Below are positions 1-64,000 of a DNA stretch of 64,000 nucleotides, one piece after another. Source of the DNA: Beijerinckiaceae bacterium (GTDB lineage Bacteria; Pseudomonadota; Alphaproteobacteria; Rhizobiales; Beijerinckiaceae). The DNA lies in contig JAIELD010000055.1 of NCBI GenBank assembly GCA_019753285.1, positions 1 to 64,000 on the forward strand, written 5' to 3'. The position numbers were made by a program, and so were the translations under genes. Under the pieces are notes generated by a model, which made no database searches, was not told the origin of the DNA, and saw only the letters and a program-made list of their open reading frames with translations. The stretch's first letter is position 1; each line of letters opens with the position of its first letter.

Positions 1-1
1 T

Positions 2-640
2 CACGCCGACGAGCCTGGCGATCCGCACAGCCCGCATGTCGACGACAAGGGGCGCAAGATCGGCGGCATCAGGGGTTTTCTACACTCGCACAATGGCTGG
101 CTGTTCGACGACACGATGACCGACAACAGCCATTACGCAAAGGACATGCTCGCCGACCCGTTCGTGATGTTCATCACGCGCACGCGCTGGTTCTGGTATG
201 CGCTATCGCTCGTCGTCCTGCCCGGCCTGTTCGGCTACGCGCTCGGCGGCGTGCATCACATGATTGGCTGCATCCTTATCGCCGGCTTCTTCCGCACGTA
301 TTTCGTGATCATGTGCAGCGTATCGGTCGGCTCGTTCGGCCATTGGTTCGGCTCGCAGCGCTTCAAGGATGTCGGCGACGAGAGCCGCAACAACTGGATC
401 CTCGCCGCGATCACCTTTGGCGAGGGCTGGCATAACAACCATCACCGCTATCCGCGCAATGCCTATGCAGGCCTCGCCTGGTACGAGATCGATCTCAACG
501 GCATCTTCATCAGCGCGTTGGAAAAGCTCGGCCTCGTCTGGAAGGTGGTTCGCACGCCAGGCTCCGAGGAGCATTTCGGCGTTCCATTCGAAACGGTGCG
601 CCGCAAGCTGCCGCTGACCCGCCCCGTTCAGGGGTCCTGA
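2..640 (+). CDS. fatty acid desaturase (acyl-CoA delta-9 type), 5'-truncated by window start
   Basis: Frame open from base 2 (HADEPGDPHSPHVDDKGRKIGG..GFLHSHNGWLF..), continuing into the listed ORF; histidine box GEGWHNNHHRYP. Confidence 0.88.
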   Translation, partial: HADEPGDPHSPHVDDKGRKIGGIRGFLHSHNGWLFDDTMTDNSHYAKDMLADPFVMFITRTRWFWYALSLVVLPGLFGYALGGVHHMIGCILIAGFFRTYFVIMCSVSVGSFGHWFGSQRFKDVGDESRNNWILAAITFGEGWHNNHHRYPRNAYAGLAWYEIDLNGIFISALEKLGLVWKVVRTPGSEEHFGVPFETVRRKLPLTRPVQGS

Positions 641-670
641 ACAGGGACGGTTGCACCCGCGGACTGACCA

Positions 671-1822
671 TCAGGCGAGCCGGGTCATCAGCGCATGCAT
701 GAAACGCGTGCGAGGCTCGATCGACGAGAAAAGAATGTATTCGTCGTTCGTGTGGGCGCCATTGCCTTCGACGCCGAGCCCGTCGAGCGTCGGAATGCCC
801 ATGACGGCCGTGAAATTTCCATCTGCGCCTCCGCCCGTCTGCGGCACCGCCTCGAGTTTGAAACCGAGGTCGTTCGCGATCTTCGCTGCAGCCACGAACA
901 GGCGATCGACCACTTCGTCATGCTTGTAGGGTGGTCTATTGAGCCCGCCCTCCACCGTAAGCTTCACGTGAGGGTTCGACGGCTTCAGCGCCATGAAGCG
1001 CGCGATCATCTCGTCGGCCGCCGCGAGATCACAGATGCGGAGGTCGGCTTCTATCATGCAATGTTCGGGAATGACGTTGACCCCGGTGCCGCCGCTGATG
1101 AGCCCGACATTGGTCGTGATGCCGCGATCGTAATCGGTGAAGCCTTCGATCGTGCCGATGATCTCGGCCATGGCGCGGATGGCGCTATGGCCCTTCTGAT
1201 GCGCCGTGCCGGCATGCGACGGCGCGCCGGTCGCCTTGATCACGAAACGGCCGACGCCCTTGCGCGCGGTCACCACCTTGCCGCCCTCGCGGGTCGGCTC
1301 CGTCACCAGTACATATTTGGCTCGCGCCGCCTCCGCCTCGATCGTCTGGCGGGAGACAGGACTGCCAACCTCCTCATCCGGCGTGAACAGCATGGTGATC
1401 GGCAGTTTCGCCGTTCCGACCCCGGCGGCGATCGATTTGAAGGCCGCGATCGCGATGGCGAAGCACGCCTTCATATCAAAGATGCCAGGGCCGAAAACCT
1501 TGTCTCCCTCGCGGCGATAGGGGAGCGCGCCATGAAGCGTTCCGATCGGATGGACGGTGTCCACATGCGACAGGACGAGGATGCCCGGTTCCTGCGATGC
1601 GGGATGGCTGCGCACGCGAACGATGTCGCCATACTCCGGCGTCGTGTGGAAACGGTCGATCGTCGCCCCGGAATCGCCGAATAGCCTGACCACTTCGTCG
1701 AGCACGCGGTTCACTCCGGCCGGGCTTGAAGTCGGACTTTCGATTTCGACGAGCGTCTTGATAACCGACAGAATGTGGTCGCTATCGATGAAATGGTCGT
1801 TTTTCGGCAAATCCATCACCAT
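671..1822 (-). CDS. M20 family metallopeptidase (glutamate carboxypeptidase/ArgE-like)
   Basis: VLSHVDTVHP, GPGIFDMKACFAIAI, TPDEEVGSP, GVEGNGAHTNDEY motifs of M20 peptidases. Confidence 0.88.
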   Translation of the reverse strand: MVMDLPKNDHFIDSDHILSVIKTLVEIESPTSSPAGVNRVLDEVVRLFGDSGATIDRFHTTPEYGDIVRVRSHPASQEPGILVLSHVDTVHPIGTLHGALPYRREGDKVFGPGIFDMKACFAIAIAAFKSIAAGVGTAKLPITMLFTPDEEVGSPVSRQTIEAEAARAKYVLVTEPTREGGKVVTARKGVGRFVIKATGAPSHAGTAHQKGHSAIRAMAEIIGTIEGFTDYDRGITTNVGLISGGTGVNVIPEHCMIEADLRICDLAAADEMIARFMALKPSNPHVKLTVEGGLNRPPYKHDEVVDRLFVAAAKIANDLGFKLEAVPQTGGGADGNFTAVMGIPTLDGLGVEGNGAHTNDEYILFSSIEPRTRFMHALMTRLA

Positions 1823-2159
1823 AAGTTCTCCGTAACATCGCCAATGTATGTTAGTTCAACCGACACATATCGGCCTGCTTAGATGGGGAAGCTAACCTGT
1901 CCATGGGCCGCGCGCATCACACAAATGTGATGGCAGGACAGGGCAGATTGAGCACGGTTCTTGCGTTGAGTGGTCGCACGCACGGAAAGGGCTCCGCAGT
2001 CGTGGCTGGCGTTGAAACCGGTCGATCAGAAAACCGCGTTGTTTTTAGAATATACAACCGCAAATCCAGAACTCATGATGTTGAGCGATCGTAACAGGCT
2101 AAATCAGCATGTAGAGTTTGATCGGGTGCATTTACCTTGGCTCGGATTGAATTTGGTTT

Positions 2160-3413
2160 ATGAACTCGATGAACAACGAAACTTTCCGATCGGATAATCG
2201 AATGGATGACCATCACTCGGATCACGATACTCCGCCGGCCGATAAGCCGCGGAAATCCAAGGGGTGGCTGATCGTCCTTCTGCTTCTCGCGGCTGCTGGC
2301 GGCGGCTATTACTATTATGAGCGGGAGAAACCGAAAACCGCCAATGCACCTCCGCCGCCGGCCCCGCCGGTTCCCGTGATAACCGCCACGGTCAAGGCGT
2401 CCGACGTGCCGATCTACCTGACCGGTCTCGGCACGGCCCAGGCTTCGCAGAGCGTGACGCTCAAGGTGAGGGTCGATGGGCAGATCAACAAGATCGGCTT
2501 TACCGAAGGCGCTCTCGTCAAGGAAGGCGACCTCATCGCGCAGATCGATCCGCGCACCTTCGAGGCGCAGTTGCAGCAGGCGCAGGCGCAAAAGAGCAAG
2601 GATGAAGCGCTGCTTGCCAACGCACAGGCGGACCTCGAGCGCTTCAGCAGCCTGCTCAAGAGCGACTACGCTTCACGCCAGAGCGTCGACACGCAGAAAT
2701 CGCTCGTCGCGCAATATACCGCGGCCGTCCGCAGCGACGAGGCGATGATCAACTACCAGAAGACGCAGCTGAGCTTCACGACGATCAAGTCGCCCATTAC
2801 CGGCATTGCCGGCGTGCGCCTCATCGACGAGGGCAACATCGTCCGCGCCACCGATGCCAACGGCATCGTCGTGATCACGCAGATCGAGCCGATATCCGCG
2901 CTGTTCACGGTGCCGCAGGATGCGCTCGACAACTTGCGCGGCGCGACGCGGGACGGCGAGGTCAAGATCCTCGCCTTCGCCCGCGGAGACAGCAAGCCCC
3001 GCGCCGAGGGGACGCTGACCGTAATCGACAACCAGATTGACCAGGCGACGGGCAGCCTGCACCTGAAAGCGACATTCCCCAACGCCGACCATAGCCTGTG
3101 GCCAGGCCAGTTCCTCACGTTCAAGGTCCTCGTGCGCACCCGAGCCAACGCGATGACCGTGCCGGCGACCGCCGTTCAGCGCAGTCCGCAGGGCACCTCC
3201 ATCTACATCGTCAAGGAAGACGGGACCGTCGACATCAAGCCGGTCAAGGTCGCGCAATCCATCGACAACGTCGCGCTGATCGATAGCGGGTTGCAGGTCG
3301 GCGACGTCGTGGTGGTCGACGGGCAGTATAAGCTGAAGCCCGGCGTCAAGGTGAAGTCACAGAATGATCAAACGGCGGCGGCAGAGGTCAAACCAGCGGG
3401 AACGAAGCAATGA
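2160..3413 (+). CDS. RND efflux periplasmic adaptor (MdtA/AcrA-like)
   Basis: N-terminal TM followed by MFP hairpin/lipoyl/beta-barrel pattern (VRVDGQINKIGFTEGALVKEGDLIAQIDPRTFEAQLQQAQAQ); overlaps downstream RND gene. Confidence 0.92.
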   Translation: MNSMNNETFRSDNRMDDHHSDHDTPPADKPRKSKGWLIVLLLLAAAGGGYYYYEREKPKTANAPPPPAPPVPVITATVKASDVPIYLTGLGTAQASQSVTLKVRVDGQINKIGFTEGALVKEGDLIAQIDPRTFEAQLQQAQAQKSKDEALLANAQADLERFSSLLKSDYASRQSVDTQKSLVAQYTAAVRSDEAMINYQKTQLSFTTIKSPITGIAGVRLIDEGNIVRATDANGIVVITQIEPISALFTVPQDALDNLRGATRDGEVKILAFARGDSKPRAEGTLTVIDNQIDQATGSLHLKATFPNADHSLWPGQFLTFKVLVRTRANAMTVPATAVQRSPQGTSIYIVKEDGTVDIKPVKVAQSIDNVALIDSGLQVGDVVVVDGQYKLKPGVKVKSQNDQTAAAEVKPAGTKQ

Positions 3414-6400
3414 ATATTTCATCCGGCTTCATCAAACGCCCGATCGCCACGTCTCTCCTGAGCGCGGCGATTTTTCTCGTCGGCATCGTTGCTTATCCGC
3501 TCCTGCCCGTGGCGCCCCTGCCCCAGGTCGATTTCCCGACGCTTCAGGTCACCGCCAACCTGCCAGGCGCCAATCCTGAAACGATGGCTTCCAACGTCGC
3601 CACACCTCTCGAGCGACAGTTTTCGCTGATCGCCGGCCTCACGCTGATGACCTCGACGAGCGCGGTCGGCAACACCAACATCACCATGCAGTTCGACCTC
3701 AACCGCAGCATCGATGCTGCGGCGCAGGACGTTCAGGCCGCGATCAATGCAGCGGCTGGTTCGCTGCCGAGCAATCTGCCGAGCCCTCCGACCTACCGCA
3801 AGATCAACCCGGCCGACTCGCCCATTCTCGTCATCGCCGTACGGTCGAGCGTCCTGCCGCTCACGGTCGTCAACGATTACGCCGACAACATCCTCGCTCA
3901 ACAGATTTCCCAGATCAGCGGCGTCGGTCTCGTCTCGGTGGGCGGCGCGCAGAAGCCTGCCATGCGCATTCAGGTCGATCCTGCCAAGATCGCTTCACTC
4001 GGGCTGAGCCTTGAGGACATCCGCGCGCAGATCGTCAATGCAACGGTCAATCAGCCGAAAGGCACGCTCGACACGGGCAAGCAGAACTTCACCATCTACA
4101 CCGATGATCAGGTGCTGCAGGCCGATAAGTGGAACGACATCATCATCGCTTACAAGGGCGGCGCTCCTGTCCGTATCCGCGACATAGGCAGGGCGGTCGA
4201 CGGCCCCGAGAACGCCAAGGTCGGCGCGTGGGCGAATGGCGAGCGCGTCATTCTGCTGCCGATCACCAAGCAACCTGGCGCCAACGTGATCGAGACGGTC
4301 AATCGGGTGAAAGCGGCGCTGCCCAAGCTTCGGCTGTCGATCCCGCAGGCGATCGACGTCAACGTCCTGATCGACCGCACCCAGACGATCCGGGCAAGCG
4401 TCGATGACGTGCAGTTCACGCTTGTCCTGACGATCGGCCTCGTCGTCGCCGTCATCTTCGTGTTCCTGCGCAACCTCACGGCGACCGTCATCCCGAGCAT
4501 CACGGTTCCGTTGGCGCTGCTTGGCACCTGCGCGGTGATGTATGTCGTCGGCTACAGCCTCGACAATCTGTCTCTGATGGCTTTGACCATCGCGGTGGGC
4601 TTCGTCGTCGACGACGCGATCGTCATGCTCGAAAATATCTACCGGTATGTCGAGGAGGGCATGAAGCCTATCGATGCCGCACTCAAGGGCGCATCCGAAA
4701 TCGGCTTCACGATCGTCTCGATCTCGGTTTCGTTGATCGCGGTCTTCATCCCCGTTCTGCTGATGGGCGGAATCATAGGGCGTCTTCTGCGCGAATTCGC
4801 GATGGTCGTGACGATCACCATCCTCGTTTCGGTGTTCATCTCGCTGACGCTGACGCCGATGTTGTGCGCGCTCTATCTCAAGAAGCCGGCAAACCACGGC
4901 ACCGACATGAAGAAGGGCCTGCTCGGGCTGTTCGAGCGCGGCTTCGACGCACTCCAGCGCGGCTACAACCGAAGCCTTGCGACGGTCATGCGCTTCCGGT
5001 TCCTGACCTTGATGGTGTTCTTCGCAACCGTCGGCCTGACGGGATATCTGTTTGTCATCATCCCCAAAGGCTTCTTCCCGCAACAGGATACCGGCTTCAT
5101 CTTCGGCGTCGCGGAAGGCGCTCAGGATCTCTCCTTCACGGGCATGAGCGATCGTGCGCTCGCGGTCGCAGACATCCTGAAGAAAGACCCAGACATCAAC
5201 GCCTTCGGGTTCAACGTCGGCGCGGTCACCGCGAACCAGGGTAACTTCTTCATCTTCCTCAACACGAAGGAATCGGGTCGGAAGACCTCGGTTGACGAGG
5301 TCATCCGACGCCTGCGCCGGCAGCTTGCCTCGGTCCAGGGCGTGAACCTGTTCATGCAGGCCGGGCAGGACATCAACGTCGGGGGTCGTCTCTCGCGGAC
5401 CCAGTATCAATACACGCTGACCAGCGCCAATCTCGATGAGCTGAACGAGTGGGCGCCCAAGCTCGCCGATGCGATGCGCAAGCTGCCGCAGGTGACAGAC
5501 ATCGCCAGCGACCAGCAGACCAACGCCGCCACGGCGACCCTCTCGATCGACCGCGATCAAGCCGCCCGCTTTGGAATCCAGCCCGCGCTGATCGACGCGA
5601 CGCTCTATGACGCCGTCGGCCAGCGGCAGGTCGCGCAGTATTTCACCCAGCTCAACAGCTATCGCGTGATCCTCGAGGTCGATCCGCAACAGCAGAAGGA
5701 CGCCCAACTGTTCGACAAGCTCTACCTCACCTCGCCGATCACCGGTGGGCAGGTGGCGCTGTCGCAACTCGTGCATATCGACACGAGCAAGACCAACTAC
5801 CTGTCGATCAGCCACCAGGGCCAGTTTCCCGCGGTGACGCTGAGTTTCAACCTCACGCCCGGCACGGCCCTTGGCGACGCCGTTATCGCGATCCAGAAGG
5901 TCAAGGGTGACCTAGGGGTGCCGGCGACCCTCAACGGCGCCTTCCAGGGTTCGGCGCAGGCCTTCCAATCATCCCTCGCGTCTCAGCCCTACCTCATCGC
6001 GGCGGCGCTCCTCTCGGTCTACATCATTCTCGGTATTCTATACGAGAGCTACATCCACCCGCTCACCATCCTCTCCACCCTGCCATCGGCCGGTGCTGGC
6101 GCCCTCATCATCCTGATGATGTTTGGCTATGATCTCAGCGTCATCGCGATCATCGGCATCCTGCTTCTCATCGGCATCGTGAAGAAAAACGGGATCATGA
6201 TGATCGACTTCGCGCTCCATGCGGAGCGAGACCGCGGCATGTCTCCCGACGAGTCGATTTATGAAGCCTGCAAGCTGCGCTTTCGTCCGATCATGATGAC
6301 CACGATGGCCGCGCTCTTCGGCGGCATCCCGCTGATGCTCGGACACGGCACCGGCTCCGAGATCCGCCAGCCGCTTGGATACGCAATGGTCGGGGGCCTC

Positions 6401-6565
6401 ATCCTCAGCCAGATCCTCACGCTCTACACGACGCCCGTGATCTATCTCTACCTCGACAGGGTCAATAACTGGCTGGGCGGCACCAAGCATGAGGAGGCGA
6501 CAGAGACGCCTGCCCGCGCCCAACGCAACGACGAGATCAAGCACCTGCCGCTCGCCGCCGAGTAA
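3410..6565 (+). CDS. RND multidrug efflux permease (MdtB/MdtC-like HAE1 family)
   Basis: 1051 aa; FIKRPIATSLL start, VGFVVDDAIVMLENI, final TM block and IVKKNGIMMIDFA motif typical of HAE1 pumps. Confidence 0.95.
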   Translation: MNISSGFIKRPIATSLLSAAIFLVGIVAYPLLPVAPLPQVDFPTLQVTANLPGANPETMASNVATPLERQFSLIAGLTLMTSTSAVGNTNITMQFDLNRSIDAAAQDVQAAINAAAGSLPSNLPSPPTYRKINPADSPILVIAVRSSVLPLTVVNDYADNILAQQISQISGVGLVSVGGAQKPAMRIQVDPAKIASLGLSLEDIRAQIVNATVNQPKGTLDTGKQNFTIYTDDQVLQADKWNDIIIAYKGGAPVRIRDIGRAVDGPENAKVGAWANGERVILLPITKQPGANVIETVNRVKAALPKLRLSIPQAIDVNVLIDRTQTIRASVDDVQFTLVLTIGLVVAVIFVFLRNLTATVIPSITVPLALLGTCAVMYVVGYSLDNLSLMALTIAVGFVVDDAIVMLENIYRYVEEGMKPIDAALKGASEIGFTIVSISVSLIAVFIPVLLMGGIIGRLLREFAMVVTITILVSVFISLTLTPMLCALYLKKPANHGTDMKKGLLGLFERGFDALQRGYNRSLATVMRFRFLTLMVFFATVGLTGYLFVIIPKGFFPQQDTGFIFGVAEGAQDLSFTGMSDRALAVADILKKDPDINAFGFNVGAVTANQGNFFIFLNTKESGRKTSVDEVIRRLRRQLASVQGVNLFMQAGQDINVGGRLSRTQYQYTLTSANLDELNEWAPKLADAMRKLPQVTDIASDQQTNAATATLSIDRDQAARFGIQPALIDATLYDAVGQRQVAQYFTQLNSYRVILEVDPQQQKDAQLFDKLYLTSPITGGQVALSQLVHIDTSKTNYLSISHQGQFPAVTLSFNLTPGTALGDAVIAIQKVKGDLGVPATLNGAFQGSAQAFQSSLASQPYLIAAALLSVYIILGILYESYIHPLTILSTLPSAGAGALIILMMFGYDLSVIAIIGILLLIGIVKKNGIMMIDFALHAERDRGMSPDESIYEACKLRFRPIMMTTMAALFGGIPLMLGHGTGSEIRQPLGYAMVGGLILSQILTLYTTPVIYLYLDRVNNWLGGTKHEEATETPARAQRNDEIKHLPLAAE

Positions 6566-6598
6566 GCCTGGCCCGACCCTTCCATCACGGAGACCGTC

Positions 6599-6751
6599 AT
6601 GCGCCAGAAAATCGCCGGCGCGCTGTTTCTGCTGGTCATCGTCGCGATCACGCTGTTCGTGGCCCAGCAGATCCGCAAATCTGCCGCGCTGCAGGATTGT
6701 GTGGCCTCGGGTCGGCGCGACTGCGTGCCGGTGCCGCAAGGCAATCCCTGA
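6599..6751 (+). CDS. small (50 aa) single-TM hypothetical protein
   Basis: Not in the ORF track (below size cut-off). ATG with upstream GGAG; translates MRQKIAGALFLLVIVAITLFVAQQIRKSAALQDCVASGRRDCVPVPQGNP*. Hydrophobic helix plus two Cys. Confidence 0.6.
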   Translation: MRQKIAGALFLLVIVAITLFVAQQIRKSAALQDCVASGRRDCVPVPQGNP

Positions 6752-6923
6752 CCACCCGTCACGCCGCTTGAACAGCCACCTCAAGACGCGCTTGACAAAG
6801 CAGGTTGTTATATAAACGATACAAGTTAGCGCGGCCTGCCGCCGCCGGTCGAACGAACCTTCGCCGGCCGGAGCGTCGAGGGTCTGCTATCTAAGTTTTG
6901 CGACACGCCCAAGGAGACGATTG

Positions 6924-8141
6924 ATGTCAGGCACCACCAGCACGACCCGCCGCAGCGTTCTCAAAGGCGGGCTTGGCTTGGCCGGAGCCGTGGCCATGCC
7001 GGCCTATCTCCGCGCGCAAGGCGCTCCGATCAAGGTCGGCGTTCTGCAGCCGCTGACCGGCGCGCTCGCCTTCGACGGCGCGCAGGGCAAGCTCGGGGCT
7101 GAAGCGGCGATCAAGATCATCAACGACCGCGGCGGCATCAAATCGCTCGGCGGCGCGAAGATCGAGATCATCTCGGGCGATGCCCGCTCGACGCCGGAGG
7201 GCGGCGTCGCCGAGGTCGAACGCATGGCCTCCGAAGGAGCGGTCGCGGTCCTTGGCGGGTTCGCGAGCCCTATCTGCCTCGCCGCAACGCAGGCCGCCGC
7301 GCGCTACGACATGGCCTACATCGTCGATGTCGGCGTCTCGGACCAGATCACGAAGCGCGGTCTCAAGAATACATTCCGCTTCGCCCCAGGCTTCGGGATG
7401 GTCACGCAGCAGGCGCTCGACAACCTCGTCAAGGTCAACGACGCCGCCGGAAAGGCCGCGAAGACCGTCGTTCTGGTGCATGAGGACGGGCTGTTCGGCT
7501 CGGGCCTCGCCAAGCTCATGCAGGCGGAGTTGCCGAAGCGCGGCTTCGAGATTCTCGACACGATCCCGCATCCCTCGCCCGCGCGGGACATGACCAATAT
7601 CGCGCTGCAGATCCGCTCGAAGAACCCGGACCTCGTCATCCCATCGAGCTACTATGGCGAATTCGTCCTTCTCTCACGCACCATGCAGCAGCAGAAGATC
7701 AAGCCGAAGGGCATTTATTCGGTGCTGAACGGCGCGGCGTCCAACTTCCGTTTCGTCAAGGAATTCCCCGAGGCGGCCGAGAATGTCATGGACTGCAACC
7801 ACTGGTACGATCCACGCAAGGAAGCGGCCGTCGCGCTGCGCAAGGCGGTCGAAGCCAGCGGCAAGTTCTTCACCTACAACACGATGCTGAACTACTCGAT
7901 CGCTCTGCTGCTTGCCGACGCAATCGAGCGGGCAGCCTCGGGCGATCGGGCGAAGATCATCGCGGCGCTCGAGAGTTCGACCTTCGCCGACCACATCATG
8001 CCCTACGGCCCGACGAAGTTCGTCGAGGGCCAGAACACAGGCGCCGCAGCCGTGAACACGCAGGTCCAGGGCGGCGACATCAAGGTAATCTTCCCGGACA
8101 GCTTCGCCAACGCAAAGCCCGTCTTCCCGGTCCCCGCCTGA
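6924..8141 (+). CDS. branched-chain amino acid-type ABC transporter substrate-binding protein
   Basis: LivK-like (IKVGVLQPLTGALAFDGAQGKLGAEAAIKIINDRGG); TRRSVLKGG twin-arginine signal; AAGGAGA RBS before ATG 6924. Confidence 0.9.
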   Translation: MSGTTSTTRRSVLKGGLGLAGAVAMPAYLRAQGAPIKVGVLQPLTGALAFDGAQGKLGAEAAIKIINDRGGIKSLGGAKIEIISGDARSTPEGGVAEVERMASEGAVAVLGGFASPICLAATQAAARYDMAYIVDVGVSDQITKRGLKNTFRFAPGFGMVTQQALDNLVKVNDAAGKAAKTVVLVHEDGLFGSGLAKLMQAELPKRGFEILDTIPHPSPARDMTNIALQIRSKNPDLVIPSSYYGEFVLLSRTMQQQKIKPKGIYSVLNGAASNFRFVKEFPEAAENVMDCNHWYDPRKEAAVALRKAVEASGKFFTYNTMLNYSIALLLADAIERAASGDRAKIIAALESSTFADHIMPYGPTKFVEGQNTGAAAVNTQVQGGDIKVIFPDSFANAKPVFPVPA

Positions 8142-8154
8142 CCGCCCTCGGCCG

Positions 8155-9024
8155 ATGCCAGCCCTGGACATACTGGCGGCGGCGGTGCTCAATGGCCTGA
8201 TGACCGGCGCGATCTACGCACTGATCGCCGTTGGTCTGACGCTCGTCTACGGCGTTCTGCATATCATCAACTTCGCGCATGGCGCGATGTTGAGCGCCGC
8301 GATGTTCGCCGCCTTTCTGTGCTTCCAGATCGGGATCGACCCCTACCTCGCCATCGCTCCGCTCGCGGTTGCCTTCTTCGGCGCGGGATATGGACTCCAG
8401 CGCTGGCTGATCGGGCCGGCGAGCCATGGCGATGACCGCAACATCCTCCTCGTCACGCTGGGGCTGTCGATCATCATCGAAAACCTGTTGCTTGCGAGCT
8501 TCCGCTCGGATACGCGCACGATCGACGTGCCTTATGGCTTCTCGTCGCTCGATCTCGGCTTCACCTTCCTGCCGCTCACCAGGTTGATGGGCTTTGGCGT
8601 TGCCTGCCTCGTCGCCGCCATGTTCTGGCTGATCCTCAACTGGACGGATCTCGGCAAGGCCATCCGCGCCGTCGCCAGGGAAAAACTCGGCGCAACGCTG
8701 GTCGGCATCGATGTCCGTCACATCTACGCCGTTACCTTCGGCCTCGGCGCAGCCTCGGTCGCCATCGCGGCCTGCCTCCTGCTGCCGATCTTCTACGTCA
8801 ATCCACGGGTGGGCAACGCCTACGTGCTCGTCGCCTTCACCATCGTCGTCCTCGGCGGCATGGGCTCGGTGGCCGGCGCGTTCATCGGCGGCCTGCTGAT
8901 CGGCGTGGTTGAAAGCCTCTCCGGCATGTATTTCGGCGAGAGCCTTGGCCAGCTCGGCATCTTTCTCATTTTCATCGTCGTGCTGATGGTCCGCCCCACA
9001 GGCCTTTTCGGTGCGCGCGCATGA
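8155..9024 (+). CDS. branched-chain amino acid ABC transporter permease (LivH-like)
   Basis: NGLMTGAIYALIAVGLTLVYGVLHIINFAHGA motif. Confidence 0.93.
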   Translation: MPALDILAAAVLNGLMTGAIYALIAVGLTLVYGVLHIINFAHGAMLSAAMFAAFLCFQIGIDPYLAIAPLAVAFFGAGYGLQRWLIGPASHGDDRNILLVTLGLSIIIENLLLASFRSDTRTIDVPYGFSSLDLGFTFLPLTRLMGFGVACLVAAMFWLILNWTDLGKAIRAVAREKLGATLVGIDVRHIYAVTFGLGAASVAIAACLLLPIFYVNPRVGNAYVLVAFTIVVLGGMGSVAGAFIGGLLIGVVESLSGMYFGESLGQLGIFLIFIVVLMVRPTGLFGARA

Positions 9025-10007
9025 ATGGACGGCGGACCGAAGCAGTCAGGAGCTATGGGCTGATCCTCGCCGTTGCGGCATGCGCCTCGCTCGCGCCGCT
9101 GTTCGTCGGCTCCAACGTCGCGCTCAACGCCATGATCACCGCCCTCATCATCGCGCTCGCCGCGCAGGGCTGGAACGTGCTTGGCGGATTCGGCGGCCAG
9201 TTCTCGTTCGGCCACGCGGCATTCTTCGGCGCGGGCGCTTATGCCGTGGCGCTACTGCAGACGAAATTCGCGATAAATCCTTGGCTGGCCTTCGCCATGG
9301 CCATCGCGTTCGCCGGTCTCGTCGGCCTCGCCATCGGGTATCTCAGCTTCCGTTCCGGGCTCCGCGGATCGTATTTCGCGCTCGTCACCCTTGCCTTCGC
9401 CGAGGTGTTCCGCATCGTCGCCAACGCATCGCCCTTCACGGGCGGCGCAGCGGGGACGCTTATCCCACTTCGGATTTCGCCCGCCAATTTCCAGTTCTCA
9501 GACAGGGCGGTGTTCTTCGATCTTCTGCTCGCGGCGATCGTGGCGAGCCTCTGCATCACGCAATGGCTGAAACTGTCGCGCTTCGGGGCTTACCTCATCG
9601 CCGTGCGCGAGAACGAGAACGCTGCGCAGGCGCTCGGCGTCGATGTGCTCGACGTCAAGCTCAAGGCGATCACGCTCTCCGCCGCCATGACAGGCGCTGC
9701 CGGCGCATTCTACGCGCAATATTTCCTGTTCATCGACGCGTCGATCGCCTTCGGCCCATGGATTTCGGTGGAAGCGTTGCTGGCTCCGATCATCGGCGGG
9801 CTCGGTACGGTGTTCGGCCCCTTGTTCGGCGCGGTTATCCTCCATTTCCTCGGCGAGATCGCCAAATCGATCGGGGGCCGCATTCCCGGGCTCGATCTCG
9901 CCCTTTATGGCGCGCTCCTCATCCTCGTGATCGCGTTCGCACGAAACGGCTTGATGGGCATGATCTCCGCCCGCTCGGCGCGCACGACCGGCCGGGGCGC
10001 AGCATGA
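9021..10007 (+). CDS. branched-chain amino acid ABC transporter permease (LivM-like)
   Basis: ALAAQGWNVLGGFGGQFSFGHAAFFGAGAY motif; 4-nt overlap with upstream gene. Confidence 0.93.
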   Translation: MNGRRTEAVRSYGLILAVAACASLAPLFVGSNVALNAMITALIIALAAQGWNVLGGFGGQFSFGHAAFFGAGAYAVALLQTKFAINPWLAFAMAIAFAGLVGLAIGYLSFRSGLRGSYFALVTLAFAEVFRIVANASPFTGGAAGTLIPLRISPANFQFSDRAVFFDLLLAAIVASLCITQWLKLSRFGAYLIAVRENENAAQALGVDVLDVKLKAITLSAAMTGAAGAFYAQYFLFIDASIAFGPWISVEALLAPIIGGLGTVFGPLFGAVILHFLGEIAKSIGGRIPGLDLALYGALLILVIAFARNGLMGMISARSARTTGRGAA

Positions 10008-10780
10008 GCGCGCCGCTGCTTGAAGCCATCGCCGTCAGCCGGCGCTTCGGCGGCCTGCTGGCCGTGGACGAGGCGAGCTTCTCCGTGACGAAAGGCTCGA
10101 TCACCGGCCTCATCGGTCCGAACGGCGCCGGCAAGACGACGCTCTTTGCTTTGATCGCCGGCGCGGAAACGCTGAGCGCAGGCAAGGTGCGCTTTGCGGG
10201 CGACGACATCTCCACCCTGCCCCCGCATCACCGCGCCAGGCTCGGCATCGCACGCACCTTCCAGATCGTGCAGCCTTTCGCCGGCCTCAGCGTGCGCGAC
10301 AACATCGCGGTCGGCGCATATCTCAATACGGCGTCGCGCGAGGCTGCTCTCGGCGAGGCTGAGACGATCGCAGGCCTCGTCGGCCTCGAAGACAAGCTCG
10401 GCGCATCGGCATCGGGCCTCACCGTCTCGGGCAGAAAGCGGCTGGAACTCGCCCGCGCACTCGCCACCCGTCCGAAGCTGCTGCTGCTCGACGAAATCCT
10501 GGCGGGCCTCAATCCGTCAGAGGTCCGCGACATCATCCCGGTCATTCGCGGCATCCGCGACGGAGGCGTCACGGTGCTGATGGTCGAACATGTGATGCAG
10601 GCCGTGATGAGCCTTTGCGAGGACGTCTACGTGCTGGCCCGCGGCAGAATCATCGCACATGGCGCACCGCGGGACGTGACGGCCGACCCGGCGGTGATCG
10701 AGGCCTATCTCGGCAAACGCACCTCCGCCCGGCTGCAGGGCGGCGGCCGTCAACCAATGATGGGCGCGGTCGATGCCTGA
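10004..10780 (+). CDS. ABC transporter ATP-binding protein (LivG-like)
   Basis: Walker A GPNGAGKTT, Walker B LLLLDEILAGL; ATG at 10004 overlaps livM-like stop (the long ORF from 9011 is an over-extension). Confidence 0.92.
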   Translation: MSAPLLEAIAVSRRFGGLLAVDEASFSVTKGSITGLIGPNGAGKTTLFALIAGAETLSAGKVRFAGDDISTLPPHHRARLGIARTFQIVQPFAGLSVRDNIAVGAYLNTASREAALGEAETIAGLVGLEDKLGASASGLTVSGRKRLELARALATRPKLLLLDEILAGLNPSEVRDIIPVIRGIRDGGVTVLMVEHVMQAVMSLCEDVYVLARGRIIAHGAPRDVTADPAVIEAYLGKRTSARLQGGGRQPMMGAVDA

Positions 10781-11492
10781 GACGGCGCCTCTGCTTGCAA
10801 TCCGCGACGTTCATGCCGGTTATGACGGCACGCGCATCCTCAACGGACTGTCGATGCAGGTCGAAGCAGGAGAGATCGTCGCTCTGCTGGGCTCGAACGG
10901 CGTCGGCAAGACGACGCTCAACAAGGTGCTGTCCGGGGTCGTGCCGCTCACCTCGGGCGCGATCACCTTCGACGGGCTCGATCTTGGATCGGCGAGCGCC
11001 GTCGATATCGTCGAGGCGGGGCTGATCCATGTGCCGGAAGGCCGCAAGATCTTCGCCGACATGAGCGTGCTCGACAATCTGACGCTCGGCTCCTACCGGC
11101 GAGGCAAGGCGTCCCGCAAGACCAATCTCGAGCGCGTCTTTGCGATTTTCCCGCGGCTGAAGGAACGCACCGCGCAGATGGCGGGAACGCTTTCCGGCGG
11201 CGAGCAGCAGATGCTGGCGATCGGCCGCGGATTGATGGCCGAGCCTCGGCTGCTCATTCTCGACGAGCCGTCGCTCGGGCTCTCGCCGCTGCTCGTCGAG
11301 GAACTCTTCGACCTGATCGAGCGGCTCAACGCGTCGGGCCTCACCATCCTGCTCGTCGAGCAGAATGTCGCGCAGTCGCTGGACATCGCGGACAAGGCGC
11401 ATGTGCTCGCAGAGGGGCGCATCGCCCTCTCCGGCACGGGACGAGCGCTCGCCGATGACCCCGAACTTCAGAAAACCTATCTCGGACTTTAG
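10773..11492 (+). CDS. ABC transporter ATP-binding protein (LivF-like)
   Basis: GSNGVGKTT Walker A, LSGGEQQMLAIGR signature, LLILDEPSLGL. Confidence 0.93.
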   Translation: MPETAPLLAIRDVHAGYDGTRILNGLSMQVEAGEIVALLGSNGVGKTTLNKVLSGVVPLTSGAITFDGLDLGSASAVDIVEAGLIHVPEGRKIFADMSVLDNLTLGSYRRGKASRKTNLERVFAIFPRLKERTAQMAGTLSGGEQQMLAIGRGLMAEPRLLILDEPSLGLSPLLVEELFDLIERLNASGLTILLVEQNVAQSLDIADKAHVLAEGRIALSGTGRALADDPELQKTYLGL

Positions 11493-11502
11493 GCGCCAGA
11501 CC

Positions 11503-13236
11503 ATGACCGCTCCCGCACCGCTAGACGCCGTCACCCTCTCCGTCCTCAAGGGCAGGCTCGAACAGATCGCCGATGAGATGGATGCGACGCTCTATCGCTC
11601 CGCCTTCAATCCGATCATCGCGGAGGCGCGCGACGCCTGCCACGGCCTCTACCATGCCGAGACCGGCGCGACCCTCGTGCAGGGCACGACCGGGCTGCCG
11701 ATATTCGTCGGCGCAATGGCCTTCGCGGTGAAGGCCGTGATCGACAAGGTGAACGCGGATGAAGGACGGGGAGCCGCCGCGCTCCAGCCGGGCGATACAT
11801 TCCTTTTCAACGATCCTTACGATGGCGGCACGCATCTCAACGATTTTCGCCTCGTGCGCCCGGTCTATCGCGATGGACGCATCTTCTGCTGGATCGCCTC
11901 CGTGGGGCATTGGCTCGATATCGGCGGCAACGTTCCCGGCGGGTTCAACGCACGCGCCGAGGAGAGCTATCAGGAGGGGGTGCGGTTTCCGCCGGTGAAG
12001 CTCGTAAGCAATGGCGTGCTCAACGAGGACATCCTCGCCATTTTAGCCGCCAACAGCCGGACGGCGCAATCCAATTACGGTGACCTCAACGGCCAGCTCA
12101 ACGCGCTCGCGCTCGGCGAGCAGCGTCTTGCTGCCCTGCTCGACGACTATGGCGACGAAGTCGTCACCGCCGCCTTTGAGACTTTGACCGCGCGCTCCGA
12201 GGCCCTGATGCGGGCGAACATCGCCGCGCTGCCGGATGGGCGCTACAGCTTCGACGATTATCTCGACAATGACGGCATCACCGATACGCCCCTCCTGATC
12301 GCGCTCGATCTCACCATCGAGGGCGACCGGATGACGCTCGATTTCTCGCGCTCGGCCCCGCCCTGCGCCGGACCGCTGAACATCGCGCTCTCGACATCCG
12401 TCGCCTGCTGCTATGTCGCGCTGAAGCACGTATTTACCGATGTGCCTGCCAACGCCGGATGCCTTGCACCGATCACCTTCATCATTCCCGACACGACGCT
12501 GCTTGCCGTCAAAGCGCCGAAGCCCGTCGGCGGCTATACGGAGACGATCCTCAGGGTCATCGGCACGGTGTTCGGCGCGCTGGCGCAGGCCTGGCCGGAG
12601 CGGGCGACGGCCGCGCCCTTCGGCACCATCAACGCGCTCTCGATCGCCGGCGCGCGCGATCACGGCGGGCGCTACGTCATGTTCTCATTCTTCGGTGGCG
12701 GCCTCGGCGGCAATCCTGAAGGGGATGGGCTCAACCATGGCAACAACCCGATCTCGATGGCGACGATGCCGCCCGCCGAGATCTTCGAGGCGTCGTACCC
12801 GGTCCTCTTCCGCCAATGGGCCTTGCGGCCGGACAGCGCCGGCGCAGGCGAGCATCGCGGCGGGCTTGGTGCGATTTATGAGATCGAAGTGCTGAACGGC
12901 GGCGTCTCCGCCGCCTTCCTGCTTGGCGAACGCGGCCGGTTCGCACCCTTCGGCGTCAATGGCGGCAAGAGCGCTGCCCTCAACCGCTTCGTATTCGAGA
13001 AGGACGGCGCGGAGGCGACCCCGCCACTCGCATCGAAGATCACCGACGTCGCGCTTCGCCAGGGCGAAAGCGTGCGGCTGGAAACACCTGGCGGAGGCGG
13101 CTGGGGCGATCCGAGCGCGAGGAAACGGGAGGCGATCGAACGCGATATCCGCCTCGGCTACGTGACGTCCGAGCAGGCCGCGAAAGACTATGGCCTACCG
13201 CAACTCGACCTGACTGCCAGCCGGAAGGTAGCGTGA
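11503..13236 (+). CDS. hyuB: hydantoinase B / oxoprolinase B family protein
   Basis: LDAVTLSVLKGRLEQIADEMDATLYRSAFNPIIAEARDACHGLY; C-terminal GGGGWGDP. Start set to ATG 11503. Confidence 0.9.
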   Translation: MTAPAPLDAVTLSVLKGRLEQIADEMDATLYRSAFNPIIAEARDACHGLYHAETGATLVQGTTGLPIFVGAMAFAVKAVIDKVNADEGRGAAALQPGDTFLFNDPYDGGTHLNDFRLVRPVYRDGRIFCWIASVGHWLDIGGNVPGGFNARAEESYQEGVRFPPVKLVSNGVLNEDILAILAANSRTAQSNYGDLNGQLNALALGEQRLAALLDDYGDEVVTAAFETLTARSEALMRANIAALPDGRYSFDDYLDNDGITDTPLLIALDLTIEGDRMTLDFSRSAPPCAGPLNIALSTSVACCYVALKHVFTDVPANAGCLAPITFIIPDTTLLAVKAPKPVGGYTETILRVIGTVFGALAQAWPERATAAPFGTINALSIAGARDHGGRYVMFSFFGGGLGGNPEGDGLNHGNNPISMATMPPAEIFEASYPVLFRQWALRPDSAGAGEHRGGLGAIYEIEVLNGGVSAAFLLGERGRFAPFGVNGGKSAALNRFVFEKDGAEATPPLASKITDVALRQGESVRLETPGGGGWGDPSARKREAIERDIRLGYVTSEQAAKDYGLPQLDLTASRKVA

Positions 13237-15317
13237 TGGACGATCTTGGAACACGCCCCGCCCGCGAGGCGAAGTCCATCGTCGGCGTCGATGTCGGCGG
13301 CACCTTCACCGATCTTTTCTTCTGCGACGAAGCGACAGGAGAGTTCAGAACCGCCAAGGTGCCGTCCCAGCGCGGCAGCGAGGAGCATGGCTTCATCGAC
13401 GGGCTGAAGACGCTCGGACCGATCGCCAGCCTTGGCTCGATCGTGCATGGCACGACGGTCGGCACCAACGCGCTGCTGGAGCGTAAAGGCGCGCGGATCG
13501 GGCTCATCACCACGAAGGGCTTTCGTGACGTGCTGGAGATGCGCCGTCGCGACCGCCCCAAGACCTGGGGTCTCTGGGGCGAATTCCTGCCCGTCGTCGA
13601 CCGGGACCTCCGGCTCGAGATCGACGAGCGCACCCTGGCGGACGGCGCGATCCGCAAAGCCGCCGACGCTCGCGATGCAGCGGAGGCTGCGCGCCGGCTG
13701 ATCGAAATGGGCGCGGAAGCGGTCGCGATCGTCTTCATCAACAGCTACGCCAATCCCTCGAACGAGCGCATCGCGGCCGAGGCGGTGCGCGCGATATGGC
13801 CGAACGGCCACGTCATCGCATCGAGCGAATTGCTGCCGGAAATCCGCGAGTTCGAGCGCACGTCGACGACCGCGCTCAACGCGTATCTTCAGCCGGTCGT
13901 CGGCCGATATCTCGGCCGTCTTCAGGACGCCCTCGCCGACGAGAGCTTTGCGGGCGCGTTCCACATCGTGCAGTCGAATGGCGGCGTGATGTCGACGCAG
14001 ACGGCGAGCCGCATGCCGGTGCGCACGGCGCTGTCGGGTCCCGCTGCAGGCGTGATCGCCGCAGCCTCGATCGCGGCAGCGGCGGGCTACCCCAACATCA
14101 TCACGGGCGATCTTGGCGGAACCTCGTTCGACGTTTCGCTCATCGCCGGAGGGGCAGCCTCGCTCGCCGCGCAGACGACGATCGATTTCGGCATGGTGAT
14201 CCGCACGCCGATGATCGAGATCAGCACCATCGGAGCTGGCGGCGGCTCGATCGCCCACGTCGATCGCGGCGGGCTGCTGCAGGTCGGGCCTGAAAGCGCC
14301 GGTTCCGTTCCCGGCCCCGTGTGCTATGGCGGCGGCAATGACCGCCCGACTCTCACAGACGCCAATGTCGTGCTCGGCCGGATCAACGCAGAACGCCCCA
14401 TCGGCGGCAAGCTCGCCCGCCTCGATGTCGACGCCGCCAGGGCAGCGATCGGGCGCGCCGTCGCTGCTCCGCTCGGGCTTGATCCGATGCAGGCGGCCGA
14501 GGCCATCGTCAGGATCGCCAATGCGCGCATGGCCGGCGCGATCCGTCTCATCTCGATCGAGCGTGGCTATGATCCGGGCACCTTCGCCTTCATGCCGTTC
14601 GGCGGCGGCGGCGCGCTGCATGCAGGAGCTCTGCTGACCGAAGTCGGCCTCCGATCGGCTCTGGTGCCGTGTTTTCCGGGCATCACGAGCGCGCTCGGCT
14701 GCGTCATCGCCGATGTGCGCCACGATCAGGTCGCGACCATCAACCTCCTCGTCGCCGAACTCGACGCCAGGGCGCTCGATCGCCGAATGGTCGATGCGGG
14801 CAATTCCGTGCGCGCCACCGTGCAAGCGGCGGGCCTGCCACTCACCGGCATCGAGGTGCGCTATGAGCTCGACATGCACTATGTCGGACAGACGCATGCG
14901 ATCAGCGTCCCGCTGCCGGTGACCCTCGCCGACGGGACGACCGGGGTATCGCAAGCCATTATCCAGAAGGCGTTCGACGCAGCCTACAGCACGAAGTTCA
15001 GCCGCCTCCTGCCCGGCATGGCGGTCAAGATCGTCTCGCTGCGCAGCGCCGCCATCGGCTATCGTCCGCCCTTCGATCTTTCGGTGCTCGCGCCTCGTCC
15101 CGGCGGCACGCTCGAGGCGGCCGCGCGCGGCGTCCGCCCGGTCTGGTTCGACGGGCGCTGGCACGAAACGGCTATCTATTCCCGCCGCGACATGCCGATC
15201 GGTGCGACCGTGCGAGGCCCGGCGATCCTTGAGCAGCCAGACGCGACGACCGTCGTCGATCCCGGTCTCGTGGCGCGTGTCGATTCGCTTGGCAACGTCG
15301 TGATCGAGACGGCATAG
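13233..15317 (+). CDS. hyuA: hydantoinase A / oxoprolinase A family protein
   Basis: SIVGVDVGGTFTDLFFCDEATGE, VHGTTVGTNALLERKGARIGLITTKGFRDVLEMRR, TDANVVLGR. Confidence 0.92.
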   Translation: MMDDLGTRPAREAKSIVGVDVGGTFTDLFFCDEATGEFRTAKVPSQRGSEEHGFIDGLKTLGPIASLGSIVHGTTVGTNALLERKGARIGLITTKGFRDVLEMRRRDRPKTWGLWGEFLPVVDRDLRLEIDERTLADGAIRKAADARDAAEAARRLIEMGAEAVAIVFINSYANPSNERIAAEAVRAIWPNGHVIASSELLPEIREFERTSTTALNAYLQPVVGRYLGRLQDALADESFAGAFHIVQSNGGVMSTQTASRMPVRTALSGPAAGVIAAASIAAAAGYPNIITGDLGGTSFDVSLIAGGAASLAAQTTIDFGMVIRTPMIEISTIGAGGGSIAHVDRGGLLQVGPESAGSVPGPVCYGGGNDRPTLTDANVVLGRINAERPIGGKLARLDVDAARAAIGRAVAAPLGLDPMQAAEAIVRIANARMAGAIRLISIERGYDPGTFAFMPFGGGGALHAGALLTEVGLRSALVPCFPGITSALGCVIADVRHDQVATINLLVAELDARALDRRMVDAGNSVRATVQAAGLPLTGIEVRYELDMHYVGQTHAISVPLPVTLADGTTGVSQAIIQKAFDAAYSTKFSRLLPGMAVKIVSLRSAAIGYRPPFDLSVLAPRPGGTLEAAARGVRPVWFDGRWHETAIYSRRDMPIGATVRGPAILEQPDATTVVDPGLVARVDSLGNVVIETA

Positions 15318-15319
15318 CC

Positions 15320-15940
15320 ATGATGGACATCTCGGTTCCGATCGCCAAAACCGCGCTGCTCATCGTCGATCTGCAGAATGATTTCCTGCATCCCGACGGT
15401 GCCTATGCGCGTGGCGGCCAGGCGAATGCCGATATCGCGGCCCTGCCGGCGCGCCTCAAGCCGCTGGCCGACGCCATGCGCAGGAAGGGTGGCTGGATCG
15501 TCTCGACGCATTTCACGTTGGTGCCCGCCAAGGGCGGCGAACCGCTGATCTCTTCGCATTTGAAGGCGTTGCGCCCGTTTCTTCGCAAGGGTGATTTTGC
15601 TCCGGGCTCATGGGGCCAGGCGTCGGTCGACGATCTCGCGCCGGCCGATCTCAGCGTCGAGAAAGTCGCGTATTCGGCCTTCTACATGACCCGCCTCGAA
15701 TGGGTCCTGCGCAAGGCCGGCATCGAAAAGCTGATTGCCTGCGGGATCGTCACCAATGGCGGCGTCGCCTCGACCGTGCGCGACGCGCATGTGCGGGACT
15801 TCGAGACCGTCGTGCTCGCGGATGGCTGCGCCGCCTTCAGCCCGGAAACGCACCGCACCGCGATCGACGCGCTGCGGCCGGTCGCCGCCATCGGCACGGT
15901 CGAAGAGACGCTCGCGGCTATCGAAGCAGGGCGCGGCTGA
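15320..15940 (+). CDS. isochorismatase-fold hydrolase, nucleophile Cys position occupied by Gly
   Basis: TALLIVDLQNDF, KVAYSAF, CGIVTNGGVASTVRDAHVRDFE; fold recognised but TNxC replaced by TNGG. Confidence 0.85.
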   Translation: MMDISVPIAKTALLIVDLQNDFLHPDGAYARGGQANADIAALPARLKPLADAMRRKGGWIVSTHFTLVPAKGGEPLISSHLKALRPFLRKGDFAPGSWGQASVDDLAPADLSVEKVAYSAFYMTRLEWVLRKAGIEKLIACGIVTNGGVASTVRDAHVRDFETVVLADGCAAFSPETHRTAIDALRPVAAIGTVEETLAAIEAGRG

Positions 15941-17343
15941 TGCCGGTTCGCCGCGCACAGCAGCCTGAGCGCATCGATGCGCCGCTCATCATCATCGGCG
16001 CGGGCGCAGCCGGCCTCTGCGCGGCGCTGAGCGCGGCCGAAACCGGCGTCGACGCCATCATCCTCGAGCGCGATGCGGTTCCGGCCGGCTCCACCTCCCT
16101 GTCCGCCGGGCTCATTCCCGCGCCCGGCACGAGGTTTCAGCGTCAGCATGGCATCGTGGACGACGCGCGCTCCTACGCCGCAGACATCATGCGAAAGAAC
16201 CACCACGAGGCGGACCCGGCTCTGGTCGAGGTGCTCGCAAGCGAAGCAGGCCCGACGATCGAATGGCTGGCCGACCGATACGGCCTGCCCTTCTCGCTCG
16301 TGCATGATTTTGATTATCCCGGCCATGGCACACGGCGGATGCACGGGCTGCCGACGCGCTCGGGTGCGGAATTGATCGACCATCTGCGCGAGGCGGCGGA
16401 AGCGGCCGGCGTGACGATTCTTACGCAGGCGCGCGTCTCCACGCTGGTTACCGACGCCGAAGGACGCGTCCATTCGGTCGAGATCGAGCGGCCGGACGGC
16501 ACGACCGAGACGATTTCCTGCGCTGCCGTGATCCTCGCCTGCAACGGCTATGGCGGCAATCCCGCGCTCGTCTCCCGCCACGTGCCGGAAATGGCGGCGG
16601 CGACCTATTTTGGTCATCAAGGCAACCAGGGCGATGCGGTGCTGTGGGGCGAGGCGCTCGGCGCAAGGCTTGCGCACATGTCCGCCTATCAGGGGCATGG
16701 CTCGGTCGCCCATCCGCACGGCATTCTCATCAGTTGGGGCGCGATGACGGAGGGCGGATTTCAGGTCAACCTCGCCGGATCGCGCTTCAGCGACGAAAAC
16801 GCAGGCTATTCCGAGCAAGCCGCCAAGGTGCTCGCCCAGCCCGAGGGCATGGCGGTCTCGATCTTCGACGAGCGCATCGCCGCCATCCTGCGGCAGTTCG
16901 CCGATTTCAGGACCGCCGAATCGAGCGGCGCGGTCCTGTCCGCGCCCGACCTCGAGGCGCTCGCCCATCTTGCAAAACTGCCCTTCCAAGCACTGCGGGA
17001 GTCGTTCGACGAGGTCGAGCGTCTCAAGCAACAAGCGGGCACGGATGGCTTGGGGCGCAGCTTTGCCGGCATGAAGCCGCTCCAGCCGCCCTTCAAGGCG
17101 GTGCGGGTCACCGGCGCGCTGTTCCATACGCAAGGCGGCCTCGCCATCGACAGCGAGGCCCGCGTGCGCCATGTCTCCGGCGCGGCGCTGCCCAACCTCT
17201 ATGCCGCGGGTGGAGCGGCAGACGGCATATCGGGCTATACCGCCGCCGGCTACCTTTCCGGCAACGGGCTGGTGACGGCCGTCGTGCTCGGCAGGATCGC
17301 AGGGCGCGCGGCGGCGCGGCAGGTCAGCGGATCATCGTCCTGA
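15940..17343 (+). CDS. FAD-dependent oxidoreductase (fumarate reductase/succinate dehydrogenase flavoprotein-like)
   Basis: LIIIGAGAAGLCAALSAAETG dinucleotide fold; C-terminal NLYAAGGAADGISGYTAAGYLSGNGLVTAVVLGRIAG. ATG 15940 overlaps the upstream stop. Confidence 0.87.
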   Translation: MPVRRAQQPERIDAPLIIIGAGAAGLCAALSAAETGVDAIILERDAVPAGSTSLSAGLIPAPGTRFQRQHGIVDDARSYAADIMRKNHHEADPALVEVLASEAGPTIEWLADRYGLPFSLVHDFDYPGHGTRRMHGLPTRSGAELIDHLREAAEAAGVTILTQARVSTLVTDAEGRVHSVEIERPDGTTETISCAAVILACNGYGGNPALVSRHVPEMAAATYFGHQGNQGDAVLWGEALGARLAHMSAYQGHGSVAHPHGILISWGAMTEGGFQVNLAGSRFSDENAGYSEQAAKVLAQPEGMAVSIFDERIAAILRQFADFRTAESSGAVLSAPDLEALAHLAKLPFQALRESFDEVERLKQQAGTDGLGRSFAGMKPLQPPFKAVRVTGALFHTQGGLAIDSEARVRHVSGAALPNLYAAGGAADGISGYTAAGYLSGNGLVTAVVLGRIAGRAAARQVSGSSS

Positions 17344-17345
17344 GG

Positions 17346-18599
17346 TCAGCGTTGCTGGCCCGGGGCAAACATGCGGCCACGCTCCGTGACAAAAACCAGG
17401 CCGAAGGCGAGGCAGCCGCAGATTGCAAAGCCCAGCGTCAGCGGCACCGCCGTTCCGTCGAAATGCTGCCCGATGAAAAATCCGATCAGCGCGCCGCCAA
17501 CCGTCGTCACGAAGCCCTGGACGGATGACGCAGTGCCGGCGATGTGGCCGAGCGGCTCCATGGCTATCGCGTTGAAGTTCGAGGCCACGAGACCGAAGCA
17601 GAACATGATCGCGGACTGAAACAGGGCGAAGGTCCAGATCGTCTCATAGCCGGTGAGCGCGGTCGTCGTGTGGAGCGCGGACAGCGCAATGAAGCCGACC
17701 AGCGCCGAATGCGAAACCCGCCGCGTCCCGAGCCGAATGACGATCCTCGAATTGAGCAATGCCGCGAAGGCCATGAACACCGCGACGAGCGCAAAAACGG
17801 TCGTGAACCATTGCGGCGCACCGAACACGGTCGCGAAGAGCTGCTGCACGGAATTGATGAAGCCGAACAGCGCGCCGAGAATGAGCGTCATCGCCAGCAT
17901 GTAGCCGACGGAGATGCGGGTCGTCAGTGCGATCCTGAAGGCTTGGGTGACGCGCCCGAAGCTGATCGGGATGCGGTCTTCGTCATGCAGCGTCTCAGGC
18001 AGGCGCAGCCAGGTCCAGAGCGCCATGCCGAGACCGAATAGGGCGAGCGCCCGGAAGATCCACGGCCAGGCCGCGACGAGCAGAATGCCCTGCCCGATCG
18101 AGGGCGCGATGATCGGCGCCGCCAGAAACACGATGAAGGTGAGCGACATGATGCGCGCCATGACGCGGCCCGAATAGCAGTCGCGCACGATCGAAACCGC
18201 GAGCACACGGGTGGACGCGGCGCCGACGCCCTGCAGGACGCGCGCGACCACCATCAATTCGAATGTGGTCGCCCAAGCGGCGACGAGGCTCGCAACGGTG
18301 TAGATGACGATGCCGGCGATCAGCACCGGCCGGCGCCCGAACCGGTCGGAGAGCGTGCCATAGACGATCTGCGCACTGCCAAAGCCAAGCAGATAGGCCG
18401 TGATGATCCACTGGCGCTGGTTCTCGACCGCGACACCGAGCGCCTCTCCGATGAGCTGGAGCCCCGGCAGCATCGAATCGATCGCGAGCGCGTTCATCGC
18501 CATCAACGCGGCGATGATGATGACGAACTCCCGGAAGCCCATGCCGGGATGCGGAACCGTTTCGACCCGCGCCGAGGGAGGCATGCGCTCGCTGTCCAT
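17346..18599 (-). CDS. MFS transporter, Bcr/CflA-like
   Basis: 12-TM MFS with GTLSDRFGRRPVLIAG motif; start placed at MDSERMPPS. Confidence 0.83.
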   Translation of the reverse strand: MDSERMPPSARVETVPHPGMGFREFVIIIAALMAMNALAIDSMLPGLQLIGEALGVAVENQRQWIITAYLLGFGSAQIVYGTLSDRFGRRPVLIAGIVIYTVASLVAAWATTFELMVVARVLQGVGAASTRVLAVSIVRDCYSGRVMARIMSLTFIVFLAAPIIAPSIGQGILLVAAWPWIFRALALFGLGMALWTWLRLPETLHDEDRIPISFGRVTQAFRIALTTRISVGYMLAMTLILGALFGFINSVQQLFATVFGAPQWFTTVFALVAVFMAFAALLNSRIVIRLGTRRVSHSALVGFIALSALHTTTALTGYETIWTFALFQSAIMFCFGLVASNFNAIAMEPLGHIAGTASSVQGFVTTVGGALIGFFIGQHFDGTAVPLTLGFAICGCLAFGLVFVTERGRMFAPGQQR

Positions 18600-18678
18600 G
18601 CGGTTCGTTCCTCGGATCAGGTTTGGCAAATTGTGAATTTCACGGGACATGGCCAGCACGGGCGGGCCTGCCGAAGGT

Positions 18679-19935
18679 TCAGCCGATGGCGCGGTGACGC
18701 GACGCCCTGAGGCCGAGCACTGCGATAGCCGAAAACGCGGCGACTGGCAAAATGAGAAGATTGATCGAATCCCAACCATAGCGGTCGAGCAGATAGCCCG
18801 AGAGGAAGGAGCCGACCGCCGTCGTCGCGAAGATCAGCGTGTCGTTGAGGCCCTGCACGGCATTACGCTCGGCCGGCGTATGGCAATCCGTTACGATGGA
18901 CGTGGCCGAGATGAACGCGAAGTTCCAGCCAAGGCCAAGCAGAATGAGTCCGGCCCAGAAATGCGTGACGCTGATGCCGGAAAGATGCACGGCGGCGCAG
19001 GCGACGAGGATTGACAGGCCTGCGACCACCATCACCTCCTTGCCGAAGCGGGCGATCAACCCACCGGTGAAGAAGCTTGGCGCATACATGGCGAGAACGT
19101 GGAACATGATGCCGTTCGTCGAGCTCGTGAGCGAATGGCCGCAGATCGCCATGGCGAGCGGCGCAGCGGTCATCACCATGTTCATGAGGGTCTGCGCGGC
19201 GGTGCCGCAAATGACTGCGACGATGAATCTCGGAGCCTTCGCAATTTCGGCGAGCGGTCTGCCGGCGACGACGGCAGCAGATGACGGCCTCGCATCGTGA
19301 AAGCGGCTGGTGAACAGCATGGCGAGCAGCGCCATTGTCGCCTGCGCCACGAAGGTGCCCATGAAGAGATAGGGCATCGTCAATTCCTTGGTGAAATTGA
19401 CGAGCTGCGGGCCGATGACGGCTGCGATCACGCCGCCGGTCAGCACCCAGGATATGGCCTTGGGCCGGAAGGCCGGGGTCGCCGTATCGGCGGCTGCGAA
19501 GCGGTAGGTCGTGATCACGGCATGATAGACGCCGGCGAGGAGCGTGCCGAGGCAGAACAGCCAGAAGGACGAGACGTAGACCGCGGCCGCGCCGGTGAAG
19601 CCCGCCAGCGCGCCGCAGACATTGCCTTGCATGAACACGGCGCGCCGGCCGAGCGAACGCATCAGCATATTGGCCGGATAGGTTGCCAGCGCAGCGCCTA
19701 CGACGAAAAAAGAGATGGGCAGCGTCGCGAATTCCGGGCGGGTGGCGAGGCTGCGACCGACGAGCGCCCCGGTTGCGAACACCACCGTTGCGTTAGCCCC
19801 GGCCACACCGGTCGCCGCAGCCAGCAGAAGTGCGTTGCGGCGAGCCTGCTGGTCGCCGGAATGACTGGTGGCTTCTTGTGCGATGGCTGTCACGGCGATC
19901 CTCGGAGTTGCCTTCCGCCTACGCCCGCCTGCCAT
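18679..19935 (-). CDS. MFS transporter
   Basis: Hydrophobic 12-TM pattern with GGLIARFGKEVMVVAG and SLGRRAVFMQG motifs. Confidence 0.8.
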   Translation of the reverse strand: MAGGRRRKATPRIAVTAIAQEATSHSGDQQARRNALLLAAATGVAGANATVVFATGALVGRSLATRPEFATLPISFFVVGAALATYPANMLMRSLGRRAVFMQGNVCGALAGFTGAAAVYVSSFWLFCLGTLLAGVYHAVITTYRFAAADTATPAFRPKAISWVLTGGVIAAVIGPQLVNFTKELTMPYLFMGTFVAQATMALLAMLFTSRFHDARPSSAAVVAGRPLAEIAKAPRFIVAVICGTAAQTLMNMVMTAAPLAMAICGHSLTSSTNGIMFHVLAMYAPSFFTGGLIARFGKEVMVVAGLSILVACAAVHLSGISVTHFWAGLILLGLGWNFAFISATSIVTDCHTPAERNAVQGLNDTLIFATTAVGSFLSGYLLDRYGWDSINLLILPVAAFSAIAVLGLRASRHRAIG

Positions 19936-19989
19936 ATTTTACAAACGGAAACCGTTGATAGGAGGCATCAGCTCCGCGAATGCGACCCA

Positions 19990-21396
19990 TCAGAAAGCAG
20001 GATCGATCGGTGAGGGCGGCGTCCCACCGGCCTCGATCGCCGCGCCGGCGATGAGGGCGAGATCCTCGCGAAACCGGTTGACGACGACCTGAACGCCAAC
20101 CGGCGAAGAGCCGACCATGCCCGTCGAGACCGTCAACCCTGGCAGGCCGAGAAACGGCAGGCCTGTCTGGGTCATCTGGGCGCGCCAGACGCGCTCGAAC
20201 GCCTCCGGCCCCTGCTGGTCGAGACCATCGGCGAACGGCAGCTCGCCCGACACCGGCATCAGGCACACGGGATAGCGGTCGAAGAACAGGTTCCACTGGC
20301 GCATCAGCGTCGCCCGCCGGGTCAGCGCCTGCGAAATGAAGCCCGGCTCTTCAGATTTCGCGAGGTCCTCGTAATGCCGCAGCACCGTCAGCGCGCCGGG
20401 ATCGCCCTCGCTCTCGGCGAGTTCCAGCGAGCGCTGGAAGCCGTCACAGAGCCAGAGTCGCAATTGAAGCTGCGCGGCCTCGGCCAGCGGAGGCGTCGTC
20501 TCGATTTCCTCGACCGTCCAGCCTGCCGCGGCAAGCCGCGCTGCCGCATCCCTCAGCGCGGCCTCGACCTCCGGTTTCGTTTCCAGCCCGTCGGGCCTGA
20601 TGCACAGCGCCGCGCGCTTGGGCGCCGGCGGACCGTCGAAGGGCACTGGCACGTACCAGGGATCGCGCGCATCCGGCTGCATCATCGCTTCGAAGCCAAG
20701 CTTCACATCGGCGATCGTCCGCGCCAGCGGCCCGGATGCCGCCATCAACTGCGCACCGATGCTTCGCTCCGGCGAGGACGCATTGAAGGCGGGGATGCGC
20801 CCGAGCCCCGGCCGCAGGCCGTGCACGCCGCAGGCATAGGCAGGATAGCGCACCGAGCCGCCGATATCCGTGCCATGGGCGATGTGGCCCATGCCGCTCA
20901 CGACCGCCGCCCCTGCGCCGCCGGAAGAGCCGCCGGGGGTTAGCCGCGCGTCACGCGGGTTCTTCGTGTCGCCATGAATGAGGTTGGTGGTGAACCAGCG
21001 ATAGGAGAAAGCAGGCGTGTTGGTCCGCCCGAGGATGACCGCGCCGGCTTTGATGAGATTGTCGACCACCGGATTATTGACGCTTGCAATGAGATCGCGC
21101 TGCATCTTCAGCCCGTTCGTCGTCGCGTAGCCGGCCTGGTCCGCGTTGACCTTGATCGTGATCGGCACGCCCGCGAGCGGACCAGGGTCGTTGCCGCTCG
21201 CAAGAGCCGCATCGATCGCGTCGGCCTGCGCGAGTGTGTCTTCGGGGCGATGGTCGATGATCGCGTTGAGTTTGGGGTTGACGGCATCGAGCCTTGTCAG
21301 CGCCGCTTCGGCCGCCTCTCGCGCCGAAAGCTGCCTCGATCGGATTTTCGCCGCGAGATCGGTCGCGCTCAGACGCCAGAGTTCGTTCATGTCCAT
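19990..21396 (-). CDS. amidase (amidase signature family)
   Basis: Amidase signature LTPGGSSGGAGAAVVSGMGHIAHGTDIGGSVRYPA. Confidence 0.92.
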   Translation of the reverse strand: MDMNELWRLSATDLAAKIRSRQLSAREAAEAALTRLDAVNPKLNAIIDHRPEDTLAQADAIDAALASGNDPGPLAGVPITIKVNADQAGYATTNGLKMQRDLIASVNNPVVDNLIKAGAVILGRTNTPAFSYRWFTTNLIHGDTKNPRDARLTPGGSSGGAGAAVVSGMGHIAHGTDIGGSVRYPAYACGVHGLRPGLGRIPAFNASSPERSIGAQLMAASGPLARTIADVKLGFEAMMQPDARDPWYVPVPFDGPPAPKRAALCIRPDGLETKPEVEAALRDAAARLAAAGWTVEEIETTPPLAEAAQLQLRLWLCDGFQRSLELAESEGDPGALTVLRHYEDLAKSEEPGFISQALTRRATLMRQWNLFFDRYPVCLMPVSGELPFADGLDQQGPEAFERVWRAQMTQTGLPFLGLPGLTVSTGMVGSSPVGVQVVVNRFREDLALIAGAAIEAGGTPPSPIDPAF

Positions 21397-21598
21397 CGCT
21401 TTCGTTGCAGATCAGTTCCGCGCCATTGGTGCTGGCCGGCTTCTCCCTTGTCAATCACGCCGAAGAGCGGCGAGGACAGCGGCGGCACAAGCCAAAATGC
21501 AGATAAAAGATGTGAATTGCCGTGCAGACACTTTTCTTTTGGCTGCGCTGGGCTAAGCCTGCGGACTGCACCCTGCCCGGCTCGTCGCAAGGATCAAC

Positions 21599-22633
21599 AT
21601 GCACAGGTTCGTTCCAGGTGTTCTCCTGTGCGTGGCGGTGACGGGATTCGCCGCGCTGGTGGAGAGCGTCGAGCTTCGCTGGTTCGGGCAGCCCTATCTC
21701 GAAACCCTGGTCATCGCGATCCTGCTCGGAGCGCTCATCCGCACGGCCTGGTCGCCCGGCCGGACCTTTCAGCCGGGCATCGATTTCAGCGCCAAGTTCC
21801 TGCTTGAATTCGCGATCTGGATGCTCGGCGCATCCGTGGATTTCAGCATCGTCGCGGCGATGGGCAACGGCCTGCTGCTCGGCATCATCGCGATCGTGAC
21901 GGCGGCGCTGATCGCCGGCTATCTCATCGGCAGGGTGCTCGGCCTGTCGCAGCGCATGGCGATCCTCGTCGCCTGCGGCAACGCCATCTGCGGCAACTCC
22001 GCCATTGCGGCCGTGGCCCCGGCGATCGGCGCGACCGGCCGAGACATCGCCTGCTCGATCGCTTTCACGGCGGTGCTTGGCGTGATCGTCGTGCTCGGCT
22101 TGCCACTCCTCGTGCCCCTGCTCTCGATGTCGGAGCGGCAATATGGCGTTCTTGCCGGGCTCACGGTCTATGCCGTGCCGCAGGTGCTGGCCGCGACACT
22201 TCCGGTCGGTTCGCTCAGCAATCAGGTCGGCACGATCGTCAAGCTGGTGCGGGTGCTGCTGCTTGGGCCCGTCATCCTGGCCGTGACGATCTTTGCGCGC
22301 ACGCTGCCTCAGGATGGCGCACGGACGAGCGCCCCGGCTGATGACGGCGCAAGGCGGCGGATCGCGATCCACAAGATACTCCCATGGTTCATCCTCGCCT
22401 TCCTCGTGCTCTCACTGATGCGCTCGGCCAATCTGCTGCCGGATGCTTTCATCTGGTTCGCATCGAAGACCGCAAACGTCCTGACGCTGATTTCAATGGC
22501 GGCGCTCGGCCTCGGCGTCGATATCCGCATGGTCGCGCAGGCCGGTCCGCGCGTCGTCGCGGCGGTCTCGCTCTCGCTTCTCGCGCTACTCGGCGGAAGC
22601 CTGGTCCTGATTTACGCGATGCGGCTGGCGTGA
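21599..22633 (+). CDS. YeiH/UPF0324 family putative sulfate exporter
   Basis: TM protein with GIDFSAKFLLEFAIWMLGASVDF, CGNAICGNSAIAAVAPAIGA motifs. Confidence 0.85.
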   Translation: MHRFVPGVLLCVAVTGFAALVESVELRWFGQPYLETLVIAILLGALIRTAWSPGRTFQPGIDFSAKFLLEFAIWMLGASVDFSIVAAMGNGLLLGIIAIVTAALIAGYLIGRVLGLSQRMAILVACGNAICGNSAIAAVAPAIGATGRDIACSIAFTAVLGVIVVLGLPLLVPLLSMSERQYGVLAGLTVYAVPQVLAATLPVGSLSNQVGTIVKLVRVLLLGPVILAVTIFARTLPQDGARTSAPADDGARRRIAIHKILPWFILAFLVLSLMRSANLLPDAFIWFASKTANVLTLISMAALGLGVDIRMVAQAGPRVVAAVSLSLLALLGGSLVLIYAMRLA

Positions 22634-22640
22634 CCGTTAG

Positions 22641-22704
22641 GCCAAGGAGTTCTGACGCCAAGGAGTTCTGACGCTAATGAATCCTGACGCCAAGGAGCCG
22701 TCAG
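22641..22704. repeat. four 16-bp tandem units (two perfect, two diverged)
   Basis: gccaaggagttctgac x2, then gctaatgaatcctgac and gccaaggagccgtcag, between convergent genes. Confidence 0.85.
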
Positions 22705-23330
22705 GCAGTCGGCGCGAATTCGATCAACAGCGCAGTCGCGGACCCTTCGCTGCGCATGTGCCAGGTGACAGGCTCTTGCGCCACGAAAGCGTCGTGCATG
22801 TTGGGGGTCACGATCCCCATGTCGCAGACAATTCTGCCCGCGCCGCTGCACCAGACGAGGACGGCGTGGCCACCGGTTGAAAACGAACGGACGCCTGCTA
22901 CTTCAACGACTTTCATGGAGTTTTTGAATGCCGAGCGGCGGCTCATGGCGTTGAGGTCGAGGATCGGACCCGAAAGAAGCCGTGCGAATGTCTCCCTGTC
23001 CGCCGGAAAGGCGGTCGGCGGGTGATCGCGGCGCACTTCAAACGGCTCCATGCCGGTCACGGCGAGCGCAAGGCCTTCGCCTTCGAGGATGGCCATGGTC
23101 CTGTCGATGTCTGGAAAGAGGGAGAACGCGCCGTCGCTCGCCACCTCCGCGATGCTGACGCGCCATGAAAACGTGTCGAGATCGGCGGCCTCGGGAAAAC
23201 TGGCGACGTCATAGGTCACGCCGCCGCCATTCTTCCAGCGACGCGGCTCGCGCTGCGCGGAAGGCAAATGGCGTATGCCGCTCACACTTGATTCCATCAG
23301 CCAGGAGTCCGGCACAAAGGATTCAGCCAC
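22701..23330 (-). CDS. hutD: HutD family protein
   Basis: REPRRWKNGGGVTYDVA..FSWRVSIAEVASDGAFSLFPDIDRTMAILEG is HutD/DUF886-like; adjacent to hutU. Confidence 0.88.
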   Translation of the reverse strand: MAESFVPDSWLMESSVSGIRHLPSAQREPRRWKNGGGVTYDVASFPEAADLDTFSWRVSIAEVASDGAFSLFPDIDRTMAILEGEGLALAVTGMEPFEVRRDHPPTAFPADRETFARLLSGPILDLNAMSRRSAFKNSMKVVEVAGVRSFSTGGHAVLVWCSGAGRIVCDMGIVTPNMHDAFVAQEPVTWHMRSEGSATALLIEFAPTA

Positions 23331-23342
23331 CTCGCTTTTCCT

Positions 23343-25007
23343 TCAAAGAATGCCCGGGAGATCGAGCCCGTTAGCCCGCGCGCAATCGAGCGCGATGTCG
23401 TAGCCGGCATCCGCGTGCCGCATTACCCCTGTCGCCGGGTCGTTCCAAAGCACACGCTCGAGCCGACGTGCAGCCTCTGGCGTGCCATCCGCGACGATGA
23501 CCATGCCGGAGTGTTGCGAGAAGCCCATGCCGACGCCGCCGCCGTGATGCAGGGACACCCAAGTCGCGCCGGAGGCGCAGTTGAGGAGAGCATTGAGGAG
23601 CGGCCAGTCAGACACGGCATCCGATCCGTCGCGCATCGCTTCCGTTTCGCGGTTGGGCGAGGCGACCGAACCAGAATCAAGATGATCGCGCCCGATCACC
23701 ACCGGCGCGCTGAGCTCGCCCTTTTCCACCATCTCGTTGAAGGCGAGGCCGAGCCGGTGCCTGTCGCCGAGCCCGACCCAGCAGATGCGCGCCGGAAGGC
23801 CCTGGAACGAAATGCGCTCGCGCGCCATGTCGAGCCAGTGGTGCAGCGGCTTGTTGTCAGGGAGGAGTTCCTTCACCCTGGCGTCGGTGCGGTAGATGTC
23901 CTCCGGATCGCCCGAGAGCGCTGCCCAGCGGAACGGTCCGATGCCCCGGCAGAACAGCGGGCGGATATAGGCCGGCACGAAACCCGGAAAATCGAAGGCG
24001 TCGGCGACCCCCTCCTCCTTCGCCATCTGCCGGATGTTGTTGCCGTAATCGAGCGTCGGGATGCCCATGCGGTGGAAGTCGAGCATCGCCTTGACATGCA
24101 GCGCCATTGAGCGCCGCGCGGCCTTATCCACCGCCTTCGGATCGCTCGATCGCCGGTCCTCCCATTCAGAGAGCGTCCAGCCGCCGGGAAGATAGCCGTT
24201 TACCGGATCATGCGCCGAGGTCTGGTCGGTCACGACATCCGGACGGATGCCGCGCCGTACGATTTCCGGAAAGACATCGACCGCATTGCCGAGGAGGCCG
24301 ATCGAGACAGGCTTGCCCTGCGCCTTCGCCTCATCGAGCATGGCCAGCGCCTCGTCGAGGTCCTTGGCCTGCCTGTCGAGATAGCGTGTCGCGAGACGCA
24401 TCTCGATCCGGGACGGCTGACACTCGACGGCAAGGCATGAGGCACCGGCCATCGTGGCAGCGAGCGGCTGCGCGCCACCCATGCCGCCAAGGCCGGCGGT
24501 GAGGATCCAGCGGCCGGACAAATCGCCGTTGTAATGCTGGCGACCGACCTCGACGAAGGTTTCGTAGGTGCCCTGCACAATGCCCTGGCTGCCGATATAG
24601 ATCCAGGAGCCCGCGGTCATCTGGCCGTACATCATAAGGCCCTTGCGATCGAGCTCGTTGAAATGCTCCCAGGTCGCCCAGCGCGGCACGAGGTTGGAAT
24701 TGGCGATCAGCACGCGCGGGGCGTCCGCATGCGTCCTGAAAACCCCGACCGGCTTGCCTGACTGGACGAGCAGCGTCTCGTCCCCCTCCAGTTTTTTCAG
24801 CGTTTCGACGATGCGGTCGAAACTGTCCCAGTCGCGGGCAGCGCGGCCGATGCCGCCATAGACGACGAGTTCGCCGGGCCGCTCGGCGACCTTGGGGTCG
24901 AGGTTGTTCATCAGCATCCGCATCGGGGCTTCAGTCAGCCAGCTCTTGGCGCTGAGCTGCGAACCCTGAGGCGAGCGAATGACTCGGGCATTGTCGAGAC
25001 GGGTCAT
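23343..25007 (-). CDS. hutU: urocanate hydratase
   Basis: [77 protein letters not shown]. Confidence 0.97.
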
Positions 25008-25855
25008 GGAATGGTCCTCGTGGGGCTGGGAGCGTTGGTCGCAAAATCGGTGCAGGCTTCGAGGATGCGCCGTAGCTCGGCGCGCATCGGCTCGGCGCGC
25101 TTGGCATCATAGGGGGACGGCCAATTCCCTTCCGAAATCGGCGTTTCCGGTTCGTCCATATAGCTCCGGCATGCGAGTTCCATCTGCACCGCATGCACGC
25201 CCGCATCGGGCATGCCAAAACTGCGCGTGATGTATCCGCCCTTGAAACGGCCATTGGTCACCCGGCTGAAGGCGGATGCGTCGCAAATCCGCTCGATGCT
25301 CGCGACGAGTCGTGGGTCAGCACTGCGTCCATCGTCGGTGCCGATGTTGAAGTGCGGCAAGCTGCCCTCAAACAGCCGAGGGATGACCGAGCGGATCGAA
25401 TGGCAATCATAGAGCACGACGCAGTCATGCGCGCGGCGCAACCGCGCGAGCTCGGCCGCGAGCGCCTGATGATAGAGATCGAAGTAAAGCGCTCGACGTT
25501 CGGCTATCGAGGCCGCGTCCGGCTCTTCACCCGACAGATATAGCGGATCGCCATCGAATGTGGTGGTGGGGCAGAGTTCGGTCGTCGCCATGCCTGGATA
25601 GAGCGAGACGCCGGAGGGATCGCGGTTGACGTCGATCACGGTGCGCGAGATCGAGGTGCGAACGACCGTCGCGCCAAGCTCTTGCGCGAAGTCGTAAAGT
25701 CGCTCGATCCACCAGTCGCAATCGCGCCGCGCCAGCCAGAGCGAGACGAGCCCGCGCCGATGGAGATCGGGAATCTCGGTCCCCGTGTGCGGCAGGCTGA
25801 CGAGAAGCGGCGCGGGCCCGCGCTGGATCGTGAGCCAGTTCATCGAACCGGTCAC
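25004..25855 (-). CDS. hutG: N-formylglutamate deformylase
   Basis: FGase family: [58 protein letters not shown]. Confidence 0.92.
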
Positions 25856-27387
25856 GGAGCGATCACCGATGGCAGCCGCACTGCATCGACCGCTCGCATC
25901 AAGCGGCCGCTTTCGACCATGCTTATCGCCGCAGCCATGTCCGGATGGAAGTGCCGATCGTCATCGAGATGCGGAACCACGCTCCGAACGAGATCCCGAA
26001 CCGCCTGCAGCGGAACGCTAGAGAGCAGCGGAGCATGGAAGTCGCAGCCCTGCGCCGCGGCGAGCAACTCGATCCCGAGCACACCGGCGACGTTGCGCGT
26101 CATCTCGGCAAGCCGCCTTGCGCCATGCGCGGCCATGGAGACATGATCCTCCTGATTGGCGGATGTCGGGATGGAATCGACGCTTGCCGGATAGGCCCTC
26201 TGCTTGTTCTCCGAGACGAGAGCGGCGGCCGTGACCTGCGGGATCATGAAACCCGAATTGAGGCCCGGCTTCGGCGTCAGGAATGCAGGCAGGCCGGATA
26301 GGGCAGGATCGGTCAGCATGGCGATGCGGCGCTCCGCGAGGGAACCGATCTCGCACACGGCCATTGCGATCATGTCCGCTGCGAACGCTACCGGCTCCGC
26401 ATGAAAATTGCCGCCGGACAAGGCCACGCCTTCGTCAGGGAAGACGAGCGGATTGTCGGAGACGCCATTGGCCTCGACCGCGAGCGTCGCCGCCGCCTGC
26501 CGCAGCAGATCGAGCACGGCACCCATGACCTGCGGCTGGCAGCGCAGGCAGTATGGATCCTGAATGCGCGGATCGCCCGTGATGTGCGAAGCGCGGATGG
26601 CGCTGCCATCCATCAGCGCCCGCAAGGCGGCGGCCGTCTCGATCTGGCCCCGATGGCCGCGCACCGCATGGATGCGCGGATCGAACGGCGTGTCGGAGCC
26701 GCGGGCTGCATCGGTGGATAGCGCTCCCGTCACCAGCGCGGAATGGTAAAGCGTCTCTGCCTCGAACAGACCTGCAAGGGCATAGGCGGTCGAGAACTGG
26801 GTGCCGTTGAGCAGCGCCAGCCCCTCCTTCGCGCCAAGCTCGTGCGGCGCAAGGCCGGCCTGCGCCAGCGCATCGGCGGCGGGCATACGGCCCGTCGGCG
26901 TCTCGATCTCGCCTACGCCGATCATCGCTGCGGTCATGTGGGCGAGCGGCGCGAGGTCGCCCGATGCGCCAACCGACCCTTGCGCCGGGACGACGGGTAT
27001 GAGGCCGTGCTCCAGCATCAGCGACAGACGATCCAGCGTTTCGGCCCGAACGCCGGAAAACCCCTGCGCGAGGCTGGCGATCTTGAGCGCCATCATCAGC
27101 CGCGCGACCGGGCGGGGCATCGGTTCGCCGACGCCGGCGCAATGCGAGAGCACGATATTGCGCTGAAGGGTTTTCAGATCATCGACCGGAATGCGGATGC
27201 TCGCGAGCTTGCCGAAGCCGGTGTTGATCCCATAGACCGGCTCTCCGGTTTCAAGGATCGCGGAGACCGTGCGGGCGGCACGCTCAACGCCGGCGCGACA
27301 GGACGGATCGAGCGCAAGGTCCGCTCCTTGCCAGATCGCGCGCCAATCGGCCAGAGTTGCGGTGCCCGGTGTCAGGCTAACAGGCAT
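25852..27387 (-). CDS. hutH: histidine ammonia-lyase (canonical, MIO-forming)
   Basis: [17 protein letters not shown] (ASG triad intact), [26 protein letters not shown]. Start at ATG 27387 (MPVSLTPG). Confidence 0.95.
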
Positions 27388-28616
27388 TGGCCCCTCCAGA
27401 TGCGCGCATGGAGCGGGCTCGCTCCCATGCGGTAGACGAGTTCGGCAGGCCGGTCGATGTCCCAGATGGCGAGGTCGGCGCTCATGCCAGCTTGAAGCAC
27501 GCCGATGTCGCGCCGGCCGAGCGCTTGGGCGGCATGGCGCGTCACGCCGATCAGGCATTCATTGACCGTCATGCGGAACAGCGTGGCGGCCATGTTCATC
27601 GCGAGCAGCAGCGAGCTCAGGGGAGAGGTGCCGGGGTTGCAGTCCGTCGCCACCGCCATCGACACGCCGTGCCGGCGGAACAGATCGATCGGCGGGGCGC
27701 GGGTTTCCCGGATGAAATAGTAGGCGCCAGGCAGGATCACGGCAATCGTGCCGGCCGCCGCCAGCGCCAGCGCCCCGGCTTCGTCCGTATGTTCGAGATG
27801 ATCGGCGGACAACGCGCCGAAGCGCGCCGCGAGCGCCGCGCCGCCGAGATTGGACAACTGATCGGCGTGCAGCTTCATCGGCAGGCCGAGCGCTTGCGCA
27901 GCGCGGAATAACCGGGCGACCTCGTCGGGCGAAAAGGCGATGCCCTCGCAGAAGGCATCGACAGCATCGGCCAGACCTGCTCCGGCGATCTGCGGCAGCA
28001 TCACGTCAACGACGAGGTCGAGATAGCCAGCCTGATTGCCCTTGAACTCGGGCGGCACCGCATGCGCGCCGAGAAAGGTGGTGACGACCGAAACAGGGTG
28101 ATCCCGGCCGAGCCGGCGCGCAGCACCGAGCAGTTTCATCTCGCTCGCCGTGTCGAGTCCGTAACCGGATTTGACCTCCACCGTCGTGACGCCATCGCGC
28201 AGCAGCGCCTCGAGCCTTGCTACGCTCTCACTCACCAGTTCGCTCTCGCTCGCGGCGCGCGTCGCGGCCACGGACGAGACGATGCCGCCCCCTGCCCGCG
28301 CGATCTCCTCATAGCTCGCGCCTTCAAGCCTCAGTTCGAATTCATGCGCGCGGTGACCCGCATGGACGAGATGGGTATGGCAATCGATGAGGCCGGGCGT
28401 GATCCAACGGCCCTCGCAATCCTGGATTTCGGCAGCCGCTGCGCTCGCCGGAAGCTCCGCCTCGGGACCGGCGTGGATAATGCGGTCGCCGTGGATCAGG
28501 ATCGCCGCGTTCTCGATGACGCCGACCCCCGGCAGATCGGGGCGCATAGTGGCGAGCCGCGCATTGCGAAAGAGGCGAAACGCTGCGCTATCCTCTTTCA
28601 TGAAAGATGTCATCAA
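27372..28616 (-). CDS. hutI: imidazolonepropionase
   Basis: [42 protein letters not shown]; alternate start MKED at 28601. Confidence 0.95.
28594..28607. promoter_or_regulatory. 14-bp perfect palindrome TCTTTCATGAAAGA at the hutI 5' end (candidate operator)
   Basis: Exact dyad read in sequence, in the hutI/hutF divergent region. Confidence 0.4.
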
Positions 28617-28697
28617 GACCTTCTCGAGCGCTTGTCGCGACCCGGCAATCTATATACGGCTTGGAAGCGCCTGCAAGCACACCAAGCGGAGTGAATC

Positions 28698-30068
28698 GTG
28701 AACACGCGTGACCAAACTATTCATGCGAAACAGGCGCTTCTGCCGGGTGGCTGGCATGGCGACGTTCGGCTCGACGTTTCAGGGGAAGCTCTGATCTCGA
28801 TCGAAACAGGCGCGAAGCCGCAGGCTGGCGATGTGCGCATCGACCTCGCCGTGCCCGGCCTCTGCAATCTTCACAGCCACGCCTTCCAGCGCGCCATGGC
28901 AGGCCTCGCCGAGAGGCGCGGCCCGGGATCCGACAGTTTCTGGAGCTGGCGGGAGGAAATGTACCGCTTTGCGTTGACGATGGACCCGGACGATGTGGAG
29001 GCGGTCGCGGCGCAGCTTTATGTCGAGATGCTGGAGGCAGGCTTCACCCGCGTCGGCGAGTTTCACTATCTGCATCACGACAAGGATGGCGCGCCCTACG
29101 CAAACCTTGCCGAAATGGCCGAGCGGATCGCGTCTGCTTCACGCGCAAGCGGCATCGCGATGACCTTGCTGCCGGTGCTTTACGCTCGCGGCGGCTTCGG
29201 CGGCCAGACTGCAAACGACGGACAGCGGCGCTTTCTTAATTCGCCGGAGCGCTTTCAGAAGCTTTGGCAGGCATCCACCGAAGTCATAGCCCGCCTGCCG
29301 GGCGGCGAGATCGGCGTCGCGCCGCACAGCCTGCGCTCCGTGAAACCGGACGAGTTGCGCCTCGCGATCGAGATCGCCGGCGAGCGCCCGATCCATATCC
29401 ACATCGCCGAGCAGGTGAGGGAGGTGGAGGATTGCATCGCCTGGTCAGGCAGGCGGCCCGTCGAATGGCTGCTGGCGAACGCGAGCGTCGATGAGCGCTG
29501 GTGTCTCATCCACGCCACCCACATGACGCACGCAGAAACGCTGGGCGTCGCAGCATCGGGCGCGGTCGCAGGCCTTTGCCCGCTGACGGAGGCCAATCTC
29601 GGCGATGGCGTCTTCAACGCCGAACCGTTCGTGGCGGCGGGCGGGCGGATCGGGATCGGATCGGATTCCAATATCGAAATCAGCGCGGCGAGCGAATTGA
29701 AGATGCTCGAATATTCGCAGCGCCTCTCGCTGCGGCGGCGAAACGTGATGGCGTCCGCCGCAGGACAATCGACCGGACGCAGCCTGTTCGACGCGGCGCT
29801 TTCCGGCGGGCATCAGGCCCTCGGCTCGGGGCCGGCGGGCCTTCGCGTCGGAGGCGTCGCCGATATCGTGGCGCTCGGCAGATCCTCATCCGCACTGTCC
29901 GCCCTGAGCCCCGACCGCGTGCTGGACGCGTGGATTTTCGCTCCAGGAGCGGTATCTGTCGATCGGGTCTGGGCGCGCGGCGCGCTGCTGGTCGAGAATG
30001 GCCGTCATCATGCACGCGACGCGATCGCCGCGCGGTTCGACCGCACGATGGAACGGCTTCTCGGCTAG
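28698..30068 (+). CDS. hutF: formimidoylglutamate deiminase
   Basis: LCNLHSHAFQRAMAGLAERRGPGSDSFWSWREEMYRF; divergent from hutI. Confidence 0.95.
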   Translation: MNTRDQTIHAKQALLPGGWHGDVRLDVSGEALISIETGAKPQAGDVRIDLAVPGLCNLHSHAFQRAMAGLAERRGPGSDSFWSWREEMYRFALTMDPDDVEAVAAQLYVEMLEAGFTRVGEFHYLHHDKDGAPYANLAEMAERIASASRASGIAMTLLPVLYARGGFGGQTANDGQRRFLNSPERFQKLWQASTEVIARLPGGEIGVAPHSLRSVKPDELRLAIEIAGERPIHIHIAEQVREVEDCIAWSGRRPVEWLLANASVDERWCLIHATHMTHAETLGVAASGAVAGLCPLTEANLGDGVFNAEPFVAAGGRIGIGSDSNIEISAASELKMLEYSQRLSLRRRNVMASAAGQSTGRSLFDAALSGGHQALGSGPAGLRVGGVADIVALGRSSSALSALSPDRVLDAWIFAPGAVSVDRVWARGALLVENGRHHARDAIAARFDRTMERLLG

Positions 30069-30077
30069 CGAGCCTCG

Positions 30078-30941
30078 TCATTCGACCTGATCGATGAGCT
30101 CTCGCACATACCCGCTGAATTGATGCGGCTGGATCGACGCGACTCGTACGAGATCGTCGAAGCGGTTGAGAAAAAGCTGGATATGAGCCGCCGAATTCAG
30201 GACGAGATAGCTCGTGCCGAGGAACATCGCGACGCGCTGATCGCCAAATACCGTGAACGGAACCGAATAGGACGAGGCGGCGTCATAGAGATAGATGCGA
30301 AGCGAGGGATAGAACTCGTCGGCAAGATCGATCATCCGTTGGAACTGCGCCCGCCTCAGGCTTGCCGGGACACTCGACCAGAGGCCGATGCCGCGGGCGA
30401 AATGCAGAAAACTGTCGCGCGAAGTCGCAAGCTCGAGCTGTTGATGCGGCTGGCGCAGCATGGCGAGCCGACGCTGCACGGCCTCGATCGGGCTCAATCC
30501 GGCGTTCTCGAACGCTGCGCGATACTCGTGGCGCAGCACATCCTCGCTCTTGAAGAGGTCCGGCACGCCCACCGGAACGGAGCAGATCCGCAAGCCCTGC
30601 GCCGATCGCAGCCAGCCGAGAAACGTATCGTTGGCCGGCGTGTTGCCATAGGGCTCGACCTTCATCACCGCTTCGATCAGCTCGGAACCGACCTCCTCCC
30701 TTTGGCTCAAGCCAAGGAGCCAATCGACCGAGACGTTCGCGGTGCGCGCGATCATCGCCAGCGTTTCCGCGCGCGGCAGGCGCGGCATGGAGCCGGTGAG
30801 AAGTTGCGAGAGAGTCGAACGGTCGAGCTTCGCCTGCCGGGCAAAGGCCGCATAGGTCAGGCCGCTGCGCGCGAGGAGCTGATTGACGCGCTCGCGGAAG
30901 ACATCGTGGGAAACGGGATGGGGCATCGCTCGATCATCCAA
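30078..30941 (-). CDS. XRE-family helix-turn-helix transcriptional regulator with uncharacterised C-terminal domain
   Basis: N-terminal HTH GLTYAAFARQAKLDRSTLSQLLTG; about 200-aa C-terminal region. Confidence 0.85.
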   Translation of the reverse strand: MDDRAMPHPVSHDVFRERVNQLLARSGLTYAAFARQAKLDRSTLSQLLTGSMPRLPRAETLAMIARTANVSVDWLLGLSQREEVGSELIEAVMKVEPYGNTPANDTFLGWLRSAQGLRICSVPVGVPDLFKSEDVLRHEYRAAFENAGLSPIEAVQRRLAMLRQPHQQLELATSRDSFLHFARGIGLWSSVPASLRRAQFQRMIDLADEFYPSLRIYLYDAASSYSVPFTVFGDQRVAMFLGTSYLVLNSAAHIQLFLNRFDDLVRVASIQPHQFSGYVRELIDQVE

Positions 30942-30955
30942 GATTGTTCTCTAAA

Positions 30956-31035
30956 GTCAACGATTGATGATAATCATCACCAATGATCCTGTCTGCCATC
31001 GATGCGTCGCGTGAATTCACGATGCCATCGTTGAC
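30956..31035. promoter_or_regulatory. nested dyads in a divergent intergenic region
   Basis: 9-bp inverted repeat GTCAACGAT (30956-30964)/ATCGTTGAC (31027-31035) enclosing TGATGATAATCATCA (30965-30979) and CGTGAATTCACG (31010-31021). Confidence 0.5.
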
Positions 31036-31104
31036 ACTCTGATGGCCGGAATCGACTGTTGAACCAGGCGATTCGAGCCGGTTTTCACGTGGAGACGAGA
31101 CAGC

Positions 31105-32325
31105 ATGTCGGCCCATTCGATGCCGGAAGATGTCCGCCGCGAATGGATGCGGACCTTGCTCTCGGCCCAGAAGCCGAGACATTCGCTGTTGCAACCGCTG
31201 TATTGCGACGAAACGTTGTTCAACCTCGAAATGGAAACGCTGATCGAGGCCCAGTGGCTGTTCGCCGGGCTCGAATGCGAGATTGCCACGCCCGGCCAGT
31301 TCCTGACCGTGACGGTCGGCCGGTCGTCGATCATCGTCTGCCGCAACCGCGCAGGCGAGTTGCGAGCCTTCTACAATTCGTGCCGGCATCGCGGCTCGCA
31401 GATCTGCGACGCGGAGAAAGGCAAGCGGGCCAGCTTCGTCTGCCCATACCATCAATGGAGCTACGATCTCGACGGCAAGCTGCTGCGGGCGCCCAACATG
31501 CCGGACGCTTTCGATGCGTCAGGCTACGGCCTCAAGGCCGTGCATATCAGCTCGGCAGCCGGCATCGTCTTCATCTGCCTTGCCGAAACACCGCCGGACT
31601 TCGCAGCTTTTCAGACCGCGCTCGAACCCGCAGTCCTGCCTCACAAGCTCCAATCCGCCAAGGTCGTGCATGAAATCACGCTCGAGGAACGGGCCAACTG
31701 GAAGCTCGTCTGGGAGAATGCGCGCGAATGCGATCATTGTGCGGCGGGCCACCCGGAGTTGATGCGGACGCTCCAGCTTTTCAACTTCGAAAACCCCTGG
31801 GACGACCCGTATATCAGCGCGTTCTGGCGGCGCTGCGAGGCCTCGGGCCTGCCCAGCATCACCAAGGACGGCAACGGCTTCCGCGTCGGCCGCGTGCCGT
31901 TTCAGCCGGGGCAGCTATCCATCACCATGGATGGCCAGCCGGCCGTGCGGAGACGGCTTGGAGACTGGCCTGACCAGGACATTGGCTCGCTGCGCTGGGC
32001 CAAATATCCGGGTGTCTTCAGCCACATCCACGCCGATTACGCCATTTTCGTCCAGATCATGCCGGTCGCGCCGGAGCTCACCAGTGTCACATGCAAATGG
32101 GTCGTGCATGAGGATGCCGTGGAAGGCATCGATTTCGATCTCGAACGTCTCGTCGAGGTCTGGCGCGAGACCAACGTCCAGGATCTCGTCTTCTGCGAAC
32201 GCAACCAGAAGGGCGTCAATTCGAAAGGCTATCAGCCGGGCCCCTATGCCGAGCCGTCGGAATTCGGCGTCTGGACGTTCATCGACTGGTATCGCAGCGA
32301 GATGGCCAAGGTCGTTGCAGCATGA
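31105..32325 (+). CDS. Rieske non-heme iron oxygenase, alpha subunit
   Basis: CRHRGSQICDAEKGKRASFVCPYHQWSYDLDG Rieske motif; iron-site segment ANWKLVWENARECDHCAAGHPEL with Glu at the bridging position. Confidence 0.93.
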   Translation: MSAHSMPEDVRREWMRTLLSAQKPRHSLLQPLYCDETLFNLEMETLIEAQWLFAGLECEIATPGQFLTVTVGRSSIIVCRNRAGELRAFYNSCRHRGSQICDAEKGKRASFVCPYHQWSYDLDGKLLRAPNMPDAFDASGYGLKAVHISSAAGIVFICLAETPPDFAAFQTALEPAVLPHKLQSAKVVHEITLEERANWKLVWENARECDHCAAGHPELMRTLQLFNFENPWDDPYISAFWRRCEASGLPSITKDGNGFRVGRVPFQPGQLSITMDGQPAVRRRLGDWPDQDIGSLRWAKYPGVFSHIHADYAIFVQIMPVAPELTSVTCKWVVHEDAVEGIDFDLERLVEVWRETNVQDLVFCERNQKGVNSKGYQPGPYAEPSEFGVWTFIDWYRSEMAKVVAA

Positions 32326-33320
32326 ACCAAGGCGGCATCGCGCGGCTCGCTGGCGCGGAATGGCCGACGATCGGCCTGCTCGTCGTCATTTATACCTCGT
32401 TTCTGTCTTTGACGCTCTGGCACGACGCCATTCCGCTGGTGCTCTGGTTGCCGCTCGCCGCCTGGACGGGCGCGTGGTGGAGCTCCGTGCAGCACGAGAT
32501 CGTCCATGGCCATCCGACGCGGCATCGCTGGCTGAACACCGCGCTCGCAACGCCGCCGATCTGGCTCTGGCTGCCGTTCGAGCGGTATCGGCAAAGCCAT
32601 CTCATCCACCATCGCGATGACCACCTCACCGACCCGCTCGACGATCCGGAAACGCGCTACTGGACGCGGGATGGCTGGCGCGAGCTCGGGCCTGTCGGGC
32701 GCTTTCTGGTCGATGTGCAATCGACGCTCGTCGGTCGCCTGAGCATCGGCCCTTTATGGTCGATCGCGATGTTCGCGCATGGCGAGGCGCAGCGCCTCGT
32801 CGCAAATGAAGGACGCTGCCGACGCATCTGGGCATGGCATTCGGTGTTCGTGGTGCTGCTGCTCGGCTGGGTGGTCGGCATCTGCGCCATGCCGCTCTGG
32901 CAGTACCTCATCGGCTTCGTCTATGGCGGCACGGCGCTCGCGCTCATTCGTTCCTTCGCCGAGCACAAGGCATGCGAGGATGTGGCGGAGCGGACTGCGA
33001 TCGTCGAGCGGAGCCCCCTGTTCAGCCTGCTGTTCCTCAACAACAATCTGCACGTCGTCCATCACCGCTGGCCGACCTTGCCCTGGTATCGCCTTGCTGC
33101 GCTCTACAGGGCGCATCGAGACGAACTGCTCGAAGCGAATGGCGGCCTCGTCTATCAAGGCTATCTCGACGTCTTCAGACGCTACCTGTTCCGGCGGTAC
33201 GATCATCCCGTCCATCCGGCCGAGCGCGTCGATCCCGCGCCGATCCGTCAAGCCGGTGTATCGTATCCGGCGGCAAGCGCCTCTTTGTCCCAATCGAGCG
33301 TCGTCGAGAACGCCGCCTGA
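32322..33320 (+). CDS. fatty acid desaturase-like membrane di-iron protein
   Basis: Three His boxes: HEIVHGHPTRH, SHLIHHRDDH, NNNLHVVHHRW; ATGA overlap with the Rieske gene. Confidence 0.88.
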   Translation: MNQGGIARLAGAEWPTIGLLVVIYTSFLSLTLWHDAIPLVLWLPLAAWTGAWWSSVQHEIVHGHPTRHRWLNTALATPPIWLWLPFERYRQSHLIHHRDDHLTDPLDDPETRYWTRDGWRELGPVGRFLVDVQSTLVGRLSIGPLWSIAMFAHGEAQRLVANEGRCRRIWAWHSVFVVLLLGWVVGICAMPLWQYLIGFVYGGTALALIRSFAEHKACEDVAERTAIVERSPLFSLLFLNNNLHVVHHRWPTLPWYRLAALYRAHRDELLEANGGLVYQGYLDVFRRYLFRRYDHPVHPAERVDPAPIRQAGVSYPAASASLSQSSVVENAA

Positions 33321-34054
33321 TCCACCGCGGCAAACCCATTGAGCAGGAGCGCGTCGGCAAGCGGAGGAAACCAGCTCTGCCCTGACGCCGCTGCAAACGC
33401 CTGCTTCAAGCGAGCGACCTCGTCTTGAGGCATCTGAGGCGATGCGACGAAGGCCGGCATTGGCGCGACATCGGTCGAGGCCAGCACGCGGATGCCTTGC
33501 GTCAGCTCCGGCTTGTGCTTCGCGATCAGCATGTGCCAATAGGCGTCGAGCGGCCCGACATCGATGCTGCCATCGAGCACACTGTCAAGGATCCTGCGGG
33601 CCGTGACGAGGTCGCCAGCCATCGAGCCAAAAAGGTTTTGCCGGTCGGCGGACCGATACTGCAGCAGGTGGTGACGAAAGGCGTTGAAGCCTGAATGCGA
33701 GTGCCGCACCGTCCACCCCGCCCGGCATCCGAACGTGTCCTCCAGCGTCTGATAGGGCGCATCCTTCCGGACGATGAGATCCGAGCGATAGACCGCCCGC
33801 CCCTGAGCCCAGTCGGCGCGCGGGATCGGCGCGGCGATCGGCACGACATCGGCGATGCGGAGCGCGATCGGATAGCCGCACATGAACACGCAGCCAAGAT
33901 CGGGCCGGCGCCACAAATCTTCCAGCGGCTGCGGCGCGGGATAGGCGACGTAGTCGAGCGTGATCCCCGCATCCGCGGTGACGTGAGCGAGCAGCGCCTT
34001 CCACGCGTCTTCCGCCTCAGGCGTTACAGCGTACATGCGGGCGTTCATGATCAT
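33248..34054 (-). CDS. PhnD-like periplasmic-binding-fold protein without recognisable signal peptide
   Basis: LGCVFMCGYPIALRIA..YRSDLIVRKDAPYQTLEDTFGCRAGWTVRHSHSGFNAFRHHLL..; start MIMNARMYAVTP has no signal sequence. Confidence 0.7.
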   Translation of the reverse strand: MIMNARMYAVTPEAEDAWKALLAHVTADAGITLDYVAYPAPQPLEDLWRRPDLGCVFMCGYPIALRIADVVPIAAPIPRADWAQGRAVYRSDLIVRKDAPYQTLEDTFGCRAGWTVRHSHSGFNAFRHHLLQYRSADRQNLFGSMAGDLVTARRILDSVLDGSIDVGPLDAYWHMLIAKHKPELTQGIRVLASTDVAPMPAFVASPQMPQDEVARLKQAFAAASGQSWFPPLADALLLNGFAAVDQAAFSTTLDWDKEALAAGYDTPA

Positions 34055-34092
34055 CGCGGCCGAGCCTTCGAGCCTGATCCGAAGCGCTGCAT

Positions 34093-35112
34093 CTAGGCGA
34101 ACCGCAGCCGCTGGCCGATGCCGAGCCGCTCGCCCTTTTTGAGCATGGCGTGGCCAAGCGCGATGTCGGACAATGACAGCCCGCGATGCCAAAAGAGGAT
34201 GGTCTCGTCATCCGACTGGCGTCCGGGTTTGAGGCCGGCGACGATCTCACCCATTTCGGCGTGCAGGGTCGCTTCGCTGAGCTTGCCGGCCTCGACATGC
34301 GCACGCAGGCTGCCGAACTTGCCGCCCTTGCATTGCCCCCAATCGTCGACGACGAGCTTCGACATGATATCCGTCAGCGAAAGCTCGACCGCACTCATGG
34401 TGCCATACGGCACGACGAAAGCCCCTGGCTTGATCCATTCGGTCTTCAGCATCGGGGTTGGCTCGTTGAGACGGGACGCCTCGACAATGATGTCGGCGTC
34501 CGCCACGCAGCTATGCCAGTCGTCGACGGCTTTCACCGGTTTGCCGAGATCCCGGCTCAACTTGTCGGCAAAGGCGTTCTGGCTTTCGGGACGGCGCGAG
34601 TGAACCCGGATCTCATCGAAGTCGAACAGCCTGTCGAGCAGGCGCACGTTCCAGTAGGCCGTGCCGCGCGCGCCGATATGGCCCAGAACTTTCGACGACT
34701 TGCGCGCGAGGTACTTCGCGCCGATCGCGGTAACCGCCCCGGTCCGCATGTCCGTGATGCCCGACGCATCGAGAATTGCGATCGGCCTGCCGTCGAAGCG
34801 GTTGAACAGCGTCAGCACCGCAAGCTCCGACGGCAGGTTCTTCTTGTAGTTGTCGACGAAGTCGCCGACCACTTTCACGCCCGCCGCGTCGATCTCGCCG
34901 CCAAGCGAGCCGCGCAGCACGTTGAAATGACCGCGCGCCACGCCCGGCTCGAGATGCACGCGCGGCTCGATGACCGACTCGCCCCTGCCCTGCGCCGCCA
35001 GCGAGCCTTCGATCGCATCGAGGATTTCATCATCGGTCAATTCCAGCGCCTCGACATCGAGGCGGTTGAAGTAGGAGATGTAGACAGGCGGCATGGCGTC
35101 GGGCGCGGACAT
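34093..35112 (-). CDS. ornithine cyclodeaminase / mu-crystallin family protein
   Basis: LTVLTLFNRFDGRPIAILDASGITDMRTGAVTAIGAKYLARKSSKVLGHIGARGTAYWNVRLL pattern of OCD family. Confidence 0.88.
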   Translation of the reverse strand: MSAPDAMPPVYISYFNRLDVEALELTDDEILDAIEGSLAAQGRGESVIEPRVHLEPGVARGHFNVLRGSLGGEIDAAGVKVVGDFVDNYKKNLPSELAVLTLFNRFDGRPIAILDASGITDMRTGAVTAIGAKYLARKSSKVLGHIGARGTAYWNVRLLDRLFDFDEIRVHSRRPESQNAFADKLSRDLGKPVKAVDDWHSCVADADIIVEASRLNEPTPMLKTEWIKPGAFVVPYGTMSAVELSLTDIMSKLVVDDWGQCKGGKFGSLRAHVEAGKLSEATLHAEMGEIVAGLKPGRQSDDETILFWHRGLSLSDIALGHAMLKKGERLGIGQRLRFA

Positions 35113-35132
35113 CGGATTTCCTCGGTCTTTGG

Positions 35133-36317
35133 TCAGGCGAGTGGCAAGCGGCGGTAGATGCCCGGCCGATCGGGATCACGGAACTTGTCATAGGGACCAT
35201 CGCGCAGGAACAGCGCGTGGCAATGGGCGAGCTTGTCCCTCGAAAGCGTCATGCCTATCCCCGGCGCGTCCGGCACGGCGACGACGTTGTCCCTTGGACG
35301 GAACGGCCCTTCCTCTATGACGTCGAAGGGCTGCATGTGGAACAGCGATTGCGAAGGCTCGCGAATATGTGAATGAGCTGCCGCCAGATGCAGGTAGACC
35401 GCGCTCGCAATGCCTGAATCGCCGGAGTAGCACCAGAAATCGACGCCGAGCTGCTCGCAGGCGCCGATGAACTTCAACGCGCGTCCGATGCCGCCATGCA
35501 CATTGACGTCCGTGCAGAATGCATCGGGAACGCCGAGCGCGGCGGCATGGCGAAGGTTCGGCGTGTGCGCGGAAAAGGCGATCGACGTGTGCCGCCGAAG
35601 GCGAGCCATGTCCTCGAACGTAGCGACAGGGTCTTCCCAGCAGCGGATGTCGAGCGGCTCCAGCCGCCGCGCGATCCGCCGCGCCTCCGTCAGGGAATAG
35701 GCCTTGTTGGAGTCGATCCGCAAAACGGCCGAAGGGCCGAAATGCTCGCGCAACAGCTCGACGGTCCGGATGGAGGGTTCGGGATCGGCGGTCGAAAGCT
35801 TGCCCTCGAACATCGTCGTGCCGAACCGCTCGTGCTGGCCGATGCAATAGTCGAGAACGGCCTCCGGGGTCGCCTCGCCGCCAATGCCTTCTTGGCGCTC
35901 ACGAAAGGCGAAGTAGTCCGTGAATGCGATCGCCTTTCGGTGCGCCCCACCGAAGAGGGCATGGAGCGGCCTGCCCCAGGCCTTGCCTCGAATGTCCCAG
36001 AGCGCCATCTCGATCGCGCCGAACGCCCGGACCGAGGCAAAATCGATATCGGTGTAGACGCCGCGCCATGATGGCAGGCAGAGCTCCTCGCAGCCGGCGA
36101 TGTCGATGGGGTCGCGGCCGATCAGCTTCGGCGCGAAACCATTCTCAATTGTCGCGACGTTGGCGGGGGACGGCCCTTCGCCGAGGCCGACGAGACCGTC
36201 AGAGGTTTCCACCTCGACGATCGTCTTCGAAAAGCCCGCCAGTGAGCCATACGACCACAGATAAGGCGCTTCGAGCGGGATGTTGACGGGCGTCGCCCTG
36301 ATGGCGGTGATCTTCAT
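35133..36317 (-). CDS. enolase superfamily (mandelate racemase/muconate lactonizing enzyme-like)
   Basis: MKITAIRATPVNIPLEAPYLWSYGSLAGFSKTIVEVETSDGLVGLGEG; RIDSNKAYSL, CWEDPVATFEDM. Start at ATG 36317. Confidence 0.87.
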   Translation of the reverse strand: MKITAIRATPVNIPLEAPYLWSYGSLAGFSKTIVEVETSDGLVGLGEGPSPANVATIENGFAPKLIGRDPIDIAGCEELCLPSWRGVYTDIDFASVRAFGAIEMALWDIRGKAWGRPLHALFGGAHRKAIAFTDYFAFRERQEGIGGEATPEAVLDYCIGQHERFGTTMFEGKLSTADPEPSIRTVELLREHFGPSAVLRIDSNKAYSLTEARRIARRLEPLDIRCWEDPVATFEDMARLRRHTSIAFSAHTPNLRHAAALGVPDAFCTDVNVHGGIGRALKFIGACEQLGVDFWCYSGDSGIASAVYLHLAAAHSHIREPSQSLFHMQPFDVIEEGPFRPRDNVVAVPDAPGIGMTLSRDKLAHCHALFLRDGPYDKFRDPDRPGIYRRLPLA

Positions 36318-36442
36318 GCCGATATCCTGAGATCGAGCACGGCCAGAGCGGCATCCGAAATCTCGACCCCATCGGCCTCCGCCCCTTCGCCCCGCAGGCG
36401 GTGGGCGACGCTCGACTGCAATTCGGCCAGCGGCAGTCTCAT
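36314..36442 (-). CDS. 42-aa small ORF, ATGA-coupled at both ends
   Basis: Translates MRLPLAELQSSVAHRLRGEGAEADGVEISDAALAVLDLRISA*; start overlaps the ABC ATPase stop, stop overlaps the enolase-family start. Confidence 0.5.
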   Translation of the reverse strand: MRLPLAELQSSVAHRLRGEGAEADGVEISDAALAVLDLRISA

Positions 36443-37422
36443 GGGACGGGCCGCGCGCGATCGAGGGAAAACGGAAAATGGCAACGCACGGAGCGCGCGT
36501 CGTCGAGAGCCGCGAGCGCGGGCATCTCGGCCGAACAGCGTGGCTGGGCCACCGGGCAGCGCGTGTGGAAGCGGCAGCCCGATGGCGGGTTGACGACGCT
36601 CGGGATCTCGCCAGTGAGGACGATGCGCTCTCTCCGGTTGCGCGGATCGACCGCCGGATTGGTCGACAGGAGAGCAGCGGCGTAAGGGTGCGCCGGGGCA
36701 TCGAACAGCGCCCGCGTCGGAGCCACCTCCACGATCTGGCCGAGATACATGACCGCCGTGCGCATGGTGACACGGCGGATGACGTTGAGGTTGTGGCTCA
36801 CCAGAAGATAGGTCAGAGCGAACTCCTGCTGGAGATCGAGCATCAGGTTGAGGAGTTCGCCCTGAACCGAGACGTCCAGCCCTGCGGTCGGTTCGTCCGC
36901 CACGATGATCTCAGGCTGCATCACCAGAGCGCGGGCGACGCCGACGCGGCGCGCCTGACCGCCCGAGATCTGGTGCGGGAACTTCTGCACGACATCGGCC
37001 GGAAGGCCGAGGCGGCGCAAAATCGCCTCCAGCCGCTCGAGCGATGGCCCGCGCGGCAGGCGATGGATGGCAATCGGCTCGGCGAGCGAGCGCCCGATCG
37101 TCATGCGCGGCGACAGCGAGGCGACCGCATCCTGAAGCAGCATCTGCGTCCGCCGGCGAAAGGCGAGCGGATCGTCGCGCAACTGCCGCCCGACATCCTC
37201 GCCGGCGATCTCGACTGTGCCGCCCGTCGGCGCGGTCAGGCCGATCACGACACGGCAAAGCGTCGTCTTGCCGGAACCGGATTCGCCGACGAGTCCGAGC
37301 ACCTCGCCCTTGTCCAGCGTCAGCGTCACATCGTCGAGCGCACGCACGCCGCCCTTGAACACGACGCTGACCGCTTGCAGGCTGACAAGGGGCGAGGCGG
37401 TATCGAAGCGGGCGATCGTCAT
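36439..37422 (-). CDS. oligopeptide/dipeptide-type ABC transporter ATP-binding protein (OppF/DppF-like)
   Basis: [36 protein letters not shown]-terminal oligopeptide signature region. Confidence 0.92.
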   Translation of the reverse strand: MTIARFDTASPLVSLQAVSVVFKGGVRALDDVTLTLDKGEVLGLVGESGSGKTTLCRVVIGLTAPTGGTVEIAGEDVGRQLRDDPLAFRRRTQMLLQDAVASLSPRMTIGRSLAEPIAIHRLPRGPSLERLEAILRRLGLPADVVQKFPHQISGGQARRVGVARALVMQPEIIVADEPTAGLDVSVQGELLNLMLDLQQEFALTYLLVSHNLNVIRRVTMRTAVMYLGQIVEVAPTRALFDAPAHPYAAALLSTNPAVDPRNRRERIVLTGEIPSVVNPPSGCRFHTRCPVAQPRCSAEMPALAALDDARSVRCHFPFSLDRARPVP

Positions 37423-38396
37423 GCGATCTCCTCGAACCGGATGCATGCGGCCCGGCCGCTGTCGGAGGGCCGGAGCGCGGGCACCGTGACGCGGCAGGCC
37501 TCGACGACATGGGGACAGCGCGGGGCGAAGATGCAGCCCGTCATCGGCGCGACAGGATCCTGCACCTCGCCTGGAATGGAGACGAGCCGGCCCTCCGCAT
37601 CATCCTCGATCTCGCAGGCCAGCAGGGCGCGTGTGTAGGGATGGCGCGGTCGCACGAGCACATCGGCGACGAGGCCGCTCTCGACGACCGTGCCGCCATA
37701 CATCACGCAAAGATCGTCGCAGAGCTCCGCGACGAGACCGAGATGGTGCGAAATGAAAACGATGGAGCCCGACAACTCTTGACGCAGCGATTTCAGCAAG
37801 TCGACGATCTGCGCTTCGACCGTCGCATCGAGCGCCGTGGTCGGCTCATCGGCGATCAGGAGATCCGGGCGCACGAGCAGCGCCATTGCGATCATCACCC
37901 GTTGCCGCATGCCGCCGGAAAGCTGATGCGGATAGGCCTCCAGCCTCAATCGCGCATCCGCAATGCCGACGCTGGTCAATGCCGCCTCGGCCTGCCGCAG
38001 CGCTTCCTTGCGCGGCAGGCCCGGCTCACGGCGGCGGATGACATCGACGAGGTGCGTCGCGACGGTGAAAACCGGATTGAGCGCCGTCATGGGGTCCTGG
38101 AAAATCTTGGCGATCCTCCTGCCGCGATAGGACTGCACCTCGCTCGGACGCAGCTTCAGCAGATCGACGCCGTCGAAGACGATTTCGCCGCTGACGCCGG
38201 AGACGTTGGCGGGAAGGAAGCTCAGCATCGTCTGCGCGAGGCTCGATTTGCCGGAGCCGGACTCGCCGACGATGCCAAGAATGCGGCCACGGCCGATCTC
38301 GAGGCTGATGCCGCGCAGAATATGCGCGACGCCGCGATTGGTCGATGCTTCGAGCTTGAGATCGCGGATCGAGACGAGCGGATGCACCATGCTCAA
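37419..38396 (-). CDS. oligopeptide/dipeptide-type ABC transporter ATP-binding protein (OppD/DppD-like)
   Basis: [55 protein letters not shown]. Confidence 0.93.
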
Positions 38397-39247
38397 TGCC
38401 TCGGCCTGATGCGCGGATCGACCGCATCGCGCAGCGCCTCGCCAAACAGCGTGAAGCCAAGCGTCGCGAAGGCGAGCGCGAGGCTGGCGACGACCACGGG
38501 TATCCAGCTATCGGTCAGGAACTGGTAGCCGTCCTGCACCAGCGTGCCCCAGCTTGCGAGCGGAGGACGCACCCCAAGCCCGAGAAAGGACAGCCCCGCC
38601 TCGATCGTGATGACAACAGGAATGTCCATCGAGGCCAGCACCAGCAGCGTGCCCATGATGTTCGGCAGGATGTGCATGACGATGATGCGAGAGCCTGACG
38701 CGCCGAGGATGCGCTCCGCTTCGAGGAACGGCGCGTTCTTGAGCGTGAGCACCTGCGCCCGCGCGACGCGACCGAAGTGCGGCGTCAGCGTGATGGCGAC
38801 GATGATGATGACGATCGACATCGACGGCCCGAACACCGACACGATCGCCAGCGCGAGGACAAGGCTCGGAAACGACGAGATCACGTCGAACAGAATGAGG
38901 ATGACGCTTTCGGCCCGCGTCGAGAGGAAGGCCGCAAGAATGCCGAGGATCGTGCCGAAGCTCAGCGCAAGGATGATCGAGGTGAGCGCGACGAACATCG
39001 CGATCGTCGAGCCATGCACCAGACGCGAATAGAGATCGCGCCCGAGATGGTCGGTGCCGAGCCAATGGGCCGCGGAGGGCGGCGCGAACCGGTTGAGCAC
39101 GTCGAGCTGGTCGGGATCGTGCGTGGCGACGATCGGCGCGAAGACAGCCATCGCGATGATGATGAGCACGATGGCAAAACCGGTCGCGCCGATGAACGTG
39201 CCGCAGACCTTGCGCAGGATGCCGGCCAGGGCTGCCAGCGCCCTCAT
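38393..39247 (-). CDS. ABC transporter permease (OppC/DppC-like)
   Basis: APIVATHDPDQLDVLNRFAPPSAAHWLGTDHLGRDLYSRLVHG motif; start at ATG 39247. Confidence 0.92.
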   Translation of the reverse strand: MRALAALAGILRKVCGTFIGATGFAIVLIIIAMAVFAPIVATHDPDQLDVLNRFAPPSAAHWLGTDHLGRDLYSRLVHGSTIAMFVALTSIILALSFGTILGILAAFLSTRAESVILILFDVISSFPSLVLALAIVSVFGPSMSIVIIIVAITLTPHFGRVARAQVLTLKNAPFLEAERILGASGSRIIVMHILPNIMGTLLVLASMDIPVVITIEAGLSFLGLGVRPPLASWGTLVQDGYQFLTDSWIPVVVASLALAFATLGFTLFGEALRDAVDPRIRPRH

Positions 39248-40206
39248 ACCGGAGATCCGCCAGCGCCGTCGCGCCGGATGCGGGGATCGAGCGCCGAATA
39301 GGACAGATCGACCACGAGGTTTATCAGCACGAACAGCACGACGACAACCAGCACCGCGCCCTGCACGACGGGGAAATTCCGTTCGGATATCGCGCCGTAG
39401 ATCAGGCGCCCCAGCCCCGGCCGCGCGAAGACGATCTCCACGAAGACGGCGTTGCCGAGGAGCCGGCCAAGGCCGAGCCCCAGGACGGCGATGGTCGGGA
39501 TGCAGGCGTTCTTCAACGCGTATTTGTAGGTAACCATCCGCTCGGAAAGGCCATAGGCGCGCGAGGTGCGGATATAAGGCTCGTTCAGCACCTCGAGCAT
39601 CGAGGTGCGCACAAGCCGGGCAATGAAGCCGATCCATGTGGCGGCGATGGAGAGCGTGGGCAGGATGAGCCGGCGCGCCGCGTCCCAGAAATCACCGCTG
39701 CGCCCGGCGCCGAGCACCGGCAACCAGTCGAGCCAGATCGAGAAGATCAGCAGCAGGAAGATCGCGATCACGAAGCTCGGCACGGCGATGAAGGCGACGG
39801 ACACGAAGGCGAGCACATTGTCGAGTAATGACCCGCGATGGGTCGCAGCATAGATACCGAGCGGAACGCCGGTGACGACCGCGAGCAGGATCGCCGAAAA
39901 GGTGAGGATGAGCGTGTCCGGCAGGACGTTGAGGACGAGGCTCCACACGCTGCGACCAGACACGACGTCGACGCCGAGATTGCCGCTGAGCACGTTGGCG
40001 AAAAAACGCCAGAGGCGAACATGGATCGGCTGGTCGAGACCCATCTCGCTGACGAAGCGCTTGACGAGTTCGGGCGAGGCCTGCGGGCCGAGAAGCGTCA
40101 CCGCAGGGTCACCCGGCACCACAGCCGTCAGCAGGAACAGGAGCAGCATCGCGCCGAACACGATCAGGACTGTGGTGACGAGACGGCTGAAAAAATACCT
40201 GAGCAT
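39244..40206 (-). CDS. ABC transporter permease (OppB/DppB-like)
   Basis: MLRYFFSRLVTTVLIVFGAMLLLFLLTAVVPGDPAVTLLG; ATGA overlap downstream. Confidence 0.92.
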   Translation of the reverse strand: MLRYFFSRLVTTVLIVFGAMLLLFLLTAVVPGDPAVTLLGPQASPELVKRFVSEMGLDQPIHVRLWRFFANVLSGNLGVDVVSGRSVWSLVLNVLPDTLILTFSAILLAVVTGVPLGIYAATHRGSLLDNVLAFVSVAFIAVPSFVIAIFLLLIFSIWLDWLPVLGAGRSGDFWDAARRLILPTLSIAATWIGFIARLVRTSMLEVLNEPYIRTSRAYGLSERMVTYKYALKNACIPTIAVLGLGLGRLLGNAVFVEIVFARPGLGRLIYGAISERNFPVVQGAVLVVVVLFVLINLVVDLSYSALDPRIRRDGAGGSPV

Positions 40207-40246
40207 CTCGTCCCTGATCACCTGTCGGCCGCGCCGGCGCGGCCGG

Positions 40247-41806
40247 TCAGGCGCCTACCGCGAAGCTGTCATACTGCCAGTCGAGCCAGCCGGGCACAGC
40301 CGCCGGCTTGATCCAGGGGCGGTGCACGAGCACGTTGACCTCGTTGGTGAGCCAGACGAAGGCGGCGCTCTTGTCCATCAGCTTCTGCGCGGCGATGACA
40401 TCCTCGATGCGCTTGTCCTTGTCGATCTCGCCGGCTGCCTTGGTGAACAGCGCGTCATAGTCGGGGTTTGCCCAGCGCTCCCAGTTCCAGTCGCCGACCT
40501 GGCCGGAGACGAACCATTGCATGATGAAGTTGGGATCGTGCTTGCCGTTGAAGCGCAGGATGAAGAGATCGAGGTTCTTGCCCGTATCGCCCTTGCCTGA
40601 ACTCCAGTAGGTGCCGCCTTCCTGCGCATCGACCTCGAGCGTGATGCCGACCTCGGCGAGCAGTGCGCGCGCAACAAGCGCCATGTTCTGGTAGGCCGGC
40701 TGGTTGAGGATGAGCAGCTTGAGCTTGAGGTTGCTCGCCCCTGCGTCGGCAAGCAGCTTCTTCGCCTCGGCGACATTGCGCTTGTAGACGGGTGCGTCCT
40801 TCCAGTGGCCGAGGATCTGCGGCGGAAGCAGCGTATTGAGCCTTGGCGCCTTGCCGTTGTAGCCAGCGGCCAGCATCTGGTCGACATCGAGCGCAAGGCG
40901 GATCGCCTGGCGGACGCGAATGTCCTTCAGGCCCTCTTTTTCGGTGTTCATGCCAAGCCAGACATAGGCGATGCTCGGCTGCTCGGTGACGACGAGCCCG
41001 GCGACCGAACGCAGAGGGTCGGCAGCCTGCGGCGACAGCACGGCAAAATCGATTTCGCCGGAGCGCAAGGCAAGATCGGTGGTGCGCGGATCGCCGATAT
41101 AGCGGATCGCGATCTCCTCATAGGCCGGCTTGGGGCCGGCATAGCCTTCGTGACGCTTCAGGAGCGCGCCACGCTGGCGCTCGAGATTGGTGACGATGTA
41201 GGGGCCTGAGCCGACGGGCTTCACCGAATGCTCGCCGCCGAGCTTCTCGACAGCCTTCTTCGAGACGATGCAGCCCGAGACATCGCCGATCGCGATATCG
41301 AAGAGATTGGCGCGCGGCTTGGTCAGGATGATGCGGCCGGTCAGCGGTCCTGTGACCTCGACCTTGTCGAGGTTGACCCAGTCTCCCTTGTAGGTCGAAG
41401 GCTTCGCGTCGCCGACGGGCGGCAGGCCGATGCGCTCGAACGAGAACTTCACATCTTCGGCGGTCATCTCGCCATAGCCGTCCGAGAAAATCTGGCCGGG
41501 CTTCAGCCTGAATTCGACGACGGTCGGCGAGACTTGCTTCACCTCCGCTGCCGCGTCGAGTTCGAGTTCAGCCGAATTCGGCTTCTGCTTCATGAGCCGC
41601 TGGAACACGCTGCGGCAGACATTGCCGTCCCAGGCGCCGGTTCGGTGCGCGGGGTCGAGATTGGTGAGGTCGCGATCGATGCGCACGGCGATGGTCTTGC
41701 GCGGACCCGCCTGCGCGAACGCGCCCTGCCCCGATGCCAGCGCGCCAAGCAAGCCGGCTGTCGCGGCCCCGGCCATGATTTCACGGCGGTTGATCGTGTT
41801 CGTCAT
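40247..41806 (-). CDS. ABC transporter substrate-binding protein, family 5
   Basis: RREIMAG twin-arginine-type signal; FRLKPGQIFSDGYGEMTAEDVKFSFERI typical of family 5 SBPs. Start ATG 41806. Confidence 0.92.
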   Translation of the reverse strand: MTNTINRREIMAGAATAGLLGALASGQGAFAQAGPRKTIAVRIDRDLTNLDPAHRTGAWDGNVCRSVFQRLMKQKPNSAELELDAAAEVKQVSPTVVEFRLKPGQIFSDGYGEMTAEDVKFSFERIGLPPVGDAKPSTYKGDWVNLDKVEVTGPLTGRIILTKPRANLFDIAIGDVSGCIVSKKAVEKLGGEHSVKPVGSGPYIVTNLERQRGALLKRHEGYAGPKPAYEEIAIRYIGDPRTTDLALRSGEIDFAVLSPQAADPLRSVAGLVVTEQPSIAYVWLGMNTEKEGLKDIRVRQAIRLALDVDQMLAAGYNGKAPRLNTLLPPQILGHWKDAPVYKRNVAEAKKLLADAGASNLKLKLLILNQPAYQNMALVARALLAEVGITLEVDAQEGGTYWSSGKGDTGKNLDLFILRFNGKHDPNFIMQWFVSGQVGDWNWERWANPDYDALFTKAAGEIDKDKRIEDVIAAQKLMDKSAAFVWLTNEVNVLVHRPWIKPAAVPGWLDWQYDSFAVGA

Positions 41807-42055
41807 GACGGTCTCCTCATCCGGCCCCACCATGACGTGACGGGCGCATTGGCAGTGGTCGAAACCCTGGTCGCCGACCTCGGCCTCGCTCGTTCCATCG
41901 AACTCGCACGCATCGAAAACCAACGTCAGTCACATTGCAAGCAAATATCGTGCGCCGCTCGAAGCACAGATGCAAGGATGACGGAGACGTGAACAACCGG
42001 CGGCAACGAACGAAAAAGACTCGCTAAATTTCAAGCCGCCGCAACGCGCCCGCGC

Positions 42056-43588
42056 TCAACTTGCCGGCACGATCGGCAAGCCGACCGCCGCGATCGACGC
42101 CAATATGTCAGATGTCACCTTTCGATCATCGAGCACATCGGCGACAGCCATTACGTCGAGCCCCGTCTCGCGGTCCGTCTCCAGCATCGGGAGCACGTCT
42201 CGAATGGACCGGTGCAGCGCGCCGGATGGCGATGACAGCCGCAGCCCCTCGCGAAGATCGATGGCCTGTGCCGCCACCGTCGCCTCGACCGCGACCAGCA
42301 GCTTGAACGAAACAAGTTGTTCGGCAAGTTTGCGCACCGCAAGCAGCGTCAGTGGAGCGCAATCCTCGACGGTGTCCGAGACGGGCAAGGCGTCGAGCGT
42401 CGCGGGAGCTGCGGCATGCCTGATCTCGGCATGGAGTCCTGCGGTCGTCTTCTGCATCGGCACGTATCCGGCGGACGCGCCTCCGATTGGCGAGAGGTAT
42501 TTCGGCAGGCCCGAGAGGGTGGGGTTCATGAGCTTCATGATGCGGTGCGCGCCAGCCGCAGCGAGATGCGCGAGCGAAATCCGCAGCGTGTCGATGGCGA
42601 GCGCCAGCGATTGCGTCTGGAAGTTCGGCGCGGAAAGCATGACCTCGTCCTCGATCAGAACCAGCGGGGTGTCGGTCGCGCCGTTGATCTCGACCTCGAC
42701 CTCCTGGCGGGCCTGCGCGAAAGCGCCGAAGGTCGAGCCGAACAGCGGAGCGAGGCAGCGGAACGACACCGCATCCTGGATTTTGCCGGGGTTTTCGTAG
42801 ATGGAACTTTCAGCCAGCAAGGCTCTGAACATCGCGCCCGCCTCGCGCTGGAAGACCGCCGGCCGAGCCGCGTTGATCCTGGCGTCGAAAATGGTGGGGT
42901 TCGCGCCATAGCCCTGATAGGAGAGCGCTGCCGCCGCGGCCGCGCAGGCCAGCGTATCGCCAAGATCGACCAGCGTCATGGCGACATGGCCGATGCTGGG
43001 AGCCGAACTGTTGCACATTGCGAGGCCGTCCTTCGGCTCCAGCTTCGCGGGCGAAAGACCGGCGCGCCGCAACGCCTCGCCACCCGGCAGCCGCTCGCCA
43101 TCGAACCAGGCTTCGGCACGGCCGATGAGCACGCCGCCGATATGGGCGGAGAGGCCGAGATCGGCGGCGCTGATCGTGCCCCGCGCCGGAATGACCGGCG
43201 TGAGGCCCCTGTTGAACATCTCTATAAGGAGCGCGAGCGTCGCGCGCGAAATGCCGGCCCCGCCCGACCCGATGCCGATGATGCGCGCCAAGAGCGCGGC
43301 GCGGCACAGCGGCTCCGGCAGCGGCTCACCGACACCGATGTTGCGACCGCGGATGAGCTGCTCCTGAAAGGCGCGGATATCCTCCGGGCTGATCCGGTAG
43401 CCAAGATTGCCGCCGAGGCCAGTATTGAGCCCATAAATGGGCTGTTCGCCCTCTGCGAATGCATCGACGATCTTTCGCGCCGCATCGACGCGGCCATACG
43501 CCTTTTCGGAAAGCCCGATCGGATCAGAAGCATTCACGATCGCGGCGAGGTCGAAAATGGTGAGCGGCGTATCGCCGAGCAGCTTCAT
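42056..43588 (-). CDS. histidine/aromatic ammonia-lyase homologue lacking the MIO Ala-Ser-Gly triad
   Basis: HAL fold motifs YGLNTGLGGNLGYRI, GVGEPLPEPLCRAALL, but GTISAADLGLSAH in place of [14 protein letters not shown]. Confidence 0.88.
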   Translation of the reverse strand: MKLLGDTPLTIFDLAAIVNASDPIGLSEKAYGRVDAARKIVDAFAEGEQPIYGLNTGLGGNLGYRISPEDIRAFQEQLIRGRNIGVGEPLPEPLCRAALLARIIGIGSGGAGISRATLALLIEMFNRGLTPVIPARGTISAADLGLSAHIGGVLIGRAEAWFDGERLPGGEALRRAGLSPAKLEPKDGLAMCNSSAPSIGHVAMTLVDLGDTLACAAAAAALSYQGYGANPTIFDARINAARPAVFQREAGAMFRALLAESSIYENPGKIQDAVSFRCLAPLFGSTFGAFAQARQEVEVEINGATDTPLVLIEDEVMLSAPNFQTQSLALAIDTLRISLAHLAAAGAHRIMKLMNPTLSGLPKYLSPIGGASAGYVPMQKTTAGLHAEIRHAAAPATLDALPVSDTVEDCAPLTLLAVRKLAEQLVSFKLLVAVEATVAAQAIDLREGLRLSSPSGALHRSIRDVLPMLETDRETGLDVMAVADVLDDRKVTSDILASIAAVGLPIVPAS

Positions 43589-43809
43589 GGCGTTTCTCCG
43601 GCTTCAACGCTTGAGACGGGATGGACGGAAGGTGCGCGAGCATGATCTTGCGGCGTTCGGCGACCGAGCGACGACATGATCGCGGCGCGCTGCGCGTCCG
43701 ACATCCGGAGCCAGCCGCCGATTTCGGCCGCCGTGCGTCCGCAGCCGAGGCAAAGCCCGCTTACCGGATCGAGGATGCAGACCTTGCTGCAGGGCGATGG
43801 GATGCTCAC
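43585..43809 (-). CDS. DUF1289-family small Cys-rich protein
   Basis: PSPCSKVCILDPVSGLCLGCGRTAAEIGGWLRMSDAQRAAIM; GTG start overlaps the upstream stop (GTGA) and its stop overlaps the HAL-like ATG. Confidence 0.85.
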   Translation of the reverse strand: MSIPSPCSKVCILDPVSGLCLGCGRTAAEIGGWLRMSDAQRAAIMSSLGRRTPQDHARAPSVHPVSSVEAGETP

Positions 43810-46223
43810 GCGCGCAGCCTCGATCCTTCTGGATCGTGCAGGGGCCGGGCGGTGACCACCGCCGGGCATTCCTGTCCGAGGATGTCGATCGAGAGCGCCT
43901 CGCCATCGCCTGCGAGTTCAGCCGGCACATATCCGACCGCGAGGCTCTTGCCGACCCAGTGGCCGAACGCGCCCGAAGTGACGTTGCCCACCGGCTTTCC
44001 GTCCTTCAGAACCACCTCGTAGCCCACCACATCGGCATGCGGCGCCTCGACGGCCATCGTGACGAACCGCTTCCTGGGACCATGCTCGCGCTCCTTGAGG
44101 ACAGCGGCGCGGCCGACGAAATCGACGTTCTTGGTGAAATCGACGAACTGGTCGAGCCCCGTTTCGCCCGGCGTATAATCGGGCCGGAAATCCTTGTTGA
44201 ACGAGCCGTAATTCTTCTCCAGCCGGAGCGAGGAGATCGCGCGCCCGCCATAATGGGCGAGGCCGAGATCAGCGCCCGCTGCCAGCAGATCGTCATGAAG
44301 CTGGACCTGATAGTCGGGCGTCACCCAGATCTCGTAGCCGAGTTCGCCAGTGAAACCGCAGCGCTGCACGATGGCAGGCGACAGGCCGACCGCGCCCTCG
44401 CGCACCGCGAAGAACTTGAAGCCTTCCGCCGAGACGTCGAACTCCGCGACACGCTCCAGGAGCTTCCGGGCATGCGGACCCGAGAGAGCGAAGCCGGCCA
44501 GCGTCGAACAGGCGCTGCGGACGAAAACGTCATCCGGCGGGTTGCTCTGCCAGAACCAGCGCATGTGAAAGGCTTCGGCGAAACCAGACCCGACGATGAG
44601 ATAGCGATCTTCGGCAAGGCAGGCGATCGACAGGTCGCCCATGATGCGGCCGCGGGCGTTCAGCATCGGCGCGATCGCCATGCGGCCGGGCTTCGGAATG
44701 CGGCAGGCAAAGACACGGTCCAGCCAGGCGCGCGCGCCTTTTCCGCTGACCTCGTATTTCGCATAGTTCGTCGTCTCGTAGATGCCGACGGCCGTGCGCA
44801 CGGCGTGGCATTCGTTGCGCACATGCTCGAAGGCGTTCGAGCGGCGATAGGTCGGATTTTCGCTGCGCTCGACGCCCGGCGGTGCGAACCACAGCGCGCT
44901 TTCCAGGCCGAAATTGGCGCCCCAGACCGCGCCTCGCTCGCTCAGCCGGTCATAGACCGGACTGCGGCGCAGCGGCCTTGCGGCCGTCATCTCCTCGTTC
45001 GGATAAAGCAGCCGGAACCGCCGGCGATAATTCTCCTGCACCTTGATCGAGGTGTATTTCGGCGTCGCGAACACGCCATAGCGGGCGCTGTCCATCGCGA
45101 GCACGTCCTGTCCGGGGTCGTTCTCGGCCATCCAGCGCGACAGCACGAGCCCAATGCCGCCACCCTGGCTGAAGCCCGCCATGACGGCGCAAGCGTTCCA
45201 GTAATTCGGCAGGCCTTTCACCGGGCCGACCAGCGGGTTGCCGTCCGGCGAGAAAGTGAACGGCCCGTTGACGACCTTCTTGATGCCGGTCTCGGCAAGC
45301 GCGGGAAAATGCGCGAAGCCACGCTCCAGTTCCGGAGATATGCGATCGAGATCGTTCGGCAGAAGTTGCCCGTGGAAATCGTCCGGCGTCGTCTCCGGCG
45401 ACCAGACGCGGCAATTCTGCTCGTAGGTGCCGAGCAGGACGCCCTCTCCCTCCTGCCGCAGGTAGATTTCGCCGCTGAAGTCGGAGGTGTTGATGATTTC
45501 CCGCTCGAGGCCTTTCAACTGCGGCACCGGCTCGGTGACGATATACATGTGCTCCATCGCGAGCACCGGCAGATCGAGGCCGACGAGCTTGCCGACTTCG
45601 CGCGCCCAGAGCCCGCCCGCATTGACCACATGCTCGGCATGGATCACGCCCTTGTCGGTGACGACATCCCAGCTATGGTCAGGCCGCTGATTGAGCGCCG
45701 TGACCTTTGTGAAGCGGTGCACCTCCGCGCCCTTCGCCTTCGCGCCGGCCACATAGGCCTGGCAGACGAGCCATGGGTCGACATAGCCGCCATCCTCGCG
45801 CCACAGCGCACCCTTGAAATGCTCCTCCGCGATGAGGACGTTGCGGCGTTTCGCCTCCGAAACCGGGATCATCTCGGTGTCCATGCCGAGATAGCGGGCG
45901 CGCGAATGGATCAAGCGCAGAAAGTCCATCTCGCCGTCGCTGCTGGCGAGATAGATGCCGCCATTATGGTGGATGCCGCAGGACTGGCCGGTTACCGATT
46001 CAAGCTCTCGGTAGAGATCGAACGTGTACTTCTGCAGCTTCGAGACGTTGGCATCGGAGTTGAGGGTCGTGACGCCACCGGCTGCATGCCAGGTCGAGCC
46101 CGATGTGATCTCGTTCTTGTCGAGGAGCACGAGATCGCTCCAGCCGATCTTGGCGAGATGGTAGAGGATAGAGACGCCGACGACGCCTCCGCCTATCACC
46201 ACGGCGCGGGCATGAGCTTTCAT
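43806..46223 (-). CDS. FAD-dependent oxidoreductase with GcvT/aminomethyltransferase domain (dimethylglycine/sarcosine dehydrogenase-like)
   Basis: ARAVVIGGGVVGVSILYHLAKIGWSDLVLLDKNEITSGSTWHAAGG; C-terminal GcvT-like GLSPAIVQRCGFTGELGYEIWV..GLAHYGGRAISSLRLEKNY. Confidence 0.93.
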   Translation of the reverse strand: MKAHARAVVIGGGVVGVSILYHLAKIGWSDLVLLDKNEITSGSTWHAAGGVTTLNSDANVSKLQKYTFDLYRELESVTGQSCGIHHNGGIYLASSDGEMDFLRLIHSRARYLGMDTEMIPVSEAKRRNVLIAEEHFKGALWREDGGYVDPWLVCQAYVAGAKAKGAEVHRFTKVTALNQRPDHSWDVVTDKGVIHAEHVVNAGGLWAREVGKLVGLDLPVLAMEHMYIVTEPVPQLKGLEREIINTSDFSGEIYLRQEGEGVLLGTYEQNCRVWSPETTPDDFHGQLLPNDLDRISPELERGFAHFPALAETGIKKVVNGPFTFSPDGNPLVGPVKGLPNYWNACAVMAGFSQGGGIGLVLSRWMAENDPGQDVLAMDSARYGVFATPKYTSIKVQENYRRRFRLLYPNEEMTAARPLRRSPVYDRLSERGAVWGANFGLESALWFAPPGVERSENPTYRRSNAFEHVRNECHAVRTAVGIYETTNYAKYEVSGKGARAWLDRVFACRIPKPGRMAIAPMLNARGRIMGDLSIACLAEDRYLIVGSGFAEAFHMRWFWQSNPPDDVFVRSACSTLAGFALSGPHARKLLERVAEFDVSAEGFKFFAVREGAVGLSPAIVQRCGFTGELGYEIWVTPDYQVQLHDDLLAAGADLGLAHYGGRAISSLRLEKNYGSFNKDFRPDYTPGETGLDQFVDFTKNVDFVGRAAVLKEREHGPRKRFVTMAVEAPHADVVGYEVVLKDGKPVGNVTSGAFGHWVGKSLAVGYVPAELAGDGEALSIDILGQECPAVVTARPLHDPEGSRLRA

Positions 46224-46566
46224 TGGGCTGGTCTTTCCTGAGGCGATGGCTCGAATCGGCTCGTCGCAAGATTGGGATCATCGGCAAAACTGGCTGCCAG
46301 CGTCTCTCGCACGCAAGAATCGATGGACGGCGCGCCATCCGTTCGATGCATGAGGACAGACATCTGCGCCATCAATCTCCGCGCTGCCTTCCTCACAGGA
46401 AAACGCCGTTTTCAAAATGAGGGCGGCACCATGCAAGCCGCATCGGCATGGCTTTGGGACACATGCCTTCACGATCCGCCCCGATAAGCCTTGTCTGACA
46501 GGAATGAAGTCTATGGCTTCGTCTACGCAAGACTTATTTGGTCAACGATGTTGATGGTTCCATCGC

Positions 46567-47022
46567 TCAGGATGCGGGCTTCGACTGCGGCAGTCGGCGA
46601 AAGCCGATGGCGATGCGGTTATAGACGTTCATCAGGCTGATCGCGACGGTGAGATCCGCGCGTTCCCTCTCGTCGAAATGCTCGCTGACAATCTCGTAAT
46701 CCTCGTCGGGGATGCCGGTTTCCGAGACGAGCGTCACGGTTTCCGCCCAGAGAAGCGCCGCCTGTTCGCGCTGGCTGAACCAATCGCCGGCGTCGCTCCA
46801 GACCGGAATGAGCGCGATCTTCTCGGCTGGCACGTTGGCGTTGCGGAGCTCGCGCGTATGGGCGTCGATGCAATAGGCGCAGCCATTGATCAGCGAGACG
46901 CGCAGATAGACCAGCTCGATCAGATCTTTCGGCAGGCCGGAGCTGGACACGTACTGATAAACGCCGCCGATCGCCTTCATGGCGTCGGGAATGATCGAAA
47001 GATAATTGAGGCGCGGCGTCAT
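46567..47022 (-). CDS. carboxymuconolactone decarboxylase/AhpD-like family protein
   Basis: LRVSLINGCAYCIDAHTRELRNANV CxxC-H motif. Confidence 0.9.
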   Translation of the reverse strand: MTPRLNYLSIIPDAMKAIGGVYQYVSSSGLPKDLIELVYLRVSLINGCAYCIDAHTRELRNANVPAEKIALIPVWSDAGDWFSQREQAALLWAETVTLVSETGIPDEDYEIVSEHFDERERADLTVAISLMNVYNRIAIGFRRLPQSKPAS

Positions 47023-47202
47023 CGGTTCGTCTCCAGGCTGATGGGGCTCGGCGCGGGCAAGGCGCCATGGCCGCTACATACCGCCGTCCGGCGACGGTGC
47101 TGCAACGATAGGCGCAAGGCCGATCGACCGTCTATGCGAATTGGCTCACATGCGTGTGATGATCGCGGACCGGATCAGTCCTGCGGCATCAGCCCCGTAT
47201 CT

Positions 47203-47841
47203 TCAGTCTTGCCGCTGTCTCGACTGGTGCCGCTTCTGCTTGGCGCGATTGCCGCAGACCTCCATTTCGCACCAGCGCCGGCTCTTGTTCTTCGTCACAT
47301 CGAAGAACAGCCAGCCGCAATGCTCGCCCTGGCACATCTTGATGCGCGACAGGTCGGAACGCGTCAGCAGGGTGAGCGCCGAGAGCGTGATCGGCCCGAG
47401 AATGACCTCGACCGGGGCGCTTCGCGCATCCCACGTCCAGATGAAGCCGCCGCCATGATTGGTGAGACGCGCGCGGGCGATGCAGTCCGCGTGCACCTTG
47501 GCCAGCGCATCGACCTGCTGGTCTCGGGCCCGCCGTCCGGACGAAAACTCCATGCCTATATCATGGATGATGTCGCGCAGTTCCAGCGCCTCGTTCAGCA
47601 TGCGGGCGGCGAGACGCTCGTCGGATGAGACGGCGGCGCGCAAGACCTCGGCATCGACAGCCCCGATCACCTTCGCGTGCACCGCCCAGGCGATCACGGT
47701 CTCGGCAGACTGGAGATGATCCTGATGTGAGGTGTGTCCGCGCCCGGAAGCGGTGTTGGTGAAATCGAACGCGACTTCGCTGCCGACGAGCGGCAAGCTT
47801 CCGGCGCGCGATGCTGTTTTTGGCGGTGGTCCTGGCTTCAT
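47203..47841 (-). CDS. ABATE-domain / CGNR zinc-finger protein (putative stress-induced regulator)
   Basis: FDFTNTASGRG N-terminal; CQGEHCGWLFFDVTKNKSRRWCEMEVCGNRAKQKRHQSR zinc finger. Start ATG 47841. Confidence 0.88.
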   Translation of the reverse strand: MKPGPPPKTASRAGSLPLVGSEVAFDFTNTASGRGHTSHQDHLQSAETVIAWAVHAKVIGAVDAEVLRAAVSSDERLAARMLNEALELRDIIHDIGMEFSSGRRARDQQVDALAKVHADCIARARLTNHGGGFIWTWDARSAPVEVILGPITLSALTLLTRSDLSRIKMCQGEHCGWLFFDVTKNKSRRWCEMEVCGNRAKQKRHQSRQRQD

Positions 47842-47877
47842 ATAACCATCTATATCAGATTGACTGGGAACCGAAAG

Positions 47878-48783
47878 ATGCCAATTTGGCCGCATCTGCA
47901 GTCTGGAGCCAATGCCTTGCGAGTCAGTAGCGAAGCCCTCGGTCAAGTCATCAGGACAGTCATCCTGCTTGTCATCGTCACGGCCTGTCCAACGCCGATA
48001 GTCGCGGACGATCTCTACGTCGTGCGCGCGGTGACGACCGGCACGGCGGAAGAGCGCCGCCTTCCAGCGCTTGGACCCGCCTTCCTCGACGAACTTGCCA
48101 AGGTTTCTGGAGACGCCGCGCTGCGCGGCAGGCCTGCGGCGATCGCATTTTCGAAGCACGCCGCCGAATTCGTCGCCTCCTTCTCGTATCACGACCGGAT
48201 CTGGTACCGCCCGGTGCACGACGAACAGGGCACACGCGACCGGCCGCATGATCTCATCCTGCATTTCGATCGGGCGAAGATCGACGCTGCGCTTGCAAGT
48301 CTCGGCGCAAAGCCATGGATCGGCGAACGGCCTACGCTTGTGGTCTTCCTGAGGGCGGACCTCAACGGCTATCGATCCGTGATCGACAGCGAGAGCGAAC
48401 GGTTCAGGCCACAGCGCGAAGCCTGGCTCAACGCTTCGGCGAAGACCGGCCTGCCGGTCCTGCTGCCAGGCCCAGCCGTTCTGGACAAGAACAAGCTCGA
48501 CTACGAGGCTCTGGGCGATTCCAGCTTCGATCTGCTGAACAAAATCGCGCTTTCCAATTTCGGCGAAATCGCCTTGCGCGGCGACATGCGGTTCGATCCT
48601 GAATCACTCGGTTGGGTGTCGCGCTGGGAGATTGAGCGCGACGGAAAAATCCGGTGCTGGGGGAGCCGCGGCCTCGGCTTCGACCGAGCCTATCTTGAAG
48701 CGCTGAGCGATGCCGCCATGCTGCTCTCGGGCAATGGCGAGCCGCCATCGCCTGACGGCATCTGCACGGACCGCACGAAATAA
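47878..48783 (+). CDS. DUF2066-like hypothetical exported protein
   Basis: Hydrophobic N-terminus then DLYVVRAVTTGTAEERRLPALGPAFLDELAKVSGD..FVASFSYHDR. Confidence 0.7.
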   Translation: MPIWPHLQSGANALRVSSEALGQVIRTVILLVIVTACPTPIVADDLYVVRAVTTGTAEERRLPALGPAFLDELAKVSGDAALRGRPAAIAFSKHAAEFVASFSYHDRIWYRPVHDEQGTRDRPHDLILHFDRAKIDAALASLGAKPWIGERPTLVVFLRADLNGYRSVIDSESERFRPQREAWLNASAKTGLPVLLPGPAVLDKNKLDYEALGDSSFDLLNKIALSNFGEIALRGDMRFDPESLGWVSRWEIERDGKIRCWGSRGLGFDRAYLEALSDAAMLLSGNGEPPSPDGICTDRTK

Positions 48784-48787
48784 GCGA

Positions 48788-50287
48788 CTACAGAACGGCT
48801 CCGATCGACCAGGGCACGAATTCGTTGTCGCCATAGCCGAAGGTTTCGCTGGCCGTCTTCAGGCCGGAGGCGACATCGAGCACATGCTCATAAATCTCGG
48901 CGCCCACCTGCTCGACGCTGGCTTCGCCGTTCAGAATCTTGCCGGCGTCGATGTCCATGTCCTCGGGCATCCGCGCGAACAGCTCCGGATTGCTGGCGAC
49001 CTTGATCGACGGCGACGGCCGGCAGCCAAAGCACGAGCCGCGCCCTGTCGTGAACACGATGACGTTCGCGCCGCCCGCCACCTGACCGGTCGCCGAGACC
49101 GGGTCGTAGCCGGGCGTGTCCATGAAGACGAGGCCCTTCGACTTCACGTTGACCGCGTATTCGACGACATCCGAAAGAGGCGAGCGCCCCGCCTTGGCGA
49201 CGGCCCCGAGCGACTTTTCGAGGATGGTCGTCAGCCCGCCGCGCTTGTTGCCCGGCGAGGGGTTGTTGTCGAGCGATGCGTTGTTGGCGGCCGTATAGGC
49301 CTCCCACCAGCGGATGCGGGTCATCAGCTTTTCCGCGACCTCAGGTTCGGCGCGGGAGGTAAGAAGATGCTCAGCGCCATAGATTTCCGGCGTTTCGGAC
49401 AGCACCGCAGTGCCGCCGCCCGCGACGAGCATGTCCATCGCGACGCCGAGCGCCGGGTTTGCAGTGATGCCGGAAAAGCCATCCGATCCGCCGCATTGCA
49501 GGCCTACCATCAGTTCGGACACCGGCGCGCTCTCGCGCACGGTCTCGTTCGCACGCGCGGCGATGACCTTGAGCTTTTCAAGCGCCATCTCGATCGCAGC
49601 GCGCGTGCCGCCGACATCCTGGATGTTGAAGCTCTCGATGGCCGCGCCCTTGGAAGCCGCGCCGTAAAGCGCGATCTGGTTGACCTCGCAGCCGAGCCCG
49701 ATCAGCAGCACTGCCGCGAAATTCGGGTGGCGCGCATAACCACTCAGCGTGCGCCGCAGGATCGCAAGTCCCTCGCCGCCAGCGCTGGAACCGCAGCCCT
49801 GCCCGTGGACGATCGGAACGAAGCCATCGACATTCGGAAACGACGGCAGCAATTCGCGCTCCGCCCGTTCGGCAATGGCCCGGCAGACTGTCGCCGAGCA
49901 ATTCACGCTGGCGATCACACCGACATAGTTGCGGGTGCCGACTTTTCCGGAAGGCCGCCTGAAGCCCATGAAGGTCTGCCGGTTGGGCGACGGCCGACGT
50001 TCGATCGCGGCGTTGGCGGCGAGGCGTTCGAGCCCGGCGCGGAAGCCGAGATTGGGCGTATGGACCAGCGCCCCCGGGGCAATGTCGACGAGCGCCTCGC
50101 CGATCACCTGACCGAATTTGAGCACCGGCTCGCCGGCCGCGATGGCCCGCAGCGCGACCTTGTGGCCGGAACCGATCTCCTCAGACGCGGTCACGCCCTC
50201 GAAAATCGTTTCGCCCGCCGCGACGAGACTGGCGGCAACGGCGACATTGTCGGCAGGGTCAAGCCTGATGACGCGCGCGACACTCAT
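48788..50287 (-). CDS. uxaA: altronate dehydratase (UxaA, full-length SAF + catalytic domain)
   Basis: MGFRRPSGKVGTRNYVGVIASVNCSATV, VHGQGCGSSAGGEG, TTGRGSCFGCRPSPSIKV. Confidence 0.92.
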   Translation of the reverse strand: MSVARVIRLDPADNVAVAASLVAAGETIFEGVTASEEIGSGHKVALRAIAAGEPVLKFGQVIGEALVDIAPGALVHTPNLGFRAGLERLAANAAIERRPSPNRQTFMGFRRPSGKVGTRNYVGVIASVNCSATVCRAIAERAERELLPSFPNVDGFVPIVHGQGCGSSAGGEGLAILRRTLSGYARHPNFAAVLLIGLGCEVNQIALYGAASKGAAIESFNIQDVGGTRAAIEMALEKLKVIAARANETVRESAPVSELMVGLQCGGSDGFSGITANPALGVAMDMLVAGGGTAVLSETPEIYGAEHLLTSRAEPEVAEKLMTRIRWWEAYTAANNASLDNNPSPGNKRGGLTTILEKSLGAVAKAGRSPLSDVVEYAVNVKSKGLVFMDTPGYDPVSATGQVAGGANVIVFTTGRGSCFGCRPSPSIKVASNPELFARMPEDMDIDAGKILNGEASVEQVGAEIYEHVLDVASGLKTASETFGYGDNEFVPWSIGAVL

Positions 50288-50298
50288 GATCCGCCCTT

Positions 50299-51504
50299 TC
50301 AGTTCGCCCTTGCGGCTTCGATGCGTTCGAGCACGCGGATCGCTCCGCGAAGCTCGGCGAGGCCCTTGAGACGGCCGATCGCCGAATAGCCCGGGTTGCC
50401 CCCCTTATCGAGGTCATCGAGCATACGGTGGCCATGGTCCGGACGGAACGGAATTTTTTCCGTCTCTGGCCGGCGGCGGTCCTCTTCGAGCAGCGCCTCG
50501 AGAACCGCGATCATGTCGACATCGCCGTCGAGATGATCGGCTTCGAAAAAGGAGCGGCCATCGGCCTCCCGCTTCGTGGCGCGCAGATGCGCGAAATGGA
50601 TGCGGTCGGCGAACTGTCGCGCCATGGCCGGCAGATCGTTATCCGGCGAAACGCCGAGGCTGCCGGTGCATAGGCAGATGCCATTCGATGGGGCCGGCAC
50701 GGAATCGAACAGCGCCTGGTAATCCGCCGCACTGGACGCGATGCGCGGCAGGCCGAACAGCGGGCGCGGCGGGTCATCCGGGTGCAGCGTCAGCTTGACC
50801 CCGAGTTTGTCCGCAACAGGCGTGACGACCTGCAGAAATTCGATGAGATGCTGGCGCAGTTTCGCGGCGTCGATGCCGGCATAGAGCTTCAGCCGCTCCC
50901 GGAACGCCGGAATGCTGAGCGGATCGGTCGTTGAGCCCGGCAGCGCGCTGGCGATCGTCATGATGATACGATCGACCTCTGCCGGCGTCATCGCGTCGTG
51001 GATCGCCTTGGCCTCAGCGCGTTCGCGCTCGCTGTAGTCGGCGTCCGCGCCGGGCCGCTCGAGAATGAACATGTCGAAGGCGGCGAAATGCATGTGCGAG
51101 AATCGCAAGGCTGTCGCGCCGTTCGACAGCTCCCATTCGAGATGCGTTCGTGTCCAGTCGACGACCGGCATGAAATTGTAGCAGATCGTGCGGATACCCG
51201 CTTTCGCCACCGCCTCCATGCTGGCGATCCAGGCACCAATCGACGCCTTTGCCCGTGCGCCGTGCCGCTTGACGTCGTCGGGAACCGGAATGCTCTCGAC
51301 GATCGCCCAGCGAAGCTGCGTGCGGCCGGGGGCGCTCTCCTCGATCAAGGCCTGACGTTCGCGCACCGCCTCATAAGTCCAGGCGACGCCATTCGGGACA
51401 TGATGCAGCGCAGTTACGATTTCGCTCGCGCCCGACTGTCTGATGTCGTCGAGGCTGACCATGTCGTCCGGTCCGAACCACCGCCAAGCCTGCCGCATCG
51501 CCAT
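50299..51504 (-). CDS. uxuA: mannonate dehydratase
   Basis: QAWRWFGPDDMVSLDDIRQSGASEIVTALHHVPNG, TLHPDDPPRPLFGLPRI, FRPDHGHRMLDDL. Confidence 0.96.
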   Translation of the reverse strand: MAMRQAWRWFGPDDMVSLDDIRQSGASEIVTALHHVPNGVAWTYEAVRERQALIEESAPGRTQLRWAIVESIPVPDDVKRHGARAKASIGAWIASMEAVAKAGIRTICYNFMPVVDWTRTHLEWELSNGATALRFSHMHFAAFDMFILERPGADADYSERERAEAKAIHDAMTPAEVDRIIMTIASALPGSTTDPLSIPAFRERLKLYAGIDAAKLRQHLIEFLQVVTPVADKLGVKLTLHPDDPPRPLFGLPRIASSAADYQALFDSVPAPSNGICLCTGSLGVSPDNDLPAMARQFADRIHFAHLRATKREADGRSFFEADHLDGDVDMIAVLEALLEEDRRRPETEKIPFRPDHGHRMLDDLDKGGNPGYSAIGRLKGLAELRGAIRVLERIEAARAN

Positions 51505-51522
51505 TCCTCGCCATCAAACATC

Positions 51523-51547
51523 GGCAAATTGGTCAGACCACTTTGCC
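51523..51547. promoter_or_regulatory. 25-bp near-perfect palindrome, candidate GntR-family operator
   Basis: GGCAAATTGGTC-A-GACCACTTTGCC (11 of 12 pairs complementary), core TGGTNNNACCA, between divergent uxuA and the GntR regulator. Confidence 0.7.
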
Positions 51548-51603
51548 ACTTGACTATCAGTTAGTGCCGCCCTACCAATCCCGTCAAGGGAGAAAAGGCG
51601 ACA

Positions 51604-52356
51604 ATGCCGTTCGAAGCCATATCGACGCAACGTCTCTATCAGAAGGTCGCCGGCCAGATCGCCGGCTTGATCAAGTCCGGAGAATTGCAGCCCGGCTCCC
51701 GTCTCCCGCCTGAACGCGATCTCTCGAAGCGCCTTGGCGTCAGCCGCCCCACGGTGCGCGAGGCAATGATCGCGCTGGAAATCTCCGGCCTCGTCGAAGT
51801 GCGCACCGGCTCGGGTATCTATGTGACCGCGCGGGGTGTCGATAGCGGCTTCAGCTTCGATGCTGGGCCAAGCCCTTTCGAGATCCTCGGCGCGCGCAAG
51901 CTCATCGAGCCCGAGATCGCGGCGCTTGCGGCGGCCTCGATCAGTGGCGTTCAACTCGAGGCGTTGCGTGAAACGCTCGGCGGCCTCGCCGCCTGCATCG
52001 AGGACCACAGCACCAGCCTCGGACCGGATCGCGACTTTCATACACTGATCGCCACCGCATCAGCGAATACGGCTCTCATCGGCATCATCGACGGCCTTTG
52101 GGACAAGATGTTCAGCCCGATCTTCGAGGCGTTGAGCGTTCGCACCGGCCTGCCGCAGAACGTCCGCATGACGCTGGCGGACCACACCGCCATTTTCGAG
52201 CGCCTTGCCGCGCATGACGGGGACGGTGCGCGCGAGGCCATGCGCATTCACCTCGAGCATGTCGAGGTCATCCTCGCCGAGCATGACGATCCTGCGCTGA
52301 TGGGCCGGACGCCGACCCGGCGGATGGCTGGCGAGAATATGAGGGCGATCGGATGA
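51604..52356 (+). CDS. FadR-subfamily GntR transcriptional regulator (FCD domain), probable hexuronate regulator
   Basis: QKVAGQIAGLIKSGELQPGSRLPPERDLSKRLGVSRPTVREAMIALEISGLVEVRTGSGIYV. Confidence 0.93.
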   Translation: MPFEAISTQRLYQKVAGQIAGLIKSGELQPGSRLPPERDLSKRLGVSRPTVREAMIALEISGLVEVRTGSGIYVTARGVDSGFSFDAGPSPFEILGARKLIEPEIAALAAASISGVQLEALRETLGGLAACIEDHSTSLGPDRDFHTLIATASANTALIGIIDGLWDKMFSPIFEALSVRTGLPQNVRMTLADHTAIFERLAAHDGDGAREAMRIHLEHVEVILAEHDDPALMGRTPTRRMAGENMRAIG

Positions 52357-53756
52357 CGCTCCTGCACGAGGACCGACTGTTTCCGGCCGAGACGAAAGCG
52401 CGCGAGGTCGCACGTCGCCTTTACGCCGAGGTGAAGGACCTGCCTATCGTGTCGCCGCACGGCCACACCGATCCGCGCTGGTACGCCGAGGATAAACCCT
52501 TCCCCGATCCTGCGACCCTCTTCGTGGTGCCGGATCACTATATTTTTCGCATGCTCTACAGCCAGGGCATCGATCTCGACGACCTCGGCATCGGGCGCAG
52601 CGAACCGCTGAGCGAGGCCGAGGCGCGCAAGGTCTGGCGGCTGTTCGCCAGCCACTATCACCTTTTCCAGGGGACGCCGACGCGGCTCTGGCTCAACCAC
52701 TCATTCGAGACGCTGTTCGGCTTCACGCAGCGCCTTTCGGCGACCAACGCCGATCACTACTACGACGTGATCGCCGACCATCTGGCGACGCCCGACTTTC
52801 GCCCCCGCGCGCTGTTCCGACGCTTCAACATCGAGGCGATCGCGACGACCGAGAGCCCGCTCGATCCACTCGCCTCGCATCAGGCGATCCGCGCCTCGGG
52901 CTGGAACGGGCGCGTCATCACGGCATACCGGCCCGACCCTGTCGTCGATCCGGATTTCAATGGTTTCCGCGCCAACATAGACGCTTTTGGCGATCTGACC
53001 GGCTGCGACACCTCCACCTGGAAAGGCTATCTCGACGCGCATCGCAAGCGCCGGGCTTTCTTCAAGACGTTCGGCGCGACCTCGACCGACCATGGCCACC
53101 CGAGCGCGCGCACGGCTGACCTGCCGCCCGTGCAGGCCGAGGCGCTGTTCGCCAAGATTATGTCCGGCCATTTTTCGTCCGAGGACGCCGAACTGTTCCG
53201 CGGCCAGATGCTGACGGAAATGGCCGCGATGAGCCTTGATGACGGCCTCGTGCTGCAGATCCATCCGGGCTCCTCACGCAACCATAATGCGAAGTTGTTC
53301 GAGCGCTTCGGTCGCGACATGGGTGCGGACATCCCGACCCCAACAGATTATGTCCGCGCGCTGAAGCCGCTGCTCGACCGCTTCGGCAACGAAAAACAGC
53401 TGACCATCATCCTCTTCACGCTCGATGAGACGAGCTATTCGCGTGAGCTTGCGCCGCTCGCAGGCCATTATCCCTGCCTCAAGCTTGGCCCGCCCTGGTG
53501 GTTCTTCGACAGCCCTGAGGGCATGATGCGCTTCCGCGAACTCGCGACCGAGACGGCGGGCTTCTACAATTGCGTCGGCTTCAACGACGACACGCGCGCC
53601 TACCTCTCGATCCCCGCCCGGCACGACGTCGCCCGCCGGGTCGACTGCGCCTATCTCGCGAACATGGTCACAAGCCATCGGATCGATGAGGACGAGGCCG
53701 GCGACATCGCCGTGAAGCTCGCCTACACGCTGGCCAAGGAGGCCTACAAACTGTGA
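52353..53756 (+). CDS. uxaC: glucuronate isomerase
   Basis: LPIVSPHGHTDPRWYAEDKPFPDPATLFVVPDHYIFRMLYSQGI..; LQIHPGSSRNHN; GPPWWFFDSPEGMMRFRE. Confidence 0.95.
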   Translation: MTLLHEDRLFPAETKAREVARRLYAEVKDLPIVSPHGHTDPRWYAEDKPFPDPATLFVVPDHYIFRMLYSQGIDLDDLGIGRSEPLSEAEARKVWRLFASHYHLFQGTPTRLWLNHSFETLFGFTQRLSATNADHYYDVIADHLATPDFRPRALFRRFNIEAIATTESPLDPLASHQAIRASGWNGRVITAYRPDPVVDPDFNGFRANIDAFGDLTGCDTSTWKGYLDAHRKRRAFFKTFGATSTDHGHPSARTADLPPVQAEALFAKIMSGHFSSEDAELFRGQMLTEMAAMSLDDGLVLQIHPGSSRNHNAKLFERFGRDMGADIPTPTDYVRALKPLLDRFGNEKQLTIILFTLDETSYSRELAPLAGHYPCLKLGPPWWFFDSPEGMMRFRELATETAGFYNCVGFNDDTRAYLSIPARHDVARRVDCAYLANMVTSHRIDEDEAGDIAVKLAYTLAKEAYKL

Positions 53757-54556
53757 CCGGCATCCATCAGGAGGCGATCCACGGCAAGGCGCTCCATCCG
53801 TACGCCATGTACGGCAAGACCATCTTCATCAGCGGCGGCGCATCCGGCATCGGGCGTGCCACGTCGCTGGCCTTTGCCAAGGCCGGCGCGCGCGTGGCGC
53901 TGACCTACGCGACCTCGGCGGACGAGGCGCGCGAGGTGGTCAATGAAATCGAGGAATCCGGTGGTCTGGCCTTCGCGAGAAAGACCGATATGACCATCCC
54001 GGCAGAGGTGGAGGCCGCGTTCAGCGAGGCCGAAAATGCGCTCGGACCCGTCGACATCCTGTTCGCCAATGCCGGAGGGCTGCTGCAGCGCAGCCGCGTC
54101 GTCGAGACCACGATGGAGCTCTGGCAGCAGGCGATCGCCGTCAACCTCACAAGCACGTTCCTCGCCTGCCAGGCTGCGCTGAAGCGGATGGAGCCGCGCA
54201 AGGATGGTATCATCATCACCATGGCCTCGCTCGCGGCCTTCGACGGCGGCGGGCCGGGCGCGTCGCATTATGCGGCGACGAAAGGCGCGGTCGTCACCTA
54301 CACCCGGGCGCTGGCGAAAGAGGTCGGCCCGCTCGGCATCCGCGTCAATGGCGTTGCACCCGGCCTGATCGCCACCCGCTTCCACGACCAGTTCAACACG
54401 CCGGAAGGCCGGAAGGCGACGGTCGACCGCACGCCGCTCAGACGCGAGGGACGCGCCGAGGATGTGGCGGATGCGGTGCTGTTTCTGGCCTCGCCTCAGG
54501 CATCGTTCCTGGCGGGAGAGACGATCCAGATCAATGGCGGGTTGGGAATGTTTTGA
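53753..54556 (+). CDS. SDR family oxidoreductase
   Basis: GKTIFISGGASGIGRATSLAFAKAGARVALTYA; SxxxxYxxxK region HYAATKGAVV; start may be internal at MYGKT (53807). Confidence 0.9.
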   Translation: MTGIHQEAIHGKALHPYAMYGKTIFISGGASGIGRATSLAFAKAGARVALTYATSADEAREVVNEIEESGGLAFARKTDMTIPAEVEAAFSEAENALGPVDILFANAGGLLQRSRVVETTMELWQQAIAVNLTSTFLACQAALKRMEPRKDGIIITMASLAAFDGGGPGASHYAATKGAVVTYTRALAKEVGPLGIRVNGVAPGLIATRFHDQFNTPEGRKATVDRTPLRREGRAEDVADAVLFLASPQASFLAGETIQINGGLGMF

Positions 54557-54569
54557 TGATGCTTCACTT

Positions 54570-54591
54570 CCTTCTCCCCAAATGGAGAAGG
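54570..54591 (+). terminator. 8-bp stem hairpin CCTTCTCC-CCAAAT-GGAGAAGG
   Basis: Perfect inverted repeat between the SDR and SBP genes; no strong T-tract. Confidence 0.4.
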
Positions 54592-54631
54592 CCTACAAAG
54601 ATATAAACGAAGAAAATCGAGGGAGAGAACC

Positions 54632-55831
54632 ATGACCGACACGAGCGATACATACTCCATCTCACGGCGCGGCCTCATCGGCGGCGCAGCCAGCCTCACG
54701 GCCCTTCACGCGACAGGCGCGTTCGGACAGGCCCTTCCCCTGCCCAAATCTGCGGTAACGCTCAACATCATCGACGTCGGCGGCGCGCTGGCCCTCGTCC
54801 AGAAGCCGCTTGAAAATTATCGCAAGGCGAAGCCCGAGCTCGTCTCACGCATGACCTTCAACAAGGCCCCCGCCCCCGAGCTTCCCGGCAAGATCAAGGC
54901 GATGCAGGATGCAGGCCGCGTCGATATCGACGTGGTGCTGGGCGGCCTCGACGCGCTGTCGGCCGGCATCGACCAGAAGCTGTGGATCGAACTCTTCCCG
55001 CGGTTTGCCGGCGTGCTGCCGAAGCCGGAGGACATCATGCTGCCGGCGGCGCTCGACATGCACAAGCTCGGTCTCAACCAGGGCATGTGCATGGTCTACT
55101 ACCCCTCCGGACCCCTGCTCGAATACATGCCGGAGCGCGTGAAGAACCCGCCTAAATCGGCTGAAGAGCTGCTCGCCTACGCGAAGGCCAACCCGAACCG
55201 CTTCCTCTACGCGCGTCCAGCCAATTCCGGCCCGGGCCGCACCTTCCTGATGGGCCTCCCCTACATTCTCGGCGACAAGGATCCGAAGGATCCGTCCGCC
55301 GGCTGGGACAAGACCTGGGCCTTCCTGAAGGAAATCGGCCAATACATCGAATATTATCCGACCGGCACCGGCGCGACGATGAAGGAACTCGGCGAGGGTT
55401 CGCGTGACATCATCGTCTCGACGACGGGCTGGGACATCAACCCCCGCGCGCTCGGCATCGTGCCGAAATCGGCCGAAATCACGACGCTGAAAGGCTTCCA
55501 CTGGGTCTCCGACGCGCAATACATGTTCGTGCCCAAAGGCGTGTCGGACGAGAAGCTCGCGGTCATCGTCGACCTCATCAAATGGGTGATGCAGCCAGAG
55601 CAGCAGGCCTACACCTATGATGCCGGCTATTTCTATCCCGGCCCGGCCGTCAAGAACGTGCCGATCACCATGGCGCCCGAGGACAGCCAGGCCGTGATCA
55701 AGGAATATGGCCGACCGGAATATGAGAAGCTGATCGCGAGCAACCCGATCGAAGTGCCGCTCGTGCCCGAGAAGATGGTCTCGGCCTTCCGCCGCTGGGA
55801 CGAGGAGATCGGCTCCAAGAAGACGAAGTAG
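54632..55831 (+). CDS. ABC transporter substrate-binding protein (spermidine/putrescine/iron-type), Tat-type signal
   Basis: ISRRGLIGGAASLTALHATGAFGQ signal; PotD-like body; followed by PotA/B/C-like genes. Confidence 0.87.
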   Translation: MTDTSDTYSISRRGLIGGAASLTALHATGAFGQALPLPKSAVTLNIIDVGGALALVQKPLENYRKAKPELVSRMTFNKAPAPELPGKIKAMQDAGRVDIDVVLGGLDALSAGIDQKLWIELFPRFAGVLPKPEDIMLPAALDMHKLGLNQGMCMVYYPSGPLLEYMPERVKNPPKSAEELLAYAKANPNRFLYARPANSGPGRTFLMGLPYILGDKDPKDPSAGWDKTWAFLKEIGQYIEYYPTGTGATMKELGEGSRDIIVSTTGWDINPRALGIVPKSAEITTLKGFHWVSDAQYMFVPKGVSDEKLAVIVDLIKWVMQPEQQAYTYDAGYFYPGPAVKNVPITMAPEDSQAVIKEYGRPEYEKLIASNPIEVPLVPEKMVSAFRRWDEEIGSKKTK

Positions 55832-55845
55832 TCGATGTCGCAATT

Positions 55846-55865
55846 CCCTCCCCGCGAGGGGAGGG
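55846..55865 (+). other. intercistronic hairpin CCCTCCCC-GCGA-GGGGAGGG
   Basis: Perfect 8-bp GC stem with GNRA-type tetraloop between SBP and ATPase genes. Confidence 0.65.
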
Positions 55866-55918
55866 GAGTTTCTGGGATTTGCTCTGAAAGACATCGAACC
55901 TGACATGAAGCAAAGCGC

Positions 55919-56989
55919 ATGAGTTTCTCCAGCCAATCTTTCCGCGAACTTCGGCTCGAGGGCGTCGCCCGCGAATTCGGCAGCGTCAGCGCGCTGAAGG
56001 ACGTGACGCTCGACATCAAGCGCGGCGAATTCATCGCCCTGCTCGGCCCATCGGGCTGCGGCAAGTCGACGGCGCTCAACTGCCTCGCCGGTCTCTTGCC
56101 GACCACACGCGGCGCGATCTGGCTCGACGACAAGCGCATCGACACTCTTCGCCCTGAAGAGCGCGGCTTCGGCATGGTGTTCCAGAGTTACGCGCTGTTT
56201 CCGCATATGAACGTGCGCAAGAACATCGGCTTCGGCCTGCGCATGAAAGGCCGGCCGAAGGCCGAGATCGCCGCCAAGGTAGACGAGGCGCTCGGCCTCG
56301 TCAGGCTGCAGAACCAGGCGGAAAAGCTGCCTGGCCAGCTTTCCGGCGGCCAGCAGCAGCGTGTCGCCATCGCCCGCGCCATCGTGATCGAGCCGCCGCT
56401 CGTGCTGATGGACGAGCCGCTCTCCAATCTCGACGCCAAGCTCCGCATCGAAATGCGCGGCGAAATCCGCCGCATCCACAACCAGCTCGGCGCGACGACG
56501 ATCTACGTCACCCACGACCAGGACGAAGCCCTCTCGCTGGCTGACCGGATTGTCGTGCTGCGCGATGGGACGATCCGCCAGGTTGGAACGCCGGAGGAGC
56601 TATACGCCCGTCCCTCGCACCTCGATGTGGCCGACTTCATGGGCTACCGTAACAAGATCAGCGGGCGGGTTGTCTCCACCGATAGCCGGACAGCGACGAT
56701 CGCGGTAGGCGACGGCGAGGTGACCGGCACGTTGCGGGAGACGCTCAGCGGAGACATGGCCGTCATCGCGTTGCGGCCGGAGGATCTGACCGTCTCTACC
56801 GACGGCAAAGGCATTCCGGCCCGCGTGGAGACGCTCGAATATCGCGGCCATGAGTTCCAGGGCCTCGCGCGCGGACCTGGAGGCATCGAGCTCATCTTCT
56901 CCTCGCACACGCGCCTGCCGACAGGCAGCGAGGTGCGGTTGAAGGCCGATCCGGCAAAATCCCTCGCCTATGCGCAAGGCACGCAATGA
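55919..56989 (+). CDS. ABC transporter ATP-binding protein (PotA/UgpC-like)
   Basis: [52 protein letters not shown]-like C-terminus. Confidence 0.94.
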
Positions 56990-57900
56990 GTAGCGTTTCG
57001 GTCGCTAGACCAGCAACTTCCGACGATCGGCTGACTCTGAAACAGAGACTGGTCAATCGCGGTCTCGACGGCGTGACGATGCTGACGCTGCCGGCGATCG
57101 TCTTCACGCTGGCGCTGTTCGTCTATCCGTTCTGCTACGGGCTCTGGCTGTCTTTCCGGCCAAAGGATGGCTCGCTGCTCGGCAACTACGCGACCTTCTT
57201 CAGCGATCCGTTCCTCTACCACACGATCGGCACGACGCTGGCGCTCGCCCTGCCGGTGACGCTCATCAATCTGCTCGCCGCAATTCCCGTCGCCTTCCGC
57301 GTGCGCCTCATGCTGCGGCCGCGCCTGCTGACGACGATCCTTGTCATTCCCATCACGCTTGGGACCGTGCTTGTCGCCGAGGGCATGCTGACCTATCTCG
57401 GCCCGCAAGGCTGGTTCAACCGCGTCATCATGTGGCTGGGCCTGACGAACGCACCGGTGCGCCTCGTTCATAATTACTGGGGCGTATTCCTGTCCCTCAT
57501 CATCACGGGCTTTCCGTTCACCTTCCTGCTGACCTTGTCCTATGTCACCGGGATCGATCCGGCGCTGGAACAGGCCGGGGCAACGCTGGGCGCAAGCGCG
57601 TCGCAGCGCTTCCGTACGATCTTCCTGCCGCTGCTCGTCCCTGGCCTCGCGATCACCTTCTGCCTGTCCTTCGTGCAGGCCTTCGCGGTCTTCCCCTCCG
57701 CGGTGCTGCTCGGCGCGCCCGCTGGCCCGACGCGCGTGATATCGATCGCGGCCTATCAGGCGGCGTTCGAATCCTACGATTACTCCATGGCGTCCGCGAT
57801 CGCGATGATCATGGCCGTGGTGCAGCTCGCAGTCGTGGCGGCGGTGCTGGTGCTGCGCAATCTCGCCTATCGCGGCCCCGTTGCCGGCACGAAGGGTTGA
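56986..57900 (+). CDS. ABC transporter permease (PotB-like)
   Basis: TM protein with EQAGATLGASASQRFRTIFLPLLVPGL EAA loop. Confidence 0.92.
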   Translation: MSSVSVARPATSDDRLTLKQRLVNRGLDGVTMLTLPAIVFTLALFVYPFCYGLWLSFRPKDGSLLGNYATFFSDPFLYHTIGTTLALALPVTLINLLAAIPVAFRVRLMLRPRLLTTILVIPITLGTVLVAEGMLTYLGPQGWFNRVIMWLGLTNAPVRLVHNYWGVFLSLIITGFPFTFLLTLSYVTGIDPALEQAGATLGASASQRFRTIFLPLLVPGLAITFCLSFVQAFAVFPSAVLLGAPAGPTRVISIAAYQAAFESYDYSMASAIAMIMAVVQLAVVAAVLVLRNLAYRGPVAGTKG

Positions 57901-57921
57901 TGCGCCAATGAGGACAGGTTC

Positions 57922-58770
57922 ATGAGCGCCGCGCGAACGAAGCCCGTCTCCGAGCGTCTATGGGCTGCGGCGGTCTGGGCAGGCATCGGCTTTTTCGTCG
58001 TCAATCTTCTGGCGCTGATCGCGGTCGTCATCACCAGCTCGTTCGCCACGCGCTGGCTCGGCACTTGGCTGCCCAACGCGTTGACGATCAAATGGTATTT
58101 CGAGGCCTGGAGCGAGTTCCAGCTCGACGACGTGCTGCTCGTCACCTTCGAGATCGTGTTCGCCGTCGTCGTCATCTCAGGGCTGATCGGCGTGCCGGCC
58201 GCCTACGCGATGGCGCGGCGCGAGTTTCCCGGCAAGAAACTCGTCATGCTGTTGTTCCTTCTGCCGCTGCTGGTTCCACCAGTCACCTACGGCATTCCGA
58301 TGGCGACGGTGCTCTACCAGACCGGCCTTGGCGGCACGATGTTCGGCGTCATCCTCGCCAATCTGGTGCCGACGGTGCCGTTCGTCATTCTGGTGATGAT
58401 TCCGTTCATCGAGCAGATCGATCCGCGCGTCGAGGCCGCCGCGAAGGTCTTCGGCGCAGGGACCTTCCGGCTTTTCACGGACGTTCTGCTGCCGCTGCTG
58501 ACGCCTGGCATCCTAGCCGCGCTGCTGCTCGTGCTCGTGAGGACAATCGCCATGTTCGAGCTCACCTTCTTGACGGCAGGACCGACCAGCCAGACGCTCG
58601 TGGTCGCGCTGTACTACGCCGTATTCGCGTCCGGCGTGCGGGCCGTCCAATCGATTGACGCGATGGCCGTCGTTTACATGGTGACGACGCTCGTTTGGTT
58701 GGTGATCGCACTACGCTTCGTCAACCCCACGCAGATCGTCACCCGCGCCAAGCAGAACCCGGCGCATTAG
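57922..58770 (+). CDS. ABC transporter permease (PotC-like)
   Basis: TM protein with EAAAKVFGAGTFRLFTDVLLPLLTPGI EAA loop. Confidence 0.92.
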   Translation: MSAARTKPVSERLWAAAVWAGIGFFVVNLLALIAVVITSSFATRWLGTWLPNALTIKWYFEAWSEFQLDDVLLVTFEIVFAVVVISGLIGVPAAYAMARREFPGKKLVMLLFLLPLLVPPVTYGIPMATVLYQTGLGGTMFGVILANLVPTVPFVILVMIPFIEQIDPRVEAAAKVFGAGTFRLFTDVLLPLLTPGILAALLLVLVRTIAMFELTFLTAGPTSQTLVVALYYAVFASGVRAVQSIDAMAVVYMVTTLVWLVIALRFVNPTQIVTRAKQNPAH

Positions 58771-58771
58771 G

Positions 58772-60250
58772 ATGAGCCGCCTGTCGAACGCCACGCTCTC
58801 GGACTTGCCGGCGAACGTCAGCCGTCCACGCTACGATCGCAGCGCGCTCAAAGCCGGCATCGTGCATCTCGGCGTCGGAGCGTTCCATCGCGCGCATCAG
58901 GCCTGCTACACGGAAGCGGCGCTCGATGCCGGCGATCTGCGCTGGGGCTGCATCGGAGCCAGCCTGCGCTCTGCCGACACGCGCGATGCTCTGGCTGCGC
59001 AGGACTGGCTCTATACTGTCGCCATTCGCGGGAGCGATGGCGAGCGCTACGCCGTCAACGGCGGCCTCCTCGGCGTGCTCGTCGCTCCTGAAAATTCCGC
59101 CGCGCTCATTGATGCCATGGCGGCGGACGATACGCGCATTGTCTCGCTGACCATCACGGAAAAAGGCTATTGCCACGATCCTGCGTCCGGCCGGCTGCGG
59201 GCCGATCATCCGGACGTGGTCCATGATCTTACGCACCCCGATAGCCCACGCTCGGCGCTCGGCTTCATCATTCGGTCGATCGATGCTCGCCGGAAGGCCG
59301 GCCGCAAACCCTACACGCTCCTGTCCTGCGACAACCTGCCGGAGAATGGCCGCACGCTGAAACGTGTGCTGATCGATTTCGCCGAACTCCACGGCGACCA
59401 TACCCTCGTCGACCACATCACCGCCGACGTGCCCTGCCCGTGCACCATGATCGACCGCATCGTCCCTGCGACGACAGATACGGACCGGGACTGGACGGCC
59501 CGCGCCATCGGCCTCGCGGATGCCTGGCCGATCTTGACCGAGCCGTTCACCCAATGGGTGATCGAGGATGATTTTTCCAATGACAGGCCCGACTGGTCGC
59601 TGCTCGGCGCGCAGTTCGTCAAGGACGCCCGCCCCTACGAGGCGATGAAGCTGCGCCTGCTCAATGGCGCGCATTCGTCGATCGCCTATATCGGCTATCT
59701 GGCAGGATACCAGACCGTTTCGGAAGCGATGGCGGACCCATCCATCGCCACCTTCATCGAGCGGCTGATGCGTGACGAGATCAAGCCGACGCTCGAAATG
59801 CCGCCGGACGCCGACCTCGACGCCTATGTCGCGGCGCTGCTCCAGCGCTTCCGCAACCCCGCCCTGAAGCATCGTACCTGGCAGATCGCCATGGATGGCT
59901 CGCAGAAGCTCCCGCAGCGCCTGCTCGGCACCATTCGCGATCGTCTGCGAGGAGGCCAGCCGATAGAGCGCCTCGCCCTCGGCGTCGCGGCATGGATGCG
60001 CTATGTTGGCGGAACGGATGAAAAGGGCGAGCCGATCGATGTGCGCGATCCGCTTGCCGAGCATCTGAAGCTGATCTCCTCCAGCGATAAGCGATTGGAA
60101 GACCGCGTTCGAGGGCTGGTGTCCATCAAGGCCGTGTTTGGCGAGGATCTGCCGCAAAACGATCGTTTTGGCGAGGCGGTGCTCCGCTGCTATACCGATA
60201 TCGTCCACCACGGCATCAGGGCTGCTCTGAAGGGCGTCTTGTCGCTGTAG
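58772..60250 (+). CDS. mannitol dehydrogenase family protein, probable fructuronate reductase (UxuB-like)
   Basis: GIVHLGVGAFHRAHQACYTEAAL; KLRLLNGAHSSIAYIGYLAG. Confidence 0.9.
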   Translation: MSRLSNATLSDLPANVSRPRYDRSALKAGIVHLGVGAFHRAHQACYTEAALDAGDLRWGCIGASLRSADTRDALAAQDWLYTVAIRGSDGERYAVNGGLLGVLVAPENSAALIDAMAADDTRIVSLTITEKGYCHDPASGRLRADHPDVVHDLTHPDSPRSALGFIIRSIDARRKAGRKPYTLLSCDNLPENGRTLKRVLIDFAELHGDHTLVDHITADVPCPCTMIDRIVPATTDTDRDWTARAIGLADAWPILTEPFTQWVIEDDFSNDRPDWSLLGAQFVKDARPYEAMKLRLLNGAHSSIAYIGYLAGYQTVSEAMADPSIATFIERLMRDEIKPTLEMPPDADLDAYVAALLQRFRNPALKHRTWQIAMDGSQKLPQRLLGTIRDRLRGGQPIERLALGVAAWMRYVGGTDEKGEPIDVRDPLAEHLKLISSSDKRLEDRVRGLVSIKAVFGEDLPQNDRFGEAVLRCYTDIVHHGIRAALKGVLSL

Positions 60251-60362
60251 GCGATGCAGAGCGCACATCACCCGCAATGCTCGGGCGCCTCAGCCTCCCA
60301 AAAACGTTCCGGCGCAGGTTGCCCGGAGCCGGCGTTCAGCGGCACCGGACGGTCTCGACGAC

Positions 60363-61559
60363 CTATCTGAATTGCGTGCCGACGCTGGCCGCAGTCAGCG
60401 CCGGCGACGTGACCGTGCTGAGGATGGACAGGAACTTGACGAGTTCGGTCGACGGAGCGTTCGAGATGAACAGGATGTCGTGGTTGTTGACCGCAAACTG
60501 CTTCGCGATGAAGAAGTTCTCGGCCTGCCGCAGGTTCAGCCTGTAGACAACGGGCACAAGCGCCCCGGACCTCGCCAGAACACTGTCAGGCCGGATGCTT
60601 CGCACGAGCGCGCTGGGTTCGAAGCGGAAGATGAAGATGCCGCCGGCGTCCGCCTGGATGTCGTTGAGGCCGCCGGATTTCGCCAACGCTTCCGCGAGCG
60701 TGATGCCGACCGTATCGAACGGAACTTGAGCCTGGCGGCTCGACGCGCCGAAAATCGTGAAGGTCTGCGGTTCGCGGACGAGTGTCAGGATATCGCCTGG
60801 CCGCAGATAGACGTTTTCTGCCGGATCGACGATGATCTTCTGCAGCGCCACAACGGCCGTCTTGTTGCCTCGTGTCAACCGCACGAAGGTTTCATGGACC
60901 GGGCTGCGCACGCCGCCTGCACTCGAAATCACGTCGAGTACACGGTCGCCGCGCACGCCGAGCGGGATGCGGCCGCCCCCGACCGTCGAGACTTCACCCG
61001 TCACCGTGACGGTCGTGCTTGCGGGCCTGGGAATCGTGACCAGCGCCTGCGGCTCGATCGCCTTGCCAGCGAGCTTGTCGACGATGATCTGCTGCACTTC
61101 CTTGGTCGTCTTGTTCGCGACCTGGATGCGTCCTGCGTAAGGGATCGTGATCTGCCCATCGGGGGAGACGACCTGCTCCGGTATGCCGACGCTCTTGGAA
61201 CCGCTCGACAGCAGGCCGCCGGCCGGAGCCGTGAACAAACCGCCGGAGCCGGCCTCCCAGATGGTGACGCTGACGCTGTCGCCTATGCCGATCACCGGCG
61301 TCGGCGCGGGACGGTAATCGCCGAACCTTCCGCTGAATGACGGTTGCGGCCAGCGGCCGATTCTATTGAGGACATCTGGAGTGAGATCAATGATCTCGTA
61401 GCGCGAAAGATCGGCTTCACCGGCCTGCGATTCGACATTCGCCGTCGTGGGGCCCGAGGTCGGGAGGCTGCCGCACGCCGAAAGCGAGCCGACGACCAGC
61501 AGGGATGCTCCGAGCAGAAGGCCGCGCCGCGATGTCAGAATACGGGGAAAGCCAGTCAT
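60363..61559 (-). CDS. polysaccharide export (Wza-like) outer-membrane lipoprotein
   Basis: Lipobox LVVGSLSACGS; poly-export domain YRPAPTPVIGIGDSVSVTIWEAGSG, SLBB-type repeats. Confidence 0.88.
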   Translation of the reverse strand: MTGFPRILTSRRGLLLGASLLVVGSLSACGSLPTSGPTTANVESQAGEADLSRYEIIDLTPDVLNRIGRWPQPSFSGRFGDYRPAPTPVIGIGDSVSVTIWEAGSGGLFTAPAGGLLSSGSKSVGIPEQVVSPDGQITIPYAGRIQVANKTTKEVQQIIVDKLAGKAIEPQALVTIPRPASTTVTVTGEVSTVGGGRIPLGVRGDRVLDVISSAGGVRSPVHETFVRLTRGNKTAVVALQKIIVDPAENVYLRPGDILTLVREPQTFTIFGASSRQAQVPFDTVGITLAEALAKSGGLNDIQADAGGIFIFRFEPSALVRSIRPDSVLARSGALVPVVYRLNLRQAENFFIAKQFAVNNHDILFISNAPSTELVKFLSILSTVTSPALTAASVGTQFR

Positions 61560-61956
61560 GGAAATCGGAACAACCACTTTTGCAGAAAACATTTGCACCG
61601 GATTCTAAGACAACGACAATTCGCGGCGACCATAACGGCGACCACGAAAAAGGGCACCCCGTCAGCCAAAGCCCGCCAGCTATTTACATCATTCTGTGTC
61701 AATACGGAGACACTGCTAACGAACACGGTTAACGCGTTGTCTCTAACGCCGCCAATCTCCTAAAGCAATTGGAAGTGATGCCGTCTGCCTGCGGCGCCGC
61801 GCCGAACTTTGGCGCGCGAACAGGTCAATCGCTTGAGACGACGGACGTTCGATCCTGAATCGTCACGGCAGATTTTCGTTTTGTGATCAGCGGCTTGAAC
61901 AGGATATGAGAATCGATGTCTCAACGCGCCCACATTCTGGCTCTTTGAACGAGAAC

Positions 61957-61983
61957 GACCCGGACGCCGCAGCCATCCGGGTC
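61957..61983 (-). terminator. hairpin GACCCGGA-N11-TCCGGGTC downstream of the OFA-type gene
   Basis: Perfect 8-bp stem located just beyond the stop at 62023 (minus strand); moderately T-rich following sequence. Confidence 0.5.
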
Positions 61984-62022
61984 GAGCAAAGTCTTAATCA
62001 TGTTTGCCGATTTTGGCTGTCC

Positions 62023-63675
62023 TCAGCCAAAGATCTTGATCGCGCTCTCCACTGTCTTCGATGCTCCCCATAGCACGGGAATGGCGATGATGATCCAAAT
62101 GATGATCGCCTTGAGATCGAACTGTCCGAGGCCGATTCCATGTGAACTCGCCACGACGGCACCGGACTTGGACTTTGTCTGGATCTCCGCAATCTCTTCT
62201 TGCTTCATGAACCAGCGCGACTGCACGGCTCCGATAAGAGCGTTGCAGATGAACCCGACGACCAGCATGCCGGCCAGGATGTACATGGTGCGGTCATATA
62301 CTTGAGCGCGGGGAATGCCCGCATCGAGTTGTGCCTGCCGGATATAACCCACCACGACAGGACCAACGACGCCGGCAGTCGACCATGCCGTCAACAGACG
62401 GCCATGGATCGCGCCGACGAACTGGGTTCCGAACATGTCTGCGAGGTAAGCAGGCACGGTTGCGAAGCCGCCGCCGTACATCGACAGGATTATGCAGAAG
62501 GCTCCCACGAACAAGGCTTTCGAACCCATATGCGCAAAGGTCGGAGCAGATGCGTAAAGAACGATGCCGAGCCCGAAGAAGACAAAATAAGTCATTTTGC
62601 GACCGATTTTGTCCGACATCGAAGCCCAGAAAAAGCGACCCACGATATTGAACAGCGAAAGCAGTCCGACGAAGCCGGCCGCGACGGTCGCGACGCCGAC
62701 CTTCTGCGCAGCGTCAAGCTGACCAAACGCCACTTGCGGCTGCCCGACCAACGAACCCGCGAACACCTCTTGGAGCATGGGCGAGGCCATGGCGAGAACG
62801 CCGATGCCTGCCGAAACGTTGAGGCAGAGCACGGCCCAGATCAGCCAGAACTGTGGTGTCTTGTGAGCATTGTCGAGATGCACGTCTCCGCTCGTGATCA
62901 TGCCTTTCGAAGCGGCGGGAGGCGTCCAGCCGTCAGGACGCCAGCCAGCCGGCGGAACGCGATACCCGAAGGCGCCAATCAACATGCAGAGCACGTAGCC
63001 GATACCCATGATCGCCAGTGTCTGCCAGACGCCGACAGAAGTGGGCGTCTTGAAGGTGTTGATCAGCATGTTCGCAAGCGGCGAGCCGATCAGAGCACCG
63101 CCGCCAAATCCCATGATCGCCATGCCGGTCGCCATGCCGCGGCGGTCCGGGAACCATTTGATCAACGTGGAGACCGGCGAGATGTAGCCGAGACCAAGGC
63201 CAACTCCGCCAATTACCCCCATGCCCAGCCAGACGATCCAAAGCTGATGGAGGTAGACGCCCAAAGCGCCGATAATGAAGCCGCCGCCCCAGCAGAGCGC
63301 CGAAACGACGCCTGCCTTGCGCGGACCGGCACGTTCAAGCCAGCCCCCGAACGCTGCAGCCGAGAGGCCGAGAAAGACGATACCGATGGTGAAGACCCAG
63401 AGAAGATCGTTGACGCGCCAGTCGCACGTCGTGGTGACGAGCGCCGTGGCGAGGCTCATGTCCGGGCAGGCCTGAGGCTGGGCAATTCCCAGCGCACGGC
63501 TGAGCGGCAGCCAGAAGACGCTCAGGCCATAAGACATGCCGATACAAAGATGAATGGCGAGCGCCGCGGGCGGCACGAGCCAGCGGTTGAACCCCGCCTT
63601 GGCGACCGTGCGCTCCTTGTCGAGAAGACCGGCTGACGCCTGCCCTCCCATGCCTGAAGCAATTGTTGAACTCAT
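62023..63675 (-). CDS. OFA-family MFS transporter (oxalate/formate antiporter-like)
   Basis: AIHLCIGMSYGLSVFWLPLSRALG; GGWLERAGPRKAGVVSALCWGGGF; GLGLGYISPVSTLIKWFPDRRGMATGMAIMGFGGGALI. Confidence 0.92.
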   Translation of the reverse strand: MSSTIASGMGGQASAGLLDKERTVAKAGFNRWLVPPAALAIHLCIGMSYGLSVFWLPLSRALGIAQPQACPDMSLATALVTTTCDWRVNDLLWVFTIGIVFLGLSAAAFGGWLERAGPRKAGVVSALCWGGGFIIGALGVYLHQLWIVWLGMGVIGGVGLGLGYISPVSTLIKWFPDRRGMATGMAIMGFGGGALIGSPLANMLINTFKTPTSVGVWQTLAIMGIGYVLCMLIGAFGYRVPPAGWRPDGWTPPAASKGMITSGDVHLDNAHKTPQFWLIWAVLCLNVSAGIGVLAMASPMLQEVFAGSLVGQPQVAFGQLDAAQKVGVATVAAGFVGLLSLFNIVGRFFWASMSDKIGRKMTYFVFFGLGIVLYASAPTFAHMGSKALFVGAFCIILSMYGGGFATVPAYLADMFGTQFVGAIHGRLLTAWSTAGVVGPVVVGYIRQAQLDAGIPRAQVYDRTMYILAGMLVVGFICNALIGAVQSRWFMKQEEIAEIQTKSKSGAVVASSHGIGLGQFDLKAIIIWIIIAIPVLWGASKTVESAIKIFG

Positions 63676-63737
63676 GACCGTTTCACTCCCCTTAGTTTTC
63701 CCCGGCTGCCAGGTTTTTCCCGGATTGCCACTCAGTT

Positions 63738-63971
63738 TTAGACCTTCGCCTTCAATCGATCCAAGGCCTCGCGCACATCAGGCTCAAGCCCTGCCCCGCC
63801 ATGATCGAGATGATCAATGATCGTGGCGCGCATCTTGTGGTCCCAGAACTTCGCTATGTGTTCGGCGATGCCCCCGACCGCCTGCTCCTTCGGATAGGGC
63901 CGAAAGAACCCCGCAATCTGGTTCGCCATCGAAACCAGCTTGAGCGCGCCATCGACTGTACCGGTACTCAT
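63738..63971 (-). CDS. fdsD: NAD-dependent formate dehydrogenase delta subunit
   Basis: LVSMANQIAGFFRPYPKEQAVGGIAEHIAKFWDHKMRATIIDHL..GLEPDVREAL. Confidence 0.87.
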   Translation of the reverse strand: MSTGTVDGALKLVSMANQIAGFFRPYPKEQAVGGIAEHIAKFWDHKMRATIIDHLDHGGAGLEPDVREALDRLKAKV

Positions 63972-64000
63972 GCTGCACTTTCCTTCGTCACGCTACCGTC
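63968..64000 (-). CDS. C-terminal fragment of the upstream gene, presumably formate dehydrogenase alpha subunit
   Basis: Minus-strand frame DGSVTKESAA* ends in ATGA overlap with fdsD; identity inferred from fds operon order only. Confidence 0.4.
   Translation of the reverse strand, partial: DGSVTKESAA

Follow-up and report, generated by a model that had tools for sequence, protein, structure and literature searches.

Can a protein with the fold of histidine ammonia-lyase (HAL) catalyze an elimination when the residues that form its cofactor are absent, and if so, what kind of substrate would it act on? The question is raised by the window analyzed here, a 64,000-nucleotide stretch of contig JAIELD010000055.1 from a Beijerinckiaceae bacterium, which encodes its own HutH (25852–27390, minus strand) with an intact Ala-Ser-Gly triad, and a second HAL-fold protein, P0001, without it. 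In HAL, Arg283 binds the carboxylate and Tyr53 is the base, while the amino group is activated by MIO. If MIO is missing, the ammonium stays unactivated and leaves poorly.

In the alignment to the window HutH and relatives, the cofactor loop of P0001 reads VIPARGTISA-ADLGLSAH, where the triad is missing and a net deletion of one residue is present. Two further segments deviate from HutH: SHCAGVGEP corresponds to GRNIGVGEP, with His83 aligned with Arg82, and QDPYCLRC corresponds to QDAVSFRC, with Tyr280 aligned with Val274. Tyr52, Arg277, and Glu408-Asp409 (the xxED segment) are retained. The initial annotation had noted the lost triad next to a hut copy that keeps it, the shortened loop, the His and Tyr substitutions, and the preserved Arg and Glu, all of which the alignment bears out, and P0001 is confirmed as an intact, conserved HAL-fold protein without a MIO triad. 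Against the HutH equivalog TIGR01225, it scores 360.7 bits, which is under the NCBIfam cut-off of 539. The same annotation regarded the protein as a functional, neofunctionalized paralogue of the hut copy. The intact and conserved lyase-fold protein remains, but an origin as a recent paralogue of the local hutH is ruled out by an identity of 33% and by the tree described below, where P0001 belongs to a large and deeply separated family.

Table 1 Coordinates of P0001, its key residues, and neighboring genes in the window
Feature	Position	Strand	Remarks
MIO-less HAL-fold lyase (P0001)	42056..43588	-	510 aa; putative lyase; ATG at 43588, stop at 42056, 0 internal stops
Cofactor loop, residues 134–149, PARGTISAADLGLSAH	43142..43189	-	place of ASG/MIO in HAL; from alignment
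Arg82 codon	43343..43345	-	aligned with HAL His83 (ring-selectivity position); from alignment
Lys380 codon (MQKT)	42449..42451	-	signature of MIO-less lyases including ergothionase
Dimethylglycine-dehydrogenase-like (DMGDH-like) flavoprotein (DAO + FAO_M + GCV_T)	43806..46223	-	from domains
Family-5 solute-binding protein, DppA type	40247..41923	-	PF00496; start uncertain
ABC importer permease, DppB type	39244..40221	-	
ABC importer permease, DppC type	38393..39637	-	true start downstream of ORF start
ABC importer ATPase, DppD type	37419..38396	-	
ABC importer ATPase, DppF type	36439..37446	-	conserved in operon
Mandelate racemase/muconate lactonizing (enolase superfamily) protein	35133..36317	-	start inferred
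OCD/mu-crystallin family protein	34093..35112	-	PF02423; co-conserved partner
PhnD-like protein	33248..34192	-	PF12974; likely start near 34054
Fatty-acid-desaturase-family membrane protein	32322..33320	+	co-conserved
Rieske oxygenase near glycine betaine monooxygenase GbcA	31105..32325	+	442 bits, under the 670 cut-off
XRE-type regulator	30078..30941	-	also beside the lyase in loci L045, L048, L052, and L148
hut cluster: hutD-like, hutU, hutG, hutH (intact ASG), hutI, hutF	22701..30068		adjoins the module

Many MIO-less relatives, mostly of 36–60% identity, were returned by all four homology searches (whole genomes of 100 relatives, 398 genomes order-wide, a set with a single genome for each species, and plasmids by tblastn), and public records often name them hutH or histidine ammonia-lyase. 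Among 155 collected sequences, the MIO triad is present in 27 and missing in 128. A regular-expression test for a Ser/Cys/Thr-Gly-type triad flagged five of the 128, but none of these, and none of the MIO-less proteins as a whole (0/128), has Ala-Ser-Gly where the cofactor would form: in four, this site reads only GTG or ASD, and the TATGS of the remaining one (L072) is located upstream of the loop. The groups also differ at position 380, which is Lys in 127 of the 128 MIO-less and in 0 of the 27 MIO-bearing proteins (Val in 26, Tyr in 1), and at position 274, which is Leu, Ile, or Val in 128/128 and Tyr in 27/27, respectively. Position 82 is Arg in 117 and His in 11 MIO-less proteins, and it is His in members of the ergothionase clade as well as in each of the 27 MIO proteins. 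Tyr52, Arg277, Glu408, and Asp143 are invariant in the MIO-less (128/128) as well as in the MIO-bearing group. P0001 displays the complete signature, i.e., a Lys in QKT, a Leu/Ile/Val residue for Tyr280, and the kept Tyr, Arg, and Glu, which was derived from this alignment and not from the ergothionase paper; the initial annotation was silent on Lys380. A single-genome oddity or a decayed gene is ruled out, since 128 proteins keep the catalytic frame. As a separate observation, the MIO-less lyase of Sinorhizobium meliloti pSymA (L146, 8923–10563) has Ala in place of the otherwise constant Lys380, and among the genes near its own are those of an ABC importer and one with the annotation DMSP lyase.

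Ergothionase has been reported to lack MIO (PMC13405746), and the initial annotation had pointed to this enzyme as a relative of HAL. By profile and fold it is the nearest solved relative of P0001: the family profile has its best match in Treponema denticola ergothionase (PDB code 6S7J, 446.7 bits), with the best HAL next (407.3 bits), and in a Foldseek search against the PDB, the AlphaFold2 model of P0001 (mean pLDDT 89.5, pTM 0.92, with pLDDT below 50 only at residues 54–59 and in the cofactor loop at 139–141) matches 6S7J first, with TM scores of 0.90–0.94, marginally ahead of HAL. In a tree of 73 proteins, all MIO-less rows, including T. denticola ergothionase, are separated from the true HALs by a single branch (SH-aLRT 100), and the clustering with a MIO-forming lyase that had been named as refuting was not found. 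P0001 is nevertheless placed outside the ergothionase clade, and it carries Arg82 where ergothionase has His. Ergothionase groups with proteins of Polaromonas, S. meliloti, and Paracoccus saliphilus, and P0001 is nested in another group, of 46 proteins (support 97), separate from a clade that holds one characterized ergothionase sequence. Since the tree has SH-aLRT support only, was midpoint-rooted for drawing, and contains no PAL/TAL sequences, it is compatible with a single loss of MIO without proving one. An ergothionase-clade lyase of Paraburkholderia (L166, 12076–13719) begins with a signal-peptide-like stretch (MRRAFRYVVGIAAVLASFSCQA), which suggests, from the N-terminus as read, that it may be periplasmic; the related lyases of Polaromonas and S. 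meliloti also have longer N-termini.

Ergothionase can work without MIO because trimethylamine is a good leaving group, and it thereby already shows that a MIO-less HAL fold is workable. The initial annotation had proposed that P0001 may likewise eliminate a better leaving group (trimethylamine or a methylated amine) from an N-methylated amino acid, an interpretation that finds support in part. As the Tyr and Arg are retained in P0001 and the ergothionase Lys is present, its active site is most economically read as eliminating an N-alkylated amine. In the reaction that we infer, Arg277 would hold the substrate carboxylate and Tyr52 would take the β-proton, and the α-amine, quaternary or tertiary and most simply trimethylamine, would depart with no help from an electrophilic cofactor, being a good leaving group from the outset. 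Lys380, Glu408, and Arg82 would bind or polarize the remainder of the substrate, and the product would be an α,β-unsaturated (acrylate-type) acid. The substrate is probably an N-α-methylated or otherwise N-substituted arylalanine brought in by the adjacent ABC transporter, and might be derived from histidine, in which case a urocanate-like product could enter the neighboring hut pathway. Judged from the alignment, the exchange of His for Arg suggests that the side chain or ring of the substrate bears a different group, which may be anionic. The parts of this proposal differ in strength. We consider it very likely that P0001 is a MIO-independent lyase, and likely that the leaving group is an N-alkylated amine; for trimethylamine in particular, the chances seem evenly divided, an imidazole-derived substrate falls slightly short of that, and ergothioneine itself is an improbable substrate. 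Taken together, P0001 is probably a MIO-independent C–N lyase of the ergothionase-type HAL-fold branch, which expels a pre-activated amine from an N-alkylated, perhaps histidine-derived amino acid.

The gene neighborhood bears on this proposal in several ways. The window operon, on the minus strand, begins at 46223 and extends to 33248. The order lyase, DppABCDF, (enolase-superfamily gene), OCD, PhnD-like gene recurs in L037, L150–L154, and L156, often with a DMGDH-like gene upstream in close relatives (74–81% identical proteins upstream of the lyase in L037, L038, L150–L152, and L156). The enolase-superfamily protein has counterparts of 67–79% identity in the same operon in L150, L154, and L167, and also in L048 and L052. 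Between the importer and this gene, an Ldh-family oxidoreductase is encoded in L048 (1000–1998, identified by eye) and in L167 (5348–6343, annotated). The XRE regulator, the GbcA-like Rieske oxygenase, and the desaturase-family protein (30078–33320) travel with the lyase in several genomes, and Rieske homologues of 60–61% identity are found just upstream of it in L045, L048, and L052. As for the PhnD-like protein, its relatives adjoin the same genes and share an operon with OCD and lyase in L032, L033, L145, L165, and L169–L171; no signal peptide is seen on reading the N-termini of these proteins, so this periplasmic-binding-fold protein is probably cytoplasmic, and it may be an enzyme or a sensor. 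In Rhizobium, Phyllobacterium, and many relatives, lyase and OCD are accompanied by FMN monooxygenases and a quaternary-amine importer of the ProX type; a binding protein of the ProX/EgtUC type is encoded in sister-clade loci, and the OCD-lyase pair of Comamonadaceae and a Roseovarius is found without the ProX-type and monooxygenase companions.

This quaternary-amine context (ProX/EgtUC-type proteins, GbcA-like Rieske oxygenase, DMGDH-like protein) counts for the elimination of an N-alkylated amine, and the DMGDH-like and Rieske enzymes may recover the methyl groups. Genes for a CoA transferase, an SDR, and a MaoC protein adjoin the lyase in L033 and L034, an acrylate context that counts for a lyase. 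Other observations count against the proposal, namely Arg82 in place of the ergothionase His together with the separate clade, the window importer, which is of the family-5 peptide/opine type and not of the betaine type, and the TMAO demethylase, for which no match over the cut-off was obtained in the P0001 genome (82% complete).

The strongest clue is the co-conserved OCD-family gene with the surrounding operon, on which the initial annotation was also silent. The OCD gene adjoins the lyase gene or shares its operon in most loci, and the encoded proteins are mostly 66–88% identical, compared with 43–60% for the lyases in the same loci. Among 398 genomes of the order, strong matches to the lyase occur in 26 and strong matches to OCD also in 26, with 20 genomes having both; OCD is thus carried by 20/26 genomes with the lyase versus 6/372 without it (Fisher p ~2e-23, uncorrected for phylogeny). 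It is also present in 16 of 17 genomes tested via their loci, most of which were picked for having no OCD within the locus. In an alignment of 77 OCD orthologues with archaeal alanine dehydrogenase (PDB code 1OMO), YGTM stands where 1OMO reads IGAD, the Asp of which we take to be the catalytic residue of the family. The usual catalytic Asp is consequently missing from the partner, and its reaction would be expected to differ from those of classical OCD and alanine dehydrogenase. The subfamily has conserved PYGTMSA and WHRGLSLSDIALG motifs, and the window protein scores under every NCBIfam cut-off. We envisage that this near-obligate OCD protein and the PhnD-like protein act as partners of P0001 in a pathway; if the pathway were simply one of a trimethylamine lyase, however, it is not obvious what a near-constant OCD partner would do, and in this respect it counts against our proposal. 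In L060, a single cluster encodes two different MIO-less lyases (9956–11500 and 18107–19678), OCD, and two binding proteins of the DppA type, which suggests two substrates sharing one OCD.

A link to histidine is indicated by the hut cluster next to the module, which is found in the same order in genome G014 (L148). In P. saliphilus, the gene immediately after hutU encodes a lyase of the ergothionase clade, and OCD, PhnD, and hutC are located at the other end of the hut cluster. The order in Paraburkholderia PGU19 is OCD, hutU (74% identical to the window hutU), lyase; a Comamonadaceae plasmid has OCD and PhnD within a hut operon with a MIO-bearing HutH, and the hutC repressor gene precedes the lyase in R. 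johnstonii and Martelella (hutC is found by the lyase in L033 and L171). These cases count for a histidine-derived substrate. As a general rule, hut adjacency is rejected, since it concerns a minority of loci: hutU is found within ~10 kb of the module in only 2/80 genome_contigs loci, which weighs against the proposal, and the adjacency is consequently kept as a trend and as supporting evidence only. Elsewhere in the window, at 6921–17343 on the plus strand, a branched-chain-type ABC importer is followed by hydantoinase/oxoprolinase-like subunits (11365–15317), an isochorismatase-family protein, and a flavoprotein, a gene content that, as read from the translations, may represent an operon for hydantoin or lactam catabolism not far from the hut cluster.

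Other explanations have to be weighed against an N-alkylated-amine lyase. That P0001 is a MIO-dependent ammonia-lyase after all can practically be discarded; a by-eye alignment could misplace Ser140 and the stretch from Thr138 to Asp143, but no Ala-Ser-Gly triad occurs elsewhere in the loop, where it was looked for, the loops of the relatives read GSIGA-GDL or GSIGA-ADL without a Ser-Gly triad, and the MIO-less group forms a separate branch, all of which already contradict this reading. A dead or repurposed HAL homologue, serving as pseudo-enzyme, regulator, or binding protein, would account for the loss of the triad, His83, and Tyr280. We find this very unlikely considering that the rest of the catalytic frame does not vary among the 128 proteins, that the operon with transporter and enzymes is conserved, and that ergothionase shows a MIO-less active site to be workable.

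A closer call concerns the substrate. Fold, lost triad, and Lys are common to P0001 and ergothionase, and a YeiH-type exporter gene adjoins the lyase of some relatives, as would suit a strict ergothionase, i.e., an ergothioneine trimethylamine-lyase. Alternatively, ergothioneine sulfonate might be the substrate, since Arg82 could pair with a sulfonate; an ergothioneine-sulfonate pathway has been reported from Agrobacterium radiobacter (cited in PMC13405746), which counts in its favor. Both variants are nevertheless unlikely, because the P0001 clade stands apart from T. denticola ergothionase and its proteobacterial relatives, and because no second, thiourocanate-hydratase-like HutU is encoded beside the lyase. 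Second HutU paralogues of 51–54% identity do occur on other contigs (G347:C76, G446:C53, G333:C35, and G435:C13), and are candidate thiourocanate hydratases by sequence. The P0001 genome has no egtD match, which speaks only against ergothioneine synthesis in that genome. Somewhat less unlikely is a C–N lyase that expels an amino-acid-like amine from an opine- or aminopolycarboxylate-like substrate, after which the OCD protein would process the amine, with the lyase varying with the other half of the substrate. The far better conservation of OCD than of the co-occurring lyase, the importer type, the NtaA-family monooxygenases in sister loci, and the enolase-superfamily protein in the operon would agree with such a pathway. 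Against it, the OCD subfamily is without the alanine dehydrogenase Asp, making classical amino-acid dehydrogenase or cyclodeaminase chemistry doubtful, and the sister loci have betaine-type transporters. We retain the elimination of an N-alkylated amine as the preferred reading, in which P0001 probably acts on a compound from plants or soil and removes an amine that methylation has already activated well.

Literature searches for the lyase-OCD pair and for hypaphorine or hercynine degradation, covering open-access papers, gave nothing relevant, and that literature appears to contain no description of the P0001 clade, of its partner, or of its substrate. We tentatively suggest that the clade is an undescribed but widespread family of MIO-independent amine lyases with a distinct OCD partner and often a cytoplasmic PhnD-like protein, degrading N-alkylated amino acids that would be new as a bacterial nutrient and are probably betaines derived from histidine, originating from plants, fungi, or soil, and that the OCD subfamily has a new activity. 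Since the HAL cofactor cannot form in their products, the pathway annotation of many genes named hutH is wrong, and a loop without Ser-Gly, a Lys in QKT, and Leu/Ile/Val for Tyr280 provide a simple means to split the groups. The conserved partner gene gives a handle on how bacteria associated with plants and soil may catabolize N-alkylated amino acids, and this type of route is possibly a source of environmental trimethylamine.

Compared with known systems, P0001 has in common with HutH (TIGR01225; Pseudomonas putida HAL, PDB code 1GKM, and the window HutH) the fold and the equivalents of Tyr52, Arg277, Glu408, and Asp143, but differs by the absence of ASG/MIO, His83, and Tyr280, by the additional Lys380, and by its score under the HutH cut-off. 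It shares the MIO-less branch with proteins annotated as hutH or aromatic amino acid lyases in Rhizobium, Mesorhizobium, Phyllobacterium, Bosea, Acidisoma, Ancylobacter, Comamonadaceae, and others, which similarly have an OCD-family gene adjoining or elsewhere in the genome; Rhizobium and many relatives use ProX-type transporters and NtaA-family monooxygenases, whereas DppABCDF, DMGDH-like, and Rieske proteins characterize the window type. The OCD partner is by sequence a member of the OCD/mu-crystallin family, like 1OMO, SbnB, and Δ1-pyrroline-2-carboxylate reductase, but constitutes a distinct subfamily with YGTM for IGAD. The closest comparison is with T. denticola ergothionase (PDB codes 6S7J and 6S7Q), which has the HAL fold, a missing triad, the same one-residue shortening of the loop (SSIGEGD in ergothionase), the Lys380 equivalent (IQKT), the LSFRC motif, and the equivalents of Tyr, Arg, and Glu. 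The two proteins are only 29% identical over the structural alignment and belong to separate clades, and the His that ergothionase has at the position of Arg82 may be the defining residue of a strict ergothionase.
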